Positions 1 through 64,000 of a stretch of 64,000 nt of DNA are shown in pieces. Made by a program: the position numbers and the translations under genes. The notes under the pieces were generated by a model. It was not told where the DNA came from. It did no database searches and saw only the letters and a program-made list of their open reading frames with translations. The stretch is from the NCBI RefSeq assembly GCF_900129785.1, contig NZ_FSRC01000001.1, forward strand, positions 558,001 through 622,000. The letters are read 5' to 3'. This stretch comes from Algoriphagus halophilus (GTDB lineage Bacteria > Bacteroidota > Bacteroidia > Cytophagales > Cyclobacteriaceae). How positions within the stretch are numbered: position 1 is the stretch's first letter; each line of letters starts with the position of its first letter.

Positions 1-315
1 GGTCGGAGATAAATCACTTGGGATCCCTTCTGCCCAAATACTAGGTTGGTCGGGCTGGCCCCAATCATTTCTAGTGTAAAAATCTCCTGTTTTTATGGTT
101 CCTATATTCCCGATTTTATCCATTTCGGTCACTAAGCCCGTCCAGTTGGCAATGCATTCTCCCAACCAAAAACCATAGAGTTGATCTTGGTATTTAGATG
201 TAGAGAGGACAAGTTGATTCGACTGTTTTTCTACTTTTTTATTTTCATTACAGGACATGAAAATGATCAGAGAAGCGATCAGGAATGGATTCCAAAAGCG
301 TTGGCTGAGTTTCAT
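1..315 (-). CDS. ADP-ribosylglycohydrolase-family lipoprotein, 5' part only
   Basis: This is the first 105 codons of a minus-strand gene that runs off the left edge of the window. The translated N-terminus has a hydrophobic signal followed by a lipobox-like stretch (IIFMSC), so the product is probably a lipoprotein. After a charged linker comes QLYGFWLGECIANWTGL, which resembles the start of the ADP-ribosylglycohydrolase fold as found in many Bacteroidota proteins annotated with that name. The metal-binding acidic residues of the family lie outside the window, so activity cannot be judged. ATG at 315 is the only good start and precedes the signal peptide directly. The family call rests on recognition of the N-terminal segment only. 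Confidence 0.6.
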   Translation of the reverse strand, partial: MKLSQRFWNPFLIASLIIFMSCNENKKVEKQSNQLVLSTSKYQDQLYGFWLGECIANWTGLVTEMDKIGNIGTIKTGDFYTRNDWGQPDQPSIWAEGIPSDLSPT

Positions 316-355
316 AGGAGTTAAGATGGGCAAGTTTTGGTCAATACGAAATGTC

Positions 356-1312
356 CTAATAGTGAATGATCACATTTCCTGTTTTCTGGCCAGAAAGCAC
401 ATATTGATATGCTTCTGATATTTCACCCAAAGTGAAGTTTTGGTCAATAACCGGTTTGAATTTTCCTTTTTCCAATAAATCGATCATATAAGGAATGGTT
501 TTCTTCAAACTAAAGGGGATAGGGAAGATGACTTTTTTATTCTTACTGAATTTTGTGGCAAGAGCGAAAAGTACATTTTGGGAATTAGTTCCCAATTCAG
601 AAGAAATGTAAATGCCATTTTCTTTTAGTATGGGTTTACAGGCACCAAAGGTGCTTTTACCGACCGTGTCAAAAACAAAATCATATTTCTCGGTAGTTTG
701 GGTAAAATCCTCCTTGGTAAAATCGATAATTTGATCAGCTCCGAGGGATTTGATTAAATCAATATTCTTGGTATTGCAAGTGGCGGTGATGTTAATGTCA
801 AACATTCTTGCAAACTGCACTAATGCAGAACCAATTGCTCCAGTGGCCCCATTGATCAGCATCGATTGACCAGGTTGAATCGTCACATAGTGGATAAAGG
901 AGTAGGCATAATGAGCTCCCTCCAAGGACGCAGCTGCTAAAGGAAAATCGATGTTTTCAGGAATGGAGTAGACCAAATCTTCTTTGACACATACCTGCTC
1001 TGCTTGAGACCCCAATCCCATGTCAAAAAAACCGAACACCCGGTCACCAGGATTAAAGGATTTTACCCGGCTGCCTGTTTGCATCACTTCTCCTGCAAAG
1101 TCAGTCCCCAAAATGATTTTTCTGGGTTTGGAAAAGCCAAGCATCAATTTCATGATAAAGGGCTTACCAGTAAGGTTGGCACAATCTGTTCTATTTACGG
1201 TGCTTGCCTTTACTCGAATCAATAATTCATCCTCTTTGGGGATAGGGTTTGGAAAGTTTTCTATGGTAATAGAATCTTGATTTCCATACTGACGCCTAAC
1301 TGCTGCTTTCAC
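356..1312 (-). CDS. Zinc-independent MDR oxidoreductase (quinone oxidoreductase-like)
   Basis: A 318-residue NAD(P)-dependent medium-chain dehydrogenase/reductase. The N-terminal GroES-like catalytic domain occupies about residues 1-125 (VKASTVNRTDCANL, GTDFAGEV). The Rossmann domain follows, with a nucleotide-binding loop of the type seen in quinone reductases (LINGATGAIGSALVQFA, about residues 150-166) and a second motif (FDFVFDTVGKSTFG-like) typical of zeta-crystallin relatives. The cysteine and histidine ligands of zinc alcohol dehydrogenases are not evident, which favours the zinc-free quinone/enone reductase branch. Substrate cannot be deduced. It follows the methyltransferase gene on the same strand with a gap of about 150 bases, so co-transcription is possible but unproven. 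Confidence 0.85.
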   Translation of the reverse strand: MKAAVRRQYGNQDSITIENFPNPIPKEDELLIRVKASTVNRTDCANLTGKPFIMKLMLGFSKPRKIILGTDFAGEVMQTGSRVKSFNPGDRVFGFFDMGLGSQAEQVCVKEDLVYSIPENIDFPLAAASLEGAHYAYSFIHYVTIQPGQSMLINGATGAIGSALVQFARMFDINITATCNTKNIDLIKSLGADQIIDFTKEDFTQTTEKYDFVFDTVGKSTFGACKPILKENGIYISSELGTNSQNVLFALATKFSKNKKVIFPIPFSLKKTIPYMIDLLEKGKFKPVIDQNFTLGEISEAYQYVLSGQKTGNVIIHY

Positions 1313-1459
1313 ATATATGCCGTTGAAATGAAAAATAATCGGCTTCCTGAAAAAGCCTTAAAAGGTTCAAAAAACAAATAATATTTGAATTAATCCAAAA
1401 ATGGGAACAAAATGAAGTCTAGTATCCGGAGCCTTTTGATGAACTTGATCTGAAGGATT

Positions 1460-2287
1460 TCAATCAGAAGGAGGTTTTATTCCGATAGCCACGACAAATT
1501 CTCCAGGTATATCATAGCCAGTAGCTGTTTTGTAGGGCTGAATAGACTCGATGTATTCTTTTTGTGCTTCTTCTTTGGTCTGTTCATCAAATCGTGAATA
1601 GGCCATTGCTACCGGTCCGCCCATAAAAGATGCTTGGCAAGCCTCCTCATCACTGGAGTAGGGTAGGTTTACTTCAATTTTTTGGATGTTGATATTGGTA
1701 AAACCAGCTTTTGCAAAGGGGAATTTGATTACATCCTGTTCTCCCAAACTGAAAAACATGGGGCAAACATCTGAACTGACTCTTGCATCTACAATAGGGA
1801 ATATTTCTGCCCAACCACATTTTTTTCTTGACCCCCAAATAGCCACTACTGCCCTTCCTCCTGGTTTTAATACTCTATACATCTCTTTTAAAGCTAGGTC
1901 TGGGTCAGGAAAATACATGATCCCCAAGGCGCAGGTAACTAGGTCAAATGAGGAATCTTCTACATCCAGATTCTCGGCATCCATTCTTTTAAAACCAACA
2001 TGAGGGTAGCCTTTCGCTTTTGCTCTTTGGGAGCCGATTTTTACCATTTCATCTGAAATATCGGTAGCGAGAATACAACCTCCATCTCCGGTCAATTCGG
2101 CTAAGCGAAATGTGATTAATCCAGTTCCCGCTGCAATATCCAGAATACTTTCCCCAGGTTGAACTTGGGCTGTTTCCAATAATAAATCATGAGCCGGCTT
2201 CAGTTGCTTTTGCCAACTCTCCTCATAGTAAGCAGAGGCTTTGTCCCAGCCGTATCTTTGAACTCTTCGTTGTAAGTCAGGATGCAT
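1460..2287 (-). CDS. Class I SAM-dependent methyltransferase (UbiE/Methyltransf_11 type)
   Basis: A 275-residue SAM-dependent methyltransferase. Motif I (ILDIAAGTGLITF, with Asp50 at the start of the glycine loop), an acidic motif II region (LATDISDEM) and motif III/IV (DLVTCALGIMYFPDP, followed by MYRVLKPGGRAVVAIWG) are all in canonical order. This arrangement is typical of UbiE-like enzymes acting on small molecules or quinones. The C-terminal third (about residues 165-275) probably forms the substrate cap and gives no specific clue. The start codon lies only 9 bases after the stop of the OsmC gene, so the two very likely form one transcript. The methyl acceptor is unknown. Confidence 0.85.
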   Translation of the reverse strand: MHPDLQRRVQRYGWDKASAYYEESWQKQLKPAHDLLLETAQVQPGESILDIAAGTGLITFRLAELTGDGGCILATDISDEMVKIGSQRAKAKGYPHVGFKRMDAENLDVEDSSFDLVTCALGIMYFPDPDLALKEMYRVLKPGGRAVVAIWGSRKKCGWAEIFPIVDARVSSDVCPMFFSLGEQDVIKFPFAKAGFTNINIQKIEVNLPYSSDEEACQASFMGGPVAMAYSRFDEQTKEEAQKEYIESIQPYKTATGYDIPGEFVVAIGIKPPSD

Positions 2288-2296
2288 GACAGTGGG

Positions 2297-2809
2297 TTAA
2301 TTAGTTTCAAATTCTACTTTTCTAATACAATGTTGCGCTCTTGAAAACACATCTAGATAGGGGCTGTGTTTATCTCCTTGGTCTAGTACCTGTTCCACTT
2401 CCTCTTTACTGGCTGGACTTTTCACTTTTACTAAATATTCTACCACACCATACCCGGGAGGAGAATCAGACGTATCAAACAATCCTCCGTCGTCATAGCT
2501 TGCAGAAATATGAACTTCTAGACTATCAATTGGAACATCCATTCTAGAGGCCCACATCATATACCCAATGGCGAGACAACTTCCCAGGGCAGCTCTTCCT
2601 AAAACCCCTGGAGTTGGACCTGTTTCAGTTCCGCCCACTTGACTTGGCATATCTGTATGATATACGTAATCACCTTCACGGATTTCACAGGATAGACCTC
2701 TAGTGATTCGTGATACCGATACTCCGGTTCCCAATCCTAAAGCGGGTTTAAGACTTAGCGCCTTTTGGGTCCTGATAAATTTATTTTTAATCAACTCTTG
2801 CTCTTCCAT
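2297..2809 (-). CDS. OsmC/Ohr-family peroxiredoxin-like protein
   Basis: A 170-residue protein of the OsmC family, whose members reduce organic hydroperoxides with a pair of cysteines. Candidate redox cysteines are Cys78 in the helix start ALGSCLAIGYM and Cys161 in the C-terminal RAQHCIRKVEF, matching the family's two-cysteine pattern. An extra Cys41 sits in the N-terminal strand. The length is slightly greater than minimal OsmC (about 140 residues) because of an N-terminal extension. It is the first gene of a probable operon with the methyltransferase 9 bases downstream. Family members such as YhfA are not peroxidases, so activity is inferred, not shown. Confidence 0.85.
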   Translation of the reverse strand: MEEQELIKNKFIRTQKALSLKPALGLGTGVSVSRITRGLSCEIREGDYVYHTDMPSQVGGTETGPTPGVLGRAALGSCLAIGYMMWASRMDVPIDSLEVHISASYDDGGLFDTSDSPPGYGVVEYLVKVKSPASKEEVEQVLDQGDKHSPYLDVFSRAQHCIRKVEFETN

Positions 2810-3158
2810 AATCTTGAGTTTAAAAATTTTAAAAAAGAACCTCTAGTTTTTATGAACTAATCATCCCTTGACTTGATGGAGCCTTAAAGCCAGGAGATGC
2901 TGCCATGATTGAGTTTCCTTGGTAGTGGTAATAATGCCTGCTTGAATAGAGCAATACAATCCTTCAAAAACCCAAGCGTCAAAACTTAAAAAAGCTGTTC
3001 AGATAATTCTTATTGAAGTTATCTATATTTATCTAAGCTTCCAAAAATCAATGAGTTAGAGTTTTTAGGTAAAATGGGTTTTGTCAGATAGAATCCATTT
3101 TCTCACTGTTTTTTGTTTTAATATTGGGTACTATTCTTAACCAAATAAAATTGAATCG
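2810..3158. other. Divergent intergenic region, nothing specific seen
   Basis: This gap separates the minus-strand OsmC operon from the plus-strand DUF2911 gene and must hold both promoters. It is AT-rich. I found no exact TAnnTTTG element, hairpin or convincing small gene. Confidence 0.5.
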
Positions 3159-3713
3159 ATGAAAAACCTAATTCTTTCCATTTTACTCCTTATAGGGATC
3201 GCATCTGTATCCGACGCACAGTCATTTAGAGGCCCCGATAAAAGTCCAATGGACGTAGCCTATTTGCCAGACAACTTTGCTCATGATCGAAAGCCTGGTG
3301 AAAAGGCGATCGCTAAAGCTTACTACAGTAGACCGAATAAAGCCGAACGAGTAGTATTCGGAGGAATAGTACCTTTTGGTAAAGTATGGAGACTTGGAGC
3401 GAATGAAGCGGTGGAATTTAAAGCTTTTCAAGATTTGACTTTGGGAGGCAAATCACTTTCTGCTGGCACCTATTCCATGTTTGCAATTCCAGGAGAGAAT
3501 GAATGGACCATCATTTTGAATTCAGATTTGGATTATTGGGGAGCATTCAGCTATGATGAAAGTAAAGATGTTTTCCGCTTTACCGTTCCATCCAAAAGCA
3601 GTGAACAAGTGGTCGAATCTTTCTCAATTCGTTTTGAAGATTTAGGGAATAACAAAGCAGTCATGAGAATGGGATGGGATCAGACCATAGTAGAACTACC
3701 GATTTCCTACTGA
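3159..3713 (+). CDS. DUF2911 secreted protein
   Basis: A 184-residue protein with a clear signal peptide (positively charged start, hydrophobic core, cleavage near SDAQS at about residue 20). The remainder matches DUF2911, a family common in Bacteroidota: a conserved strand AKAYYSRPNK, then RVVFGGIVPFGKVWRLGANEA, a segment LSAGTYSMFAIPGENEWTIILN, and a C-terminal RMGWDQT. The family has no established biochemical function; export to the periplasm or outer surface is inferred from the signal. It is monocistronic and ends one base before the convergent esterase gene, leaving no room for a separate terminator. Confidence 0.85.
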   Translation: MKNLILSILLLIGIASVSDAQSFRGPDKSPMDVAYLPDNFAHDRKPGEKAIAKAYYSRPNKAERVVFGGIVPFGKVWRLGANEAVEFKAFQDLTLGGKSLSAGTYSMFAIPGENEWTIILNSDLDYWGAFSYDESKDVFRFTVPSKSSEQVVESFSIRFEDLGNNKAVMRMGWDQTIVELPISY

Positions 3714-3714
3714 T

Positions 3715-4992
3715 TTATAGGAATTCGTTCATAAACTGAATAAAAACGGGATAGTCAGAGGGGATAGTCCCATGACCTCCATCATGCATGTAATATCCCA
3801 GCTTGTTATGGATTAGAGAAGTGTCTCCCGCTGGAGGCATTTCATTTCCTTCTGGCCCGTTTTCACCAAAAAGTTGGTATACGTTGCTTGCTTCTTGCGC
3901 AGCGATGAATTCCCCCTTGGGATCGGACCAATAATCGGTACTTCCTGTTTGAAGTAATAGAGGGCGAGGGGCAATCATAGCTACCAAGGAATGGGCATCA
4001 AAAGGAAAATCTTCGAGATGAGTGGAGTATTCATGGTAGTTGGGAGCAAACTGATATGCATATCTGGATGGTGCAGACATATGTTTGATGTTTTCTCCAT
4101 AATCCCTTCTGGCAATGGCGGCACCACCTTCTCCGGAACAACTGGCGATGATCATTTTGAATCGGGGATCCCGTATCCCTGTCCACAGGACCGTTTTTCC
4201 CAATCTGGAAACGCCCATTAGAGCGACTCGATTTTCATCAATTTGTTGGTCCTTTTCAAAATAGTCCATGGCTCGACTCAAACCCCAAGACCAAGCTGAG
4301 ATGGTTCCCCATTCGTTCATTTGAGGCTTTGTTTCACCTGGTTTTAAAAACTCTTTTCGAATTCCATAGTCAAAACCTTCTTTGAAATCGGGATCTATAT
4401 CACCATAGTATACCGTAGCAAACCCATAGCCAGCAGCTATAAATTGCTCCACATTGGTAGCCCGGAATCTACTCGGTTGATCTGCCTTCACCTTTTGGCC
4501 TTCTCGATTCCAGATCTCTCCAATTTGAACTTCGGGATCATCAACTGTTTGAGAATTTGCTGAAAATGAAATCGTAAAAAATAAGGGAGTTGCTTTAGTG
4601 GCATTTTTTGGCAAATAGATCAGAAGGTCCATTGGATGCTCCTGGCTATTCTCGGTAAGGTAAATTCTGACTTGTTTTCGAATTGCTTTCCCGTTGAAGG
4701 CTTTTCCTTCAGCTTCATAATATTCGTAGGTGATTTTTTTAGGAGCTGGCGGGGTATTACCGTATTGTAAATCAGCTACTGCTTGAAGTAATTCAGGTCT
4801 TCGTTTTTTAGTCCAGGTGTTGGCATCTTTTACGGTTTGACCATTTTCCAAGGTTAATAGGTCTGGCAGGCTGTAAGGAGGAATTGCCTCCTCGTCGTAA
4901 TTGACGGGAAAACCCGCCACAAGGCTTGGAGGATCCTGAGCAACACATACTACTAGGGTCATGAAAAAGAATGCTGTAAAAATTGATTTCAT
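3715..4992 (-). CDS. CE15-type glucuronoyl methylesterase / alpha-beta hydrolase
   Basis: A secreted alpha/beta hydrolase of 425 residues resembling bacterial carbohydrate esterase family 15, which cleaves ester bonds between lignin alcohols and the methylglucuronic acid of xylan. The nucleophile elbow is GVSRLGKT with Ser262, matching the G-x-S-R-x-G-K pattern of CE15; the catalytic His is probably His407 in HDGGHGTIPSDY. A cysteine just before GEGG after the nucleophile region is also a family habit. An upstream in-frame ATG at 5037 exists, but ATG at 4992 starts directly at a signal peptide (KSIFTAFFFMTLVVCVAQ) and is preferred. It stands alone, not in a SusCD locus. Acetylxylan esterase is the main alternative name. 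Confidence 0.8.
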   Translation of the reverse strand: MKSIFTAFFFMTLVVCVAQDPPSLVAGFPVNYDEEAIPPYSLPDLLTLENGQTVKDANTWTKKRRPELLQAVADLQYGNTPPAPKKITYEYYEAEGKAFNGKAIRKQVRIYLTENSQEHPMDLLIYLPKNATKATPLFFTISFSANSQTVDDPEVQIGEIWNREGQKVKADQPSRFRATNVEQFIAAGYGFATVYYGDIDPDFKEGFDYGIRKEFLKPGETKPQMNEWGTISAWSWGLSRAMDYFEKDQQIDENRVALMGVSRLGKTVLWTGIRDPRFKMIIASCSGEGGAAIARRDYGENIKHMSAPSRYAYQFAPNYHEYSTHLEDFPFDAHSLVAMIAPRPLLLQTGSTDYWSDPKGEFIAAQEASNVYQLFGENGPEGNEMPPAGDTSLIHNKLGYYMHDGGHGTIPSDYPVFIQFMNEFL

Positions 4993-5412
4993 CTTGGAAG
5001 GTACTGGCTTGTTTGGGAGAAATTCTCTCAGGTTCAAGTATTAATATACTGAAATACAGCCTGCTTTAGTGTATTTTAAGGCCTATTGTATGATACAAAG
5101 TAAAATCTTTTGTGGTTTCCACCTTTTTTTGTGACAGAATCTCAGATAAAAAGTCAAAGACCAAAAGACGATAAGCAGGATATGCTTTCTGGAATGATCT
5201 GAAAGTGAGATATATGTAAGTATTTTTCAGTTTTATGTAAGCTACAGGAGCTTTACTTATTTTACTTTTGGTGCTTGTCATAATGGAGTTTTAGGGATTA
5301 AGCAATAGCTAGAATTTTTTGGTCGATTGATCGGGTTTGAAAGATTATTAAATCTGATGAAAAAACATCATCCCCTGAAGCCGTTTTTGAGAATCCCTAA
5401 CATCAAATAAAA
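4993..5412. other. Divergent intergenic region, no confident gene
   Basis: The stretch lies between the esterase gene (minus) and the glycosyltransferase operon (plus) and should hold both promoters. A 71-codon minus-strand open frame at 5066-5281 has no recognisable features and is not called. No terminator-like hairpin was found. Confidence 0.5.
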
Positions 5413-7689
5413 ATGAAATTAGCCTATATAGGAACCTATCCACCTCGAGAATGTGGCATTGGTACATTTACCGAAAACCTAACAAAATCCATGTTAGGAA
5501 TTGATAAACAAGGGGTTCAGCATAATGAAGTACTAGTAATTGCCATGAATGATGGGAATCAGAAATACATATATCCTCAGGAAGTAAAACTTCAAATCCG
5601 TCAGGAGCAGCAAACGGATTACCTCGAAGCTGCCAATTTCATTAATATAAGTGGCGCAGATGTTTGCATTCTAGAGCATGAATTCGGGATTTTTGGAGGA
5701 TTGAGTGGAGTATATATTCTTCCACTTTTGCATAGACTTGAAATCCCCTTAATAGTCACTCTACATACCATTTTAGATACTCCTTCTTACAATGAAAAAG
5801 CAATTTTGAAAGAGATCTGTAAAATGGCAGATAAAGTGGTAGTGATGAGTCAAAAGGCAATTCTATTTCTGACGAGTATCTATGATGTGTCTCAGGAAAA
5901 AATCGTCTTAATAGAACATGGTGTTCCAGATATTCATTTTGATAGAATGGACTCCAAAAAAGAATTCAAACTCACTCAGAAAAAACTGATTTTAACATTT
6001 GGCTTTATCGGGAGAAACAAGGGAATCGAAACAGTCATAAAAGCGCTCCCTGAAATCATCAAAAAACATCCGGATATTCTTTATATCGTTTTGGGAAAAA
6101 CACATCCAAATGTATTGCGACATGAAGGTGAGGAATATCGAACGTTCTTGCAGTTGCTGATTAAAAACCTACATCTTGAATCCCATGTTTTGATGTTGAA
6201 TGAATTTATTGGGGAAGTAGTACTTTTTAAATATTTGAGTGCATGTGATATATATATCACTCCTTATCTCAACAAAGCCCAAATCACCAGTGGAACACTA
6301 TCTTATGCTATGGGGGTTGGCTGTGCGGTAGTTTCCACTCCTTATTGGCATGCTGCAGAATTATTGAATGAAAACCGAGGTAGACTTTTTGATTTCAATA
6401 ATCACCAGCAACTGGCAGGAGTGTTAAACGAATTGTTGGATGACCCAGAAACACTGAAACAGATCCAGGCAAATGCTTACGAATACGGGAAAAATATCAC
6501 CTGGCCGAAAATCGGTAAAAAGTATCTGCACCTTTCCAATAGTTTGCTTTCATTTCCTAAGCAGGAAATCTATAAAAAGGAATTGGTCATCAACTTGCTG
6601 TTACTCCCACCTTTTTCCCTTACTCATATCAAGAGACTCACAGACGATACAGGGATCATCCAGCATGCGAAATTTGGGATTCCCAATCTGAAAGAAGGCT
6701 ATTGTCTGGATGATAATGCAAGGGCTCTATTAATGGTGTTGATGACTTATAAACAGAAGAAGGAGGAGCAGGCGTTGGAGTTAATGCCAATCTATCTGAG
6801 TTATATCCATTACATGCAAAATATCGATGGAACCTTTAGGAATTTCCTGAGTTTTAGTCGGACTTTCTTGGATGAGGTAGGTTCAGAAGATTCATTTGGT
6901 AGGACGATATGGGCTTTGGGTTATTTGATCGGGAATGCACCAAATGATGCCTATTATCAGACTGGTAAACTTGTATTTTTCGAAGCTTTTCCAAATTTCG
7001 AAAAGTTAAATTCAATTCGGAGTATTGCCAACACAATCATTGGAGTCAGTTATTATTTAAAAACCAATGCCTCAGACGAGCAGATGATGGAAGCTTTAAA
7101 AAACCTGACAAATAAGCTTATGAAGGCATATAGTGTTCATCATTCTGAAGATTGGCATTGGTTCGAGTCACTTTTGGCTTATGATAATGGAATTTTACCT
7201 CTTGCTCTTCTACATTCTGCCCAAATCACCCAAGATCCAAGGGTACAGGAAGTTGCTTTGATTACCATGGAGTTTCTTGAGGAGCACACTTTAAAAGATG
7301 GGGTTCTTTCGGTCATCGGAAATAAAAAATGGTACATCAAAGATGAAGAACGATCCTTTTTTGCGCAGCAACCTGTAGATGCGATGGCGATGGTTTTGAT
7401 GTTTCATCAGGCGTTTTTAATGACAGGAGAAAAGGAATACCTCAATAAGCTTTTTGATTCATTTATGTGGTTTTTGGGAGAAAATGATTTGCGGTTGAGC
7501 TTGTATGATTTTGAGACTAAAGGCTGTTGCGATGGTTTTGAGAACTATGGGATTAACAGAAATCAGGGAGCTGAAAGTTCTTTGGCTTATCTGATTTCTC
7601 ATTTAACGGTGCTTCAAGCTGATGAAGAGTTTTACCAGTCCGATGTCATAGAAAATCACACAAAACGGCTTCAGCCCGAAAGTCTATGA
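5413..7689 (+). CDS. GT4 glycosyltransferase fused to C-terminal alpha/alpha-barrel-like domain
   Basis: A 758-residue cytosolic two-part protein. Residues 1 to about 375 are a GT-B fold glycosyltransferase of family GT4: an N-terminal Rossmann half starting KLAYIGTYPPRECGIGTFT, and a nucleotide-sugar half with LTFGFIGRNKGIETVIKALPEI and TSGTLSYAMGVGCAVVSTPYW. Residues about 390 to 740 are a second region rich in helices with YCLDDNARALLMVLMTY, SEDSFGRTIWALGYL and LAYDNGILPLALLHS, resembling six-hairpin (alpha/alpha) glycosidase-like toroids. Its acidic residues could be catalytic or sugar-binding. The stop overlaps the start of the next GT4 gene by four bases (ATGA), implying translational coupling. 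Donor and acceptor are not evident; the GH130 neighbour suggests a mannoside. Confidence 0.8.
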   Translation: MKLAYIGTYPPRECGIGTFTENLTKSMLGIDKQGVQHNEVLVIAMNDGNQKYIYPQEVKLQIRQEQQTDYLEAANFINISGADVCILEHEFGIFGGLSGVYILPLLHRLEIPLIVTLHTILDTPSYNEKAILKEICKMADKVVVMSQKAILFLTSIYDVSQEKIVLIEHGVPDIHFDRMDSKKEFKLTQKKLILTFGFIGRNKGIETVIKALPEIIKKHPDILYIVLGKTHPNVLRHEGEEYRTFLQLLIKNLHLESHVLMLNEFIGEVVLFKYLSACDIYITPYLNKAQITSGTLSYAMGVGCAVVSTPYWHAAELLNENRGRLFDFNNHQQLAGVLNELLDDPETLKQIQANAYEYGKNITWPKIGKKYLHLSNSLLSFPKQEIYKKELVINLLLLPPFSLTHIKRLTDDTGIIQHAKFGIPNLKEGYCLDDNARALLMVLMTYKQKKEEQALELMPIYLSYIHYMQNIDGTFRNFLSFSRTFLDEVGSEDSFGRTIWALGYLIGNAPNDAYYQTGKLVFFEAFPNFEKLNSIRSIANTIIGVSYYLKTNASDEQMMEALKNLTNKLMKAYSVHHSEDWHWFESLLAYDNGILPLALLHSAQITQDPRVQEVALITMEFLEEHTLKDGVLSVIGNKKWYIKDEERSFFAQQPVDAMAMVLMFHQAFLMTGEKEYLNKLFDSFMWFLGENDLRLSLYDFETKGCCDGFENYGINRNQGAESSLAYLISHLTVLQADEEFYQSDVIENHTKRLQPESL

Positions 7690-8711
7690 AGTTAGCGATA
7701 TTAGCACCGATTGCCTGGAGGACTCCTCCTGAGAGTTACGGACCTTGGGAGCAAATAGCCTCTACGATAACTGAGGAAATGGTAAAATTAGGGCATGAGG
7801 TTACACTTTTCGCCAGTGGTGACTCGATTACCAAAGCAAAATTAGAGTCAGTCTGTGCACGCCCTTATGAAATAGATAAATCCAGTGATCCCAAAGTTCT
7901 AGAATGCTTGCATATCAGTCATCTGATGGAGCGAGCAGGTAGTTTTGATATCATCCATAATCATTTTGACTTTCTTCCGCTGACTTATTCTCGATTGATC
8001 AATACTCCAATGATTACTACTATTCATGGTTTTTCTTCGAATAAAATCATTTCCGTTTATGAAAAATACGATAATTCGTCAGCCTTTATTTCTATTTCGA
8101 ATGCAGACAGAAATTGTAAATTGACCTACCTGGACACCATTTATCATGGAGTAGACCCAGCACTCTTTACATTCCAAGTCAGCAAAGCAGAATACTTACT
8201 TTATTTTGGTCGTATTCATCCTGAAAAAGGGCTGGATAAGGCTATTGAAATTGCAGAAAAATCGAACTGCCATTTGAAAATCGCCGGTTTAATTCAGGAT
8301 GAATCTTATTTCAAATCGCAAATAGAGCCAAAAATCAATGGGACAACTGTTCAATACCTGGGGAATCTTGGTAAGGAGGCAAGAAACTTGATTTTAGGTG
8401 AAGCCAAAGCCCTATTGCATCCCATTTCCTTTGAAGAACCTTTTGGGTTGAGTGTTTTGGAGTCTATGATGTGTGGTACTCCGGTAATCGCATTTTCAAA
8501 AGGGAGTATGCCAGAGCTTATTGATGATGGCGTTTCCGGCTATTTGGTTTCTACTATTGACCAGGCAGTTGAAGCAGTGGCGAATTTAGATAAACTCTTA
8601 CCTGTCAATTGCAGGGCACATGCTGAAAAGAATTTCAGCATGAAAAAAATGATACACAATTACGAAAATGCATATAGAAAAGTGTTGGAAGGAGAAGAAC
8701 TATTAGTTTAA
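7686..8711 (+). CDS. GT4 family glycosyltransferase
   Basis: A 341-residue GT-B glycosyltransferase of family GT4. The N-terminal domain contains APIAWRTPPESYGPWEQIAS, an acceptor-side glycine/proline loop seen in this subgroup, and PMITTIHGF. The donor domain begins at about residue 170 with YFGRIHPEKGLDKAIEIAE and carries the retaining-enzyme E-x7-E motif (Glu251 to Glu259 in EEPFGLSVLE), followed by MCGTPVIAFSKGSMPELI. No signal or membrane segment is visible, so it acts in the cytosol. It overlaps the preceding fused GT4 gene by four bases, and its 3' end overlaps the convergent GH130 gene by nine bases. Donor specificity is unknown; GT4 members commonly use GDP-mannose or UDP/ADP-glucose. 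Confidence 0.88.
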   Translation: MKLAILAPIAWRTPPESYGPWEQIASTITEEMVKLGHEVTLFASGDSITKAKLESVCARPYEIDKSSDPKVLECLHISHLMERAGSFDIIHNHFDFLPLTYSRLINTPMITTIHGFSSNKIISVYEKYDNSSAFISISNADRNCKLTYLDTIYHGVDPALFTFQVSKAEYLLYFGRIHPEKGLDKAIEIAEKSNCHLKIAGLIQDESYFKSQIEPKINGTTVQYLGNLGKEARNLILGEAKALLHPISFEEPFGLSVLESMMCGTPVIAFSKGSMPELIDDGVSGYLVSTIDQAVEAVANLDKLLPVNCRAHAEKNFSMKKMIHNYENAYRKVLEGEELLV

Positions 8712-10163
8712 CAAAGCTATAAATAATTCTTCCATGTTGACTACAGCATAAGTCGAGGAATAATCAGATACTGCATAGGGAAGAATAAGACTATCGTTAT
8801 GAATCATGGATCCGCAGGAATAAACCACATTTGGAACATATCCATTTCGTTCCTCCTCAAGAGGCATTAATAAGGGTTCTTCCAATCGACCAATTTCTTT
8901 GGATGGATCATCTAGATCGAATAGAGAAGCGCCGATGCTGTATCGTCTCATCGGCCCCACCCCATGCGTAATGATCAACCAGCCCTTTTCTGTCCATAGC
9001 GGGGAACCACAATTTCCGATTTGCGTGAATTCCCAAGTGTATTTAGGTTCCTGTATCAGCTGCGGATTATTCCAGACGGTGGTCCGATCGGAATACATCA
9101 GGTAATTATTTACTCCATCAACCCTGGAAAGCATGGCATATTTTCCTTTTATTTTTTTTGGAAAAAGCGCAAGATTTTTTCCCTGAGCTCCCATACCTCT
9201 GAGAGGCATGATTCGAAAAGTGTAGAAATCTTCGGTACAGATTAATTTGGGTAAAATGGTGTGTCCATTATATGCTGTATAGGTAGCATATACTTTCGTG
9301 GTTTCATCTTCTTCTTTGAAGCTTACAAATCTTGCATCTTCTATGCCGTTGCTTTCAGAATCTGAAATCGGAAAAATCACACGTTCGGTTAGATCAGAAT
9401 CTTTATGAAAATGGATATCATAAAATGAGTCTACTAGCCAGATTATCTCTTTGAAAGCTACTCTTTGTGGGGCAGTTAATTCTTGGTTTTTGAGTAAATT
9501 ACCTAGGGTGTTTTTCAACTCATAATATTCAAATCGATCGGGAAGACTATCCATGATACTTTTGGAATACTGTTCATCAATGTGCATACCTTTGAGCCGT
9601 TTTATAAAACGCTCCTTATCGTAGACTTGCTTGTGGGAGATTTCAGCCTTATCAATAGAATTTCCGAGCTTAGTCAGTCGCAGGTTGTTATTCGCATCGA
9701 GAATTGCCCTTCTGAAAACAATAGAAGAAATATGCCCTTCTCCTGTTGCCCGAAATGAAATGATTACTCTTTTTTCACCGGTACCTAAATAGGATTGGTC
9801 AAAATCCTCAATGATGGATGGATTGAAAAATGCCGCAGACTCAAGAGAATATTCCATTGTACAGTATGAACCGATCAGCATTTTTTGTTCGTCAGAAAGC
9901 GAGTCAAAGTTGACATCCATCCCTTCAATAATTCCACGGATATTTTCACAATGCTTAAAAAAGAGACGAGAAATATTCCGATGCCTGCTGGCAAATTCCC
10001 TCAATGTCTGTTCCAATGCTTGAGTTACCTCTGTTTCAGTCATCAAGAAAATCTTACTTAGCAAATTCCGAGTTCTTAAATCTCCGTTTTTAAAGAAGCG
10101 AGCAACCACCCTACTTGAGTCAGGAAGGAAGGTTAAATTTTTGCGAAGGATTGAAACGCTCAT
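8703..10163 (-). CDS. GH130-family mannoside phosphorylase/hydrolase-like protein
   Basis: A 486-residue protein whose second half (about residues 235-480) matches the five-bladed propeller of glycoside hydrolase family 130: IEDARFV at 274-280 corresponds to the family's E-D-P-R motif with the general acid Asp276, followed by GNCGSPLW, ITHGVGPMRRYSIGASLFDLDD and VVYSCGSMIHNDSLILPYAVSD. GH130 enzymes phosphorolyse or hydrolyse beta-1,4- or beta-1,2-mannosides. The N-terminal helical extension of over 200 residues marks a long subfamily found with GT4 genes in Bacteroidota. No signal peptide is visible, pointing to cytosolic action. It converges on, and overlaps, the GT4 operon. Whether it is a phosphorylase working in synthesis or breakdown cannot be told from sequence alone. 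Confidence 0.85.
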   Translation of the reverse strand: MSVSILRKNLTFLPDSSRVVARFFKNGDLRTRNLLSKIFLMTETEVTQALEQTLREFASRHRNISRLFFKHCENIRGIIEGMDVNFDSLSDEQKMLIGSYCTMEYSLESAAFFNPSIIEDFDQSYLGTGEKRVIISFRATGEGHISSIVFRRAILDANNNLRLTKLGNSIDKAEISHKQVYDKERFIKRLKGMHIDEQYSKSIMDSLPDRFEYYELKNTLGNLLKNQELTAPQRVAFKEIIWLVDSFYDIHFHKDSDLTERVIFPISDSESNGIEDARFVSFKEEDETTKVYATYTAYNGHTILPKLICTEDFYTFRIMPLRGMGAQGKNLALFPKKIKGKYAMLSRVDGVNNYLMYSDRTTVWNNPQLIQEPKYTWEFTQIGNCGSPLWTEKGWLIITHGVGPMRRYSIGASLFDLDDPSKEIGRLEEPLLMPLEEERNGYVPNVVYSCGSMIHNDSLILPYAVSDYSSTYAVVNMEELFIALLN

Positions 10164-10578
10164 GGATTCAAGAAGATTTAGAAGATTGGATTTTTGCAGG
10201 AGATCAGTTGGTGAACACCATTGGTTTGGGTGAATTGGTGGAATATTGAGTTATTGCTTATTCCAGACCCCCTGACCTTAAATGTGGCTAGTTTTTGATA
10301 AGGATGTATTACATTTTAAAAAGGAAGAGTTACAGAATTCTCACATTCTTAGGTACCTACCGAGTATTGCAGTAATAAGAAGGATTTAATAAAATTCGCT
10401 GAGGGTATTTTTTTGTTCTCAATAAATCAGGAATCGATTGGAGAGATTTTTATCGGAAGTTTTACCAATCATCAATTAATTCTGTGTCAATCGCCACGTA
10501 GACTACATTCCTTTTATCTTTGCACTTCAAAAATTTAAAGATGCATCTGAGAACTGATTTAGAATCAACGTCCAAATA
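10164..10578. other. Intergenic region between GH130 and symporter genes
   Basis: A divergent gap of about 415 bases that must hold the GH130 promoter on the minus strand and the symporter promoter on the plus strand. Apart from the TATCTTTG element at 10515 I saw no gene, RNA or stable hairpin. Confidence 0.5.
10515..10522 (+). promoter_or_regulatory. Candidate -7 promoter element of the symporter gene
   Basis: TATCTTTG fits the Bacteroidota -7 consensus TAnnTTTG and lies 56 bases before the symporter ATG. No clear TTG -33 element is found at the expected spacing, so support is partial. Confidence 0.4.
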
Positions 10579-11751
10579 ATGAAAAACCTATTTTCTAATC
10601 TTCTTTTTAAAGTTTTTATAGCCATTGTACTTGGAATCGTTTTTGGTCTCTTTTTACCCGAATCTGTCAATAGGATATTTGCCACCTTCAATGCATTTTT
10701 TGGTCAATTTCTGAATTTTGCCATTCCTTTAATCATTCTGGGATTAATCATGCCGGCAATTTCTGATCTGGGGAAAGGAGCCGGAAAACTCTTATTGCTT
10801 ACTGCTGCCATTGCTTATGGATCTACCTTGTTTTCCGGGTTTATGAGCTACTTTACCTCCTCTACCATTTTCCCATCTTTGTTGGCCTCCCATGTGAACG
10901 AAGCCACTGAAATAGCAGAAGAGGGGAATGATCTAGTTCCTTATTTTAGTATCACGATTCCAGCGGTGATTGACGTGATGTCCTCCCTGGTTTTGGCATT
11001 TGTGATTGGTTTGGGATTGTCCTATCAAGAGAATTCCACTTTGAAAAAGGTAGTGAAGGATTTTGAGAAGATCATCATGCAAGTGATTGAAAATGTGATT
11101 ATTCCACTTTTACCCTTATTTATTTTGGGGATTTTTGCAAACATGGCGTTTAGTGGACAGGTGTATTCCATCCTATCCGTATTCCTGAATATCATCGGGG
11201 TGATCTTTGCCATGCACATTTTCTTATTGATTTTACAATATGTGATTACTGGAGCTATCGTCAAGAAAAATCCGGTGAAGTTATTGTTGACCATGTTGCC
11301 GGCTTATTTCACGGCTTTGGGGACGCAATCCTCCGCTGCCACGATACCAGTGACTTTGGAGCAAGCGGAAAAAAACGGAGTTTCTCCGAAGATCGCAGGC
11401 TTTGTTATCCCACTTTGTGCGACCATACATTTATCCGGAAGTATTATGAAAATTACCGCCTGTGCGATGGCGTTGATGATCTTACAGGGACTTCCTTATG
11501 ACTTTGGAATGTTTGCCGGGTTTATTTTTATGCTTGGAATTGCCATGGTAGCAGCACCAGGAGTGCCGGGTGGAGCAATCATGGCTGCCATTGGTGTACT
11601 TCAGTCCATGCTCGGGTTCAACGAGGAAATGATCGGATTAATGATCGCGTTGTACATTGCGATGGACAGTTTTGGGACTGCTTGTAATGTGACTGGAGAT
11701 GGAGCGATCGCATTGGTGGTGGACCAGGTAACCAAAGATAAAGACCTCTAA
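10579..11751 (+). CDS. Dicarboxylate/amino acid:cation symporter (DAACS family)
   Basis: A 390-residue inner membrane sodium- or proton-coupled symporter of the DAACS/SDF family, which imports glutamate, C4-dicarboxylates or serine/threonine. The sequence is built of hydrophobic helices from residue 5 on. The hairpin and helix regions of the family are visible: GTQSSAATIPVTLEQA (serine-rich reentrant loop HP1), IPLCATIHLSGSIMKI, and GVPGGAIMAAIGVLQSMLG followed by YIAMDSFGTACNVTGDGAIALVVDQV, where DSFGTACNVTGD carries the substrate- and ion-binding residues of TM8. It is slightly shorter than GltP/DctA (about 430). The gene stands alone. A decayed copy of its 3' end lies at 14496-14609. Confidence 0.9.
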   Translation: MKNLFSNLLFKVFIAIVLGIVFGLFLPESVNRIFATFNAFFGQFLNFAIPLIILGLIMPAISDLGKGAGKLLLLTAAIAYGSTLFSGFMSYFTSSTIFPSLLASHVNEATEIAEEGNDLVPYFSITIPAVIDVMSSLVLAFVIGLGLSYQENSTLKKVVKDFEKIIMQVIENVIIPLLPLFILGIFANMAFSGQVYSILSVFLNIIGVIFAMHIFLLILQYVITGAIVKKNPVKLLLTMLPAYFTALGTQSSAATIPVTLEQAEKNGVSPKIAGFVIPLCATIHLSGSIMKITACAMALMILQGLPYDFGMFAGFIFMLGIAMVAAPGVPGGAIMAAIGVLQSMLGFNEEMIGLMIALYIAMDSFGTACNVTGDGAIALVVDQVTKDKDL

Positions 11752-11836
11752 TCAGCTAGGGGTAAATTTGGATGTATTCATCAAACAGGTGACATTTGAT
11801 TTTACTAATCAACCTATCACCAATTTTAGTGTTCCT

Positions 11837-14245
11837 TTAATTAGTTCGCTGAGACTCCTCTTCCGATCCCAATTTTCTTTGTCGAGCTGCTTTTAGGTCT
11901 TGATTACCTAGTGTATAGGTGAGGTTAATCAAAGCAACTCGAGTGTCAAATTGGAGATGATAGTCTGAATTAAAACCAGGAACGTCGATTTTACCTATAA
12001 ATTTATTGGTATGAAAAATATCTTGGATACTTAATCTGGCTTTGAATTTTTGGCTAAATGATTTTTGAATGCCAAGGTCTAAAGAGCCTAGCCAAGGTGC
12101 CCGAGCTAAAGCCTGAATAGATGGTGAACTAATCCATCCAGTTAGCTCTCCAGTCCAACCTTTTTGAAATGCAAAGGTATTGGACATGTTTATCCTACTG
12201 GAAATTTGCTCTACAATAATTGGGTTTTCCTGATAAAGGTAATTAAACCGGCTGTAAAGCCCAGTAAAATTCAATTGCGCATTCCATCCTTTCATGATTG
12301 CAAGAGGATAACTCATGGTAATATTATAGGATTGCGAGGTGCCTACATTATCCGGAGTTCTTTCCGTGCGAATACTATCTACAGGTTGGATGAGGTAAAA
12401 GATCAAATCAGAAACAAAACTTGCACCTATTGAAGTATAAAGTTTGTCTTTGAAACCGTGCTTTAATTCAAGGGAATGGGTGTATTCTGGTTGAAGGAAT
12501 GCATTCCCTCGGCTGTATAAAAAGGGATCTACATAAGATCGGGCTGGGTTCAGGAATTGGTAGCTGGGTCTATTTATTCTATAACTATAGGAGAGAACTA
12601 GGGTGTGATTTTCGGATAGTTTATTAGAGATAAATACACTTGGAAAGACATTTAAATAGTTTCTTTTCACTGTGTTTTCCGTGTTTAGGGATTTTCCTTC
12701 AGAAATAGTATGTTCTGCTCTTAGCCCCATTTGTGCTTGCGTGGATTCGCCTAGTTTGCCGGAGAAGCTGATATAGGCAGCATTCACATTCTCAGTATAG
12801 ATAAAATGGTTTGATAAAATAGGGTCTACAATTAGGTTTCCTTCTTCTCCCTGAAATAAAGTCAAATCATTATCGCTCTCTACAAAAGCAGTTTTAAGGC
12901 CTGCTTCCATATTCCAATTGTTGAATACCACACGGCTATAATCAGCTTTAGCAGTTCTAATGGTGATCGTAGTGGGCATTTCAGTTATAAGACCCTCCCT
13001 GGGTTGGGAAGGTTCCTCGGGTGTATGACTATCAGTCTGTAATGTATTTGAGTATTGTCTTTTGAATTGACCAATATCAAAGTCTGCTGTAAGCTGCCCT
13101 CCATTTTCACCGAATTTATGCTGGAAATTTAGATTGCCTACGTTGTTGGTAGAGATGCTAGAGATTTGTTTTGCAGTGCTAGTTTCTAGGTAATTGATGC
13201 CTTCGTTTCTTTCGAAATCACTACTAGCAGTACCATCTTCTCCATTATTACTCCAGAAACCTGTCCAAACTATACCGATTGTTGTGTTTTTTCCTAAGAA
13301 ATAGTCTGCTCCTGCTTTTGCGTTTTGACCCCAATTATCAAATACAATATAGGTTAATTGGTCAATGTAGTTTTGTTGTCCCCCATTTTCAATAAACTGT
13401 CTGCTGTCTAAATCAAAATATCCGCCTCCTGCATTTGCGCTATAGTTTCCAAAGACATTGATTTTCTTTGCTCGATGGTTAATTTGTAAACTTCCTCTTT
13501 CTCTTTCAAAGCGCCCGGTACCAACTCCGACTGAAATTGATCCATTGGTACCTATGTCATTATTCTCTATCAATTTGATATTGATAATGCCAGAGTTTCC
13601 TGCTGCATCGTACTTTGCAGAAGGGTTCGTTATCAACTCGATCTGATCAATATTATCGCTTGACATGGTACTGAGTAAAATGACCAGATCCTCCATGGAT
13701 AAATAGGTTTGCTTTCCATCCATTTGGACGATTACTCCATCTTTTCCGCGTAATCGGAGGGAATTGTTTTGCCTGTCAATTGTAACTCCTGGAGCTTTCT
13801 CCAAGACCTCAAGTGCAGTAGAGCCACTTGCAATAATGCTATTTGAGACATTGACTACCATTTTATCAATGTATTGTTCAACAAAAGGTCTTTTCTCTAC
13901 GACCATTACCTCCTCAAGCTGCTGACTGTCTTCTTGAAGCTGTAGTGTAATTCCTTCCACAGCTTTCTTTTCATTACTGATAAGTGGTAAATAAACCTGC
14001 TTATACCCCATCATAGAGGCAGAAATAAGGTAGTTTCCATCGGGAATATCAAATATCGTAAAGTTGCCCAAGGTGTCAGTAACTGCGCCTTTGATCAAGG
14101 AAGAGTCTGAAGGAGTCAGCAAAAGCACATTTGCAAAAGATAAAGGAATACCTGATGGTTCAAGGACTTTTCCGGAGATTGATTGGCTTTTAACTTCCAA
14201 AGTCAAAAGTACTGCAGCAAAAAAGAAAAACAGTTTCATAGGCAA
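11837..14245 (-). CDS. TonB-receptor-like outer membrane beta-barrel protein (OMP_b-brl_3 type)
   Basis: An 802-residue outer membrane protein. A signal peptide (KLFFFFAAVLLTLEVKSQ) is followed by a carboxypeptidase-regulatory-like domain at about residues 22-110 (SISGKVLEPSGIPLSFANVLL, GNFTIFDIPDGNYLISASMMGY), a plug-like domain at about 125-230 (ALEVLEKAPGVTID, LRGKDGVIVQMDGKQTYLS, IELITNPSAKYDAAGNSGIINI) and a long beta-barrel to the end. This order is that of the OMP_b-brl_3 group of TonB-dependent-receptor relatives, common in Bacteroidota. No SusD partner is next to it, and the ligand is unknown. The last residues are charged and lack the usual terminal aromatic, which is not rare in this group. 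Upstream lies a long AT-rich gap. Confidence 0.88.
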   Translation of the reverse strand: MPMKLFFFFAAVLLTLEVKSQSISGKVLEPSGIPLSFANVLLLTPSDSSLIKGAVTDTLGNFTIFDIPDGNYLISASMMGYKQVYLPLISNEKKAVEGITLQLQEDSQQLEEVMVVEKRPFVEQYIDKMVVNVSNSIIASGSTALEVLEKAPGVTIDRQNNSLRLRGKDGVIVQMDGKQTYLSMEDLVILLSTMSSDNIDQIELITNPSAKYDAAGNSGIINIKLIENNDIGTNGSISVGVGTGRFERERGSLQINHRAKKINVFGNYSANAGGGYFDLDSRQFIENGGQQNYIDQLTYIVFDNWGQNAKAGADYFLGKNTTIGIVWTGFWSNNGEDGTASSDFERNEGINYLETSTAKQISSISTNNVGNLNFQHKFGENGGQLTADFDIGQFKRQYSNTLQTDSHTPEEPSQPREGLITEMPTTITIRTAKADYSRVVFNNWNMEAGLKTAFVESDNDLTLFQGEEGNLIVDPILSNHFIYTENVNAAYISFSGKLGESTQAQMGLRAEHTISEGKSLNTENTVKRNYLNVFPSVFISNKLSENHTLVLSYSYRINRPSYQFLNPARSYVDPFLYSRGNAFLQPEYTHSLELKHGFKDKLYTSIGASFVSDLIFYLIQPVDSIRTERTPDNVGTSQSYNITMSYPLAIMKGWNAQLNFTGLYSRFNYLYQENPIIVEQISSRINMSNTFAFQKGWTGELTGWISSPSIQALARAPWLGSLDLGIQKSFSQKFKARLSIQDIFHTNKFIGKIDVPGFNSDYHLQFDTRVALINLTYTLGNQDLKAARQRKLGSEEESQRTN

Positions 14246-14495
14246 AAAAGAAAAATTGAAAAAAATTAATATATCAATTGAATAAACTCGTATTTAAAAA
14301 TTAATAAAATACAATTTGAAGTTATAAAATCACAAATACAATATTTCCTATGAAATAATTTTTTTTGAAATGTAAAATGCTAAAAACTAATTATTTGTAT
14401 TAGTTTTATGGATATTTGTTTAGTTTTTAATCTCTAAAAATAGTTATACAATAATTTGAATAATTATAATATAGGAGGGAGCCCATTTCTATAAG
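14246..14495. other. AT-rich intergenic region with small hairpin
   Basis: Very AT-rich sequence upstream of the outer membrane receptor gene. It contains one perfect 9-bp inverted repeat (AAAACTAAT at 14383-14391 and ATTAGTTTT at 14399-14407, 7-base loop). Base composition makes such repeats likely by chance. No gene is visible. Confidence 0.4.
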
Positions 14496-14609
14496 AGGAA
14501 TTGATCCTCTAACCGGAATTTTTGCAGGCTTTATTTTTATGTTAGCAATTGTGATAGTTGCAGAACAGTGGGGGTGGTGGATCAAGTGACGGAAAATAGA
14601 TCTGAATAA
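14496..14609 (+). pseudogene. Remnant of a DAACS symporter 3' end
   Basis: This scrap is a decayed copy of the C-terminal part of a symporter like the one at 10579-11751. One frame reads GIFAGFIFMLAIVIVA (14515-14562), closely matching GMFAGFIFMLGIAMVA of the intact gene. Another frame reads VVDQVT then ENRSE and a stop (14574-14609), matching the intact VVDQVTKDKDL terminus. Between the two blocks about 150 bases are missing relative to the intact gene, and the frame is shifted, so it cannot encode a transporter. No start or earlier symporter sequence is recognisable upstream. It therefore marks an old duplication or recombination followed by deletion. Confidence 0.75.
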
Positions 14610-14731
14610 TTGATTGAATTCAACTTTCTAAAAAAAAGAAGCAAGTATTCAATGGGTTGTATCAAAGGATTTTATCCGGATATGGTTAAATTTAGGTGAG
14701 TTTTTCGCTGTTGATTTTTTAACCATTGTCC

Positions 14732-15832
14732 ATGAATACGATCAAAGTTTTTCTTTCCAGTAGAGTCAATTCTTCGTTTTCCAATTTGGATTCAGGTAAA
14801 TCCCTCAAGGATCTAAGGAAGTTTTTACAAGTTGAATTAGAGAAAGAATTATTCCTCCAAGAGCAAATTTTTGATGTACTCATCAATGAAGGGACTTTTG
14901 ATTCTACTTTGTCTAAGGATGCTTTTGAGAACTGCATGGAGACCTTGAGGTCTTCCCATGTGATCATTATCCTTTACAATGGGGAAGCAGGTTGGCCCAT
15001 TGCAGATTTGGATTCTTCCAATGGGATTTGTCATGAAGAGTATTTGGCAGCCTTGCAGGAGTTCTCTGATATGACCTTTGGCTTGAATATCAGCCAGTTT
15101 TTTAAACTCCCTACCAAAGGACCAGCCTATGAAAGGAATCGAAGTTTTGCAGATGATATGGCCAATGACTTTAAACATTTTGAAACCATTGATGCCAGGG
15201 ACTTTGAGGAATTGAAAGAGAAGTGCCTAATCCAGATCAAAAGGTATCTCTTAAAAGCTTTGGAGAAATCATTTGAAACCCAGAAAAGAGTGGTGGCAGG
15301 TTCCTCGAGTATTCCTGAAACCCTGGACTGGAGCAAACTTTCCTATCCAGAGCGAATTATTGAAATGAAGGAAACCTTGCAAACATCATTGGATAGAAAT
15401 CCTGTTTTTTCGGATTCCATTTGTAATTATTATGCCGTGCCGGATAGCATGTCGGTAGCGGATGCCAGAAACCAGTTAGGGAGGCCTTTTTTATATGAAC
15501 AAAAAGAAATCATAGGAAGCAACAAGTCATCCGGGGTGATTCATTTTATCGCAGTTTATGGTAGGGTGACTTCCTCACAAGCCAAAGGTCTGGTAGGTTA
15601 TCCTGATTTAGCAGTCATCAAAACTCCTTTTGGCTTTTACCTCTGGGAGAAAAACTTACATATTCAGATATTTTTTCTTCAAAGCTGTGTGAACTCGAGT
15701 GTCATCAGATTGAGAATTGGGGAAATAGCCATTTGGCTGAATTCCTCCAGGGAAAAATTGAACATTCAGAAAAGAGCCGAAAAGAGATATAGTATTCTGA
15801 AGGCCATCAATGAGGCGAAAATCACTGAATAA
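14732..15832 (+). CDS. DUF4062-like protein with uncharacterised C-terminal region
   Basis: A 366-residue cytosolic protein. The N-terminal part (about residues 1-120) has the layout of DUF4062, a TIR/SLOG-like alpha/beta domain: a first strand IKVFLSSRVNSSF, a helix, then METLRSSHVIIILYNGEAGW and ICHEEYLAAL. DUF4062 usually occurs in STAND-type or other conflict proteins as a putative nucleotide-binding or effector domain. The rest (about 180-366) is not recognised; it contains strands around VIHFIAVYGRV and IAIWLNSS. ATG at 14732 is chosen over an in-frame TTG at 14726. The next gene starts 46 bases after the stop on the same strand, implying an operon. Confidence 0.65.
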   Translation: MNTIKVFLSSRVNSSFSNLDSGKSLKDLRKFLQVELEKELFLQEQIFDVLINEGTFDSTLSKDAFENCMETLRSSHVIIILYNGEAGWPIADLDSSNGICHEEYLAALQEFSDMTFGLNISQFFKLPTKGPAYERNRSFADDMANDFKHFETIDARDFEELKEKCLIQIKRYLLKALEKSFETQKRVVAGSSSIPETLDWSKLSYPERIIEMKETLQTSLDRNPVFSDSICNYYAVPDSMSVADARNQLGRPFLYEQKEIIGSNKSSGVIHFIAVYGRVTSSQAKGLVGYPDLAVIKTPFGFYLWEKNLHIQIFFLQSCVNSSVIRLRIGEIAIWLNSSREKLNIQKRAEKRYSILKAINEAKITE

Positions 15833-15878
15833 CTCAGTACAGAAGTTGAGATAAAATTTTACTTGAAACCATAGCGCT

Positions 15879-17219
15879 ATGAAACCCTTATGTTTTGTGA
15901 TTATGCCATTTGGGAAAAAACCGGATGCCACTGGAAGGATCATCAATTTTGATCAGGTATATGAAAATTTTATCAAGCCTGTCATTGAAGAATCTGGTTT
16001 GGAATCGATTCGTGCTGACCAGGAAATGATGGGAGGAATTATCCATAAACCCATGTATGAGCGTTTGATTTTATGTGATTTTGCCATCGCTGATTTGACA
16101 ACTGCCAATGCCAATGTCTTTTATGAATTGGGGATCCGATACACTGCTAAGCCATATACCACCTTCAGTATTTTTGAAACCGGTACCAAGATCCCATTTG
16201 ATTTGGTGGATGTCCGGTGTTTCCCGTATACCATTGTGGAGGATGAAATTTCTGAATTGGAAAGTAAAAAAGAGGCTTTAAAGAAATATATCGCTGGAGT
16301 TAGGAAAAGCAAGGTGACCGATAGTCCGGTTTATCAATTATTGGATGGGATAGAATTCAAGCACAACCTTTCCTCTGACAAAGTAGAGATGCTCAGGGAA
16401 AAAGCGAAGCAGGAAAATGATGTCAGTGAGTTAATCCAAGAGGTAGTTGAGTCAAAATCCAACCCGGATAAAGCAGCAGCATTGGCAAAGCTGGAAGAAA
16501 GCCTGCCTGATAAAGAAGATTGGGATGCTTCTTTAGCCATTAATTTCATGTTGGCCTATCGGTCAATAAATGCTTACCCGCAAATGGTTACCTATATCGA
16601 ATCGTTGCCGGACCATTTGAGAACCACCGTCATGGTTCAAGAACAGTATGGGTTTGCATTGAATCGTTCAGGAAATAAAAATAAGGCCATTGATGTACTT
16701 ACCGCGATTTTGGGTGATAAAGGTTCAAATAGTGAGACGCTAGGGATTTTGGGCAGGATTTATAAGGATAAATACATGGAAGCGAAAGGTCAAAATGAAT
16801 TTTTGGCCAAAGGTTTCTTGGATAAGGCCATTGAAATCTATAGCGAGGGCTTTCAATCTGATTTACGTGATTTTTATCCAGGAATAAATGCAGCCACATT
16901 GAAATTTGTAAGAGGGGACCAGGATTCAGCTGGTTTTGCCAATGTGGTGGAATATTCGGTCTTGACCTATTTATCTAAGAAAGACAAAGTGTCAATGAGA
17001 AAAGCACCTTCAAATTTTGATGGGTATTGGCCTCATGCAAGTTTATTGGAGTTAGCCATCCTCCAAAATAATAAGGAGAAAGCATTCACTTATTTGTCCA
17101 ATGCCATTGCTACCGCTCATGAAAGTTGGCAAACAGAATCCACCGCCAATAACCTTGAGTTATATCATTCTCAAGGAGATTGGGTGGCACAGGTTATTCA
17201 GGTTTTAAAGGAGAATTAA
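15879..17219 (+). CDS. TIR/deoxyribosyltransferase-like domain fused to DUF4071 (TRAFs-binding) region
   Basis: A 446-residue cytosolic protein in two parts. Residues 1 to about 120 form an alpha/beta domain of the nucleoside 2-deoxyribosyltransferase/TIR-like superfamily: CFVIMPFGKK, then MYERLILCDFAIADLTTANANVFYELG, where ADLT and the NVFYELG glutamate are typical active-site positions of such nucleotide-base-cleaving folds. Residues about 190-440 are helical repeats resembling DUF4071, the MAP3K TRAFs-binding domain also present in the ASK stress kinases: VQEQYGFALNRSG, ETLGILGRIYKDKY, DLRDFYPGINAATL. It is the second gene of a pair with the DUF4062 protein. Its stop codon overlaps that of the convergent patatin gene. 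An NAD- or nucleotide-degrading sensor/effector role is inferred. Confidence 0.75.
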   Translation: MKPLCFVIMPFGKKPDATGRIINFDQVYENFIKPVIEESGLESIRADQEMMGGIIHKPMYERLILCDFAIADLTTANANVFYELGIRYTAKPYTTFSIFETGTKIPFDLVDVRCFPYTIVEDEISELESKKEALKKYIAGVRKSKVTDSPVYQLLDGIEFKHNLSSDKVEMLREKAKQENDVSELIQEVVESKSNPDKAAALAKLEESLPDKEDWDASLAINFMLAYRSINAYPQMVTYIESLPDHLRTTVMVQEQYGFALNRSGNKNKAIDVLTAILGDKGSNSETLGILGRIYKDKYMEAKGQNEFLAKGFLDKAIEIYSEGFQSDLRDFYPGINAATLKFVRGDQDSAGFANVVEYSVLTYLSKKDKVSMRKAPSNFDGYWPHASLLELAILQNNKEKAFTYLSNAIATAHESWQTESTANNLELYHSQGDWVAQVIQVLKEN

Positions 17220-18364
17220 GAAAATTGTCCATCAAAGTGATACGCTTTCACGGAGTCTTTGGCTGCAGCTTCACCGATTTTATAGAGTTCTTCCCGGTTT
17301 TCTGCGTTGCTCATTTCTATGAGACTTGCCACATCTTTTTCCGTGTAATTTTTACCCAAGCCTAAGCCGTTGAGTTCATTTTCGGTGATAGGGAAATTGT
17401 ATCTAAGATATTTGATCATGGGTTTGCCACCGATGTAATCATCTCTCAATGTCTCAATTTCCATATCTATATAATGGGCAGTAGGGGAGTTGGAGAGCCA
17501 CTGTAGCATAATCTGGTTTTGCCAGCTCGCATCCTGCATCAGCATATCCGGCACATTCATGGCCCAGGTTTTCATCCAGGCTTCTTTGATTTCACCTACT
17601 TGTTTTTTGAATACACTATAACCCGTCCCTACAGAAACCACACTTAATTTATCTTCTCCCATTTCCCAATGGAATGGGAATCCTCTTAAGGTAGCTACCA
17701 TTAGTAAAGTCATGGAAGGATTGTTTGCCATACTCACTCCACCATCCACAAATGCCGCTTGTTGCCCGTCGCCTACATCAATCATTTGCGGTGCAAAATA
17801 GGTAGGAGCGGCACTACTTGCTCTGACCGCCTGCCAAAGCGGGATGTTTTTATTTTTCCCCAAACTGGTGTCAAAAAATTTCCCCTGAGGATGATTGATC
17901 AAAGGCCATACGCTATTGGTGTCAGCTCTTTTAGCGACAATACAAAGACCGGTTTTGATTTGATCGCTACCCAAGGTGATGTCTCCAAAAGCTCCTTTCA
18001 ATGATTTTTCCAACACCGTATAATCGTAATTGGCCTTCAGGAATTTCCAGGTTTGAAGGGGATTCCAAAAGCTATATTTTTTGCCGAAAATCTTTCCTCC
18101 CAAATCCATATAGAGATCTTTAATATCGTCTACTTTCATTCCTATGGCCAAAGCAGTCGCGATAATGGAGCCCGTGGAAGTACCGCCGATTAAGTCAAAA
18201 TGATCACACAAGAGATAATCTTGGCCGTGTTTATTTTGCAGAATGGTCTCGATCTTTTTGAGGTACCCCAAACTCAATGCACCTCGGATTCCTCCTCCAT
18301 CTAAAGAAAGTATGTTTTTGGGTTCACCGGTAAAAGAAAGGTGATCATGCAGTGTCTTTTTCAT
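17216..18364 (-). CDS. Patatin-like phospholipase
   Basis: A 382-residue patatin-family lipid acyl hydrolase. The oxyanion loop (DGGGIRGALSLGYL, from residue 22), the nucleophile elbow GGTSTG with Ser63 and the dyad Asp207 in the DGG motif (AAFVDGGVSMANNPS) are all intact, so the enzyme should be active on membrane phospholipids. No signal peptide is seen. Patatin lipases of this type act as membrane-degrading effectors in CBASS (CapV) and other conflict systems, but also in ordinary lipid turnover. The gene is the last of a minus-strand group with DUF5995 (124 bases upstream) and a pentein gene, and converges with the TIR-like/DUF4071 gene with overlapping stops. No cyclic-nucleotide synthase is nearby. 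Confidence 0.88.
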   Translation of the reverse strand: MKKTLHDHLSFTGEPKNILSLDGGGIRGALSLGYLKKIETILQNKHGQDYLLCDHFDLIGGTSTGSIIATALAIGMKVDDIKDLYMDLGGKIFGKKYSFWNPLQTWKFLKANYDYTVLEKSLKGAFGDITLGSDQIKTGLCIVAKRADTNSVWPLINHPQGKFFDTSLGKNKNIPLWQAVRASSAAPTYFAPQMIDVGDGQQAAFVDGGVSMANNPSMTLLMVATLRGFPFHWEMGEDKLSVVSVGTGYSVFKKQVGEIKEAWMKTWAMNVPDMLMQDASWQNQIMLQWLSNSPTAHYIDMEIETLRDDYIGGKPMIKYLRYNFPITENELNGLGLGKNYTEKDVASLIEMSNAENREELYKIGEAAAKDSVKAYHFDGQFS

Positions 18365-18488
18365 GTTCTAAAAGTCTAAAAATTAAATTCTTATTTAAGT
18401 TACGTTTTTTCCTTGTGGGTATAAAGCTGCGGGTAAGGATTTTGAAGATAGGTCGAATTCAAGTGGGTAGTTGAAATAAAAGGCACAT

Positions 18489-19190
18489 TTAAAAATCAAT
18501 GGCAAGAATCCTATTTCGCTTTAATACACTCCGTTCTAGTTTGGCTCTAAGAATTTCTCGGTGTTCTATTCCTTTTGTTCCCAATAACACGCAAGCTTGA
18601 TCCCAAACTTCTTGTCTCCAATGGGTAATCAGAGAAGATATGAGGTATTCATCCAGGTTACCAAAAACATGATCCATCCATTCCATCAAAAGATCCGAGG
18701 GATTGATCAGTTCATCTTGTACTTGATCTATGGAAGTTGCAATTATTTCATTGACCTTACAATGGTCCTCATAGCGTAACTGCTGCTCTTCACGACTTAA
18801 ATGGGGCCATTCTTGGTCAAGAAGATCAAATAAAGTCAATACCAAGTCATAATTGATATGCGCATTTACTCCCATTAATAAATATTGAACCTGCCGTAAG
18901 TTGAGTTCGGCGGTGCACTGATGCACCTCCTGCCAAATTTTTGGGGAGGTTTTTCCGCAATCATAACATTCCAGGGCATCAAAGTAATAATTGGCAAACC
19001 GATGAAGGAGGGTACTGATCCAAACTCTGTCATGAAACTCATCCATTTCTATCGCTTGAAACATATTTCCAGTCATGAGACGGTAACAACTTAAAAAAAC
19101 CTGCCGATCATCGTTTTTTGTTTTCCAGTCCCTGATAAGGAAATCCATTCGGTTTAACACATCCAAATTAGTTGCCATCACTAGATTCAT
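18489..19190 (-). CDS. DUF5995 family protein
   Basis: A 233-residue helical cytosolic protein. The central segment LLMGVNAHINYDLVLTLFDLL is the signature of DUF5995, together with MTGNMFQAIE, LLHRFANYYFDALECYDCG and a downstream VNEIIATSIDQVQDEL. The conserved histidines and aspartates look like a possible metal or heme site, but no function is established for the family. ATG at 19190 is used; a second in-frame ATG at 19178 is equally possible. The pentein gene ends 26 bases upstream, so the two are probably co-transcribed, with the patatin gene following. Confidence 0.7.
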   Translation of the reverse strand: MNLVMATNLDVLNRMDFLIRDWKTKNDDRQVFLSCYRLMTGNMFQAIEMDEFHDRVWISTLLHRFANYYFDALECYDCGKTSPKIWQEVHQCTAELNLRQVQYLLMGVNAHINYDLVLTLFDLLDQEWPHLSREEQQLRYEDHCKVNEIIATSIDQVQDELINPSDLLMEWMDHVFGNLDEYLISSLITHWRQEVWDQACVLLGTKGIEHREILRAKLERSVLKRNRILAIDF

Positions 19191-19216
19191 TCAATGTTAC
19201 GAGTAAGGGGTTCTGT

Positions 19217-20668
19217 TTAATCTCCCCTCTTGAGATATTTAGAAATGCAATGCACCACCCCCTGTCTTTTAGCGAAGCTATTGAAGTCTCCAAGACGGTG
19301 TACGGTAAAGCCGAAGCTTTCCCAAAGTGCCTCCATATGATCATCCAAAACAGCTAGAGAAGCATATTCTCCATGACCGAATGTAGGTAAATAGACATGC
19401 TTGCCTACCTTTTCACTGTTTTCTACCAAGCAATTGTTGGAAGTGATATGATGCCAATTTCTGACAGAGGCTAGATCATTTTCCCTGGCGCCAAGGTAAA
19501 GGAGGTCTTTCAAAGCGCTATTGATATCTTTGTCATCAGGATTTTGGACGGCAAGGTCTCTCAAATAAGAAATTGGGATTTTTCTACCTGTGAATTCAGG
19601 ATAATGTACCAAAGGGTTTCGGTGAACAATCACCCCTTGCTTTTTAAAAGATCGGGCAATTTCATCATAGGCTTCTTGAAGGTTATGACGACGGTTTGGG
19701 AACCCCAAGAGCTCATTGCCTAACTTGGGAGAGCCGACCATGATTTCAAATTTCCCATCTTCATTCTTCCCGATCAAACTGATAAACATATCCACATGAA
19801 AAATAGGTTGGAATGGACCGGTACCTACTCCCACAATATCCAGAATGTATTCGTCTGATTCTTTATTGCCTACATAAGCTGATATTGGGATTTCTTTTTT
19901 AGTCCCCGCCACGAACATCGGTCTGTTTTTATCCAAAAAATCAGAAAAACTCTGACGGACCAGCTCTTCTATTTGTTGACCTGTATTGACTCTTAGAGGT
20001 AGGGTTTGATCTTGGATTTGATGAATGGTGTCCTGGTAATAGTCTTTTCCCAATATCCAGAAATCATCTGCAACCAGGCAATTTCCACCCTGAAAAATCA
20101 ACGGCGCCTGACTTGCGTTGATGTTGGTGTATTCTTCAATACTGTCTGCCAATAATTGATCTCCGGAACGAGGGAATTCCCAAGGTTCCATTAAATAATA
20201 AGTTTCGTCATAGGCGTCCTTTAATGCCAAATAGGCATCTTCCGCCCAGTCAGTAAAGTCCACATAACTAGGAATAGGAACCCAGGAAATCAAATTGGAT
20301 TCATGGCCTACTGAACTAAACCAGGATTCAATGGTGTCTCGGTCCTGTTCATAATGTACAATGATAAACTTGGTTCCTAAACGAAGCGCTTTGATGACAG
20401 ACCGATAGGCCTCCGTCCTTTCGGAGGCTCCAAAGTGGGGGACAGAAGGAAAAGCGAAAAGAATGGTATCAATTACTCCTTTATAGGAACTGATCAATTC
20501 AGGTGTTTGAAGACCTGGAGTGGGACTTTGGGCCTTTGTTTCAAATCCTGTAGCGGTAGTTTTCCCTCTTGTTTTCCCTGTTTTAAGCTTGTCTCCAAAG
20601 ATGCGCATGTCTTTGGGAGCATCTGGGTGAATTGCAAAAAAGATCGATTGATTAATCATTGATTTCAA
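19217..20668 (-). CDS. Pentein-fold deiminase/amidinotransferase-like protein
   Basis: A 483-residue protein of the guanidine-modifying (pentein) superfamily, which includes peptidylarginine and agmatine deiminases. Visible landmarks are IFQGGNCLVADD (191-202, equivalent to the E/Q-G-G-N-x-L segment with substrate-binding acidic residues), the catalytic His-x-Asp pair at His291/Asp293 (FHVDMFISLIG) and the C-terminal nucleophile Cys474 in GVVHCISKYL. It is about 110 residues longer than agmatine deiminase, mostly through an N-terminal extension and an insertion around 310-400. The substrate is therefore uncertain; free arginine-like metabolites or protein arginines are both possible. It heads the minus-strand group pentein-DUF5995-patatin. 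No signal peptide is seen. Confidence 0.7.
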   Translation of the reverse strand: MKSMINQSIFFAIHPDAPKDMRIFGDKLKTGKTRGKTTATGFETKAQSPTPGLQTPELISSYKGVIDTILFAFPSVPHFGASERTEAYRSVIKALRLGTKFIIVHYEQDRDTIESWFSSVGHESNLISWVPIPSYVDFTDWAEDAYLALKDAYDETYYLMEPWEFPRSGDQLLADSIEEYTNINASQAPLIFQGGNCLVADDFWILGKDYYQDTIHQIQDQTLPLRVNTGQQIEELVRQSFSDFLDKNRPMFVAGTKKEIPISAYVGNKESDEYILDIVGVGTGPFQPIFHVDMFISLIGKNEDGKFEIMVGSPKLGNELLGFPNRRHNLQEAYDEIARSFKKQGVIVHRNPLVHYPEFTGRKIPISYLRDLAVQNPDDKDINSALKDLLYLGARENDLASVRNWHHITSNNCLVENSEKVGKHVYLPTFGHGEYASLAVLDDHMEALWESFGFTVHRLGDFNSFAKRQGVVHCISKYLKRGD

Positions 20669-20751
20669 GTTGATTGAAAAAGTTCGATACTAAAATTTAG
20701 CTGCTTTCAAGAAGAAATCAAAAAAATAAGAGGATGCAAAAAAATAATGTA

Positions 20752-20770
20752 AGGGCATTGGTAATGCCCT
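20752..20770 (-). terminator. Candidate terminator after the DOPA dioxygenase-like gene
   Basis: A perfect 8-bp stem (AGGGCATT and AATGCCCT) with a 3-base loop. On the minus strand it is followed after seven bases by a T-rich run (complement of the A-tract at 20740-20745), consistent with a weak intrinsic terminator for the gene at 20846-21658. Confidence 0.5.
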
Positions 20771-20845
20771 CGAGATTGGATAAGGTTTCCCTAGCGTAAA
20801 ACTCTAACTTATGGTTATCCGTCCCAGGAAAGCATTCGACCTATT

Positions 20846-21658
20846 TTAGGCTCCAATTTTAACAGAGGTCATGGTCAATGAACCTGCCAAGGGTTTATCA
20901 TTGAATAATGAAATCTCCTCATTTTTATCCTGTAACCCGAGGGTGTATAATAAGGGTAAAAAATGCTCGGGTGTAGGAATTGACAGTTGAAAAGCTCTCC
21001 CTTGTTTAGAAAACTGAATTAGGTTTTCATGATCCCTATTCAAGATAAATTCACTCATTTTTTGACTTGCTTCCTCCGCCCAGTCAAAAGCATAATTTTC
21101 GTTCAGTCTTCTCCAATCTACCATTCGTAAATTATGGACTAGGTTTCCACTTCCCACAATCAACACTCCTTTGTTCCGTAATGCTCGAAGTTCCTGTGCT
21201 ATTTGATAGTGTTCTTGTGGGCTTTTTCTGTAATCAATACTCATTTGAATGATCGGGACATTAGCTTCCGGATACATATGCCGGATTACTGACCAGGCTC
21301 CATGGTCCAAACCCCATTGATCATCCAGGTGAACCTCAGAGCTTTTAACCAGTTGCTGGGTTTGTTTGGCAAGAGCCGGACTTCCGGGTGCTGGATATTG
21401 GACCTCATACAAAGCTTTTGGAAATCCACCAAAATCATGGATTGTTGGAGGGAAATCCATCGCAGTGACTTGGGTTCCGGGAGTTTCCCAATGAGCAGAA
21501 ACCACCAGAATGGCTTTGGGCATTTCTATTTCAGAGGATACTTTCCTGAAACCTTTCACAAATTCATTTTCTTCAATGGCATTCATGGGGCTTCCATGAC
21601 CTAAAAAAAGGACTGGCATGGTAGAAGTGTTTCCCAAAGACTCAATAAATTGTTTCAT
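20846..21658 (-). CDS. ygiD: 4,5-DOPA-extradiol-dioxygenase-like protein (YgiD/LigB family)
   Basis: A 270-residue member of the LigB-type extradiol dioxygenases closest to bacterial YgiD, which opens the ring of L-DOPA using a single metal. The metal-ligand motif MPVLFLGHGSPMNAIEENEF (His21), the second block VSAHWETPGT, and GVLIVGSGNLVHNLR plus the late PTPEHFLPLLYTLG histidine are all present, in the family's order and at its usual length (about 260-270). No signal peptide. It is monocistronic, with a hairpin downstream. The physiological substrate in non-pigmented bacteria is unknown; the symbol follows the E. coli homologue. Confidence 0.88.
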   Translation of the reverse strand: MKQFIESLGNTSTMPVLFLGHGSPMNAIEENEFVKGFRKVSSEIEMPKAILVVSAHWETPGTQVTAMDFPPTIHDFGGFPKALYEVQYPAPGSPALAKQTQQLVKSSEVHLDDQWGLDHGAWSVIRHMYPEANVPIIQMSIDYRKSPQEHYQIAQELRALRNKGVLIVGSGNLVHNLRMVDWRRLNENYAFDWAEEASQKMSEFILNRDHENLIQFSKQGRAFQLSIPTPEHFLPLLYTLGLQDKNEEISLFNDKPLAGSLTMTSVKIGA

Positions 21659-21862
21659 CTCAATTGAATTAGCGCTTTTCTAGTGGTATAGACTATGGTT
21701 TTTTAAACCCTTTTGCTTATCCATCTTTGAATTGGTACTTCCTAAATCGAGAAGTTAAAGGACAAGTTCCATTTCTAGGACAAAGATTTTACCAATCATA
21801 TGGACTATTGAGTTTTCAAAAAAGGATAATGAACCCTTTTTAATTTTTGTTTTATCTTGACT

Positions 21863-21902
21863 CTTCTAAAACGAGGTTGAAAATGTCAACACCTTTTAGA
21901 AG
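21863..21902 (+). promoter_or_regulatory. Imperfect hairpin in the leader of the BNR-protein gene
   Basis: CTTCTAAAA (21863-21871) is the exact inverse of TTTTAGAAG (21894-21902), with an inner TTGA/TCAA stem and a five-base loop, together an imperfect stem of about 17 pairs. It ends 38 bases before the ATG at 21941. It could be a leader structure or a protein-binding palindrome. Confidence 0.4.
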
Positions 21903-21940
21903 TTTTCATCTAGATTACTAAAACCCGTCACCTGTCCCAA

Positions 21941-24900
21941 ATGAAGTTTAAGCTTACCTTTTTGTTGCTTTTTGTAGTGATTGGCCATGCTGTTTTTGCT
22001 CAATCTACCGACCTCTCTGGCCTTCAAAACTTGAATGTCAGGAATGTGGGGCCTGCCAATATGAGTGGAAGAATCACGGCCATAGACGTGGTCACTTCAA
22101 ATCCAAAAATCATGTACGTTGGTGCGGCCTCAGGAGGGGTTTGGAAATCTGAGAATGGAGGTTCGGCTTGGAAGCCAGTTTTTGATGATCAACCCACACA
22201 AAATATTGGAGCCTTGGCAATCCAACAGAGTAATCCGGAGGTGATTTGGGTAGGGACAGGAGAGGGGAATCCCAGAAACTCCATGAACTTAGGTATGGGG
22301 GTTTTTAAAAGTCAGGATGGTGGAAAGACCTGGCAACATATGGGGCTAAAGGAAACCAAAACCATTCATCGAATTATCATCGATCCTAAAGATGCCAATA
22401 CAGTGTATGTAGGAGCGATGGGTGATCCATTCACTGCCAACGAACATCGAGGTCTTTATAAAACCACAGACGGAGGGAAAACTTGGGAGAAAATTTTGTT
22501 TTCCAATAATCAATCGGGAATTGCTGATTTAGTCATGCATCCTGAAAACCCAAACATACTTTTTGCAGCACTTTATGAACATAAGCGAACTCCCTATTAT
22601 TTCACTTCGGGCGGTTCTGGTTCAGGTCTTTATGTCACCAAGGATGGAGGGGTAACCTGGCAGCAACAAGGAGAAAATGAAGGATTACCTGCTGGAGAGC
22701 TGGGAAGAATTGGCTTGGCAATTTCCCTGTCCAATCCTGAAAGGATGTATGCAAAAATAGAAGCGAAAAGAAATGCCATCTATAGGAGTGACAATGGGGG
22801 GAATACCTGGCAGTTGATTAATGATGATCCAAAGTTTGCAAATAACAGACCCTTTTATTTTCAGGATTTAGCCATTGACACCGAAGACCCCGACAGGCTA
22901 TATAATATTTACCAGCCTTTGTCAGTGAGTTATGACGGAGGAAAATCATTTGATCCGGTTCCCATGATCCCTGCTGATGAAACCAAAGGAATTCATGCTG
23001 ATTTTCACGCATTTTGGGTCAATCCAAATGATGCACAGCATTTTATAATTGGGGGCGATGGAGGATTAGGAATCACCTATGACCATGGGAAAAGCTGGTA
23101 TTTTCCTGAGTCTATTCCAGTCGCCCAATTTTATCATGTGGGAGTGGACCATGACGTCCCTTACAATGTCTATGGTGGAATGCAGGATAATGGCAATTGG
23201 TCTGGCCCAGCTTATACATGGAAGCGTGGAGGAATAAGGACCTTGTATTGGCAATACCTCGTGGGAGGAGATGGTTTTGATATTGCTCCAGACCTGGATA
23301 ATTCAAGGTTTGGTTATGGCTCTTCTCAAAACGGTGATTTATATCGATATGATAAAATTACCGGCTACTATGTCAGCATTCAACCCCCGGCTCCGGACTT
23401 AGCAACCAGTTTACGGTTTAACTGGAATGCTGGGTTTGCAAAGAATCCCTTTGATTCCAATTCTGTCTATTATGGATCACAATATGTCCATAAGACCTAT
23501 GATAAAGGACGCACTTGGGAAATTATTTCACCGGATTTGACCACCAATAATCCTGCCCATCAAAAGGCAGACTATGGAGGATTGACATTGGATGTATCAG
23601 GAGCTGAACGCTACAATTCGATTTTAACAATTGCTCCAAGTAGCCTAAATGACCAGATTATCTGGGTAGGAACCGATGATGGTCAAGTACAGTTGACTAC
23701 TGATGCAGGAAAGACCTGGAAAAATATTACGTCCAATATCCAGGAAATGCCTGAAGAAGGTTGGGTTGCCCAAATTGAGGCTTCTAGGTATGAAGAAGGA
23801 GCGGCTTGGATGGTGGTCAATAATTATAGAAAGGGTGATTATGCGCCATATCTGTTTCAAACCAAAGACTTTGGGAATACCTGGCATCGGATGGCAGACG
23901 AAGGTCAAGTAAGAGGGTATGCGCTTTCTGTAATCCAAGATCCAGAAGAGTCTGGTTTAGTATTTCTTGGCACCGAACATGGATTATGGATAAGCTTCGA
24001 CGAAGGAGAAAGTTGGGAGCAATTTCAAAATGGATTTCCCTCAGTATCAACCATGGATTTAAAAATTCAAGAACCGGAGTCAGCCCTGATCATCGGGACT
24101 TTTGGTAGAGCAATATGGATCCTAGATGATTTACTTTCTCTTCGGGAAATTGCTTCAGGTAGGCTTAAATCTGGAATTAATGCGATGCCTATGAACGATG
24201 CGGTCCAAGTCAAAGGCTTGTTTATCAATCCTCCAGGCAATATTTGGAGCGGTTTTAATACCACTTTTGAAGGAGAGAATAAAGTGTTCCAACAAACGAA
24301 GATTCCTTTTTACTTGTCAGAAATCCCTGAGGAAAACAGGACGGTAACTGCCAGGATTTATGATGCCGAAAATAGATTGATCAATACGGTGGAATCTTCT
24401 CAATTGGAAAAAGGGCTGAACTATATGATTTGGAAATTGGATGAGCATTCTTCCTCTTTAAGACCGAAAGGGACCGATGAATTTTCAAGAGACATTCCTG
24501 TATTGCCAGGAGAATATAAGATAGTACTTTCCTTTGGGGAGTATCTTGATTCCACCGCTGTCCAGGTAATTCCAGATCCCAGATTTAATCTGGATCCCAA
24601 GGTAGATGTGGAACTGTACAAGTATAGAAAAGCCATTGATGTTCAGGTGAAAAAGCTTGCAGAGGTCTTAGGGTTGATGGATGAAAAAACAAAGGAGGTA
24701 GACCACCTGATTGAAAAATTAGAAGAAGGAGAAAACACGAATCCAAGTTTAGAATTGGCTAAGAACATGAAAGCACAACTCCAGGCTCTTCGGGCCCAGG
24801 GACAAACCCCTAGGCCAGAAAGACAAGTAGGAGCTTGGCAATCCTTTGAATCTTCTCCTTACTCAAAAGTCCAGGAGGTATTAAAAATTGCGGCAGCTCA

Positions 24901-25036
24901 AACTCAACAACCCTCTGTTCAGCATCAGGAAATCTTGAATCAGGCTACTGAATTGGTGGAAGAATATTCTAAAACCGTGGATTCATTTATGGGAATAGAA
25001 TGGAAAACCTTTGAATCGAAAGTAAACCTGGATTAG
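21941..25036 (+). CDS. Secreted BNR/sortilin-like beta-propeller protein
   Basis: A 1031-residue exported protein with a signal peptide (KFKLTFLLLFVVIGHAVFAQ). From residue 25 to about 760 it consists of repeated BNR/Asp-box motifs (S/T-x-D-G-G-x-T-W: KSENGGSAWKPV, KSQDGGKTWQHM, KTTDGGKTWEKI, VTKDGGVTWQQQ, SDNGGNTWQLI, TTDAGKTWKNI), as in sortilin/Vps10-like and sialidase-like propellers. The C-terminal 270 residues include an immunoglobulin-like segment (KLDEHSSSLRPKGTDEF) and a helical tail. Such Bacteroidota proteins are often annotated as glycosyl hydrolase or photosystem-assembly-like, but no catalytic residues are evident and the function is unknown. It lies alone and converges on the AKR-RidA gene seven bases away. 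Confidence 0.82.
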   Translation: MKFKLTFLLLFVVIGHAVFAQSTDLSGLQNLNVRNVGPANMSGRITAIDVVTSNPKIMYVGAASGGVWKSENGGSAWKPVFDDQPTQNIGALAIQQSNPEVIWVGTGEGNPRNSMNLGMGVFKSQDGGKTWQHMGLKETKTIHRIIIDPKDANTVYVGAMGDPFTANEHRGLYKTTDGGKTWEKILFSNNQSGIADLVMHPENPNILFAALYEHKRTPYYFTSGGSGSGLYVTKDGGVTWQQQGENEGLPAGELGRIGLAISLSNPERMYAKIEAKRNAIYRSDNGGNTWQLINDDPKFANNRPFYFQDLAIDTEDPDRLYNIYQPLSVSYDGGKSFDPVPMIPADETKGIHADFHAFWVNPNDAQHFIIGGDGGLGITYDHGKSWYFPESIPVAQFYHVGVDHDVPYNVYGGMQDNGNWSGPAYTWKRGGIRTLYWQYLVGGDGFDIAPDLDNSRFGYGSSQNGDLYRYDKITGYYVSIQPPAPDLATSLRFNWNAGFAKNPFDSNSVYYGSQYVHKTYDKGRTWEIISPDLTTNNPAHQKADYGGLTLDVSGAERYNSILTIAPSSLNDQIIWVGTDDGQVQLTTDAGKTWKNITSNIQEMPEEGWVAQIEASRYEEGAAWMVVNNYRKGDYAPYLFQTKDFGNTWHRMADEGQVRGYALSVIQDPEESGLVFLGTEHGLWISFDEGESWEQFQNGFPSVSTMDLKIQEPESALIIGTFGRAIWILDDLLSLREIASGRLKSGINAMPMNDAVQVKGLFINPPGNIWSGFNTTFEGENKVFQQTKIPFYLSEIPEENRTVTARIYDAENRLINTVESSQLEKGLNYMIWKLDEHSSSLRPKGTDEFSRDIPVLPGEYKIVLSFGEYLDSTAVQVIPDPRFNLDPKVDVELYKYRKAIDVQVKKLAEVLGLMDEKTKEVDHLIEKLEEGENTNPSLELAKNMKAQLQALRAQGQTPRPERQVGAWQSFESSPYSKVQEVLKIAAAQTQQPSVQHQEILNQATELVEEYSKTVDSFMGIEWKTFESKVNLD

Positions 25037-25043
25037 CAGCAAA

Positions 25044-26501
25044 TTAATCAGCGGAGGAAATGATTGCCTCCGCTTCTATTTCTACGAGGTAACCTTCACC
25101 CACTAATTTGGCTTCTACCAAAGTATTGGCTGGGTTGATTCCTTTAAACCGTTCTCCATGTGCTCGGGCCACGGGTTCCCAGTCTTTAATTTCATTGACA
25201 AAAATCCTAGTCCTTACCACATCTTCCAAAGAACCTCCAAAGGAGGTAAGGACTCCCTCAATTTTATCAATCACAAAATGGGTTTGGGCTGCTGGATCCA
25301 GGCCGCCAATTTGATCTGGTCCATGGGTAGAAGTAGTACCCGATATATAGATTCTATTTCCATCTTTTACCGCCCTACAATAGCCGGCATATTCTTCCCA
25401 TTCTGTTCCGCTGAAGATCTGTTCGCGTTGCGCTGTTTTCTGAATAGGAGTGAATGCCTTTGGGATGGTTTCCAAATGGTCACTGAGATCTCCTGAAGCG
25501 GTTAAGAACGGTGGTTTTCTGTATTCGTCTCCACAATCTCCAGGTATAGGGGTTAAACTTCTTTGAGCTTCTTGGATAAGCTCAAGATCTTCCGCTTGTA
25601 AATTGATTTCAAGCAGTTTTTTATTGTCTTCAATATGTTCGCTCTCTCCCAGGCGTGCACCTACGATGATGGCTGCAACATTGGGATTCTCCAAAATACA
25701 CCGCCCCGCAATGTTGGCTACTGATACTTGGTGTTTCTCCGCTACCTGCTTGAGGGTTTGTAATAATTGTTGAAACACCTCCCAGCCACCGGCAGCATCT
25801 ATGAAGCGCTTGTATTTCATTTGAGACCAGGTTTTGATTTCTGAATTGCTGGGTTCAGCTTTTCCTACCCACCTGTCCGTTAAAAAGCCTCCGGCCAAAG
25901 TGCCAAATGCCAATAATTTGACATGATACGTATCACAGACCTTTTTCATCTGTTGCGTAGCTCGTTGGTCAATTACCGAATGGCAAACTTGATTACTAAC
26001 AATAGGGATTCCACTTGCACATGCAATTCTCAAATGGGCAGCGTCAAAATTAGTAACCCCAAGGTGTTGGATCAGTCCTTCTTCCTTCAGTTCATTTAAA
26101 TAGAATAGTCCATCGAGCCAGCTTGGATCAGGGTAGTACCATGCATGGAATTGCAACAAATCTATCGAGGTTTGTTGCATTCTGTCAAGGGCAGTTTGAA
26201 TGGCGCTGCGTACATCTGATCTGGTTATTTTCCCTGGCTTTGGAACCCATTTGGTAAACAGTTGGACCTTTTCTTTTTCAGAAAGACTGTTTTTAAATGT
26301 CCCAGCAATAATTTCACTGGAACCATAATGGTCCGCCATATCAAAAGAAGTAAATCCGGAATCAACATAAGCCTGCATGTATTTGGAAGTACTGACAGGG
26401 TCCAGGGTATTCCCGTCGCGCTCCATATCAGCAATTTGCCAAAGTCCGGTGACGATCCTCGAGATCTTTAAATTTTCTGCTAATTCAATATTCGGATTCA
26501 T
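25044..26501 (-). CDS. Aldo/keto reductase - RidA fusion protein
   Basis: A 485-residue fusion. Residues 1 to about 320 form an aldo/keto reductase barrel with the catalytic tetrad Asp54, Tyr59, Lys84 and His119 (FDMADHYG, LFTKW, DLLQFHAW), so NAD(P)H-dependent carbonyl reduction is expected. Residues about 350 to 485 form a RidA/YjgF-like domain (YCRAVKDGNRIYISGTTS, VLTSFGGSLEDVVRTRIFV, ANTLVEAKLV), a trimeric fold that hydrolyses reactive imines in classical RidA. The late arginine of RidA active sites (usually in an R-x-A/T-V motif) appears replaced at NTLVEAK, so imine hydrolase activity is uncertain. It follows the amino acid permease gene by three bases, indicating an operon and hinting at an amino-acid-derived substrate. 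Confidence 0.85.
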   Translation of the reverse strand: MNPNIELAENLKISRIVTGLWQIADMERDGNTLDPVSTSKYMQAYVDSGFTSFDMADHYGSSEIIAGTFKNSLSEKEKVQLFTKWVPKPGKITRSDVRSAIQTALDRMQQTSIDLLQFHAWYYPDPSWLDGLFYLNELKEEGLIQHLGVTNFDAAHLRIACASGIPIVSNQVCHSVIDQRATQQMKKVCDTYHVKLLAFGTLAGGFLTDRWVGKAEPSNSEIKTWSQMKYKRFIDAAGGWEVFQQLLQTLKQVAEKHQVSVANIAGRCILENPNVAAIIVGARLGESEHIEDNKKLLEINLQAEDLELIQEAQRSLTPIPGDCGDEYRKPPFLTASGDLSDHLETIPKAFTPIQKTAQREQIFSGTEWEEYAGYCRAVKDGNRIYISGTTSTHGPDQIGGLDPAAQTHFVIDKIEGVLTSFGGSLEDVVRTRIFVNEIKDWEPVARAHGERFKGINPANTLVEAKLVGEGYLVEIEAEAIISSAD

Positions 26502-26504
26502 GTG

Positions 26505-27983
26505 TTATTCAGTAGGAAGTTCCAAAAATGTGTTTGTCAAATCAGGATCGTATTTTTTCAACTGCTTCCACTTATAAGCAAAAATAATACTTGCTAATCC
26601 CATGACAATAAGCCAGATAGGAGTGGAGTGAAAATACCAGGATGTTGTTTCTGATGTTAAATCTTTATAGGTGTGGATGATCAGGAATGCTGATAAAGTC
26701 AGAATTCCGGACCAGCCTATTAACAGTTGGGTTTTTCTGTTTTTCACCACCGATATTTCCTTCGCTAACTGGGGGTTAATCCTTGGGATTGCAACTAAGG
26801 TGATACACATCAGTAAGAAATTGACCATCATGGAGGTCACCATAATATCAATTCCCAGAAAAAAGTCACCTGCAAAATGGGACCCTATAACCCCAATACT
26901 TGCCATGCAACCTGCTACTAACAGGGCGACATAGGGAGTGTGATTTCGAAGATGAACTTTAGAAATTGCAGCAGGAAAGATACCGTCTTCTGCCCAGGCA
27001 AACATCAATCTGGAAACAGACAACAACATCGCTGGTAAATCATTAATCAAAGCAATGGCAGCCCCAACTAAGATAGCCACTCCCCAGCCTGAAGGTAAAA
27101 CATAGCTCAATAAGCCAGGTGCTGAAATGTCTTTTTTCAATGCTTCTTCTGCTACAAAACTCCAAGGAACAATGTGATAAACTGAAGCTGAAAACAGGAA
27201 GTAAAATGCTCCCACCCCCACAATAGCTAATACAATTGCTTTCGGAAGATTTTTAGTTGGATTTTTAGCTTCTCCTCCAGCCTGAGCAATGGAGTCAAAG
27301 CCTATGAAACTAGAGAAAAGTAAAGCGGCTGCAGATAGAAACACTTTCAAGTCAAATGGCACTACGGGAGTAGGCTCAAAGTTTCTGGATTCCTTTTCTT
27401 GTAATGCTCTCAAAAAATCACTGGAGTCAAAAATTAATCCTGAGAAGATTACAATTCCTCCCAAGGCAAACATCAAAAACATCATAGGAAGTACGATTTT
27501 TTCGTATGATTTTATTCCTTGGATATTGATCAGGACAAAACCCCAGATGATCCCTAAGGCAAGGGAAACTCTAACCCAGCCTACCTCAAGAGTTTCAGCA
27601 ATGCCATTCCATCCAAAATTGGAGGAAATATCCCGAATAAACGGGATGGTTAAATAGGAGATGACTCCGATGACTATGGAGAGCCCAAACCATTGGGAAA
27701 AACTAGCCACGAAACCCAAATAAGGGTTGAGCCCACGACTTGCGTAGATGTAGCTACCACCAGCTCTCGGCATAGCGGAGGATAATATTCCATAGGCAAA
27801 AGCGGCAAAAAGGGCAGGAATAGCGGCAAAAAGAAAAGCAGGTAAGACGTAAGGGCCTATTCCTGGAACATTCCTTTGAATCATAAAAGGAACCACATTG
27901 ATGGAAGCTCCAAGCATAGAACAGACTCCCGTAGCAATCAGGGCCAAAAGTCCCATTTGCCGAGTCAATTTAGTGTTGCTCAC
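26505..27983 (-). CDS. APC-family amino acid permease
   Basis: A 492-residue inner membrane transporter with about twelve hydrophobic helices. The N-terminal GLLALIATGVCSMLGASINVVPF and the glycine-rich RAGGSYIYASRGLNPYLGFVASF match TM1 and TM2-3 of the amino acid-polyamine-organocation superfamily, and the region FIGFDSIAQAGGEAKNPTKNLPKAI is the conserved TM6-loop signature. The family imports amino acids with protons or exchanges them. The substrate is not evident. It is transcribed ahead of the AKR-RidA fusion gene with only three bases between, so the two probably act on the same amino acid or derivative. Confidence 0.9.
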   Translation of the reverse strand: MSNTKLTRQMGLLALIATGVCSMLGASINVVPFMIQRNVPGIGPYVLPAFLFAAIPALFAAFAYGILSSAMPRAGGSYIYASRGLNPYLGFVASFSQWFGLSIVIGVISYLTIPFIRDISSNFGWNGIAETLEVGWVRVSLALGIIWGFVLINIQGIKSYEKIVLPMMFLMFALGGIVIFSGLIFDSSDFLRALQEKESRNFEPTPVVPFDLKVFLSAAALLFSSFIGFDSIAQAGGEAKNPTKNLPKAIVLAIVGVGAFYFLFSASVYHIVPWSFVAEEALKKDISAPGLLSYVLPSGWGVAILVGAAIALINDLPAMLLSVSRLMFAWAEDGIFPAAISKVHLRNHTPYVALLVAGCMASIGVIGSHFAGDFFLGIDIMVTSMMVNFLLMCITLVAIPRINPQLAKEISVVKNRKTQLLIGWSGILTLSAFLIIHTYKDLTSETTSWYFHSTPIWLIVMGLASIIFAYKWKQLKKYDPDLTNTFLELPTE

Positions 27984-28227
27984 TTAGGACGGTATTAGTT
28001 AGTTAATGAAAATGGATGAAACCAATAAATACTATTTGCGGAAGATAGTTTTTTTCATGCCATTTCACTCTATTTTTTAGACCAATGGTTGGAGAATATG
28101 AACGAGCAAAAATTTATAAACAGGGATTAAAAAAAATGGTAATTGAAATCTACTGCTTCAACAGATTGAAACCTGATTCTAAAAAAAAGCTTCCTATTGT
28201 TTTTCAGTAAATCCAGGAATAATACCT

Positions 28228-28731
28228 TCAGTTTTTCAAGTTTATATCCTGTTCTTTTTGTGATTCAACTAATGATTGGTGTACCTTCTTCGCTTGTGAG
28301 AGAAATGAACCCCATTTGGAATTAGTAGAGGTTAACTCTTCAGACTTTTCTTCAAGACAATAGAATCCTTGTTTGGTAAAAAGCATAATTCTGCATGCCC
28401 CCTTTTCAGGAAAAGGAATTTCTTCGATTTTAGTAGCCTTTTCAATCAATCCCTGAGCCATCTCTAGTAAAGAGAAAACTTCATTCCTTACGTTTTGGAA
28501 ATTTCCACCCCCTATAATACCTCCTCCTTTGCTTAAATATATACTTGCATCACCTGATAAGTAGGCCACTAAACTGGCAAGTCCTTCTTCAAGCTCCCAG
28601 TCTATCATGACTCCAAATACTTTTGATTCAGAAATGGATGAAGGTGATTCAATTTGATCAGCAGTAATTCCTAATGCTCTTTTCCTTAAGTTGGTATATA
28701 GACTGGTTTGATTTTCTTGGGTGTTATTCAT
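28228..28731 (-). CDS. Conserved hypothetical protein
   Basis: A 167-residue soluble protein without signal or membrane segment. The central part VFGVMIDWELEEGLASLVAYL followed by ASIYLSKGGGIIGGGNF and later CRIMLFTKQGFYCLEE resembles conserved hypothetical proteins found in scattered bacterial phyla; the glycine-rich loop and flanking strands suggest a compact alpha/beta fold, possibly roadblock-like. No catalytic motif can be named. It stands alone, with a strong inverted repeat in its leader (28766-28823) and long intergenic regions on both sides. Function unknown. Confidence 0.6.
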   Translation of the reverse strand: MNNTQENQTSLYTNLRKRALGITADQIESPSSISESKVFGVMIDWELEEGLASLVAYLSGDASIYLSKGGGIIGGGNFQNVRNEVFSLLEMAQGLIEKATKIEEIPFPEKGACRIMLFTKQGFYCLEEKSEELTSTNSKWGSFLSQAKKVHQSLVESQKEQDINLKN

Positions 28732-29358
28732 TTGGTTTGGTAATATTCAAATGGTGATAAACTGAAAAGACATTGAGTTTACGGGTGTTTGGGTGATGTT
28801 TTTAAAGTGAACCCAATGTCTTTAGAAAAACTTTGGCAATAATAGGTATTTTTATAAATCTCTTTTGATTTTGAATTATAAAAAATCAACTTTTAAAACT
28901 AACACTTTGTTTCCCGGATTGACAGGTTTTATTTTATTAGCAGGAAGCAAACCATATTTGGTAGGTGGCAAAATAACAATGAACTAGAATTAATAATCAA
29001 TTAGTTGGTTGTGTTTTGCTTTTAGTTCCCTCTCTTTTTTATCTCTCTTTGTAGATTTTTAAAACTTTCATATTGATCAAATTTTAATAATTCATGTTTT
29101 TATTCAGAATAATTCTTTTTGCTGTTAAATAGAAAGGATATTTCCTAAGATAGGTTAATTAAATAGTTGGCTGGATGGTGTTCTAATATCTTAAAACTCT
29201 ATACTCTTTCGAGGAATTTAAATTGATAGTAGATATAAAATTATCCAATAACCTTAACTTAGGAATCAACTATTTCTCACGATTATTTAAAAAATAATTT
29301 CAAACTTAATTTAGTTTGATTTTAAAACTTATAAATCACTCAAAAAGCGTATTTCTCT
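28732..29358. other. Long AT-rich intergenic region
   Basis: More than 600 bases without a convincing gene between the conserved hypothetical gene and the LuxR-type gene, both on the minus strand. Apart from the inverted repeat at 28766-28823, I saw no tRNA, riboswitch-like fold or terminator with a clear T-run. It could hide a small RNA, but nothing in the sequence demands one. Confidence 0.4.
28766..28823 (-). promoter_or_regulatory. Leader inverted repeat upstream of the conserved hypothetical gene
   Basis: AAAGACATTGAGTT (28766-28779) and AACCCAATGTCTTT (28810-28823) form a 14-bp stem with a single mismatch that becomes a G-U pair in minus-strand RNA, around a 30-base loop. It lies 35 bases upstream of the ATG at 28731, so it would be in the leader of that gene. 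Confidence 0.45.
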
Positions 29359-30159
29359 CTAAATCACTCCTTCAGCTAAACACTTTGCCATCAATTCAGC
29401 GGTGTTTGATGAATTTGTTTTGAGAAGAATGTTCTTTCTATGTGTTCTAGCGGTATTAAAAGAGATAAAAAGTTTTTCTGATATAGCTTTGGAGCTGAGG
29501 CCTTCACTCATCAGTTTGACGATTTCGAGTTCGCGCTTTGTAAGATCAGCAGTGCAGGAAGATTTATCAAGATTAGCTAGTTTCGGGTCAAACCTACCAT
29601 GTTCAGCGTTAATATTTAAATAGGATTTTTTGGCATCATGATGAATGAATGAAACCCAGTCCGTTGTGATATTCCCTAGATGGCTTATGTCTGAATGAAT
29701 GACGAAAGCATGTTCTATTTTCCCTTGATCAGTGAGTGTTAGAACTGTTGTTTGAACCATCATTGTTTGAACTTTACCGCTCAAAGCTCTACACCTATAG
29801 GTATAAACAGTTTTATAAGGAAGTAAATCTCTATGGTCATCGAAGGTTTGCATGAATTCATAAATTATTTTTTCCTTTTTTTCAATGATAGCTAATTCAG
29901 AGGGCAATGTTTGATTTAACAAACTATCTATCGTCGCTAATTCTTTTTTTATTCCAACCACATTTTCCACATTTGGATGGATATAATCCAGCTTGTATTT
30001 GTTCAGATTTAAAATGTAATAATAGGATTTACCGGGGGCACACATTGTTGCAATTTGATGGAACTGATCTGTGGGTTCGTATTTAGTGTATTTTTTTATT
30101 TGTAAGGCATATTCATTTTTCCAAAAATGCATCACACTATCACTTATCAAACCTCCCAT
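29359..30159 (-). CDS. LuxR-type (GerE) transcriptional regulator with PAS-like sensor
   Basis: A 266-residue regulator. The C-terminal GerE/LuxR helix-turn-helix (about residues 205-262) is clear: TKRELEIVKLMSEGLSSKAI, SEKLFISFNTARTHRKNIL. The N-terminal 190 residues resemble a PAS-type sensor (strands in YTYRCRALSGKVQTMMVQTTVL, ending HAFVIHSDISHL), a combination frequent in Bacteroidota. There is no receiver domain or phosphorylatable Asp motif. No partner kinase or obvious target operon is next to it; the closest genes are the conserved hypothetical gene downstream and purL on the far side, whose terminator lies in between. Ligand and targets are unknown. Confidence 0.82.
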   Translation of the reverse strand: MGGLISDSVMHFWKNEYALQIKKYTKYEPTDQFHQIATMCAPGKSYYYILNLNKYKLDYIHPNVENVVGIKKELATIDSLLNQTLPSELAIIEKKEKIIYEFMQTFDDHRDLLPYKTVYTYRCRALSGKVQTMMVQTTVLTLTDQGKIEHAFVIHSDISHLGNITTDWVSFIHHDAKKSYLNINAEHGRFDPKLANLDKSSCTADLTKRELEIVKLMSEGLSSKAISEKLFISFNTARTHRKNILLKTNSSNTAELMAKCLAEGVI

Positions 30160-30264
30160 AATGAACTATCTAGTAAAAAATATAACTAATAATATGTAAA
30201 ATGTTGTTTAAATACAAATTTTTACTCCAAAATATTAGAATAATTAAATAGATGTGATTATCTG

Positions 30265-30297
30265 ATAAAAAAAATCCCTCAGAGTAATCTGAGGGAT
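30265..30297 (-). terminator. Intrinsic terminator of purL
   Basis: A perfect 10-bp stem (ATCCCTCAGA at 30274-30283 and its inverse at 30288-30297, loop GTAA). On the minus strand it is followed by a run of eight or nine T (the A-tract at 30266-30274). It lies 34 bases after the purL stop. Confidence 0.88.
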
Positions 30298-30330
30298 ATT
30301 GACTAGTTTATAATTTTCAGCTTTCTGAAT

Positions 30331-33300
30331 TTAGCTTTCTGAATTTTCTTCTACCCATTTTCTAGCATTTACAAAAGCATCCATCCAAGGAGTAAAATCA
30401 TCTTTTCTGTCTGCAGGATAATAAGGCCAGTTCCAAGGCTTTAAGCTTCGTTCAATATGTGGCATAATGGCCAAGTGACGCCCATCATCAGATGCTATCC
30501 CTGCTGTGGCATAATCAGATCCATTAGGGTTGCCAGGATAAGCTTCATAGCTATATTTCATAGCAAAGTGATAATCGCTTTCCGCTTGAGGCAAATGGAA
30601 TTTACCTTCACCATGTGCCACCCAAACACCTAGCCTTTGACCGCTTAAAGAACCTAGCATCACCGAATCATTTTCAGGAATGGTTACATTCACGAAAGTA
30701 GATTCGAACTTATGGGATGCATTGTGAAGCATTTTTGGTTTATCTGTATGATTAGGTGTAACCAAGCCTAATTCAATCATGAGCTGACATCCGTTACAAA
30801 CCCCTAAACTTAAGGTGTCAGGTCTAGCATAGAAATTATCCAAGGCTTGCTTTGCTTTTGGATTGTAAAGGAATGCACCGGCCCAACCTTTGGCAGAACC
30901 TAACACGTCAGAATTAGAAAATCCTCCAACAAAGACAATCATTTGAACATCTTCCAGGTTTTCTCTTCCGGCAATCAAATCCGTCATATGTACGTCCTTC
31001 ACCTCAAATCCTGCTAACCATAAGGAATAAGCCATTTCCCGATCGCCATTCACTCCTTTTTCACGAATGATGGCCGCTTTCACTTTGCCTGCGGTTTTTC
31101 TGAAAGGATCTAACCCAGCTGCATTGAAATCACCTTTCCATCCTGCTGCAAATTCATAGGAAAGAATCTGATTCTTATAATTATCAAAGCGATCCTTTGC
31201 TAATTTTTCTCCGCTCTGCTTTCTGTCCAACAGGTAGGAAGATTTGAACCAGGTATCTCTCAACTCTGCTACCTCTAAGCTAAGTTCAGTTCCTTTGAAT
31301 TCAACTTTACCTGTATCTGTAACTTTTGCAAGTTCAACGAAGTCAACATCATCTTCCACCAAAAGCTCCTCTACTGCATTCTCATCAGATACCTGAAGAA
31401 TTACCCCAGGATTTTCAGCAAATAACATTTTCACCAAATCCTGCTCTTTCATTCGGTTAGGATGAACTTTCAGACCCACTCCAGGACTCGGGAAACACAT
31501 TTCAAGTAAGGTAGTGATCAATCCCCCGGAAGAAATATCATGACCCGCTAGAATCCATCCTTGATCTATGAGATCCTGAACAGAAGCAAATGCTTTTGCA
31601 AAGTGTTCTGAATCCTTCACGTCAGGAGTTTCGGTTCCTATTTTATTAAGTGCCTGATAGAAGCTGGATCCGGCAAGTTTTGCTTCATCTCGGGAGAAGT
31701 CCACATACAAAAGCTTGCTTCCTTTGACAGGTTGAATGGCAGCCTTTACAGATCTCTTCACGTCCATACATTCCCCAACTGTAGAAATGATGACTGTTCC
31801 TGGAGAGTACACTACTTTTCCATCAGGATATTTTTGCGTCATGGACAGGGAATCTTTTCCGGTTGGAATATTGACCCCTAAATCAATCGCAAATTTAGAA
31901 ACCGCTTCAACAGCTCTGTATAATCGATCATTTTCACCTTCATTCTTCGCTGGCCACATCCAGTTCGCAGATAAGGAAATTCCAGCCAATCCATCTTGAA
32001 TCGGTGCAAAAATCAAATTTGTAAGCGCCTCAGCAATCGCTAATCTACTTCCAGCTTCAGGATCTGCCAAAGCAGCTACAGGAGCATGTCCAATAGAAGT
32101 GGCGATTCCTTTTTCACCAGTAAAGTCCAAAGCCATTACCGCGACATCGTTCAATGGAAGTTGAATAGCACCGACAGTTTGTTGAGTAGCAACACGACCT
32201 GTTACGGAACGGTCCACTTTATTGGTCAACCAGTCTTTACAAGCCACTGCCTCTAACTGTAACACCTCATTGATGTAGGATTTAATCAGTTCAGGATCAT
32301 AGCTTGCTTCGGCAAAGCTGGATTTCTTGGTAGTGTCCTCTAGAATAGTTTTAGGTGAGGAACCAAACATATAACTCAAGTTCCAGTCTACCGGCTTTTC
32401 ACCTGTCTTCTGGTTCTCAAATTTGAAATGCATGTCTCCAGTGGTTTCTCCAACTACATGAAAAGGAGCTCTTTCTCGATCGGAAATGGTATGAAGGGTA
32501 TCTATGTCTTTTTTCCCGATCACCAAGCCCATTCTTTCTTGGGACTCATTGCCTACGATTTCCTTCGCTGAAAGGGTAGGGTCCCCCACAGGTAACTTAT
32601 CAATGTGAATAGTTCCTCCTGTATTTTCCACTAATTCAGAAAGGCAATTTAAGTGGCCACCTGCTCCATGGTCATGGATAGAAATGATTGGATTATTTTC
32701 ATTCTCTGCCATAGCGCGGATCACATTGGATACCCGCTTTTGCATTTCAGGATTGGATCTCTGAATCGCATTGAGTTCTATGGCGTTGGAAAGTTCACCG
32801 GTATTTAAGGAGGATACTGCTGATCCTCCCATTCCGATTCTATAATTATCACCGCCCATGATCACAATTTGATCACCGGCTTTTGGCTCTTCTTTTTTAG
32901 TATACTTCGCATTGGTAAAACCGACACCTCCGGCAAGCATGATTACTTTATCGAATCCATGTTGCTTACCTTCTTCTTCATGTTCGAAGGTTAGAACAGA
33001 ACCAGAAATCAAAGGCTGACCGAATTTATTTCCAAAATCGGAGGCACCGTTGGAAGCTTTGATCAAGATATCCATTGGAGATTGATACAACCATGGTCTT
33101 GCTTCCAGATTCTTTTCCCAGCTTCTTCCTTCTTCAGTTCTTGGGTAAGAGGTCATGTAAACCGCAGTTCCAGCCAATGGAATAGAGGCTGTTCCTCCTG
33201 CCATACGATCTCGGATTTCACCTCCTCCACCGGTAGCTGCTCCATTGAATGGTTCTACAGTGGTGGGGAAATTATGGGTTTCTGCTTTCAGCGAAATGAC

Positions 33301-34017
33301 CGTGTCAATATCTCTTGTTTCGAAAAAGTCTGCTTTGTCCTGTGTCTTTGGAGCAAATTGCTGCGCTTTTGGTCCTTGCACAAAAGCAACGTTGTCCTTG
33401 TAGGCAGAAGCAATTCTATTGGGATGCTTTTTGGAAGTTTCTTTGATCAGTTGAAATAAGGTCAAAGGCTTTTCTTCTCCATCAATGATAAAGGTTCCGT
33501 TGAAGATTTTGTGGCGGCAGTGTTCGGAGTTTACTTGACTGAAACCAAATACTTCAGAGTCAGTCAGGGGTCTTTCCAACTGCTTGGCAACGTTCTCTAA
33601 ATAATCAACCTCTTCTTGGCTTAGCGCTAATCCTTCTTTTTTATTGTAGGCAGCGATATCAGAGATTTCCTGAATTTTTTCAGGCTCTAGATGAATATCA
33701 AAGATATCCTGATCCAGTCCATCGTAAGACTTTTGAAGCATGGGGTCAATTTGATCCCCTTCTTTTAGTGGGAAGAACTCTTCAATTCTGATGATTCCCT
33801 GAATCCCCATATTTAGGGTGATTTCCACCGCATTGGTAGACCAGGGAGTGATCATTTCTTTTCTTGGGCCGGAGAATTTACCTTCTACTTGTTTGGTTTC
33901 CAGTGCCTTGGCCTCTCCAAAAAGCCAGATTAATTTCTGGATATCTTCGGGTGCGAAAGGTTGTGGAGTTTGTACGGCGTAGATAAGGTTTTGAGGGGAT
34001 TCGAAGAAGAATATCAT
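30331..34017 (-). CDS. purL: Phosphoribosylformylglycinamidine synthase (large single-chain PurL)
   Basis: A 1228-residue enzyme catalysing the fourth step of purine synthesis (FGAR plus glutamine and ATP to FGAM). All domains of the large form are present in order: an N-terminal PurS-like part (1 to about 150), the linker with SQVNSEHCRHKIFNG, two AIRS-like ATP-binding halves (ETHNFPTTVEPFNGAATGGG, LISGSVLTFEHE, SIHDHGAGGHLNCLSELVE, PTGKDSLSMTQKYPDG, GHDISSGGLITTLLEM) and a C-terminal glutamine amidotransferase domain (IVFVGGFSNSDVLGSAKGW, nucleophile Cys in LGVCNGCQLMIEL, and the His/Glu pair near IMPHIERSLKPW). The length agrees with proteobacterial-type PurL. It is transcribed alone, with a strong terminator behind it. 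Confidence 0.97.
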   Translation of the reverse strand: MIFFFESPQNLIYAVQTPQPFAPEDIQKLIWLFGEAKALETKQVEGKFSGPRKEMITPWSTNAVEITLNMGIQGIIRIEEFFPLKEGDQIDPMLQKSYDGLDQDIFDIHLEPEKIQEISDIAAYNKKEGLALSQEEVDYLENVAKQLERPLTDSEVFGFSQVNSEHCRHKIFNGTFIIDGEEKPLTLFQLIKETSKKHPNRIASAYKDNVAFVQGPKAQQFAPKTQDKADFFETRDIDTVISLKAETHNFPTTVEPFNGAATGGGGEIRDRMAGGTASIPLAGTAVYMTSYPRTEEGRSWEKNLEARPWLYQSPMDILIKASNGASDFGNKFGQPLISGSVLTFEHEEEGKQHGFDKVIMLAGGVGFTNAKYTKKEEPKAGDQIVIMGGDNYRIGMGGSAVSSLNTGELSNAIELNAIQRSNPEMQKRVSNVIRAMAENENNPIISIHDHGAGGHLNCLSELVENTGGTIHIDKLPVGDPTLSAKEIVGNESQERMGLVIGKKDIDTLHTISDRERAPFHVVGETTGDMHFKFENQKTGEKPVDWNLSYMFGSSPKTILEDTTKKSSFAEASYDPELIKSYINEVLQLEAVACKDWLTNKVDRSVTGRVATQQTVGAIQLPLNDVAVMALDFTGEKGIATSIGHAPVAALADPEAGSRLAIAEALTNLIFAPIQDGLAGISLSANWMWPAKNEGENDRLYRAVEAVSKFAIDLGVNIPTGKDSLSMTQKYPDGKVVYSPGTVIISTVGECMDVKRSVKAAIQPVKGSKLLYVDFSRDEAKLAGSSFYQALNKIGTETPDVKDSEHFAKAFASVQDLIDQGWILAGHDISSGGLITTLLEMCFPSPGVGLKVHPNRMKEQDLVKMLFAENPGVILQVSDENAVEELLVEDDVDFVELAKVTDTGKVEFKGTELSLEVAELRDTWFKSSYLLDRKQSGEKLAKDRFDNYKNQILSYEFAAGWKGDFNAAGLDPFRKTAGKVKAAIIREKGVNGDREMAYSLWLAGFEVKDVHMTDLIAGRENLEDVQMIVFVGGFSNSDVLGSAKGWAGAFLYNPKAKQALDNFYARPDTLSLGVCNGCQLMIELGLVTPNHTDKPKMLHNASHKFESTFVNVTIPENDSVMLGSLSGQRLGVWVAHGEGKFHLPQAESDYHFAMKYSYEAYPGNPNGSDYATAGIASDDGRHLAIMPHIERSLKPWNWPYYPADRKDDFTPWMDAFVNARKWVEENSES

Positions 34018-34037
34018 GTCCTTAGGCTAGTAAGCTG

Positions 34038-34045
34038 CAAAGGTA
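34038..34045 (-). promoter_or_regulatory. Candidate -7 promoter element of purL
   Basis: On the minus strand this reads TACCTTTG, fitting TAnnTTTG, 21 bases before the purL ATG. No clear TTG is present at the -33 position, so only partial support exists. Confidence 0.4.
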
Positions 34046-34253
34046 AGAAATTGGACTTTAGATTGAAATATTTAGGAGAGGGTTATTTGATGAGGTTGGA
34101 AATATTCAGTGGGATCAACGTAGTTTGAAAATAGTTGAACTATGGAATTATAAATAACGTTTAGCCAAAATGTTCAATGGGTGAAAACAAATATTTCAGG
34201 GTTGTTTGCATAGGCTTAAGTCTTGAAAAAGTTGGAGAGCTACTCATATGTTC

Positions 34254-34270
34254 GAAAACGTGCGGTTTTC
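34254..34270. promoter_or_regulatory. Small inverted repeat upstream of the efflux operon
   Basis: GAAAAC (34254-34259) and GTTTTC (34265-34270) form a perfect 6-bp inverted repeat around GTGCG. It lies about 60 bases upstream of the main operator candidate and might be a second regulator site, but its arms are short. Confidence 0.3.
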
Positions 34271-34318
34271 AATGTTAATTTTTTGTTAAATCGAAAGATT
34301 GTTCGCTTTTGGTACTGA

Positions 34319-34346
34319 GGAAACTTTTGGAAGGCGAAAAGTTTCC
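34319..34346. promoter_or_regulatory. Palindromic operator candidate for the TetR repressor
   Basis: Perfect 10-bp arms GGAAACTTTT (34319-34328) and AAAAGTTTCC (34337-34346) flank an 8-base spacer. The left arm covers the -33 TTG and the right arm ends one base before the -7 element of the promoter of the TetR-efflux operon, exactly where a repressor would block RNA polymerase. Size and symmetry suit a TetR dimer or pair of dimers. Confidence 0.7.
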
Positions 34347-34355
34347 GTAGTTTTG
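34327..34355 (+). promoter_or_regulatory. Promoter of the TetR-RND efflux operon
   Basis: TTG (34327-34329) and TAGTTTTG (34348-34355) fit the Bacteroidota -33 and -7 elements with an 18-base spacing. The -7 element ends 28 bases before the tetR ATG at 34384. Confidence 0.65.
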
Positions 34356-34383
34356 CATTCGATTATACCAAGAGTAAAATTCA

Positions 34384-34986
34384 ATGAGGAAGAAGATTTT
34401 AGAGGTAGCTGTAGAACAGTTTAGTCGTTATGGAGTAAGAACCATTACGATGGAAGATATCGCACGACTATCAGGAGTTTCCAAAAAGACCATTTATCAA
34501 GAATTCAAGGATAAAAAAGAGTTGGTAAAGGAGGCTTTTGGAATGCTTTTAAAAGAGGATCAAGAAAAGCTGGATGCTATTATGAGGGATGAAGATGGAG
34601 TGATAGAACATTTAGTTTATACCTCTAGGATGATTCGTGAGAGAATTGCCAACCTAAACCCCATGGCAGTGTTGGAAGTACAACGGTATTTTCCTGAAGC
34701 TTGGAAAATGTTCGAATGCTTCAGGGACAATGTTATTGTGACAGACATCGTCAAAGTGTTAGAAAGAGGGAAAAAGTTGGGGTATTTTCGAAACGAAATC
34801 AATACGAGGATTTTGGCGAGGATGCGGGTTAATCAAATCAATGCGGCTTTCGATCCCTCAAATTATAGCGGTGAGGATGTGAAGATGGTGGATATACAGA
34901 TGGAGTTAATGGACCATTTTCTTCATGGAATTTTTACTGAAAAGGGTAGGCAGGCCTACCTTGAGGGAGTGGAATTAAATCATTAG
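34384..34986 (+). CDS. TetR/AcrR family repressor of the efflux operon
   Basis: A 200-residue TetR-family regulator. The N-terminal helix-turn-helix is unmistakable: RTITMEDIARLSGVSKKTIYQEF followed by KDKKELVKEAF (residues about 20-55). The C-terminal all-helical ligand-binding domain (about 60-200) is variable, as usual. It is the first gene of an operon with the TolC, adaptor and RND pump genes and lies immediately downstream of a palindromic operator that overlaps the promoter, so autorepression and repression of the pump, relieved by a pump substrate, is the likely logic. Confidence 0.88.
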   Translation: MRKKILEVAVEQFSRYGVRTITMEDIARLSGVSKKTIYQEFKDKKELVKEAFGMLLKEDQEKLDAIMRDEDGVIEHLVYTSRMIRERIANLNPMAVLEVQRYFPEAWKMFECFRDNVIVTDIVKVLERGKKLGYFRNEINTRILARMRVNQINAAFDPSNYSGEDVKMVDIQMELMDHFLHGIFTEKGRQAYLEGVELNH

Positions 34987-35046
34987 AAAGCCAGCAATAC
35001 AATATAAATTTTGAACTAGAGACCGACTATTATTTAGAATAACAAC

Positions 35047-36429
35047 ATGTTTAAGAAGAAGATTAAATTAGTAATCCTGAGCTTGTTAAGCCTAATTGGT
35101 TCAGGAGTTTTAGCACAGGAGACTCCTCCTTTGGAAGTTCTTCAGCTTAATTTAAAGGAGACTTTGGAATATGCGCTGGAGAATAATCCAGATTCAAAAA
35201 ATGCCAAGCTGGAAGTCATGATTTCACAGACTACCATTAAAGAGAATACCGCTTCTGGTCTGCCACAAATCAATGGTTCAGTAGGGATCAATTACAACCC
35301 TTTGGTTCAGGTGGTGTTTTTACCGAATGAGCCTCCCTTTGGAGATCCAAGTAATCCATCCGATGTAATTCCAGCAAGGTTTGGGGTTAGCTATTCTGGA
35401 AATGCGGGCTTCACTTTGTCCCAAATGATTTTTGATGGATCATTCTTCGTGGGTTTACGTGCAGCAAAGACCTACAAGGCCTTAACTGAATTCGATAAAG
35501 TCAAAGTAGAGAATGATGTCATTGAAAATGTGAAAAAAGCCTACTTTGGGGTTTTGGTCAATGCAGAACGAATCAAACTTTCCCAATCCAATTTAAGCCG
35601 AATTGATTCTCTATTGGAGGAAACCAGAGCTTTAAACGAGGCTGGATTTACAGAAAAGATAGAAGTTTCAAGAATTCAGGTTCAAAGAAACAATACATTT
35701 TCTCAATTGAAGCAAAGTCTTACGGCTTATGATATTTCCAAACAGCTTTTAAAAATTCAACTGGGCTTACCTCGGAATTATGATATCGTGATTACCGAAA
35801 CTTTAGCAGAATTAAATCCAGAAGAAGACTTAGCTGCTTTATTGGCCATGGAAGTGGGACATCGAGTAGAGATGGATCAGATCAATACCAACCTGGAGTT
35901 GACCCAGTTGGATTTAAAATATAATACTTCCCAGTATTTGCCGACGATCGATTTGAATGCAAACTTCACTAGGTCGGGAGCCGGAGATACTTTTAGTAGG
36001 TTGTTTAATAGCATCAACTGGTTTAGTTCTTCCATGGTGGGAGTAACTATGAACATTCCGATTTTTGATGGTTTATCTAAAAGTGCACGGATTCAAAGAA
36101 ATAGAATTCAATTGCAACAGCTTGAAAATCAAAAGTTTTATTTGAATCAAAACATTGCCTTGGAAGTGTATCAGGCTAAGCAAAATCTGGCTAATGATTT
36201 GGAAGTGTTAGCAGTGCAAAGAGAAAGCATGGAACTCGCCAAAGAGGTCTACGATATTTCTAAAATCAAATACAATGAAGGAGTAGGCTCCAATTTGGAA
36301 GTAGTGGAGGCGGATGCCGCTTTGATAGAATCTGAAATCAATTATTTAGGAGCTCTTTATGATGGCTTGGTTTCTAAAGTAGACTTGGAAAAGGCTTTAG
36401 GAGTTCTGAAAAACGGATTGGATTATTAA
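35047..36429 (+). CDS. TolC-family outer membrane efflux protein
   Basis: A 460-residue outer membrane factor. A signal peptide (KLVILSLLSLIGSGVLAQ) is followed by the two OEP repeats (about residues 35-235 and 255-455), each with a long helix rich in heptads: LKETLEYALENNPDSKNAKLE, IENVKKAYFGVLVNAERIKL, then MEVGHRVEMDQINTNLEL and VYQAKQNLANDLEVLAVQRES, plus YNEGVGSNLEVVEADAAL, the classic OEP end motif. It would form the exit duct for the pump encoded two genes downstream. It starts 60 bases after the tetR stop. Confidence 0.9.
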   Translation: MFKKKIKLVILSLLSLIGSGVLAQETPPLEVLQLNLKETLEYALENNPDSKNAKLEVMISQTTIKENTASGLPQINGSVGINYNPLVQVVFLPNEPPFGDPSNPSDVIPARFGVSYSGNAGFTLSQMIFDGSFFVGLRAAKTYKALTEFDKVKVENDVIENVKKAYFGVLVNAERIKLSQSNLSRIDSLLEETRALNEAGFTEKIEVSRIQVQRNNTFSQLKQSLTAYDISKQLLKIQLGLPRNYDIVITETLAELNPEEDLAALLAMEVGHRVEMDQINTNLELTQLDLKYNTSQYLPTIDLNANFTRSGAGDTFSRLFNSINWFSSSMVGVTMNIPIFDGLSKSARIQRNRIQLQQLENQKFYLNQNIALEVYQAKQNLANDLEVLAVQRESMELAKEVYDISKIKYNEGVGSNLEVVEADAALIESEINYLGALYDGLVSKVDLEKALGVLKNGLDY

Positions 36430-36484
36430 GTGGTAGGTCCACTATCACCAACAAAACTTGTAACAACGATATTATTTATACACA

Positions 36485-37618
36485 ATGAAATTATCACATA
36501 AATTTTTACCACTGATAGGGTTGACTTTCTTGGTTTTTTCCTGCGAACCAAAAGATGAGTTGGCTGCAAAAAGAGCAGAATTGGAAGAATTGAAAAATCA
36601 ATCCAATGAACTGAATACCTCCATTGCTTTATTGGAGGAGGAATTGATGAAAATGGACCCTGAATTTGCGAGCCAAAATCAAAAGTCCATTCTTATTACT
36701 ACCACTAATGCAAAAAAGGGAGAATTTGATCATTATGTGGAAGTAACAGGATCTGTACTATCTAAAAAGAACGTGGTAATCAGTGCCGAAACTTCAGGTA
36801 GAATATTGGAAATTCCAGTCTTGGAAGGAATGCGTGTTGCTAAAGGAACAGTGCTGGCCAAAATCGATGCAGAGACTATTGAGAGAAGCATAGATGAGTT
36901 GGAAAACTCTCTGGAGTTGGCGACTACTCTGTTTGAAAAACAGGAGCGATTATGGAATCAACAAATAGGTACAGAAGTTCAATACCTAGAAGCAAAAAAT
37001 AGAAAAGAAGGATTGGAAAGAAACCTGGCATCAGCTCGAACCAATCTTGACAAGGCAGTTATTAGAGCACCATTTACAGGGACAATAGAAGAAGTTCAGG
37101 TGAGGTTAGGAGAATTGGTTCAGCCAGGAATGGGGATGTTCCAATTTGTAGGGGAAAGTGATCTCTTTATTGAAGCGGATATTTCGGAAAGTTACATTGG
37201 AGTGCTTTCCAAAGGTGATTCTGTAGAGGTGAGTTTCCCTTCTATCAATAAAGAACTTCAAACCAAAGTTTCTTCTGTAGGAGCAATCATCAATCCGAAT
37301 AATAGAACCTTTAAGGTGGAGGTTTTTCTTCCTAATATGGACTTGGTGAAACCAAATATGATTTCCGTGTTGAAAATCTTGGATTATCAAAGTGCTGACG
37401 CAGTGATAGTACCTAGTTATTTGATCTTAAGTGATAATAGGGGTGACTATGTCTTTACCGTGGAAAATGGAAAAGCTATCAAGAAGTACGTGGAGCGAGG
37501 AAAGACATTTGATAAAGAAACTGAGATCCTAACTGGGCTTACTGGTTCAGAGGTTTTAGTGGACAAAGGGTTCCGTGAAGTAGGAGATAATTTCAATGTG
37601 AATATAGCACAGCAGTAA
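36485..37618 (+). CDS. RND efflux periplasmic adaptor (HlyD/MFP family) lipoprotein
   Basis: A 377-residue membrane fusion protein. The signal ends in a lipobox (FLVFSC), so it is probably anchored as a lipoprotein in the inner membrane. A short coiled coil follows (LAAKRAELEELKNQ, residues about 27-55), then the split barrel-sandwich (lipoyl) domain with VVISAETSGRILEIPVLEGMRV and VIRAPFTGTIEEVQVRLGEL, enclosing the alpha-hairpin (about 145-200), the beta-barrel domain and the membrane-proximal domain (VPSYLILSDNRGDYVFTVENG). It joins the RND pump, whose gene begins two bases after its stop, to the TolC-like duct. Confidence 0.9.
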   Translation: MKLSHKFLPLIGLTFLVFSCEPKDELAAKRAELEELKNQSNELNTSIALLEEELMKMDPEFASQNQKSILITTTNAKKGEFDHYVEVTGSVLSKKNVVISAETSGRILEIPVLEGMRVAKGTVLAKIDAETIERSIDELENSLELATTLFEKQERLWNQQIGTEVQYLEAKNRKEGLERNLASARTNLDKAVIRAPFTGTIEEVQVRLGELVQPGMGMFQFVGESDLFIEADISESYIGVLSKGDSVEVSFPSINKELQTKVSSVGAIINPNNRTFKVEVFLPNMDLVKPNMISVLKILDYQSADAVIVPSYLILSDNRGDYVFTVENGKAIKKYVERGKTFDKETEILTGLTGSEVLVDKGFREVGDNFNVNIAQQ

Positions 37619-37620
37619 TT

Positions 37621-40600
37621 ATGGCAGAACAACAGAAACCACAAAAAACGAGAGAGTTTGGACTGTCCAGTTTGTCAGTGGATAATTCCACTTCGGTGGT
37701 TATCCTTACCCTAATTATCTCGGTGTTAGGACTTAGTGCCTACAGAAATATGCCAAAGGAAAGTTTCCCGGAAATTGTGATTCCTACAGTTTATGTAGGG
37801 ACTCCTTATCCTGGTAACTCCCCAGTCGATATGGAGAACTTGATTACTCGTCCTATCGAAAAGGAATTGAAATCTCTAAACGACATCAAGGATATTAATT
37901 CCACCTCGGTTCAAGACTTTTCTTCCATTGTCATCGAGTTTAACCCTGGAGTGGAAATTTCTAAAGCCATCCAGGATGTAAAGGATGCCGTCGATAAGTC
38001 AAAGAGTGAACTCCCCACTGATCTAGATCAGGACCCAAATGTGTTGGAAATCAATACCTCTGATTTCCCGATCATGAATGTGAATATCTCCGGAAATTAT
38101 TCTGAGGCTGAGCTGAAGAAATTTGGGGAATATTTGGAAGATGAGATTGAGAAGCTTCCGGAAATATCCAAAGCAGATTTGGCGGGAACAGTAGAGCGTG
38201 AAATCCAAATCAACGCAGATCCTTATAAAATGGAGTCGGTTGGCGTGAGCTTTAATGATATTGCTCAAGCAGTACAAACCGAAAATGTGACCATTTCAGG
38301 AGGTAATATCCGGTCTGGGGATTATCAGCGCACACTCAGAATAGATGGAGAATTCAGTGATCCTATGGATCTTCAGAATATCATCGTCAAAACGGATAAC
38401 CAAAAAATTGTTTACCTACGGGATGTCGCGGAAGTAAAAGACACCTACAAGGAAAGAACCAGCTATGCACGTAGCAAGAACCTTCCGGTAGTTACCATCA
38501 ACGTCACCAAAAGAAGTGGGGAAAACTTATTGTATGCTGCTGATAAAATCAAGGAGATCATTGAACAAACAAAAGCGAATAGATTCCCTCCAGATTTGGA
38601 GATTACTATTACTAATGATCAATCAAAGCAGACGAGACTTCAAGTAAGTGACCTCGAGAACTCCATTATTTTCGGGGTGATCCTAGTGGTATTGGTATTG
38701 ATGTTCTTCCTTGGTTTTAGAAATGCACTGTTTGTGGGAATTGCCATTCCGCTTTCCATGTTTATTTCCTTCTTGGTATTAAATGCCTTTGGGATTACGC
38801 TTAATCTAATGGTGCTATTCTCTCTGATCTTGGCATTGGGGATGTTGGTGGATAATGGGATTGTGGTGGTTGAAAACATCTATCGTCTGATGTCAGAAGG
38901 AAAATCAGCTGTTCAGGCTGCTAAGGAAGGCGTAGGAGAAGTGGCATGGCCAATCATTACCTCCACAGCAACCACCTTAGCTGCATTTCTTCCTTTAGCA
39001 TTCTGGGATGATTTGGTAGGAGAGTTCATGAAATTCTTGCCGATTACTTTGATCATTGTACTTTCTTCTTCCTTATTTGTTGCCTTGGTGATCAACCCTG
39101 TGTTGACCGCCTTGTATATGAAAGTGGAAGATGTAAGCAAGGATAAACCCAAGCAAAAATCTATTGTTGTTGCTGGGATATTTCTGATTCTGTCCACCAT
39201 ATTTTATTTGGTTGGAATCACTGCATTTGGAACGCTTCTACTAGTGGCCTGTGTGCTGACCTTGTTCAATGTTTTTGTCTTGAGAAAAGCGATTCGATGG
39301 TTCCAGACGGTATTATTGGTGAAGCTGGAGAATATTTATGAGTCGACCTTGGAATATGCGCTAAATGGTAAAAAACCATACTTATTTTTCGGAGGTACGG
39401 TACTCTTATTGTTCTTTTCCTTGGTTTTATTGGGCATAAGAGCTCCGAAAATATTGTTCTTCCCCGATAATCAGCCTCAGTTAATCAATGTATTCATTGA
39501 ATTTCCTATCGGTACCGATATAGAAGCCACTAATGAATTTGTGGATGGGATGGAAGACGAGTTGATGGTCGCTTTGGCAGATTATGAAGATATATTGGAA
39601 TCAGTCATTAGCCAAGTAGGTGAGGGGACAGGAGATCCCTTGGAAGGACCAAGTAACCAACCGACTCCTCATAAAGCAAAAATTACCATCGGCTTTGTGG
39701 ATTATATTGACAGGCAAGGAATCAATACCAATGAAGCCATGGAAGTGATTCGTCAATTGGTTGAAAAATATCCGGGTGTACTAATCACGGTGGATAAACA
39801 GCGAAATGGCCCTCCAACTGGAAAAGCCGTCAACCTTGAGTTTGTTGGGGAAGATTATGACCAGTTGATCGCATATGTAAATAAAACCAGGGAATACTTG
39901 ACCAACCTGAATATTGCGGGAATTGAGGAGCTTAAATCTGACCTTTCCTTAGGTAACCCTGAAGTGATTTTGAATATAGACCGAGAGAAAGCTAGAAGGT
40001 TTGGGTTGTCTACTTCTGAGATTGCCAATGATTTGAGAACTGCACTCTTTGGACTGGAAGTATCCAAATTTAAAGAAGGGGAGGATGACTATCCTATTCA
40101 GTTGAGACTTAAGGAAGGCTTCCGTTACGACATCAATACCTTGATCAATAAAAAGATCGGCTTTAGAGATAAGTTCGGTACTAAACGGGAGGTGCCTATT
40201 TCCGCAGTCGCAGAGATCAAGTATGGTTCTACCTATGGTTCTGTGAAGCGGAAGGATTTGGATAAAGCGATTACGGTTTACTCCAATGTATTGGATGGAT
40301 ATAACCCGACTGAAGTGAATGCTCAAATTCAAGCTGCACTTAGAAATTATGATGTGCCGGATGGGATCTCCGTGAAATATACGGGTGAACAAGAAGAACA
40401 GCAGAAATCAATGGAGTTCTTGATTGGAGCATTGGGGATCGCGGTATCCTTGATTTTCTTGATCATCGTGGCCCAATTCAATTCTGTGACCACACCGTTC
40501 ATTATCATGGCCTCAGTAGTATTGAGTACGATTGGTGTATTCTTGGGACTGGTGATTTTCAATATGGATTTTGTGGTGATCATGACGGGTATTGGAATTA

Positions 40601-41025
40601 TATCCCTCGCAGGAGTTGTGGTAAACAATGCCATTGTATTGATCGACTACACGAACCTGGTAAGAGAAAGAAAAAGAGAAGAGCTGGGGATGGGGCCAAA
40701 AGATCATTTGCCATTTAATTTGATGATTGCAAGTATAGTGGAATCAGGAAAAACAAGATTAAGACCAGTATTGCTTACAGCGATCACAACGGTCCTTGGT
40801 TTGATTCCTTTGGCTATCGGTATGAATATCAATTTTGGAACATTATTAAGTGACTTTAATCCGCAATTCTATGTAGGGGGAGATAACGCAGCTTTCTGGG
40901 GTCCAATGGCCTGGACTGTGATTTTTGGGTTAACCTTTGCGACCTTCCTCACGTTAGTAATTGTACCAGTCATGTATCTCTTGGCCGACAAGTTAAATAT
41001 GCGGCTAAAGAAGATTAAAGCATGA
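37621..41025 (+). CDS. RND family efflux pump, inner membrane permease (AcrB-like)
   Basis: A 1134-residue proton-driven pump of the hydrophobe/amphiphile efflux group. The N-terminal TM1 (VVILTLIISVLGLSAYRNM) leads into a porter domain with FPEIVIPTVYVGTPYPGNSPVDMENLITRPIE; TM2-6 follow from residue about 340 (LALGMLVDNGIVVVENIYRL contains the TM4 proton-relay Asp), then a second porter domain and TM7-12 (LAGVVVNNAIVLIDYTNL, LRPVLLTAITTVLGLIPLA). It is longer than AcrB (1049) through extra sequence around the TM6-TM7 middle, where additional hydrophobic segments (about 515-560) are seen. Substrate unknown; drugs, bile-type detergents or endogenous lipids are typical. Confidence 0.93.
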   Translation: MAEQQKPQKTREFGLSSLSVDNSTSVVILTLIISVLGLSAYRNMPKESFPEIVIPTVYVGTPYPGNSPVDMENLITRPIEKELKSLNDIKDINSTSVQDFSSIVIEFNPGVEISKAIQDVKDAVDKSKSELPTDLDQDPNVLEINTSDFPIMNVNISGNYSEAELKKFGEYLEDEIEKLPEISKADLAGTVEREIQINADPYKMESVGVSFNDIAQAVQTENVTISGGNIRSGDYQRTLRIDGEFSDPMDLQNIIVKTDNQKIVYLRDVAEVKDTYKERTSYARSKNLPVVTINVTKRSGENLLYAADKIKEIIEQTKANRFPPDLEITITNDQSKQTRLQVSDLENSIIFGVILVVLVLMFFLGFRNALFVGIAIPLSMFISFLVLNAFGITLNLMVLFSLILALGMLVDNGIVVVENIYRLMSEGKSAVQAAKEGVGEVAWPIITSTATTLAAFLPLAFWDDLVGEFMKFLPITLIIVLSSSLFVALVINPVLTALYMKVEDVSKDKPKQKSIVVAGIFLILSTIFYLVGITAFGTLLLVACVLTLFNVFVLRKAIRWFQTVLLVKLENIYESTLEYALNGKKPYLFFGGTVLLLFFSLVLLGIRAPKILFFPDNQPQLINVFIEFPIGTDIEATNEFVDGMEDELMVALADYEDILESVISQVGEGTGDPLEGPSNQPTPHKAKITIGFVDYIDRQGINTNEAMEVIRQLVEKYPGVLITVDKQRNGPPTGKAVNLEFVGEDYDQLIAYVNKTREYLTNLNIAGIEELKSDLSLGNPEVILNIDREKARRFGLSTSEIANDLRTALFGLEVSKFKEGEDDYPIQLRLKEGFRYDINTLINKKIGFRDKFGTKREVPISAVAEIKYGSTYGSVKRKDLDKAITVYSNVLDGYNPTEVNAQIQAALRNYDVPDGISVKYTGEQEEQQKSMEFLIGALGIAVSLIFLIIVAQFNSVTTPFIIMASVVLSTIGVFLGLVIFNMDFVVIMTGIGIISLAGVVVNNAIVLIDYTNLVRERKREELGMGPKDHLPFNLMIASIVESGKTRLRPVLLTAITTVLGLIPLAIGMNINFGTLLSDFNPQFYVGGDNAAFWGPMAWTVIFGLTFATFLTLVIVPVMYLLADKLNMRLKKIKA

Positions 41026-41053
41026 TTGTTTTAAGGTTGGTGGTTTTTTTTAT

Positions 41054-41087
41054 AAAACCTCCGGGGTTCTATCCCGGGGGTTTTTTT
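41054..41087 (+). terminator. Intrinsic terminator of the RND efflux operon
   Basis: A GC-rich hairpin (ACCTCCGGG paired with CCCGGGGGT, one T-G pair) with a 7-base loop, followed by seven T. It lies 29 bases after the pump stop codon. Confidence 0.92.
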
Positions 41088-41160
41088 CATTTTAAGTCCA
41101 GCTTGGTTCGGCCTTTGCTGCTAAAAAATGTTAATTTTGAATACCCAAATAGATTACAAA

Positions 41161-41673
41161 ATGAATGAGATGAAGTGGTATGTGATGTATACAGCATCAC
41201 GTTCCGAAAAGAAGGTAGCAGAAAGATTAAGAGAAAATGGCAAAGAGGTGTATTTGCCAATTATAGAGGAGGTTAGACAGTGGTCAGATAGGAAGAAAAA
41301 AGTACAAAGACCTTTGTTTAATGGGTATGTGTTTGTAAAAACGAATAGGAATCAATTGTGGGAATGTCTGCAGGTTCCTGGAGCAGTAAAATTCGTCCAT
41401 TTCTCTGGCCAGCATGCAACGATCAGAGATGAGGAGTTGGATATCATTGAAAGGATTATTTCTACGGGGGTCGCAGTAGAATCAGATGGAACTGTTATAG
41501 AACCCGGAGAAAAAGTAGAGGTAATTGGTGGAGCACTTCAACATATGACAGGAGAAGTCATAGAAAAAGGGAACAAGGATTATTTCTTAATCAGAATCCC
41601 AAGTATCTACCAAAATATGCTGGTTAGTATTCCACGTAAATTTTTACAACCACTAGGAAAGGTCAGTCAATAA
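41161..41673 (+). CDS. UpxY/RfaH-like NusG paralogue (transcription antiterminator)
   Basis: A 170-residue specialised NusG-type elongation factor. The NGN domain is clear at the N-terminus (KWYVMYTASRSEKKVAERLR, KEVYLPIIEE, RPLFNGYVFVKTNR, VPGAVKFVHFSG) and a KOW-like beta-barrel follows (PGEKVEVIGGALQHMTGEVIE). In Bacteroidota such proteins (UpxY) bind RNA polymerase to let it read long surface polysaccharide operons. Here no polysaccharide genes follow: the gene is closed by a terminator and then a convergent gene. An upstream ATG at 41128 is in frame, but ATG at 41161 (or 41170) fits the family's usual start. Confidence 0.82.
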   Translation: MNEMKWYVMYTASRSEKKVAERLRENGKEVYLPIIEEVRQWSDRKKKVQRPLFNGYVFVKTNRNQLWECLQVPGAVKFVHFSGQHATIRDEELDIIERIISTGVAVESDGTVIEPGEKVEVIGGALQHMTGEVIEKGNKDYFLIRIPSIYQNMLVSIPRKFLQPLGKVSQ

Positions 41674-41698
41674 AAAAGGAGCGATTAACGCTCCTTTT
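41674..41698. terminator. Bidirectional terminator between the UpxY-like and OMP genes
   Basis: Perfect 10-bp stem AAAAGGAGCG / CGCTCCTTTT around ATTAA, with A-rich sequence on the left and T-rich sequence on the right, placed exactly between two convergent stop codons. Confidence 0.88.
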
Positions 41699-42403
41699 CT
41701 ATTTTTCAATTCGTGGGTAAAGATATCTTCTATAGACGATTTGGGCCTGAAATAAATGATCCCCAAATTTATTAAATCCAACATTTCCGTCTATATCATC
41801 CACAAAGGTGAGTAGCATGGTTCCTTCTGCCGCAATATCGGAATAGGCCCCTAACTGGAAGCTTAGGCCAGCCCGAACGGGGATGTAAGCTGTTGTTTTA
41901 TTGAATTTCTCCGGAACCTCGTCTTCGTTAAAGGATTTGGTTTGTTTGGTGCTCGTATACATGACTCCCAACCCAAATCCACCATAAAGATTCGCAAAGC
42001 TTCGGTTCATATGATTTGAAAAAGGAATAAGATTGATACTTGGCATCATATCAAAATAGATGGCACTTCCTTTTGCGGTAAAAGCAGCATTATTTTCATA
42101 CCAATAATCCCGAACTTTCGTACTTGGATTGCCACCACTAGAAATCCATTGAATGCCAGTGGTTGCCCTCAGATCAAACATGGGTGTCAACCTTTTTGCT
42201 ATAGAAGCGGAAAAAGATGGTTTGATCTCGAAATTAAAAGTTCTGTAGGCTCCTCCATTATCCAAATAGGCAAAAGAGGGACCCATACCAATACTTAAGA
42301 TATTATCTCTGGATATTCTTTCCTTATAGAAATTTTGAGCCTCTACTGTTTCGGAGAATATTAGAAATAAAATAAAAAACGGTATGGAAAGTAATTTTTG
42401 CAT
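41699..42403 (-). CDS. Outer membrane beta-barrel protein
   Basis: A 234-residue exported protein. A signal peptide (KLLSIPFFILFLIFSETVEAQ) is followed by alternating amphipathic strands (ILSIGMGPSFAYLDNGG, FNFEIKPSFSASIAKRLTP, LYGGFGLGVMYTS, YIPVRAGLSFQLG, FQAQIVYRRYLYPRI) typical of an eight- to ten-stranded small outer membrane barrel as in PorT- or OmpA-barrel-like Bacteroidota proteins. No OmpA peptidoglycan-binding domain follows. The family cannot be named with certainty and the function is unknown. It is monocistronic and shares a bidirectional terminator with the UpxY-like gene. Confidence 0.75.
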   Translation of the reverse strand: MQKLLSIPFFILFLIFSETVEAQNFYKERISRDNILSIGMGPSFAYLDNGGAYRTFNFEIKPSFSASIAKRLTPMFDLRATTGIQWISSGGNPSTKVRDYWYENNAAFTAKGSAIYFDMMPSINLIPFSNHMNRSFANLYGGFGLGVMYTSTKQTKSFNEDEVPEKFNKTTAYIPVRAGLSFQLGAYSDIAAEGTMLLTFVDDIDGNVGFNKFGDHLFQAQIVYRRYLYPRIEK

Positions 42404-42534
42404 GATGGTATTCCTGATGCATTAATGTAAGTTTCAGGATTGTTGCAAATTCGTCAACAAATATGCCAATCCTTTAATATAATTCATATCCATAACAGGA
42501 TTATTGAAGAATTATTGTTAAATGAGTAATCTGA

Positions 42535-42723
42535 TCACTCGTTTTCGAAGGCTTTTTGAATTTCTTCTTCCGTGGATTTTAGCTTAAATCGGCATGCTTT
42601 TACCAATTCTGAAGCCTCTTTTACCAATTCAGATAATTCATCAATGCTTTTTTTTCCTTCTTCTAACTGAACCAAGATCTGTTCTAGACGGCTCATTGCT
42701 TCTGTATAATTTATATCTGCCAT
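42535..42723 (-). CDS. xseB: Exodeoxyribonuclease VII small subunit
   Basis: A 62-residue protein with the full XseB pattern: NYTEAMSRLEQILVQLEEGK, then SIDELSELVKEASELVKAC and a short acidic C-terminus. XseB packs as helical hairpins around the XseA extension, and the pair degrades single-stranded DNA into oligonucleotides. Its start overlaps the xseA stop by one base, so translation is coupled and stoichiometry is probably maintained that way. Confidence 0.92.
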   Translation of the reverse strand: MADINYTEAMSRLEQILVQLEEGKKSIDELSELVKEASELVKACRFKLKSTEEEIQKAFENE

Positions 42724-44030
42724 TACTCCTCAATTTGGGTAATTGTACTACTGATTTTTTTGGTTGATGTGTGGGTGATCATCAGATCCCCTTCTTTGAT
42801 AGCTACTAACTGAACAGGTACTGAATTTACTTCCGTCTTGGTATACCCTCTCTCCAAAATTGATTTTGGATCCAATTGTGAAAGAGTTTTTGAGAGTCTT
42901 TCAACTCGATTGGATTCCTGAATCAAGGTATGTTCAACCTCTTGCTTGATCGTCTTTTCCAAGGATGAGAGTTTTACATTCTCCAGTTGAAGTAAACTCT
43001 TAGAAGCGCTTTTAATTTGGTTGAGGTTCGCATTCAACCTGTCGGTCTCCCTACTGAGCCTGTTCATGCAATTGGAATTGATTCGATGACTTAAACCCTG
43101 CAACACTGTGAATTGTTCTTGTAGCTGTATTCTGGTACTCCGGTCCAATCTTCGAAATTGCAAGGAAAGCATTTCGTCAAATTCCCGAAATCCTGAAAGT
43201 AAAAACTCCGCCACCGCGGTGGGTGTTTTTAACTTGGTATGTGCCACCAGATCAGCGATGGTTTCATCCCGTTCATGACCAATCCCAGTGAATACCGGTA
43301 AACTACATTGGGCAATTTTAAGAGCCAATTGATAGTCATCAAAGCAGTCCAAGTCTAATTGGGCCCCACCTCCTCTAATAATCACTATTGCCTCTAGGCC
43401 TAAGCGTTCTTTGGACTCTTCTGCAAGCTCAATGGCCCGAATCAAGTTGGCGGATGCTTCATTCCCCTGCATCAGGGAGGGGAATAATCTGTAATAAATA
43501 TGGTAGCCACCAGGGTTAGATTCAAGTTGATTGATGAAGTCTCCATACCCGGCTGCAGTAGCACTACTGATAATACCTATTTTTTGAATAACCGGAGGCA
43601 TTTCAAGTTGGCTATTCAGACTGATCATCCCTTCCTTGGTAAGTCGGTCGATCGTTTCCTGTCTCAACCTGGCTCTTTCTCCTAAAGAGAAAGAAGGGTC
43701 AATGTCCTTTACATTGATGCTTAGTCCATACAGTGGATGAAAATTAATGGCCACCTGAGCCAGGATATTCATTCCATTTTTCAAACTTGAACCAGTAACA
43801 GATTCGAATTTGGAAGCGATGTTTCTATAGGTAAAAGCCCATAGGTTGGCTCGGAGTTTTGCCTGGATTTTATTCCCTGATTTCTCTACGAGTTCAAAAT
43901 AGGCGTGCCCTTGAGGGGAAAGCCTAAAGTCTGAAATTTCACCCACCACCCAATAAACCGGATCCAGTTCAGTGTCGATTACCTGTTGGATCAGCTGGTT
44001 TAATTCTGAGATGGATCGTGCATTATGCAT
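42723..44030 (-). CDS. xseA: Exodeoxyribonuclease VII large subunit
   Basis: A 435-residue nuclease subunit. The N-terminal OB fold (residues 1 to about 100: YWVVGEISDFRLSPQGHAYFEL) binds single-stranded DNA; the catalytic domain follows with IGIISSATAAGYGDFINQLE, AIVIIRGGGAQLDLDCFDDY and TGIGHERDETIADLVAHTKLKTPTA, the core motifs of the family; the C-terminal part is a long helical coiled region for XseB binding. It lies between dapA (five bases upstream) and xseB in one operon. Confidence 0.95.
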   Translation of the reverse strand: MHNARSISELNQLIQQVIDTELDPVYWVVGEISDFRLSPQGHAYFELVEKSGNKIQAKLRANLWAFTYRNIASKFESVTGSSLKNGMNILAQVAINFHPLYGLSINVKDIDPSFSLGERARLRQETIDRLTKEGMISLNSQLEMPPVIQKIGIISSATAAGYGDFINQLESNPGGYHIYYRLFPSLMQGNEASANLIRAIELAEESKERLGLEAIVIIRGGGAQLDLDCFDDYQLALKIAQCSLPVFTGIGHERDETIADLVAHTKLKTPTAVAEFLLSGFREFDEMLSLQFRRLDRSTRIQLQEQFTVLQGLSHRINSNCMNRLSRETDRLNANLNQIKSASKSLLQLENVKLSSLEKTIKQEVEHTLIQESNRVERLSKTLSQLDPKSILERGYTKTEVNSVPVQLVAIKEGDLMITHTSTKKISSTITQIEE

Positions 44031-44035
44031 TCAGA

Positions 44036-44899
44036 TTATTTGGATTTTTGGTATACCGTTTTGATCTGCTGATTCAATTCAAGGCTTGCTCTCAACATAG
44101 GAAGTCTTAGCTGGTCGCCACAGATTCCCATATGCATTAATAGGTTTTTAATTCCAACGGGATTCCCTTCCTGGTACATCAAGGAATTGAAATCCAAAAG
44201 AGAAAAAGAGGCTTTTAAACTTTCTTTTTCTGAACCATGACAAATGGCTTTAAAAGTGGAAGGAAGTGCATTTGCCAAAACAGAAATGATTCCAGAACCG
44301 CCGATACTATACATGGCTTTTGTCATTAAGTCATCCCCGGAAATCAAAAGAAAATCTTTGGGCTTGGAGGCTGCGATTTGCATACACTGTTCCAGATTTC
44401 CGCTTGCCTCTTTCATTCCGATAATATTGGGATGGTCAGCTAATCGTAATGTTGTTTCGGCCGTCATATTTGACATGGTTCTTCCCGGAACGTTATATAG
44501 AATCACTGGTACAGGGCAGTTATCCGCAATTGCAGAATAATGTGCAATGATTCCTCTTTGACTTGGTTTGTTATAAAATGGGCTCACTGAAAGAATGGCA
44601 GAGATTCCGGTAAAATCGGTGTTGATGATTTCATTCAACACGAATTGGGTGTTGTTTCCACCAATACCATAAACCACAGGAACTCTCCCCGAATTGTATT
44701 CCAAACAAGCAGCAAGCACTTGCTTCTTCTCTGCAGGCAACAAAGTAGCGGATTCACCTGTCGTTCCTAAAACGACTAAATAATCAACTCCGCCATCGAT
44801 CACATGGTCTATTAGCTTTTTTAATCCTGTAAAGTCAATAGAGCAATCATCATGAAATGGTGTGACCAATGCTACTCCTGTTCCTTTAAATTGATTCAT
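44036..44899 (-). CDS. dapA: 4-hydroxy-tetrahydrodipicolinate synthase
   Basis: A 287-residue class I aldolase that condenses pyruvate with aspartate semialdehyde, the first committed step to diaminopimelate and lysine. The (beta/alpha)8 barrel signature residues are in place: GTTGES with Thr46/Thr47, Tyr135 in YNVPGRT and the Schiff-base Lys163 in GMKEASGN. The length is that of the family. It is the gene before xseA in a probable ligA-dapA-xseA-xseB transcript (73 bases after ligA). Related N-acetylneuraminate lyases are unlikely because the YNVPGRT and GTTGES motifs are DapA-type. Confidence 0.93.
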   Translation of the reverse strand: MNQFKGTGVALVTPFHDDCSIDFTGLKKLIDHVIDGGVDYLVVLGTTGESATLLPAEKKQVLAACLEYNSGRVPVVYGIGGNNTQFVLNEIINTDFTGISAILSVSPFYNKPSQRGIIAHYSAIADNCPVPVILYNVPGRTMSNMTAETTLRLADHPNIIGMKEASGNLEQCMQIAASKPKDFLLISGDDLMTKAMYSIGGSGIISVLANALPSTFKAICHGSEKESLKASFSLLDFNSLMYQEGNPVGIKNLLMHMGICGDQLRLPMLRASLELNQQIKTVYQKSK

Positions 44900-44972
44900 T
44901 TGTAATAAATAGGTTTGAAGCCTAAAGATAATGGGCTTACTTGAATTGATCTTAAGAAAATTGATATTTGGA

Positions 44973-47474
<2,502 letters not shown>

Positions 47475-47536
47475 TCAATTCGAATTCTTAGGAACAATAG
47501 GTTCTTTAAGAATATTTTCTCCTTAGATTGAATTTC

Positions 47537-47544
47537 TATCTTTG
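47537..47544 (+). promoter_or_regulatory. Candidate -7 element of the second tetR gene
   Basis: TATCTTTG fits TAnnTTTG and lies 17 bases before the ATG at 47562. A TTG at the expected -33 spacing is not present, so support is partial. Confidence 0.4.
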
Positions 47545-47561
47545 GGTTGATAAGATTCATC

Positions 47562-48194
47562 ATGAGCAAAAAAAATAGCCAAGAGGGTAAAATTCTAGAT
47601 GCGGCGTACAAACTTTTTCTTGAAAAAGGGTACCGCCATACCACGATGGATGAGATATCGGCAAGCTTGGGTATTAGTAAAAAAACGTTGTATAAATATT
47701 ATCCTGGGAAACTGGAGTTACTGGAGGCTTCTTTTGAAGTTTTGAAATTGAAGATGAGCTCCAAAGTGGAGGCTATTTTGGAAAACAAATACATTTCATT
47801 TCCCCTCAAATTAAAGTCTACTTTAACCGTGGTAGCGAATCATTTGGCTCCCATCAATCCAGAATTGTTTGAAGATGTGCGTGAACATGCCCATGACATC
47901 TGGGAAGAAATGAAGGTTTATATCAACGAGTCTGCTTATTTGAGATTTCAGAAATTGATCAAGCAAGGAGTGGAGCAAGGTTTAGTGAATCCTGGGATCA
48001 ATATCAATCTGGTCGTCATGCTGTATGCCTCGGCGGTCCAGTCCTTATTAGATCCTAAATTTATCGGCCAGTTTCCGGAGTCCATCCAAAAGGGAATGAA
48101 GCTATCTCCATCAGAAATCTTCGATCAGGCCATTTCGATTATCTATAATGGGATCCTAACGGAGGAGGCAAGGAATGATTTTGCAAATGCCTGA
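47562..48194 (+). CDS. TetR/AcrR family transcriptional regulator
   Basis: A 210-residue TetR-type regulator. The N-terminal DNA-binding domain reads EGKILDAAYKLFLEKGYRHT, then TMDEISASLGISKKTLYKYY and PGKLELLEASF. The effector domain is diverse and gives no ligand. It is divergent from ligA and precedes metG by about 90 bases, with a separate promoter-like element in that gap, so it probably does not belong to the metG transcript. ATG at 47562 is preferred to an in-frame ATG five codons upstream. Targets are unknown. Confidence 0.85.
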   Translation: MSKKNSQEGKILDAAYKLFLEKGYRHTTMDEISASLGISKKTLYKYYPGKLELLEASFEVLKLKMSSKVEAILENKYISFPLKLKSTLTVVANHLAPINPELFEDVREHAHDIWEEMKVYINESAYLRFQKLIKQGVEQGLVNPGININLVVMLYASAVQSLLDPKFIGQFPESIQKGMKLSPSEIFDQAISIIYNGILTEEARNDFANA

Positions 48195-48216
48195 CCTCTC
48201 CCTCAATCGTTTTACT

Positions 48217-48224
48217 TATCTTTG
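48217..48224 (+). promoter_or_regulatory. Candidate -7 element of metG
   Basis: TATCTTTG, matching the Bacteroidota -7 consensus, 63 bases before the metG ATG. No clear -33 TTG is seen. Confidence 0.42.
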
Positions 48225-48287
48225 CGCCCAGAAATAATTGAATTGAAATTTATTTCACCCATTTAGCATTCGAATTATTCTCAGGAT

Positions 48288-50348
48288 ATGAGCCATAAAA
48301 ACTTTAAAAGATACACTGTCACTTCAGCACTTCCTTATGCCAACGGCCCCTTGCATATTGGCCATTTGGCAGGATGTTATATTCCATCCGATATCTACGT
48401 CCGGTATTTGAGAAGCTTAGGGAAAGACGTGGCCTATATCTGCGGTTCTGATGAACATGGTGTTGCCATCACCATCAAAGCCAAAAAAGAAGGAAAAACT
48501 CCGCAGCAAGTCGTGGATCATTACCATGAAATCATGAAGGGGAGTTTCCAGGAATTTGGAATCAGCTTCGATCACTACTCCCGCACTTCAGCACCTATTC
48601 ACCACGAAACCGCCCAAGGTTTTTTCAAGGATTTGTATGAAAAAGGGGAGTTTTTAGAGCAAAGTACGGAGCAATATTATGATGAGGAGGCCAAGCAGTT
48701 CTTGGCTGATCGATATATTGAAGGGACTTGTCCCAAGTGCGGGAATGAGCATGCCTATGGAGATCAATGTGAGAAATGTGGAAGTTCTCTAAGTCCAACT
48801 GAACTCATCAATCCTAAATCCAAGCTAAGCGGAAGAACACCGGTTTTAAAGGAGACCAAACATTGGTTCCTGGATTTGGCCAGGTACCAAAACTTTTTGA
48901 AAAAGTGGATTTTGGAGGAGCATGCTGAGGATTGGAAAAATAACGTGTTGGGCCAATGCCGCTCTTGGTTGGAAGCCGGGGATGGACTGCAGGCAAGATC
49001 CATGACCAGAGATTTGGACTGGGGGATCAAAGTGCCCTTACAGGATGCAGAAGGGAAAGTATTGTATGTGTGGTTCGATGCGCCAATTGGGTATATCTCT
49101 TCCACCAAGGAATGGGCACAAGAGAAAGGAATAGATTGGGAGCCTTACTGGAAAGACGAGGATACCAAACTGGTGCATTTTATTGGAAAGGACAACATCG
49201 TGTTCCATTGCATCATTTTCCCTGCAATTTTAAAAACCCATGGTGGTTATGTGCTTCCTGATAATGTGCCTGCAAACGAGTTTTTGAATTTGGAAGGGGA
49301 AAAGATTTCTACTTCCAGAAACTGGGCTGTTTGGCTTCATGAGTATTTGCAGGAGTTTCCGGGCAAGCAGGATGTCTTGAGGTATGTCCTGACTGCCAAT
49401 GCACCTGAAACCAAAGACAATGACTTTACCTGGAAAGATTTTCAGGGAAGAAATAATTCTGAGTTGGTAGCGATTTATGGAAATTTTGTGAATCGTGCAG
49501 TAGTGCTTACCAAAAAGTATTTCGATGGAGCGATTCCAGCTAGGGGAGAATTGACGGGCTATGACCAGGAAGTGTTGGCTGAATTGGCAGGCTTCCCGGA
49601 AAAGATTGCTTCTTCGATTGAGCGATATAGATTTAGAGAGGCCCTTGCTTTGGTCATGGACTTAGCGCGACTAGGAAATAAATACCTGGCCGATACGGAG
49701 CCTTGGAAAACGATTAAAACAGATGAAGCTAGAACAGCTACCATTCTGAATATTGCCTTGAACATTGCGGCAAATCTGGCCATTGTATCCGAGCCTTTCT
49801 TACCGTTTACCGCTTCCAAACTGGTCAACTTGTTTGGAATGAAAGAATATGACTGGAGTAAAGCTGGAGATGCTGAATTATTGAAAGCAGGGACCACATT
49901 GGGAGAGATGGGGCTGTTATTTGAGAAAATTGAAGATGAAGTAGTGGAGAAACAAATACAAAAATTGATGGACGCGAAAAAAGAAAATGAGGCAGCAAAT
50001 GCTCCTGTGCCAGTAATGAAAGAAATCATCACCTATGATGATTTTGCAAAACTGGATATGCGGGTAGTAACGATCTTAGCGGCAGAAAAAATGCCTAAAT
50101 CCAAAAAGCTATTGAAGTTGAAAGTAGATACAGGATTGGGTGAAAGAACCGTTTTAAGTGGGGTTTCAGAGCATTTTGAACCGGAGTTTCTGGTGGGTAA
50201 GCAAGTAACGATGCTGATCAATTTAGCCCCAAGAAAAATGATGGGGATTGATTCGGAAGGCATGATTTTAATGGCTGAAGATAAAGATGGTAAGTTGAAG
50301 CTACTTACTCCACATGAAGGAACTGCGAGTGGATCGACTATATCCTAA
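48288..50348 (+). CDS. metG: Methionyl-tRNA synthetase with C-terminal tRNA-binding domain
   Basis: A 686-residue class I aminoacyl-tRNA synthetase. The HIGH motif (PLHIGHLAG, residues 21-29), a four-cysteine zinc knuckle ([18 protein letters not shown]) and the KMSKS-equivalent loop ([13 protein letters not shown]) are intact. The anticodon-binding helical domain follows ([13 protein letters not shown]). After a linker, residues from about 580 form an EMAPII/Arc1p-like OB fold ([40 protein letters not shown]), used for dimerisation and tRNA binding. It has its own promoter-like element and a bidirectional terminator behind it. Confidence 0.96.
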
Positions 50349-50429
50349 TTAAAAAGTACACAGAATAGCAGAATAAAGTTTGGTCGGGCTGAACGGTGCT
50401 GAAGCCCAACTCAAACTTAAACGATTCTA

Positions 50430-50460
50430 AAAAGCCAAAGAAACCAATTCTTTGGCTTTT
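50430..50460. terminator. Bidirectional terminator between metG and the YitT gene
   Basis: A perfect 12-bp stem (AAAAGCCAAAGA and its inverse) with a 7-base loop, bordered by A on one side and T on the other, between two convergent genes. Confidence 0.88.
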
Positions 50461-50466
50461 GGCTTT

Positions 50467-51372
50467 TTAATGCATCGGCCTTTTTTTGATCATTCCCCCT
50501 TTGGTGTCTTTGATAGGGTATTGAATCACAAATGCCTTCGGATCTATTTTTTCAATTTCATTCAGCAACCTGGTTACTTCCAGCCTGGTGATGACACAGA
50601 AAAGTACTTTTCTTTCGGGGTAAAGATTGGCTTTTTCACCATATCCTCCATCCGATTTTAAGGCCGTAACCCCTCTTCCCAATCCATGGGAAATCATCGA
50701 TTTTATTTCTTCAGTCTGGGGAGACATAATCATTACCCCTAAGTACTCTTCCACGCCGTTGATTAGAAAGTCTACCGTTTTTGAGGCAGAGAAATAAGTC
50801 AACATGGAATACATGGCTGTTTCTATATTGACAAAAACTGCAGCTACGATAAATAAGAAGACATTGAATACAGAGATGAAGTCACCTACGGTCAAGCTTG
50901 ATTTTCTACTGACAGATATCGCCAAGACTTCTGTTCCATCGATTACTGCACCACCTCGAATAGAAAAACCTATCCCACTACCCAGGAAAAATCCTCCAAA
51001 CACGGCGATCAATAATTTATCAGCGGTGATGGTAGGTAACTCTATGTAATGGACAAGGAGTGCTAAACCAAAAATGGCAAGGCTGGACTTAATGGCAAAT
51101 GGCCAGGAAAACTGTTTTGCGCCCAAAAGGATGAAGGGAATATTGACTAAAACAATCAATACGGAGAGATTGACAGGAGTCAGGATTTCCAGTAATAGAG
51201 ACACGCCCATGGCTCCTCCATCAAAAAAACCATTGGGGAGCAAAAATCCTTTTAGCCCAATACTGGCCATACAGGTACCGATGGCAATAAAAAGAAAATC
51301 CTTCCAGGTACTCCAGGAAGTAAATCTAGATGTGAAACTCGGCCTGACTGAATTAAAACTTTCATTATTCAT
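50467..51372 (-). CDS. YitT family membrane protein (DUF161/DUF2179)
   Basis: A 301-residue inner membrane protein. Five or six hydrophobic helices span about residues 20-200 with conserved YitT motifs (GLKGFLLPNGFFDGGAMGVSLLL, GSGIGFSIRGGAVIDGTEVLA). A soluble C-terminal DUF2179 domain follows (MIMSPQTEEIKSMISHGLGR, VLFCVITRLEVTRLLNEI, DPKAFVIQYP). The transported substrate or role is not established for the family. ATG at 51372 is used; an in-frame ATG eight codons upstream is possible. It is monocistronic. Confidence 0.86.
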   Translation of the reverse strand: MNNESFNSVRPSFTSRFTSWSTWKDFLFIAIGTCMASIGLKGFLLPNGFFDGGAMGVSLLLEILTPVNLSVLIVLVNIPFILLGAKQFSWPFAIKSSLAIFGLALLVHYIELPTITADKLLIAVFGGFFLGSGIGFSIRGGAVIDGTEVLAISVSRKSSLTVGDFISVFNVFLFIVAAVFVNIETAMYSMLTYFSASKTVDFLINGVEEYLGVMIMSPQTEEIKSMISHGLGRGVTALKSDGGYGEKANLYPERKVLFCVITRLEVTRLLNEIEKIDPKAFVIQYPIKDTKGGMIKKRPMH

Positions 51373-51671
51373 GTTGTAAAATAACGGTTTTATCAAGTGT
51401 ATTTTATAGCAAGACTTAAGAATACTTTGTAAATTATATCATTCATTGGTTTTTGGAGGGACAAGGCTTGTTTTGCAATATTTTGTTTTAATAGAATGAA
51501 AGTTAGGATCTACTAAGATTTTAAGCAATTAATAAATAACCCTGTTTTTTGAATATTTTATAGTTAAAATTAAATTTTGGTAAAAAATAACTCGTAAATG
51601 AGGTGAAAATTTGACTTTTATCTATTTTAACCTATCTTATTTGACCTCATATTTAAAAAAAGAGATTTTTA

Positions 51672-53099
51672 ATGAAAACAGAAGGATATAGTGCGGGGGA
51701 GCATTTTGACGAAATGTTTACTCCAGAAGGTGAAGTGAGGCCTCATTACGAAGGTTTTTTCAAGTTTTTGAATAAAGCATCTTCCAAAAAAATGAAGCAT
51801 CTTCAATTTTCGGCCAATAAGACCCAGTTGGCCATGGGGATGACCTTTAATGTATATCATGATAATCAAGGGATGGAGAAAATCCTTCATTTGGATATCA
51901 TCCCAAGAATTATCTCCAATCAAGAGTGGAAAAAGTTAGAGGCCGGTTTAAAACAGCGGGTATATGCATTGAATCTTTTCCTTCAGGATATATACAATGA
52001 ACAGAAGATCTTAAAAGATGGGGTGGTACCAGCGGAGCTGATCTTAAAAAGTAAGGACTATTTAAAGCCTTGTATTGGCTTAACTCCTCCGAAAGGAATC
52101 TGGTGCCATATTACAGGTACCGATTTGGTCAGGGATAAAAGTGGGGAGTTTTATATTCTGGAAGATAATCTCCGTTGTCCATCCGGGGTTTCCTACATGT
52201 TGGAAAGCAGAGAGATTATCAAAAGGGTTTACCCGGAATTATTCAATAATAAAGGGGTGATGCCTGTTTCCGATTACCCCGCCAAGCTTCTTAAAATGTT
52301 GCAAAATATCAGCGGGAAGCAAAAACCAGTGGTGGGGGTACTGACTCCGGGGATTTATAATTCAGCCTATTTCGAACATTCGTATTTGGCGCTCCAAATG
52401 GGAGTGGAGCTGGTAAGTGGGGTAGACCTGATTGTTGAAAACAAGAAAGTGTATATGCAGACCACCAAAGGCTTGCAACAAATTGACGTTATCTACAGAA
52501 GGATAGATGATACATTTTTGGACCCCATGGTTTTCAATCCAGCATCCATGTTGGGTGTTCCCGGAATTTTTGAAGCCTATAAGGCAGGAAATATAGGGAT
52601 GGCCAATGCTCCCGGAACCGGCGTCGCAGATGATAAAGCAGTGTATGCCTATGTGCCCAAGATCATTAAGTATTACCTCGATGAGGATCCGATTTTAAAT
52701 AATGTCCCTACCTACCTATGTAGAGAGGAAGAAGACAGAAAGTATGTCTTAGATAATATTCATGACTTGGTAGTCAAAGAAACCAACGCCGCAGGAGGCT
52801 ATGGAATGCTGATAGGTCCAAAAGCCACGAAAGAAGAGCATGAGCACTTTAAGACCTTGATTAAGAACAACCCTTCAAATTATATCGCTCAACCTACCTT
52901 ATCCCTTTCCACAGTTCCTAGCTTGACAGAAGAAGGAGTCGTGGGCAGACATGTGGATTTGAGACCCTATATTTTGTATGGAGAGAATATCGAGGTAATA
53001 CCTGGAGCCCTGACCCGAGTTGCCCTGAAAAAAGGATCCCTTGTCGTAAACAGTTCACAAGGAGGTGGAAGTAAAGATACTTGGGTACTATATAACTAA
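51672..53099 (+). CDS. Circularly permuted ATP-grasp protein (DUF404/DUF407)
   Basis: A 475-residue ATP-grasp ligase-like enzyme of the circularly permuted type 2 group. Typical segments are LNLFLQDIYNEQKILKDGVV, GTDLVRDKSGEFYILEDNLR (nucleotide/metal-binding acidic loop), GIYNSAYFEHSYLALQMGVE, GIFEAYKAGNIGMANAPGTG and the ATP-binding ETNAAGGYGMLIGP. These enzymes are predicted peptide- or glutamate-ligating enzymes and almost always occur with alpha-E and transglutaminase-like genes, as here: the alpha-E gene begins eight bases after this stop. The true substrate is not known. No signal peptide is visible. Confidence 0.9.
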   Translation: MKTEGYSAGEHFDEMFTPEGEVRPHYEGFFKFLNKASSKKMKHLQFSANKTQLAMGMTFNVYHDNQGMEKILHLDIIPRIISNQEWKKLEAGLKQRVYALNLFLQDIYNEQKILKDGVVPAELILKSKDYLKPCIGLTPPKGIWCHITGTDLVRDKSGEFYILEDNLRCPSGVSYMLESREIIKRVYPELFNNKGVMPVSDYPAKLLKMLQNISGKQKPVVGVLTPGIYNSAYFEHSYLALQMGVELVSGVDLIVENKKVYMQTTKGLQQIDVIYRRIDDTFLDPMVFNPASMLGVPGIFEAYKAGNIGMANAPGTGVADDKAVYAYVPKIIKYYLDEDPILNNVPTYLCREEEDRKYVLDNIHDLVVKETNAAGGYGMLIGPKATKEEHEHFKTLIKNNPSNYIAQPTLSLSTVPSLTEEGVVGRHVDLRPYILYGENIEVIPGALTRVALKKGSLVVNSSQGGGSKDTWVLYN

Positions 53100-53106
53100 T
53101 TAAACT

Positions 53107-54087
53107 ATGCTGAGTAGAGTAGCAAATCATATTTATTGGCTAGGGAGATACCTAGAAAGAGCTGAAAACTATGCTCGATTTATTGATGTCAATTTTAATT
53201 TAATGCAGGACTTGCCACTTGATCTCAAAGAACAATGGCAACCATTAATTGCAGCTACGGGGGATTTAAAATTTTACCTGGAAACCCATAAAACCTTTTC
53301 CAGAGATCAGGTACTTTTTTTCTTATCCTTTGATGAGAAAAATCCCAATTCCATGATCAATACAATTTACCGTGCACGGGAAAATGCCCGAATTATCCGG
53401 GATAGTTTAAGCAAAGAAACCTGGGAAGAGGTAAATGAGCTGTATTACATGATTAAACATGGAGCAGATAAAAAAATGTGGAAAAAGGAAGATCCCCGCA
53501 TTTTTTTTGAACAGATAAAGAACCAAATCCTACTGATCTACGGGATTGCCGATAATACGGTTGCCAGGACAGAAGGATGGTTTTTTAGGCAATTAGGCCA
53601 ATTTCTGGAAAGAGCAGACCAGACTTCCAGAATCCTGGACGTGAAATACCATATCCTGCTACCTTCTGCCGAGGAAGTGGGAACTCCCTTGGATTTCCTG
53701 CATTGGATGGCTTTGTTGAAATCGGTGACAGGTTTTAATTCCTACAGGAGAATCTATGGAAATATAGATCCTGCAGGAGTAGTTGAATTCATGGTGTTGA
53801 ATAAATATTTCCCCAGGTCCATCTATTATTGTTTGAAAGAAGCAGAGAACTGTCTCTTGGCCATCACAGGGAACATGTCCGGAGGCTATCAAAATAGTGC
53901 AGAAAAGGCCATGGGGGAATTACGATCCAAGTTGGAATATGCAGAAGTAAGCGAGATTATCAACATCGGTTTGCATGAATATTTGGATAGCCTTCAAGTA
54001 AAGATCAACCATATCTCCAACCAAGTCAATGAGAACTTCTTTAAAATCAAAGACAATCTCTTAGTACAGAGTCAGGTGAATGAATAG
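53107..54087 (+). CDS. Alpha-E domain protein (DUF403)
   Basis: A 326-residue, almost entirely helical protein matching the alpha-E family: the start LSRVANHIYWLGRYLERAENYARFID, then YRARENARIIRDSLSKETWEEVNEL and FFRQLGQFLERADQTSRILD, with the conserved arginine/glutamate helices that give the family its name. Alpha-E proteins are linked in genomes to circularly permuted ATP-grasp and transglutaminase-like genes and are thought to work with them in peptide formation or modification. It follows the ATP-grasp gene by eight bases, and the transglutaminase gene starts 128 bases further on. Confidence 0.9.
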   Translation: MLSRVANHIYWLGRYLERAENYARFIDVNFNLMQDLPLDLKEQWQPLIAATGDLKFYLETHKTFSRDQVLFFLSFDEKNPNSMINTIYRARENARIIRDSLSKETWEEVNELYYMIKHGADKKMWKKEDPRIFFEQIKNQILLIYGIADNTVARTEGWFFRQLGQFLERADQTSRILDVKYHILLPSAEEVGTPLDFLHWMALLKSVTGFNSYRRIYGNIDPAGVVEFMVLNKYFPRSIYYCLKEAENCLLAITGNMSGGYQNSAEKAMGELRSKLEYAEVSEIINIGLHEYLDSLQVKINHISNQVNENFFKIKDNLLVQSQVNE

Positions 54088-54215
54088 AAATCACGAATTC
54101 AATTTCTACCCATCTGCGTGTTGAAGTGCCTCCGAAATGGTACTTTTTATGGGAAGTAGCGAGTGAAAAATTCACTTGGACTTCCGAATTCTATTGATAG
54201 TTACACTACATTTTA

Positions 54216-55076
54216 ATGAGACTTCAAGTCAACCATGTCACTGATTACGCCTATGAAGATCAGGTATACATCGGGATACAAAAACTTTATTTGTTCCCAC
54301 AGGTACGTCCACATTTTAAAATCCTGAATACAGATCTTCAGATTTTTCCAAATCCTGTGAACCAAAGTATGAGACAGGATCTTTTCGGTAATTTCTATTC
54401 ATTGGTTTGGTTTAATGATTTATCAAGCCGCTTAAAAATTGAGAGTACACTGACGTTGGATATAGAAAGTTTTAACCCTTTTGCATTCTTGGTAGATGAT
54501 GAGTTTGTCCAATCGAATACTCATTCTTCCCACCCCTTCTTCATTTATTCAGGTCCTGAAAAAGAAATGATTTCTTATTTTGTTTTCGATGATCAGGTTC
54601 CGGAATACCAATCATTTATACAGGAGTTTTGGAAAGGAAATGAAGACCTCATCGGTTTTCTGGTCCGAATTACCGCGGGGGTAAAAGCAGCCTGGGAACA
54701 TGTGATCCGATATGAAATGGACCTTTGGTCCCCCCATTACACTTTTGCGGAAAAGAAAGGATCCTGTCGGGATTTGGCATGGATGCTCATGAATATTCTT
54801 GGGAATATGGGACTCGCCACCAAGTTTGTAAGTGGATACGCCTTTAATCCCGAATTAAACGATGGGCATGAATTACACGCTTGGCTGGAGGTCTATCTAC
54901 CTGGAGCAGGCTGGGTAGGACTGGATCCCAGTTTGGGCCTACTAACCGATCATCATTACATCCCCTTAGCAGCTCATGCCAAACCTGCACTGGCTTCACC
55001 GGTCCAAGGTACTTTTTCAGGCAAAGGAGATTCTCGGCTGCTTACGGATGTTCAAATCAATTTGATGAAGGCTTAA
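54216..55076 (+). CDS. Transglutaminase-like cysteine protease family protein
   Basis: A 286-residue protein. The N-terminal bacterial transglutaminase-associated beta domain occupies about residues 1-90 (LQVNHVTDYAYEDQVYIGIQ, with the LFPQVRPHF motif), followed by the transglutaminase core with a complete triad: Cys184 (KGSCRDLAWML), His221 (GHELHAWLEVY) and Asp237 (GWVGLDPSLG). The fold normally acts as a peptidase or amide-forming enzyme. It is the third member of the ATP-grasp/alpha-E group and probably hydrolyses or crosslinks the product of the ligase. Its stop overlaps that of the convergent lipoprotein gene by four bases. Confidence 0.88.
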   Translation: MRLQVNHVTDYAYEDQVYIGIQKLYLFPQVRPHFKILNTDLQIFPNPVNQSMRQDLFGNFYSLVWFNDLSSRLKIESTLTLDIESFNPFAFLVDDEFVQSNTHSSHPFFIYSGPEKEMISYFVFDDQVPEYQSFIQEFWKGNEDLIGFLVRITAGVKAAWEHVIRYEMDLWSPHYTFAEKKGSCRDLAWMLMNILGNMGLATKFVSGYAFNPELNDGHELHAWLEVYLPGAGWVGLDPSLGLLTDHHYIPLAAHAKPALASPVQGTFSGKGDSRLLTDVQINLMKA

Positions 55077-55843
55077 TCGGCATACACTCCTTTTTCAGGT
55101 TTTTCAAAAATGGAATCATCAAACGGTTCATCCAATAATAAGATGTCAGCAAAACTTACCTGATAGCGGATGCCTCTTGTAGAATCGTTTTCAATGGTAA
55201 AACCTGTGAGGTACCTTGGAAATACCAGGCCATCTGCGTTTCGGTAATCCTCATACCTTAATGCGGTAAAGGATGGATTGGGATTGCCAAAATAAGTCAC
55301 CGTATAAAGCAAATACTCTAACCTTCCCGTTTCTTCATTCAGTAGCATGAAATATTGATCATTGGGAGATTTTCCGTTCTCCGGACTCATTTTAGCCTGT
55401 AAGGTTTTATAGGAGACCCCATTTAGGATTTTGTTTTCTACTTGTGAAACCGAGATGCCAGGGTCAGTGAAAACATAAGGGATAGAATAAAAATAGAAAT
55501 ATAAATTATGGTAAAAGTCAATGGACTGTCCTCCAAAAGCGTCCCGACTCGGAGAAACCCAGGTGCCAGTATCATCTTTTCCTATTGAAAAATTGAACCC
55601 ATCCAATCGGATTTTTCGGGAATCGAGGTTGATGAAATAGTTCTCTTGGGTCAAATTGGTCTCGTGGATCATAGAAAAACTCATGGCTCTCGCTTGAATC
55701 CATTTTGACCAGTCTCCATGGGCATCCAATAAGGCTTCGTATTCAGGAGATACTTCGGGTAAAGGTTTTTCATCATTGGGTTGACATGCAAAGCACAAGA
55801 CCAACAATAGGGCTGACAACAATGGGCTTATTTTCTTCATCAT
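55073..55843 (-). CDS. DUF6503-like lipoprotein
   Basis: A 256-residue exported protein. The signal ends in a lipobox (LVLCFAC), so it is a probable lipoprotein. The mature part starts with a short acidic/proline linker and then YEALLDAHGDWSKWIQARAMSF, followed by strands (YFINLDSRKIRLDG, NLYFYFYSIPYVF, YFMLLNEETGRLEYLLYTVTYFG). This pattern fits the DUF6503 group of Bacteroidota, distantly LolA/outer-membrane lipoprotein carrier-like, but the assignment is from memory of the family pattern. Function unknown. It converges on the transglutaminase gene. Confidence 0.65.
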   Translation of the reverse strand: MMKKISPLLSALLLVLCFACQPNDEKPLPEVSPEYEALLDAHGDWSKWIQARAMSFSMIHETNLTQENYFINLDSRKIRLDGFNFSIGKDDTGTWVSPSRDAFGGQSIDFYHNLYFYFYSIPYVFTDPGISVSQVENKILNGVSYKTLQAKMSPENGKSPNDQYFMLLNEETGRLEYLLYTVTYFGNPNPSFTALRYEDYRNADGLVFPRYLTGFTIENDSTRGIRYQVSFADILLLDEPFDDSIFEKPEKGVYAD

Positions 55844-56233
55844 TCGAATATTTGGGTCTCAAGTTAAAGATATTCGTGAAACCAATGCCATTTGGGTTGG
55901 ATCAATTCAAAAATACTTGGGCAAAGAAAAGGCTGGGAATTATTCCTAGACGTTGTCATGCCATCTAACCTAAATCAATATTGAGTTAGAGTCTAGTCCC
56001 TATTCTGATGAACCATTAGTTGGCTTTTAATTGAATGACTTTCCTTAAAGAGTCCTTGTTTTTTTGTATTCAGGAAGCCTGGTATGCACATGAAGCTTCT
56101 ATTTTTCAAAGCCTGATAAAAAAATCGAATATTTTATATTGGAATTAGTCTAAATAATAATTAGGATTGTTAGTTTTGTGCCTGAACCATAAAAGGAAGC
56201 TACCTGTCAGACCATTAATCCATTGACCTCCTC
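55844..56233. other. Divergent intergenic region
   Basis: Gap of 390 bases between the lipoprotein gene and the PepSY gene. TAGTTTTG at 56171-56178 fits the -7 consensus for the PepSY gene, without a -33 TTG at normal spacing. Nothing else is seen. Confidence 0.4.
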
Positions 56234-57451
56234 ATGAAGAATTCAACTCTTTGGCAATCCGTACGACATATTTTCAATGAAATCCACCTTTATGCAGGAT
56301 TGATTTCCGGCATTATTGTCATAGCTGTCTGTTTAAGTGGGACAATCTATGTTTACAATACTGAGATCAGAGAATCCGCAAATCCTGAACTCTATTCAGT
56401 GGAGGAATCTGGAGCTAGGAAATCTGCAGAAGAATTGAAATTGAAGTTGGAAGGCGAGCTGGAATCAAAAGTAGTAGGAGTCAATTGGAATACGGATCCA
56501 GAAAGTAGTGTTCAGTTTACCTTGAAAAAGGAGGAGGAAAAGGGGAGAGGGACCACTTATTATGTAAACCCTTATACAGGTGAAATTCTGGGGGATTCCG
56601 GAGTGAAAACCGCAGCCTCTGAATTCATGGGCTATATGTTTAGCCTTCACAGATGGTTGTTATTGGACCGGGTAGAGGAGCCTATGATGGAGAGTATGTC
56701 CAACCGTGACTTGGGTAGGTTTATCAACGGAGTTGCCACCTTGCTTTTTACCCTGGGGGTGCTAACTGGAATAGTAATCTGGTTCCCTAAAAAAGTGAAA
56801 AACTGGAGACAAGGTCTGAAAGTAAAATGGAATGCAAACTGGAAAAGAGTCAATCATGACCTGCATAATACCCTGGCATTTTATTCCTTGATATTTTTAT
56901 TGATCATGGGAGCGACGGGGCCATTTTGGTCTTTTCAATGGTATAGGGAAGGTTGGCAGAAAACCTGGGATACCTATAGAGACCCTAATGCCAAAGTAGA
57001 GGAAAGTGCCAAACCTGAACCTTTGGCATTCACTCCAGGAGAGTTTACCCTGGATGAAGTACTAGAAGCCACTGATGCGGCTCTTCCTTATGAGGGGGTA
57101 TACAGGATTTCCTTGCCTGGAAAAGACAACGAACCGATCAGTGTCAGTAAGTATAGAAGCGGATTTTTTGCCCGGGCAGGGGCTGATCAATTAAAAATAA
57201 ATGCAGGAACGTTAGCAGTGGTAGAAGCTAATTTATTCTCAGATTTACCAATGAGACAGCAGGTGGGAAGATCGGTGAAATCCTTGCATACAGGCGAGAT
57301 TTTTGGGCAATTCACGAAATTCATCTGGTTTTTGGCTTGTCTGATTGCTACCAGTTTACCGATCACAGGCACGCTTATCTGGCTGAATAAAAAGAAGAAG
57401 AAGCCCACCAAAAAAAGAAAGCCTGTAGCGCGAACAGTGGAAATGGCCTGA
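56234..57451 (+). CDS. PepSY-associated transmembrane protein
   Basis: A 405-residue inner membrane protein with four hydrophobic helices: one near the start (LISGIIVIAVCLSGTIYVYN), a pair around residues 170-230 (GVATLLFTLGVLTGIVIWF, LAFYSLIFLLIMGATGPFW) and one near residue 375. Conserved histidines at the membrane edges (SLHRWLL, VNHDLHNTLAFYS, SLHTGEIFG) suggest heme or metal coordination. This is the PepSY_TM pattern found in ferric-siderophore reductase-like and metal-homeostasis proteins of Bacteroidota. Its neighbours are the two-component system and metal-type RND pump, supporting a metal-related role, but a terminator separates it from them. Confidence 0.85.
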   Translation: MKNSTLWQSVRHIFNEIHLYAGLISGIIVIAVCLSGTIYVYNTEIRESANPELYSVEESGARKSAEELKLKLEGELESKVVGVNWNTDPESSVQFTLKKEEEKGRGTTYYVNPYTGEILGDSGVKTAASEFMGYMFSLHRWLLLDRVEEPMMESMSNRDLGRFINGVATLLFTLGVLTGIVIWFPKKVKNWRQGLKVKWNANWKRVNHDLHNTLAFYSLIFLLIMGATGPFWSFQWYREGWQKTWDTYRDPNAKVEESAKPEPLAFTPGEFTLDEVLEATDAALPYEGVYRISLPGKDNEPISVSKYRSGFFARAGADQLKINAGTLAVVEANLFSDLPMRQQVGRSVKSLHTGEIFGQFTKFIWFLACLIATSLPITGTLIWLNKKKKKPTKKRKPVARTVEMA

Positions 57452-57457
57452 TATTTT

Positions 57458-57491
57458 GAGCCCCTTCTTAGCAGAAAGGGCTCTTTTTTTT
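57458..57491 (+). terminator. Intrinsic terminator of the PepSY gene
   Basis: GAGCCC (57458-57463) pairs with GGGCTC (57478-57483), with further inner pairs (TTC/GAA) across one mismatch, followed by eight T. It closes the PepSY transcript before the regulator promoter. Confidence 0.88.
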
Positions 57492-57508
57492 GAATCATTC
57501 TACTACTT

Positions 57509-57526
57509 TTAAGAGAATCTTAAGAG
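57509..57526 (+). promoter_or_regulatory. OmpR-type direct-repeat operator upstream of the response regulator
   Basis: TTAAGAG-AATC-TTAAGAG: two 7-base direct repeats 11 bases apart, one helical turn, the usual arrangement for OmpR/PhoB-type regulators. It lies 86 bases before the regulator ATG. A matching element precedes the pump gene. Confidence 0.65.
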
Positions 57527-57612
57527 CATTGTCTTGTCCCGGGAAGATTTAACCCGGAAATTTACCTGATTGATCTATTATTGGAAAGATCTAGAAATAA
57601 ACCATATAGCGG

Positions 57613-58281
57613 ATGCGTATTCTGGTAGTAGAAGATGAACCTGGGATTTCCAGCTTTTTAAAGCAGGGATTAGAGGAAGAGGCCTTTGCGGTGGATGTGG
57701 CTGATAATGGGAAGGTGGGGCTGGAGATGGCATTATCCGGAAATTATGATTTGCTTTTACTGGATTGGATGCTTCCTGGATTCAGCGGAATTGAAATTAC
57801 CCGACAGTTTAGAAAAGAATTTCCGAGTACCCCGATTCTATTTCTAACCGCAAAGGACACCGTGGATGAGACCATATTCGGACTTCAATCCGGTGCGAAT
57901 GATTACATAAAAAAGCCCTTCCATTTTGAAGAACTGCTAGAAAGAATACGGGTGCAGCTGAGATCAAAAGAAGGGGAGCATGAGAAATTTACATTGGGTC
58001 CAATTGAATTGTATACAGATAGACACCAGGTCTATAAGAATGGAGAAGAGGTACAATTGACACAGAAAGAATTTGCCTTGTTGGAATATCTGTTGCGGAA
58101 CAAAAACAAAGTGTGCCGGAGAACCCGGATCATCGAAAGTGTCTGGGATATTCACTTCGAATACAACACCGGAGTAATTGATGTATTTATCAACTCATTA
58201 CGGAAAAAACTGGATCTTCAAAAAGATGAAGATTATATACAGACTGTAAGAGGAGTGGGCTATATGGCTAAAGAAAAATGA
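57613..58281 (+). CDS. OmpR/CusR-type response regulator
   Basis: A 222-residue response regulator. The receiver domain holds the acidic pocket (VVEDEP), phosphorylated Asp51 (LLLLDWMLPG), a conserved Thr in FLTAKD and Lys in DYIKKPF. The C-terminal winged-helix DNA-binding domain starts at about residue 125 (LTQKEFALLEYLLRNKNKVC, SVWDIHFEYNTGVIDVFINS, VRGVGYM). The kinase gene overlaps it by four bases. The direct repeats before its own gene and before the CzcA/CusA-like pump make autoregulation and pump control the natural reading; metal sensing is inferred from the pump type. Confidence 0.92.
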   Translation: MRILVVEDEPGISSFLKQGLEEEAFAVDVADNGKVGLEMALSGNYDLLLLDWMLPGFSGIEITRQFRKEFPSTPILFLTAKDTVDETIFGLQSGANDYIKKPFHFEELLERIRVQLRSKEGEHEKFTLGPIELYTDRHQVYKNGEEVQLTQKEFALLEYLLRNKNKVCRRTRIIESVWDIHFEYNTGVIDVFINSLRKKLDLQKDEDYIQTVRGVGYMAKEK

Positions 58282-59642
58282 AATCATCCTATAAAGAGAA
58301 AATAGCGCGGAGGTTGACATTGGTCACGGCATTGTTGGTGATGTTTGTTTTCGGGATCATCTACCTGGTAGTGAATTTCACGGTGGTGGAAACCATCGAT
58401 CAGGAGCTGGAAATTGAATCCAATAAACATGTGGGGCAGATTTTTTTGGCCAATGGAGAAATCAAGTTCATGCACAAAGATGAATGGCAAGAAAAAGAAC
58501 ACCAGGAGATCCAGTTGAATCCCATATTCATTGAAATTGTCGATCTGGAAGGGAATTCCATGGATAAGTCCCCGAATCTTGGGACCAACCGTTTACTGTT
58601 TCATCCCAATTGGAACTCCAAAGAAGGTGCTTGGACCATCAACATTGGAGGACAGGAAGTTCGCCAGAAACAGATGCTCCTGAAGCATGAAGGGAAACCG
58701 GAAGGATATATGCTGTTGGCTACCTCTTTTGAAGATGCCAGGGAGTTATTGGATAACCTGAGAAATATTTTGCTGATTCTCTATCCCGGTATCCTGATCT
58801 CCCTGTTTCTTACCATGAGGTACCTGGCAGGAAAAAGCATACAGCCCATTCAAAAGATTATTTCCAAGACCAATCAGATCACCCAGAGTAATCTCAATGA
58901 ACGGGTACCAGTATTGGATCAGGAAGACGAAATAGGTCAATTGACCCGATCCATCAATGAATTGCTCAACCGGTTGGAACAGTCCATGATCCGTGAAAAG
59001 CAATTTACTTCAGATGCTTCCCATGAATTACGGACCCCGCTTTCAGTGATGCGTGGGACCTTGGAGGTGTTGATCAGAAAGCCAAGAACTTCGGAAGAGT
59101 ATGTGAAGAAAATCCAGACTGCTTTAGAAAGTATCGATCGAATGTCCGCCATGATTGATCAGCTGTTGGCCTTGGCAAGGGTGGAAAGGAGTGGTGAGTC
59201 AATGAAAGATGAGGTGGAAATTATGTCCTTTGTTGAAGAAGTAGCGGTTCAGATTGAAAAAGAAACTGGTCGGGAAGTTCGCTTCCATACCGAGGAGTCT
59301 ATTCCTGTTTTTGTGCAGGTCAGTGAAAAGTCACTCCAGATGATTTTGAATAATTTGATCCAAAATGCCATTAAATATTCAGACGGGCCCATTGACTTGG
59401 AGATACAGGTCGAAAATGGAAAGCCCTTGATTTTTGTAAAGGATCAGGGACATGGCATTGGAGAAGAATCGATCAAAAAGATCTTCGATCCTTTTTATAG
59501 AGACCCCTCAGCTTTGGAAAAATTGATCCCCGGCACCGGGCTAGGCCTAGCAATTGTCAAAAAACTTGCTCAGGAAAGTGGTATTGAAATCAGTGTTTCC
59601 AGTGAATTGGGGTCTGGAAGTGCCTTTCGTCTCGGTTTCTGA
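58278..59642 (+). CDS. Sensor histidine kinase of the metal-efflux two-component system
   Basis: A 454-residue membrane kinase. TM1 spans about residues 13-34 and TM2 about 163-181, enclosing a periplasmic sensor of roughly 125 residues with His/Met-containing segments (EIKFMHKDEW, EHQEIQLN), consistent with but not proof of metal binding. A HAMP linker follows (KSIQPIQKIISKTNQI), then the HisKA domain with His249 (DASHELRTPLSVM) and the HATPase domain with N box (NNLIQNAIKYSDG), G1 (DQGHGIG), F box and G2 (GTGLGLAIVK). It overlaps the response regulator by four bases. Confidence 0.92.
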   Translation: MKSSYKEKIARRLTLVTALLVMFVFGIIYLVVNFTVVETIDQELEIESNKHVGQIFLANGEIKFMHKDEWQEKEHQEIQLNPIFIEIVDLEGNSMDKSPNLGTNRLLFHPNWNSKEGAWTINIGGQEVRQKQMLLKHEGKPEGYMLLATSFEDARELLDNLRNILLILYPGILISLFLTMRYLAGKSIQPIQKIISKTNQITQSNLNERVPVLDQEDEIGQLTRSINELLNRLEQSMIREKQFTSDASHELRTPLSVMRGTLEVLIRKPRTSEEYVKKIQTALESIDRMSAMIDQLLALARVERSGESMKDEVEIMSFVEEVAVQIEKETGREVRFHTEESIPVFVQVSEKSLQMILNNLIQNAIKYSDGPIDLEIQVENGKPLIFVKDQGHGIGEESIKKIFDPFYRDPSALEKLIPGTGLGLAIVKKLAQESGIEISVSSELGSGSAFRLGF

Positions 59643-59656
59643 CCTTTTCCCATTTT

Positions 59657-59674
59657 TAAGATAATCTTAAGGTT
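59657..59674 (+). promoter_or_regulatory. OmpR-type direct-repeat operator upstream of the CzcA/CusA-TolC gene
   Basis: TTAAGAT-AATC-TTAAGGT, the same repeat, spacer and 11-base period as the site at 57509-57526. It ends 57 bases before the pump ATG at 59732. Confidence 0.65.
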
Positions 59675-59731
59675 TTAAAAAGAAGTCTATAGTATTAATT
59701 GTGGATTTTTGACTAACAATTAGCGTGTTCG

Positions 59732-62700
59732 ATGTTAGACAAAATTATCCAGTGGAGCATAAATAATAAGCTCATCGTTTTTCTGTTCATCGCGGGATGG
59801 ATTGCTTTTGGGGTTTATTCTTTGAGTTCATTGCCTATCGGAGCGGTTCCGGATGTAACCAATAACCAGGTTCAGGTGATTACCACTTCCAGAAACCTGG
59901 CAACGGAGGATGTGGAGAAATACCTGACGTATCCTGTGGAATTGGAGATGGCCAACTTGCCTGGAGTGCAGGAAATCAGATCTGTTTCCAAGTTTGGGCT
60001 TTCGGTAGTGACCATTGTTTTTGACGATGATTTAGGGACTTATCTACCAAGACAACTCATTGCCGAGCGTATTAAAATCGCTCAAGAAAGTATTCCAGAA
60101 GGATTTGGGCAGCCTTTCATGGGGCCCATCACGACAGGTTTGGGAGAGATTTATCAATACGTGGTGGATGTAAAGCCGGGCTATGAAGATCAATACACCA
60201 CCACGGATTTAAGAACTATTCAGGATTGGATCGTTAGAAGACAGCTATCGGGAATTCCCGGTGTGGTAGAAGTGAATACCTGGGGAGGTTTTTTAAAGCA
60301 ATATGAGGTTTCTATCAACCCGGAGCGATTAAAGGGGATGCAGATTGACCTGTCCGAGGTGTTTAAAGCTTTGGAACAAAACAATTCCATTGCAGGTGGA
60401 GGATACATAGAGAAAACGAATGAGAGTTTCTTTATCCGCGGAGAGGGCTTGGTGGAAAGTCTGGAGGATATTGGAAATATCGTCATCGAAAGCAGGGATG
60501 GTACCCCAATTTATATTCGGGACATCGCCACCGTAGGATTTGGACATGCCAATCGATTTGGTGCCATCACCGGAAATGGAGAAGGAGAAAAAGTGTTGGG
60601 GCAGGTGATGATGCTCAAAGGAGCGGATTCAAAAGGAACCATAGAAAGGGTAAAGGAGCGATTGGAAGAAATTCAGCCCAGCTTGCCGGAAGGAATTGAA
60701 ATTAACGGGTTTTTGGATCGGTCTGAATTGGTGGGTAGAACAACCTCTACCATTTCCAAAAACCTGATTGAAGGTTGTTTGATCGTGGTATTCGTGGTGG
60801 TGCTTCTCTTGGGGAATATCCGCTCCGGTTTGGTGGTGGCTTCCATTATTCCCTTGAGTTTGTTGTTCGCACTTTCCATGATGAACATCTTTGGGGTAGA
60901 TGCCAACCTGATGAGTCTGGGGGCCATTGACTTTGGGATCATCATCGATGGTGCGGTGATCATTGTAGAGTTTATTGCTTTTAAGTTTACCCAGATACAC
61001 CAGAATTTCGCTGGATTAAGCAAGTCGGAAATCCAGAAACAGAAGGACCAGGTGGCATTTAACGGGGCATCTAAAATGATGCATTCCGCAATTTTTGGTC
61101 AGATCATCATCATTATTGTATTTATTCCTATTCTCTCACTTTCCGGAGTAGAAGGGAAAATGTTCCGTCCCATGGCAGAGGTATTCAGTTTTGCTTTGAT
61201 CGGTGCCATGATCCTTGGATTGACCTATGTGCCAGTGGTATCTTCTTTGTTTTTGAAATCCACTCCTCCGGGACCAAAAAACATCTCCACACTTCTGATT
61301 CGTCAGATCAATAAAGTGTATGAGCCTACCATTAAATGGGCCTTGGACAATACTAAAATTGTTTTGAGCACTGCCGCTGCCATGCTAATCGCTGCGGTAT
61401 TGTTATTCTCGTCCATGGGATCTGAATTTGTTCCTACCTTGGATGAGGGGGATTTTGTGATCCAGCCTGTGTTGAAGACAGGTACCTCTTTGACCAATAC
61501 CGTGGAGACCATGACCCAGATCGAAAAGATCTTGATGAAATTTCCGGAGGTGAATCAGGTGGTTACCCGAATCGGAGCAGCTGAGATCCCAACAGACCCC
61601 ATGTCAATGGAGGAAACAGATGTCATTGTGACCCTGCATCCTCCATCTGAATGGACCACGGTAGAAACCAAAGATGAATTGGCGGATAAGTTCAAGGAGG
61701 CCTTGGAGGTAATTCCAGGCTTGGATTATGAGTTTACCCAGCCCATTGAAATGCGTTTTAATGAGCTGATTACCGGGGTAAGGGCTGATTTGGCGATCAA
61801 AGTATTTGGGGATGATTTGGATCAGTTGCTTAAAACCGGAAACGAAATAGAAGCTGCTATCCAAGGGGTGGAAGGCGCCGCGGATATTATCGTGGAAAAA
61901 GTGGATGGTTTGCCTCAGATGAAAATTGAGTACAACCGCAGCAAGATTGCCAAGTATGGATTGAATATCTCTGAGTTGAACGACATCGTGACGATGGGCT
62001 TTGCCGGAGCTACTGCAGGAAAAGTGTTTGAAGGAGAACGGCAGTTTGACTTGGTACTTCGTTTTGAGAAAGATTTCAGAAAGGATATTTCAAACATTGA
62101 ACAAGCTTCAATCTTACTGCCCGGAGGGGGAAGTGTTCCCTTAGGGGAGCTGGCGACGATTTCCTATACCAAGGGACCTGCCAAGATTTCCAGGGATGAT
62201 ACCCAAAGAAGGATTGTGGTAGGGGTCAATGTCAGAAATAGGGATTTGCAGTCCGTGGTGGATGATATTCAGGAAATCATCCGCACCCAAATAGAAATTC
62301 CAGAAGGCTACCGTGTAGATTATGGAGGTCAGTTTGAAAACCTGCAACAGGCGAGAAACCGCTTGTTGATAGCAGTTCCAATTGCCCTGATCTTGATTTT
62401 TGTGCTCTTATATTTTGCTTTCTCTTCCACAAGGGATGCCATGATGATTTATTCAGCGATACCGCTTTCAGCTATAGGTGGAGTATTGTTGCTATGGGTA
62501 AGAGATATGCCATTCAGTATTTCCGCCGGAGTCGGCTTTATAGCCCTGTTTGGGATTGCTGTCCTGAACGGGATTGTGTTAATAGAACATTTTAAATCCA
62601 TGGAATCAAAGTATACAGATATCAAACAATTAGTATTGATTGGTGCCAAAGAACGATTGAGACCCGTATTGTTGACAGCCTCCGCAGCGGCTTTGGGATT

Positions 62701-64000
62701 TTTGCCCATGGCAGTTTCAGGTTCTGCCGGCGCCGAGGTACAAAGACCTTTGGCGACTGTAGTGATAGGAGGTTTGATTTCAGCCACGGTTTTGACCTTG
62801 GTGGTATTGCCTGTTCTGTATGTTTTATTTAAAGGGGGAGTCAAGATTTCTGTTTCAGGAGCCAAAAAGGCCGGACTCAGTCTGTTGATCTTACTTTCAT
62901 TGAGTGCCGTTACCATGGCCCAGGAGCAGCAGGAAGAGCTCACATTGACCTTGGATGAAGCGGTGAACATGGCCTTGGAGCAAAACCTCAACCTACAAGC
63001 AGCCGGTAAAGGGCTGGAAGCCGCTACCGTCAACACGGGAGCAGGATGGGATATCTCAAAGATGCAGGTATTCTATTCTCGGGATGAAAACGACATCGCC
63101 GAAAATGGCTATGCCAACAACAAGTGGGGGCTTCTCCAAAGTTTTGCCTTCCCTTCCCTGTATACAGCCCAGAAAAACGTGCTAGAGGATCAGGTAGCCA
63201 TGCAGGAAAATCAATTGGCCATTCAGCAGCGGAGCCTACGTGGGGAAGTCAGCAAAGCCTATGTTACGGCAGTTCACTGGGATGAGGTGAAGAATCATTA
63301 TGCAAAGTTGGATAGTCTGTATCGGGTATTTGCGAATGCGGCAGATAGACGGTTTGAATTGGGTGAAACCAATTACCTGGAGAAATTAACCGCCTCAGGA
63401 AAGCAGCGTGAGATCGGGTTGAAGCTCACAGAAGCCGGACAGAATTTTCAGGTTGCTTTGGAAGGGTTAAAGATTTTGTTGAACTGGGAGGGAGACCTGA
63501 AGGTAGTGAGTTCAGGGATTCAACTGGAAATGGCCGAATTGGATGTGGAGTCGCATCCCGGAGTCAATTATTACCAAAGTGCATTGATGCAAGCCGATCA
63601 TCAGGTGCAGGTGGAGAAAAGGAAGTTGCTTCCGGATCTCACCTTGGAATATGCCCGAGGAACCAACGTGTATTCAGGTTCAAAAATCTATCCTTCCTAC
63701 ATGGGAGGGATCAGCGTCCCTTTATTTTTTGGTGCACAGAAGTCCCAGGTGAGAGCCAGTAAGTTCCGTAAGGAAATGATGGAGCTCGAAGCCCTGAACT
63801 ATGAGAAAAAACTGAGTTCCCGGTATAACCAAACTCAATATAAGGTAGACCAGAATTTGGAAGTCATCCGATATTATCAGGAAGAGGGGGAGCAGTTGGC
63901 TACCCAATTGATGGAACAGGCGAACCGATCCTTTCAGGAAGGAGAGATAGACTTTCTCCAATTTGTTCAACTGATGGAGAACTCCATGAATATCACGCTG
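59732..64000 (+). CDS. CzcA/CusA-type heavy-metal RND pump fused to a TolC-like domain (3' end beyond window)
   Basis: An uninterrupted frame of 1423 codons continues past the window edge. Residues 1 to about 1035 form a heavy-metal RND pump: TM1 (IVFLFIAGWIAFGVYSL), PIGAVPDVTNNQVQV, EDVEKYLTYPVE, the TM4 charge motif GAIDFGIIIDGAVIIVEF, and TM7-12 (IALFGIAVLNGIVLIEH, ERLRPVLLTASAAALGFLP). A junction follows, with a signal-like hydrophobic stretch (LSLLILLSLSAVTMAQ, about residues 1052-1067). Then an outer membrane efflux domain begins (LTLDEAVNMALEQNLNLQAA, RSLRGEVSKAYVTAV, LGETNYLEKLTASG). Such CusA-CusC-type fusions are known in Bacteroidota. Cu, Ag, Zn, Co or Cd may be the substrate. The periplasmic adaptor gene is expected just downstream. 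Confidence 0.92.
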   Translation, partial: MLDKIIQWSINNKLIVFLFIAGWIAFGVYSLSSLPIGAVPDVTNNQVQVITTSRNLATEDVEKYLTYPVELEMANLPGVQEIRSVSKFGLSVVTIVFDDDLGTYLPRQLIAERIKIAQESIPEGFGQPFMGPITTGLGEIYQYVVDVKPGYEDQYTTTDLRTIQDWIVRRQLSGIPGVVEVNTWGGFLKQYEVSINPERLKGMQIDLSEVFKALEQNNSIAGGGYIEKTNESFFIRGEGLVESLEDIGNIVIESRDGTPIYIRDIATVGFGHANRFGAITGNGEGEKVLGQVMMLKGADSKGTIERVKERLEEIQPSLPEGIEINGFLDRSELVGRTTSTISKNLIEGCLIVVFVVVLLLGNIRSGLVVASIIPLSLLFALSMMNIFGVDANLMSLGAIDFGIIIDGAVIIVEFIAFKFTQIHQNFAGLSKSEIQKQKDQVAFNGASKMMHSAIFGQIIIIIVFIPILSLSGVEGKMFRPMAEVFSFALIGAMILGLTYVPVVSSLFLKSTPPGPKNISTLLIRQINKVYEPTIKWALDNTKIVLSTAAAMLIAAVLLFSSMGSEFVPTLDEGDFVIQPVLKTGTSLTNTVETMTQIEKILMKFPEVNQVVTRIGAAEIPTDPMSMEETDVIVTLHPPSEWTTVETKDELADKFKEALEVIPGLDYEFTQPIEMRFNELITGVRADLAIKVFGDDLDQLLKTGNEIEAAIQGVEGAADIIVEKVDGLPQMKIEYNRSKIAKYGLNISELNDIVTMGFAGATAGKVFEGERQFDLVLRFEKDFRKDISNIEQASILLPGGGSVPLGELATISYTKGPAKISRDDTQRRIVVGVNVRNRDLQSVVDDIQEIIRTQIEIPEGYRVDYGGQFENLQQARNRLLIAVPIALILIFVLLYFAFSSTRDAMMIYSAIPLSAIGGVLLLWVRDMPFSISAGVGFIALFGIAVLNGIVLIEHFKSMESKYTDIKQLVLIGAKERLRPVLLTASAAALGFLPMAVSGSAGAEVQRPLATVVIGGLISATVLTLVVLPVLYVLFKGGVKISVSGAKKAGLSLLILLSLSAVTMAQEQQEELTLTLDEAVNMALEQNLNLQAAGKGLEAATVNTGAGWDISKMQVFYSRDENDIAENGYANNKWGLLQSFAFPSLYTAQKNVLEDQVAMQENQLAIQQRSLRGEVSKAYVTAVHWDEVKNHYAKLDSLYRVFANAADRRFELGETNYLEKLTASGKQREIGLKLTEAGQNFQVALEGLKILLNWEGDLKVVSSGIQLEMAELDVESHPGVNYYQSALMQADHQVQVEKRKLLPDLTLEYARGTNVYSGSKIYPSYMGGISVPLFFGAQKSQVRASKFRKEMMELEALNYEKKLSSRYNQTQYKVDQNLEVIRYYQEEGEQLATQLMEQANRSFQEGEIDFLQFVQLMENSMNITL

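What the first reader, a model, noticed from the sequence alone, without database searches (positions are those of the whole stretch)
14732..20668. Convergent five-gene cluster resembling an undescribed immune or conflict system
Two small operons meet tail to tail with overlapping stop codons. One encodes a DUF4062-like protein and a TIR/deoxyribosyltransferase-like protein with a DUF4071 region; the other encodes a pentein-fold enzyme, a DUF5995 protein and an intact patatin lipase. DUF4062, TIR-like and patatin domains are recurrent parts of bacterial conflict systems, yet no CBASS cyclase, STAND ATPase, restriction enzyme or toxin-antitoxin pair is present. The gene combination as a unit is not one I know. 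That it is a single system is an inference from adjacency.
Basis: partly seen in the sequence, partly recalled or inferred. Interest (0 to 1): 0.7.

Follow-up and report, generated by a model that had tools for sequence, protein, structure and literature searches.

The report
Three-gene NADase-hub-lipase conflict module
Three of the five flagged genes (a TIR-like enzyme expected to split NAD, a bacterial relative of the animal stress hub ASK1, and a membrane-cutting lipase) look like a mobile bacterial self-sacrifice or anti-virus module, while the other two are probably unrelated neighbours.

Summary
The five ORFs are present where stated, in what is most likely an Algoriphagus chromosome. 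The five-gene unit is not supported; a smaller one is. D (DUF5995) and E (pentein-like) do not travel with the rest: the two close E relatives found sit in unrelated contexts, and D has no ortholog in 37 relatives. A (divergent DUF4062 plus a conserved C-terminal domain), B (TIR/deoxyribosyltransferase-like plus TPR-S/DUF4071, homologous to part of human ASK1) and C (patatin) do. The 3 of 72 Algoriphagus genomes with B all carry C tail to tail with it, in two chromosomal contexts; one lacks A but has another DUF4062 ORF beside C. Another Bacteroidia family has patatin (72% to C), TIR genes and B in a row; B-patatin pairs occur in Rhizobium and Rhodococcus; an Aliarcobacter protein fuses TPR-S to patatin beside an A-family gene and TIR genes. 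DUF4062 was recently reported as a TIR-like antiphage NADase (Swarozyc). Most likely A senses invasion and cleaves NAD+, B relays the signal, C attacks membranes. Parts and class are known; I did not find this combination in print. Defence function is inferred, not shown.

The parts
14732..15832 (+). Gene A: divergent DUF4062 (TIR-like) domain about residues 1-155, long helix 160-193, conserved C-terminal domain about 200-367; putative catalytic Glu105 (numbered from TTG 14726)
15879..17219 (+). Gene B: TIR/deoxyribosyltransferase-like N-terminal region (D72 and E83 invariant in 31 rows) plus TPR-S and MAP3K_TRAF_bd; C-terminal part homologous to human ASK1 (MAP3K5)
17216..18364 (-). Gene C: patatin-like phospholipase with intact GTSTG (Ser63) and DGG (Asp207) motifs; tail to tail with B
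18489..19190 (-). Gene D: DUF5995 protein; adjacent, probably not part of the module
19217..20668 (-). Gene E: pentein-like (weak PAD match only); adjacent, probably not part of the module

Best explanation
A-B-C (14732-18364) is a compact, laterally moving bacterial conflict module, probably anti-phage and acting by abortive infection. Proposed steps: (1) A, a DUF4062 TIR-like enzyme on a helical stalk, is held inactive until its C-terminal domain meets an invader-made structure (inferred by analogy with Swarozyc). (2) Active A cleaves NAD+ (inferred from family and the conserved Glu105). (3) B, whose TIR/deoxyribosyltransferase-like domain keeps an invariant D/E pair and whose TPR-S scaffold was predicted elsewhere to read NAD+-derived signals (recalled), amplifies or relays the signal (inferred). 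(4) C, the patatin, is released to cut membrane lipids and stop the cell before the invader matures (inferred from family, association and the TPR-S-patatin fusion). Shown here: domain make-up, intact motifs, recurrent association, and different chromosomal places. Not shown: any activity or phage phenotype.
For: Association: B is in 3 of 72 Algoriphagus genomes and C at 88% or more is in the same 3 (in G001 as two contig-end pieces), tail to tail in all 3. The G039 stretch matches the window (10000-27000 by blastn; window ORFs of 120 aa or more by blastp) only over B-C. G161, another Bacteroidia family: ThsB_TIR protein, patatin 72% to C, TIR_2 protein and B in a row on one strand. Rhizobium leguminosarum plasmid: SLATT protein, DUF3380, patatin 36% to C, B-type protein with TPR-S. 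Rhodococcus plasmid: nSTAND1-WD40 protein, B-type with TPR-S, patatin, the last two ORFs overlapping. Aliarcobacter plasmid: 680-aa TPR-S plus patatin fusion beside an A-family gene and ThsB_TIR. Equal longest-contig lengths over 3 kb: A-B 5, A-C 4, B-C 9 against shifted-length means 0.29, 0.23, 0.40. A-family: CxxE Glu motif in 98 of 102 proteins, the other 4 being short, 219-253 aa. DUF4062 as antiphage NADase: PMC13174449, abstract, first part of Results and passages read.
Against: B-type genes often lack a patatin: G284, G337, G278, G043 and G044 have none in the fetched stretch, nor do Rhizobium, two Agrobacterium, Paraburkholderia and Pseudomonas plasmids, most of which show TIR or DUF4231/SLATT partners instead. 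A is missing beside B-C in G039 and G161. Only 3 of 13 A-family loci hold a B, one of them being G001. Only 2 of 6 plasmid patatin hits have a B. PADLOC's CBASS-phospholipase match of C is not diagnostic: a patatin of a conserved chromosomal locus scores the same. The fusion's nucleophile elbow is not a plain GxSxG. No phage data.
Confidence: 0.6

Rival explanations
1. The true unit is B-C only (an ASK1-like TIR/TPR-S hub controlling a patatin effector). A and other DUF4062 or TIR genes are interchangeable input modules or independent single-gene (Swarozyc-like) defences that happen to share the island.
For: B-C persists in G039 without A (a different DUF4062 ORF lies by C) and in G161 with TIR genes instead. 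A occurs without B in 10 of 13 loci.
Against: A-B adjacency in the window and G001, equal contig lengths A-B 5 and A-C 4 over 3 kb, A with B in L064 and L067, and the A-family gene beside the TPR-S-patatin fusion in Aliarcobacter.
Confidence: 0.25
2. C is an ordinary lipid-metabolism patatin and its place by B is hitchhiking after one transfer within the genus.
For: 12 of 72 Algoriphagus genomes have a 56-59% patatin; the 3 of these 12 that I inspected share one chromosomal context. One C-type patatin, in G453, is broken and has no B in the 30 kb fetched. In the patatin tree, rows without a known neighbour lie among the B-linked ones.
Against: B-patatin pairs recur in another Bacteroidia family, Alphaproteobacteria and Actinomycetota, and a TPR-S-patatin fusion exists in Campylobacterota. 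C is more identical to the B-linked patatin of a distant family (72%) than to the other patatins of its own genus (56-59%).
Confidence: 0.12
3. The five genes are one system.
For: E-D-C are on one strand with gaps of 26 and 124 bases.
Against: No other locus examined keeps D or E with A, B or C.
Confidence: 0.03

Closest known systems
Swarozyc (DUF4062 TIR-like NADase defence; PMC13174449, preprint 2026)
   Same: A has a DUF4062-type TIR-like domain with a conserved Glu, a long helix and a C-terminal domain of its own
   Different: Swarozyc is described as working from a single DUF4062 gene; A comes with B and C, and A's C-terminal domain could not be compared with the KpSwz auxiliary domain
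TPR-S / ASK-signalosome-related NAD+-signal conflict systems (Burroughs and Aravind 2020, J Bacteriol e00365-20; recalled, not held; cited for the ASK origin in PMC8195603, passages seen)
   Same: B is a TIR-like plus TPR-S protein; its relatives lie in TIR-rich neighbourhoods, some with SLATT-type proteins
   Different: Here the effector is a patatin and the partner a DUF4062 enzyme; whether that paper lists this combination could not be checked
CBASS with patatin effector (CapV)
   Same: C matches CapV structures (best E 2.8e-20) and has patatin catalytic motifs
   Different: No CD-NTase among the proteins scanned; C scores 146 against the NCBIfam CBASS_lipase cut-off of 200
Thoeris
   Same: TIR-type enzyme plus separate effector; ThsB_TIR proteins neighbour relatives of B and C
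   Different: No ThsA-type protein among the five genes; the effector is a patatin

Membership tests
Swarozyc / DUF4062 NADase | DUF4062 (PF13271) domain | tested here: met
   Window protein itself no hit at 0.01; 5 of 10 family members pass the cut-off, the other 5 match below it
Swarozyc / DUF4062 NADase | Conserved catalytic Glu | tested here: met
   The Glu lies 4 residues before the end of the DUF4062 match in 4 of 5 A-family members (the fifth match ends earlier in the profile), the same offset as the second Glu of TEIE in the G039 DUF4062 ORF; 98 of 102 keep the motif. Identity with KpSwz E97 is inferred
Swarozyc / DUF4062 NADase | HTH/winged auxiliary domain that binds phage portal | not testable with these tools
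   KpSwz sequence not found; fold search off
Swarozyc / DUF4062 NADase | Works as a single gene | not testable with these tools
   needs a phage assay
TPR-S / ASK-type hub | TPR-S and MAP3K_TRAF_bd domains with a TIR-like N-terminus | tested here: met
   PF20308 4.1e-25, PF13281 1.2e-39; ASK1 5ulm 1.1e-20; PADLOC TIR effector model 9.1e-10. The N-terminal 174 residues alone hit no Pfam family at 0.001
TPR-S / ASK-type hub | Recognises an NAD+-derived ligand | not testable with these tools
   prediction recalled from literature
CBASS | CD-NTase in the operon | tested here: not met
   none among the 5 candidate genes and 15 flanking proteins scanned with Pfam
CBASS | Effector passes the CBASS_lipase equivalog cut-off | tested here: not met
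   146.4 bits against 200
Thoeris | ThsA with SIR2/SLOG or other ThsA effector | tested here: not met
   no such match in the five genes

The most novel reading that the evidence does not exclude
A patatin phospholipase gated by an NAD+-derived signal: DUF4062/TIR-like enzymes make the messenger, an ASK1-like TPR-S hub reads it, and the lipase is the executioner. That is a CBASS-type effector driven by a Thoeris-type signal without any nucleotide cyclase, with the hub-lipase pairing present in four bacterial phyla and the hub shared with the animal ASK stress-death pathway.
Probability: 0.3. Interest if true: 0.8.

Novelty: new variant of a known kind. Interest (0 to 1): 0.6.

Why it matters
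It links three things so far treated apart: DUF4062 NADases, ASK1-like TPR-S hubs and patatin effectors. It gives a small, testable locus for how bacterial relatives of the animal ASK regulatory region work, and the TPR-S-patatin fusion offers a one-protein way to ask what the TPR-S domain binds. It also warns that PADLOC 'CBASS phospholipase' matches can be ordinary patatins or parts of cyclase-free systems.

Tried and rejected
Five-gene unit: rejected on E and D contexts. CBASS: rejected, no cyclase among the proteins scanned and a sub-threshold equivalog score. PADLOC phospholipase match as evidence: rejected after a control patatin from a conserved chromosomal locus scored the same. Viral contigs: no A relative; 96 B-like loci, best 80 kept, all matching within residues 1-211 only, 27-46% identity, not followed further; 8 distant patatins, not followed. 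Solved structures gave no A relative (best E 0.53). Bacteroidota-type promoters: one strict pattern gave no site in 14000-22000. Family of G161: only 12 genomes, the one hit being G161. Burroughs and Aravind 2020 not held. The counts of B and patatin per locus first came from a mechanical ORF picker, which missed some genes in G+C-rich loci; I repeated them with tblastn and they held.
Full report
What is there. The window lies at 558001-622000 of contig C1 of a 4.98-Mb genome. The start of A is better placed at ATG 14732, because homologs begin there. B and C overlap by 4 bases at their stops; in G001 the gap between the two ORFs is 20 bases and in G039 23 (coordinates), so the overlap itself is not conserved.

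Gene A. No Pfam match at 0.01 and no PADLOC or NCBIfam match at 0.1. A protein search gives 102 relatives, most of them full length. Of 10 A-family members scanned, 5 pass the DUF4062 cut-off and 5 match below it. The alignment of 32 members has an invariant Glu105 in a CxxE motif; the motif is found in 98 of 102 relatives, the 4 others being short (219-253 aa). Its offset from the end of the DUF4062 match equals that of the second Glu of a TEIE motif in a plain DUF4062 ORF in 4 of 5 members compared; in the fifth the match stops earlier in the profile. The AlphaFold2 model (mean pLDDT 86, pTM 0.60) shows alternating strands and helices over residues 6-154, a helix 160-193, and a mixed alpha/beta part 207-367. 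This layout resembles the one described in words for KpSwz: TIR-like domain, stalk, auxiliary domain. No structural search could be run.

Gene B. MAP3K_TRAF_bd and TPR-S. A profile of 31 rows finds human ASK1 structures 5ulm and 8qgy at 1.1e-20 and 2.9e-20 over profile positions from about 176 on. The search kept 4537 relatives and listed 120; 109 of these 120 match a strict ADL..NxNV(F/L)(Y/F)ELG pattern, and D72 and E83 are invariant in the 31-row alignment. I read the N-terminal part as a TIR/deoxyribosyltransferase-like domain; the link to the catalytic residues of deoxyribosyltransferases is recalled, and the tool support is the PADLOC TIR effector match at 9.1e-10. The N-terminal 174 residues alone hit no Pfam family at 0.001.

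Gene C. Patatin with GTSTG at 61-65 and DGG at 207-209; best PDB relative CapV, 2.8e-20. Many inner branches are weak (12 of 35 starred), and rows without a known neighbour lie among the B-linked ones.

The genus survey. A is in 2 of 72 Algoriphagus genomes at E <= 0.001, B in 3 of 72 at E <= 1e-60. C matches 19 of 72 at E <= 0.001: 3 at 88% or more, 12 at 56-59%, 4 weaker. The same 3 genomes have B and C. In G001, A, B and the end of C are on one contig and most of C is on another, whose end overlaps the first by 163 bases with 2 mismatches, so I take them as one gene; the short piece is 82% and the long piece 91% identical to C. There the order is SDF-A-B-C-OMP, whereas the window has SDF-OMP-A-B-C. 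In G039, B and C are tail to tail in an unrelated neighbourhood, without A, with a 125-aa DUF4062 ORF (PF13271, 53 bits) divergent from C.

D and E. E is in 3 of 38 relatives: the window, G017 (79%) and G001 (76%, another contig); neither of the two others has A, B, C or D in the fetched 19 and 11 kb. D matches 13 of 38 genomes, but outside the window gene all matches are distant (26-29%), one of them a second copy in the window's own genome. D and E are therefore neighbours, not demonstrated parts.

Beyond the genus. In 395 class genomes, B-type proteins at E <= 1e-40 are in 7, the window's included. G161 has a ThsB_TIR protein, patatin (72% to C), a TIR_2 protein and B in a row, plus a QueC-like ORF nearby by eye. 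G284, G337 and G278 have TIR-type neighbours and, in G337, a SLATT protein, but no patatin; the last two lie on contigs under 7 kb. G043 and G044 hold a different paralog (see noticed items). Patatins of 57% or more to C in the same 395 genomes: G000, G161, G044 (the 56-59% kind) and a broken one in G453 without B in the fetched 30 kb.

Plasmids. C-like patatins at E <= 1e-40 are in 6 records; 2 of 6, Rhizobium leguminosarum and Rhodococcus, have a TPR-S B-type gene directly next to the patatin, the other 4 have no B in the stretch. The Rhodococcus patatin has an N-terminal SLOG-like stretch, below the Pfam cut-off (20.3 against 28.2), which would fit a nucleotide ligand. B-type genes are in 16 records: 10 Rhizobium with equal scores, 2 Pseudomonas, and one each of Aliarcobacter, Agrobacterium sp., Paraburkholderia and Agrobacterium leguminum. 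I viewed one of each of these 6 kinds; 1 of 6, Aliarcobacter, has a patatin domain within about 10 kb. There the patatin gene is a 680-aa fusion: TPR-S at 35-124 (7.4e-15) and patatin at 249-506 (6e-15), next to an A-family gene that is split over two frames and a ThsB_TIR gene, with a 43%-identical B about 9 kb off. Its nucleophile elbow is not a plain GxSxG.

A-family loci. The scan of 84,980 species genomes, limited to three peptide patterns, gave 13 loci. Of these, 3 hold a B-type gene (L059, which is the G001 contig; L064; L067), and L059 and L067 (Bradyrhizobium) also a patatin, the latter 62% identical to the B-linked one of Rhizobium leguminosarum. Among others, neighbours I scanned include TIR_2 (L062, L070), GmrSD (L065) and SLFN_AlbA_2 (L061); I scanned chosen ORFs, not all, and none in L060, L063, L066, L068, L069 or L071.

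Contig-length test. The lists give the longest contig of each protein cluster. Equal lengths: A-B 6, A-C 5, B-C 10 in all (shifted-length means 0.72, 0.71, 0.88); over 3 kb, 5, 4 and 9 (means 0.29, 0.23, 0.40). Two contigs (35,460 and 11,105 bases) appear in all three lists. This is indirect: the contigs themselves could not be read. Lists: A 102 of 102, B the 120 listed of 4537, C 119 of the 120 listed of 7972 (one row without a contig).

Literature. PMC13174449 (abstract, first part of Results and passages) reports DUF4062 as a TIR-like NADase family and KpSwz as a portal-triggered abortive defence; it says some DUF4062 genes lie in operons with diverse enzymes, and a word search of its main text found neither patatin nor TPR. 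PMC8195603 (passages) states that ASK signalosome components stem from bacterial conflict systems. That TPR-S was predicted to read NAD+-derived signals is recalled from the abstract of Burroughs and Aravind 2020, which is not held. PMC9503650 (passages) says SLATT is predicted to be an ADP-ribose-derivative-regulated effector. PMC6690266 (passages) describes the Aliarcobacter plasmid.

Judgement. The association of B with a patatin recurs in kind (Bacteroidota, Pseudomonadota, Actinomycetota, and as a fusion in Campylobacterota) but is not universal: TIR and SLATT-type partners are at least as common in what I saw. Much of the survey is biased, since Rhizobium leguminosarum and Rhodococcus came in through the patatin and Bradyrhizobium through A. 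I hold A-B-C as a conflict module likely, its defence role plausible, and the NAD+-signal-to-lipase mechanism a reasoned guess.

Noticed in passing
L048-L053, L102, L103 (Algoriphagus genomes G017, G021, G010, G014, G023, G022, G044, G043): A distant B paralog sits in one conserved chromosomal context, beside a 676-678-aa ORF that looks peptidase-like by eye, in these 8 genomes, perhaps a domesticated member. No patatin was found in L102 and L103 nor by profile in L048-L053.
   Followed up: partly
L046, L047, L089: A 56-59% patatin, beside what look by eye like EtfA/EtfB genes in the 3 contexts inspected, is present in 12 of 72 Algoriphagus genomes; the one tested scores like C on PADLOC's CBASS phospholipase model.
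   Followed up: partly
L136, L137, L141, L100, L067: A TIR - QueC-like - (lyase or hypothetical) - TIR - PfkB kinase gene set lies beside B-type genes on three rhizobial/agrobacterial plasmids; QueC-like genes also near B in G161 (by eye) and in Bradyrhizobium (PF06508).
   Followed up: no
L135 (Aliarcobacter plasmid, 14228-21150): PMC6690266 lists this patatin and a TIR gene as invasion and immune-avoidance genes; the TPR-S fusion and the A-family, ThsB_TIR and TIR neighbours fit a bacterial conflict cluster better.
   Followed up: partly
L139 (Paraburkholderia) and L064: CHAT-type proteins near B- or A-family genes: L064 has a CHAT domain ORF (PF12770) between a TPR-S gene and A; L139 has a similar-looking ORF upstream of B (by eye).
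   Followed up: no
window 29359-30159: Weak PADLOC CARF-model match (7e-6) on the minus-strand ORF.
   Followed up: no
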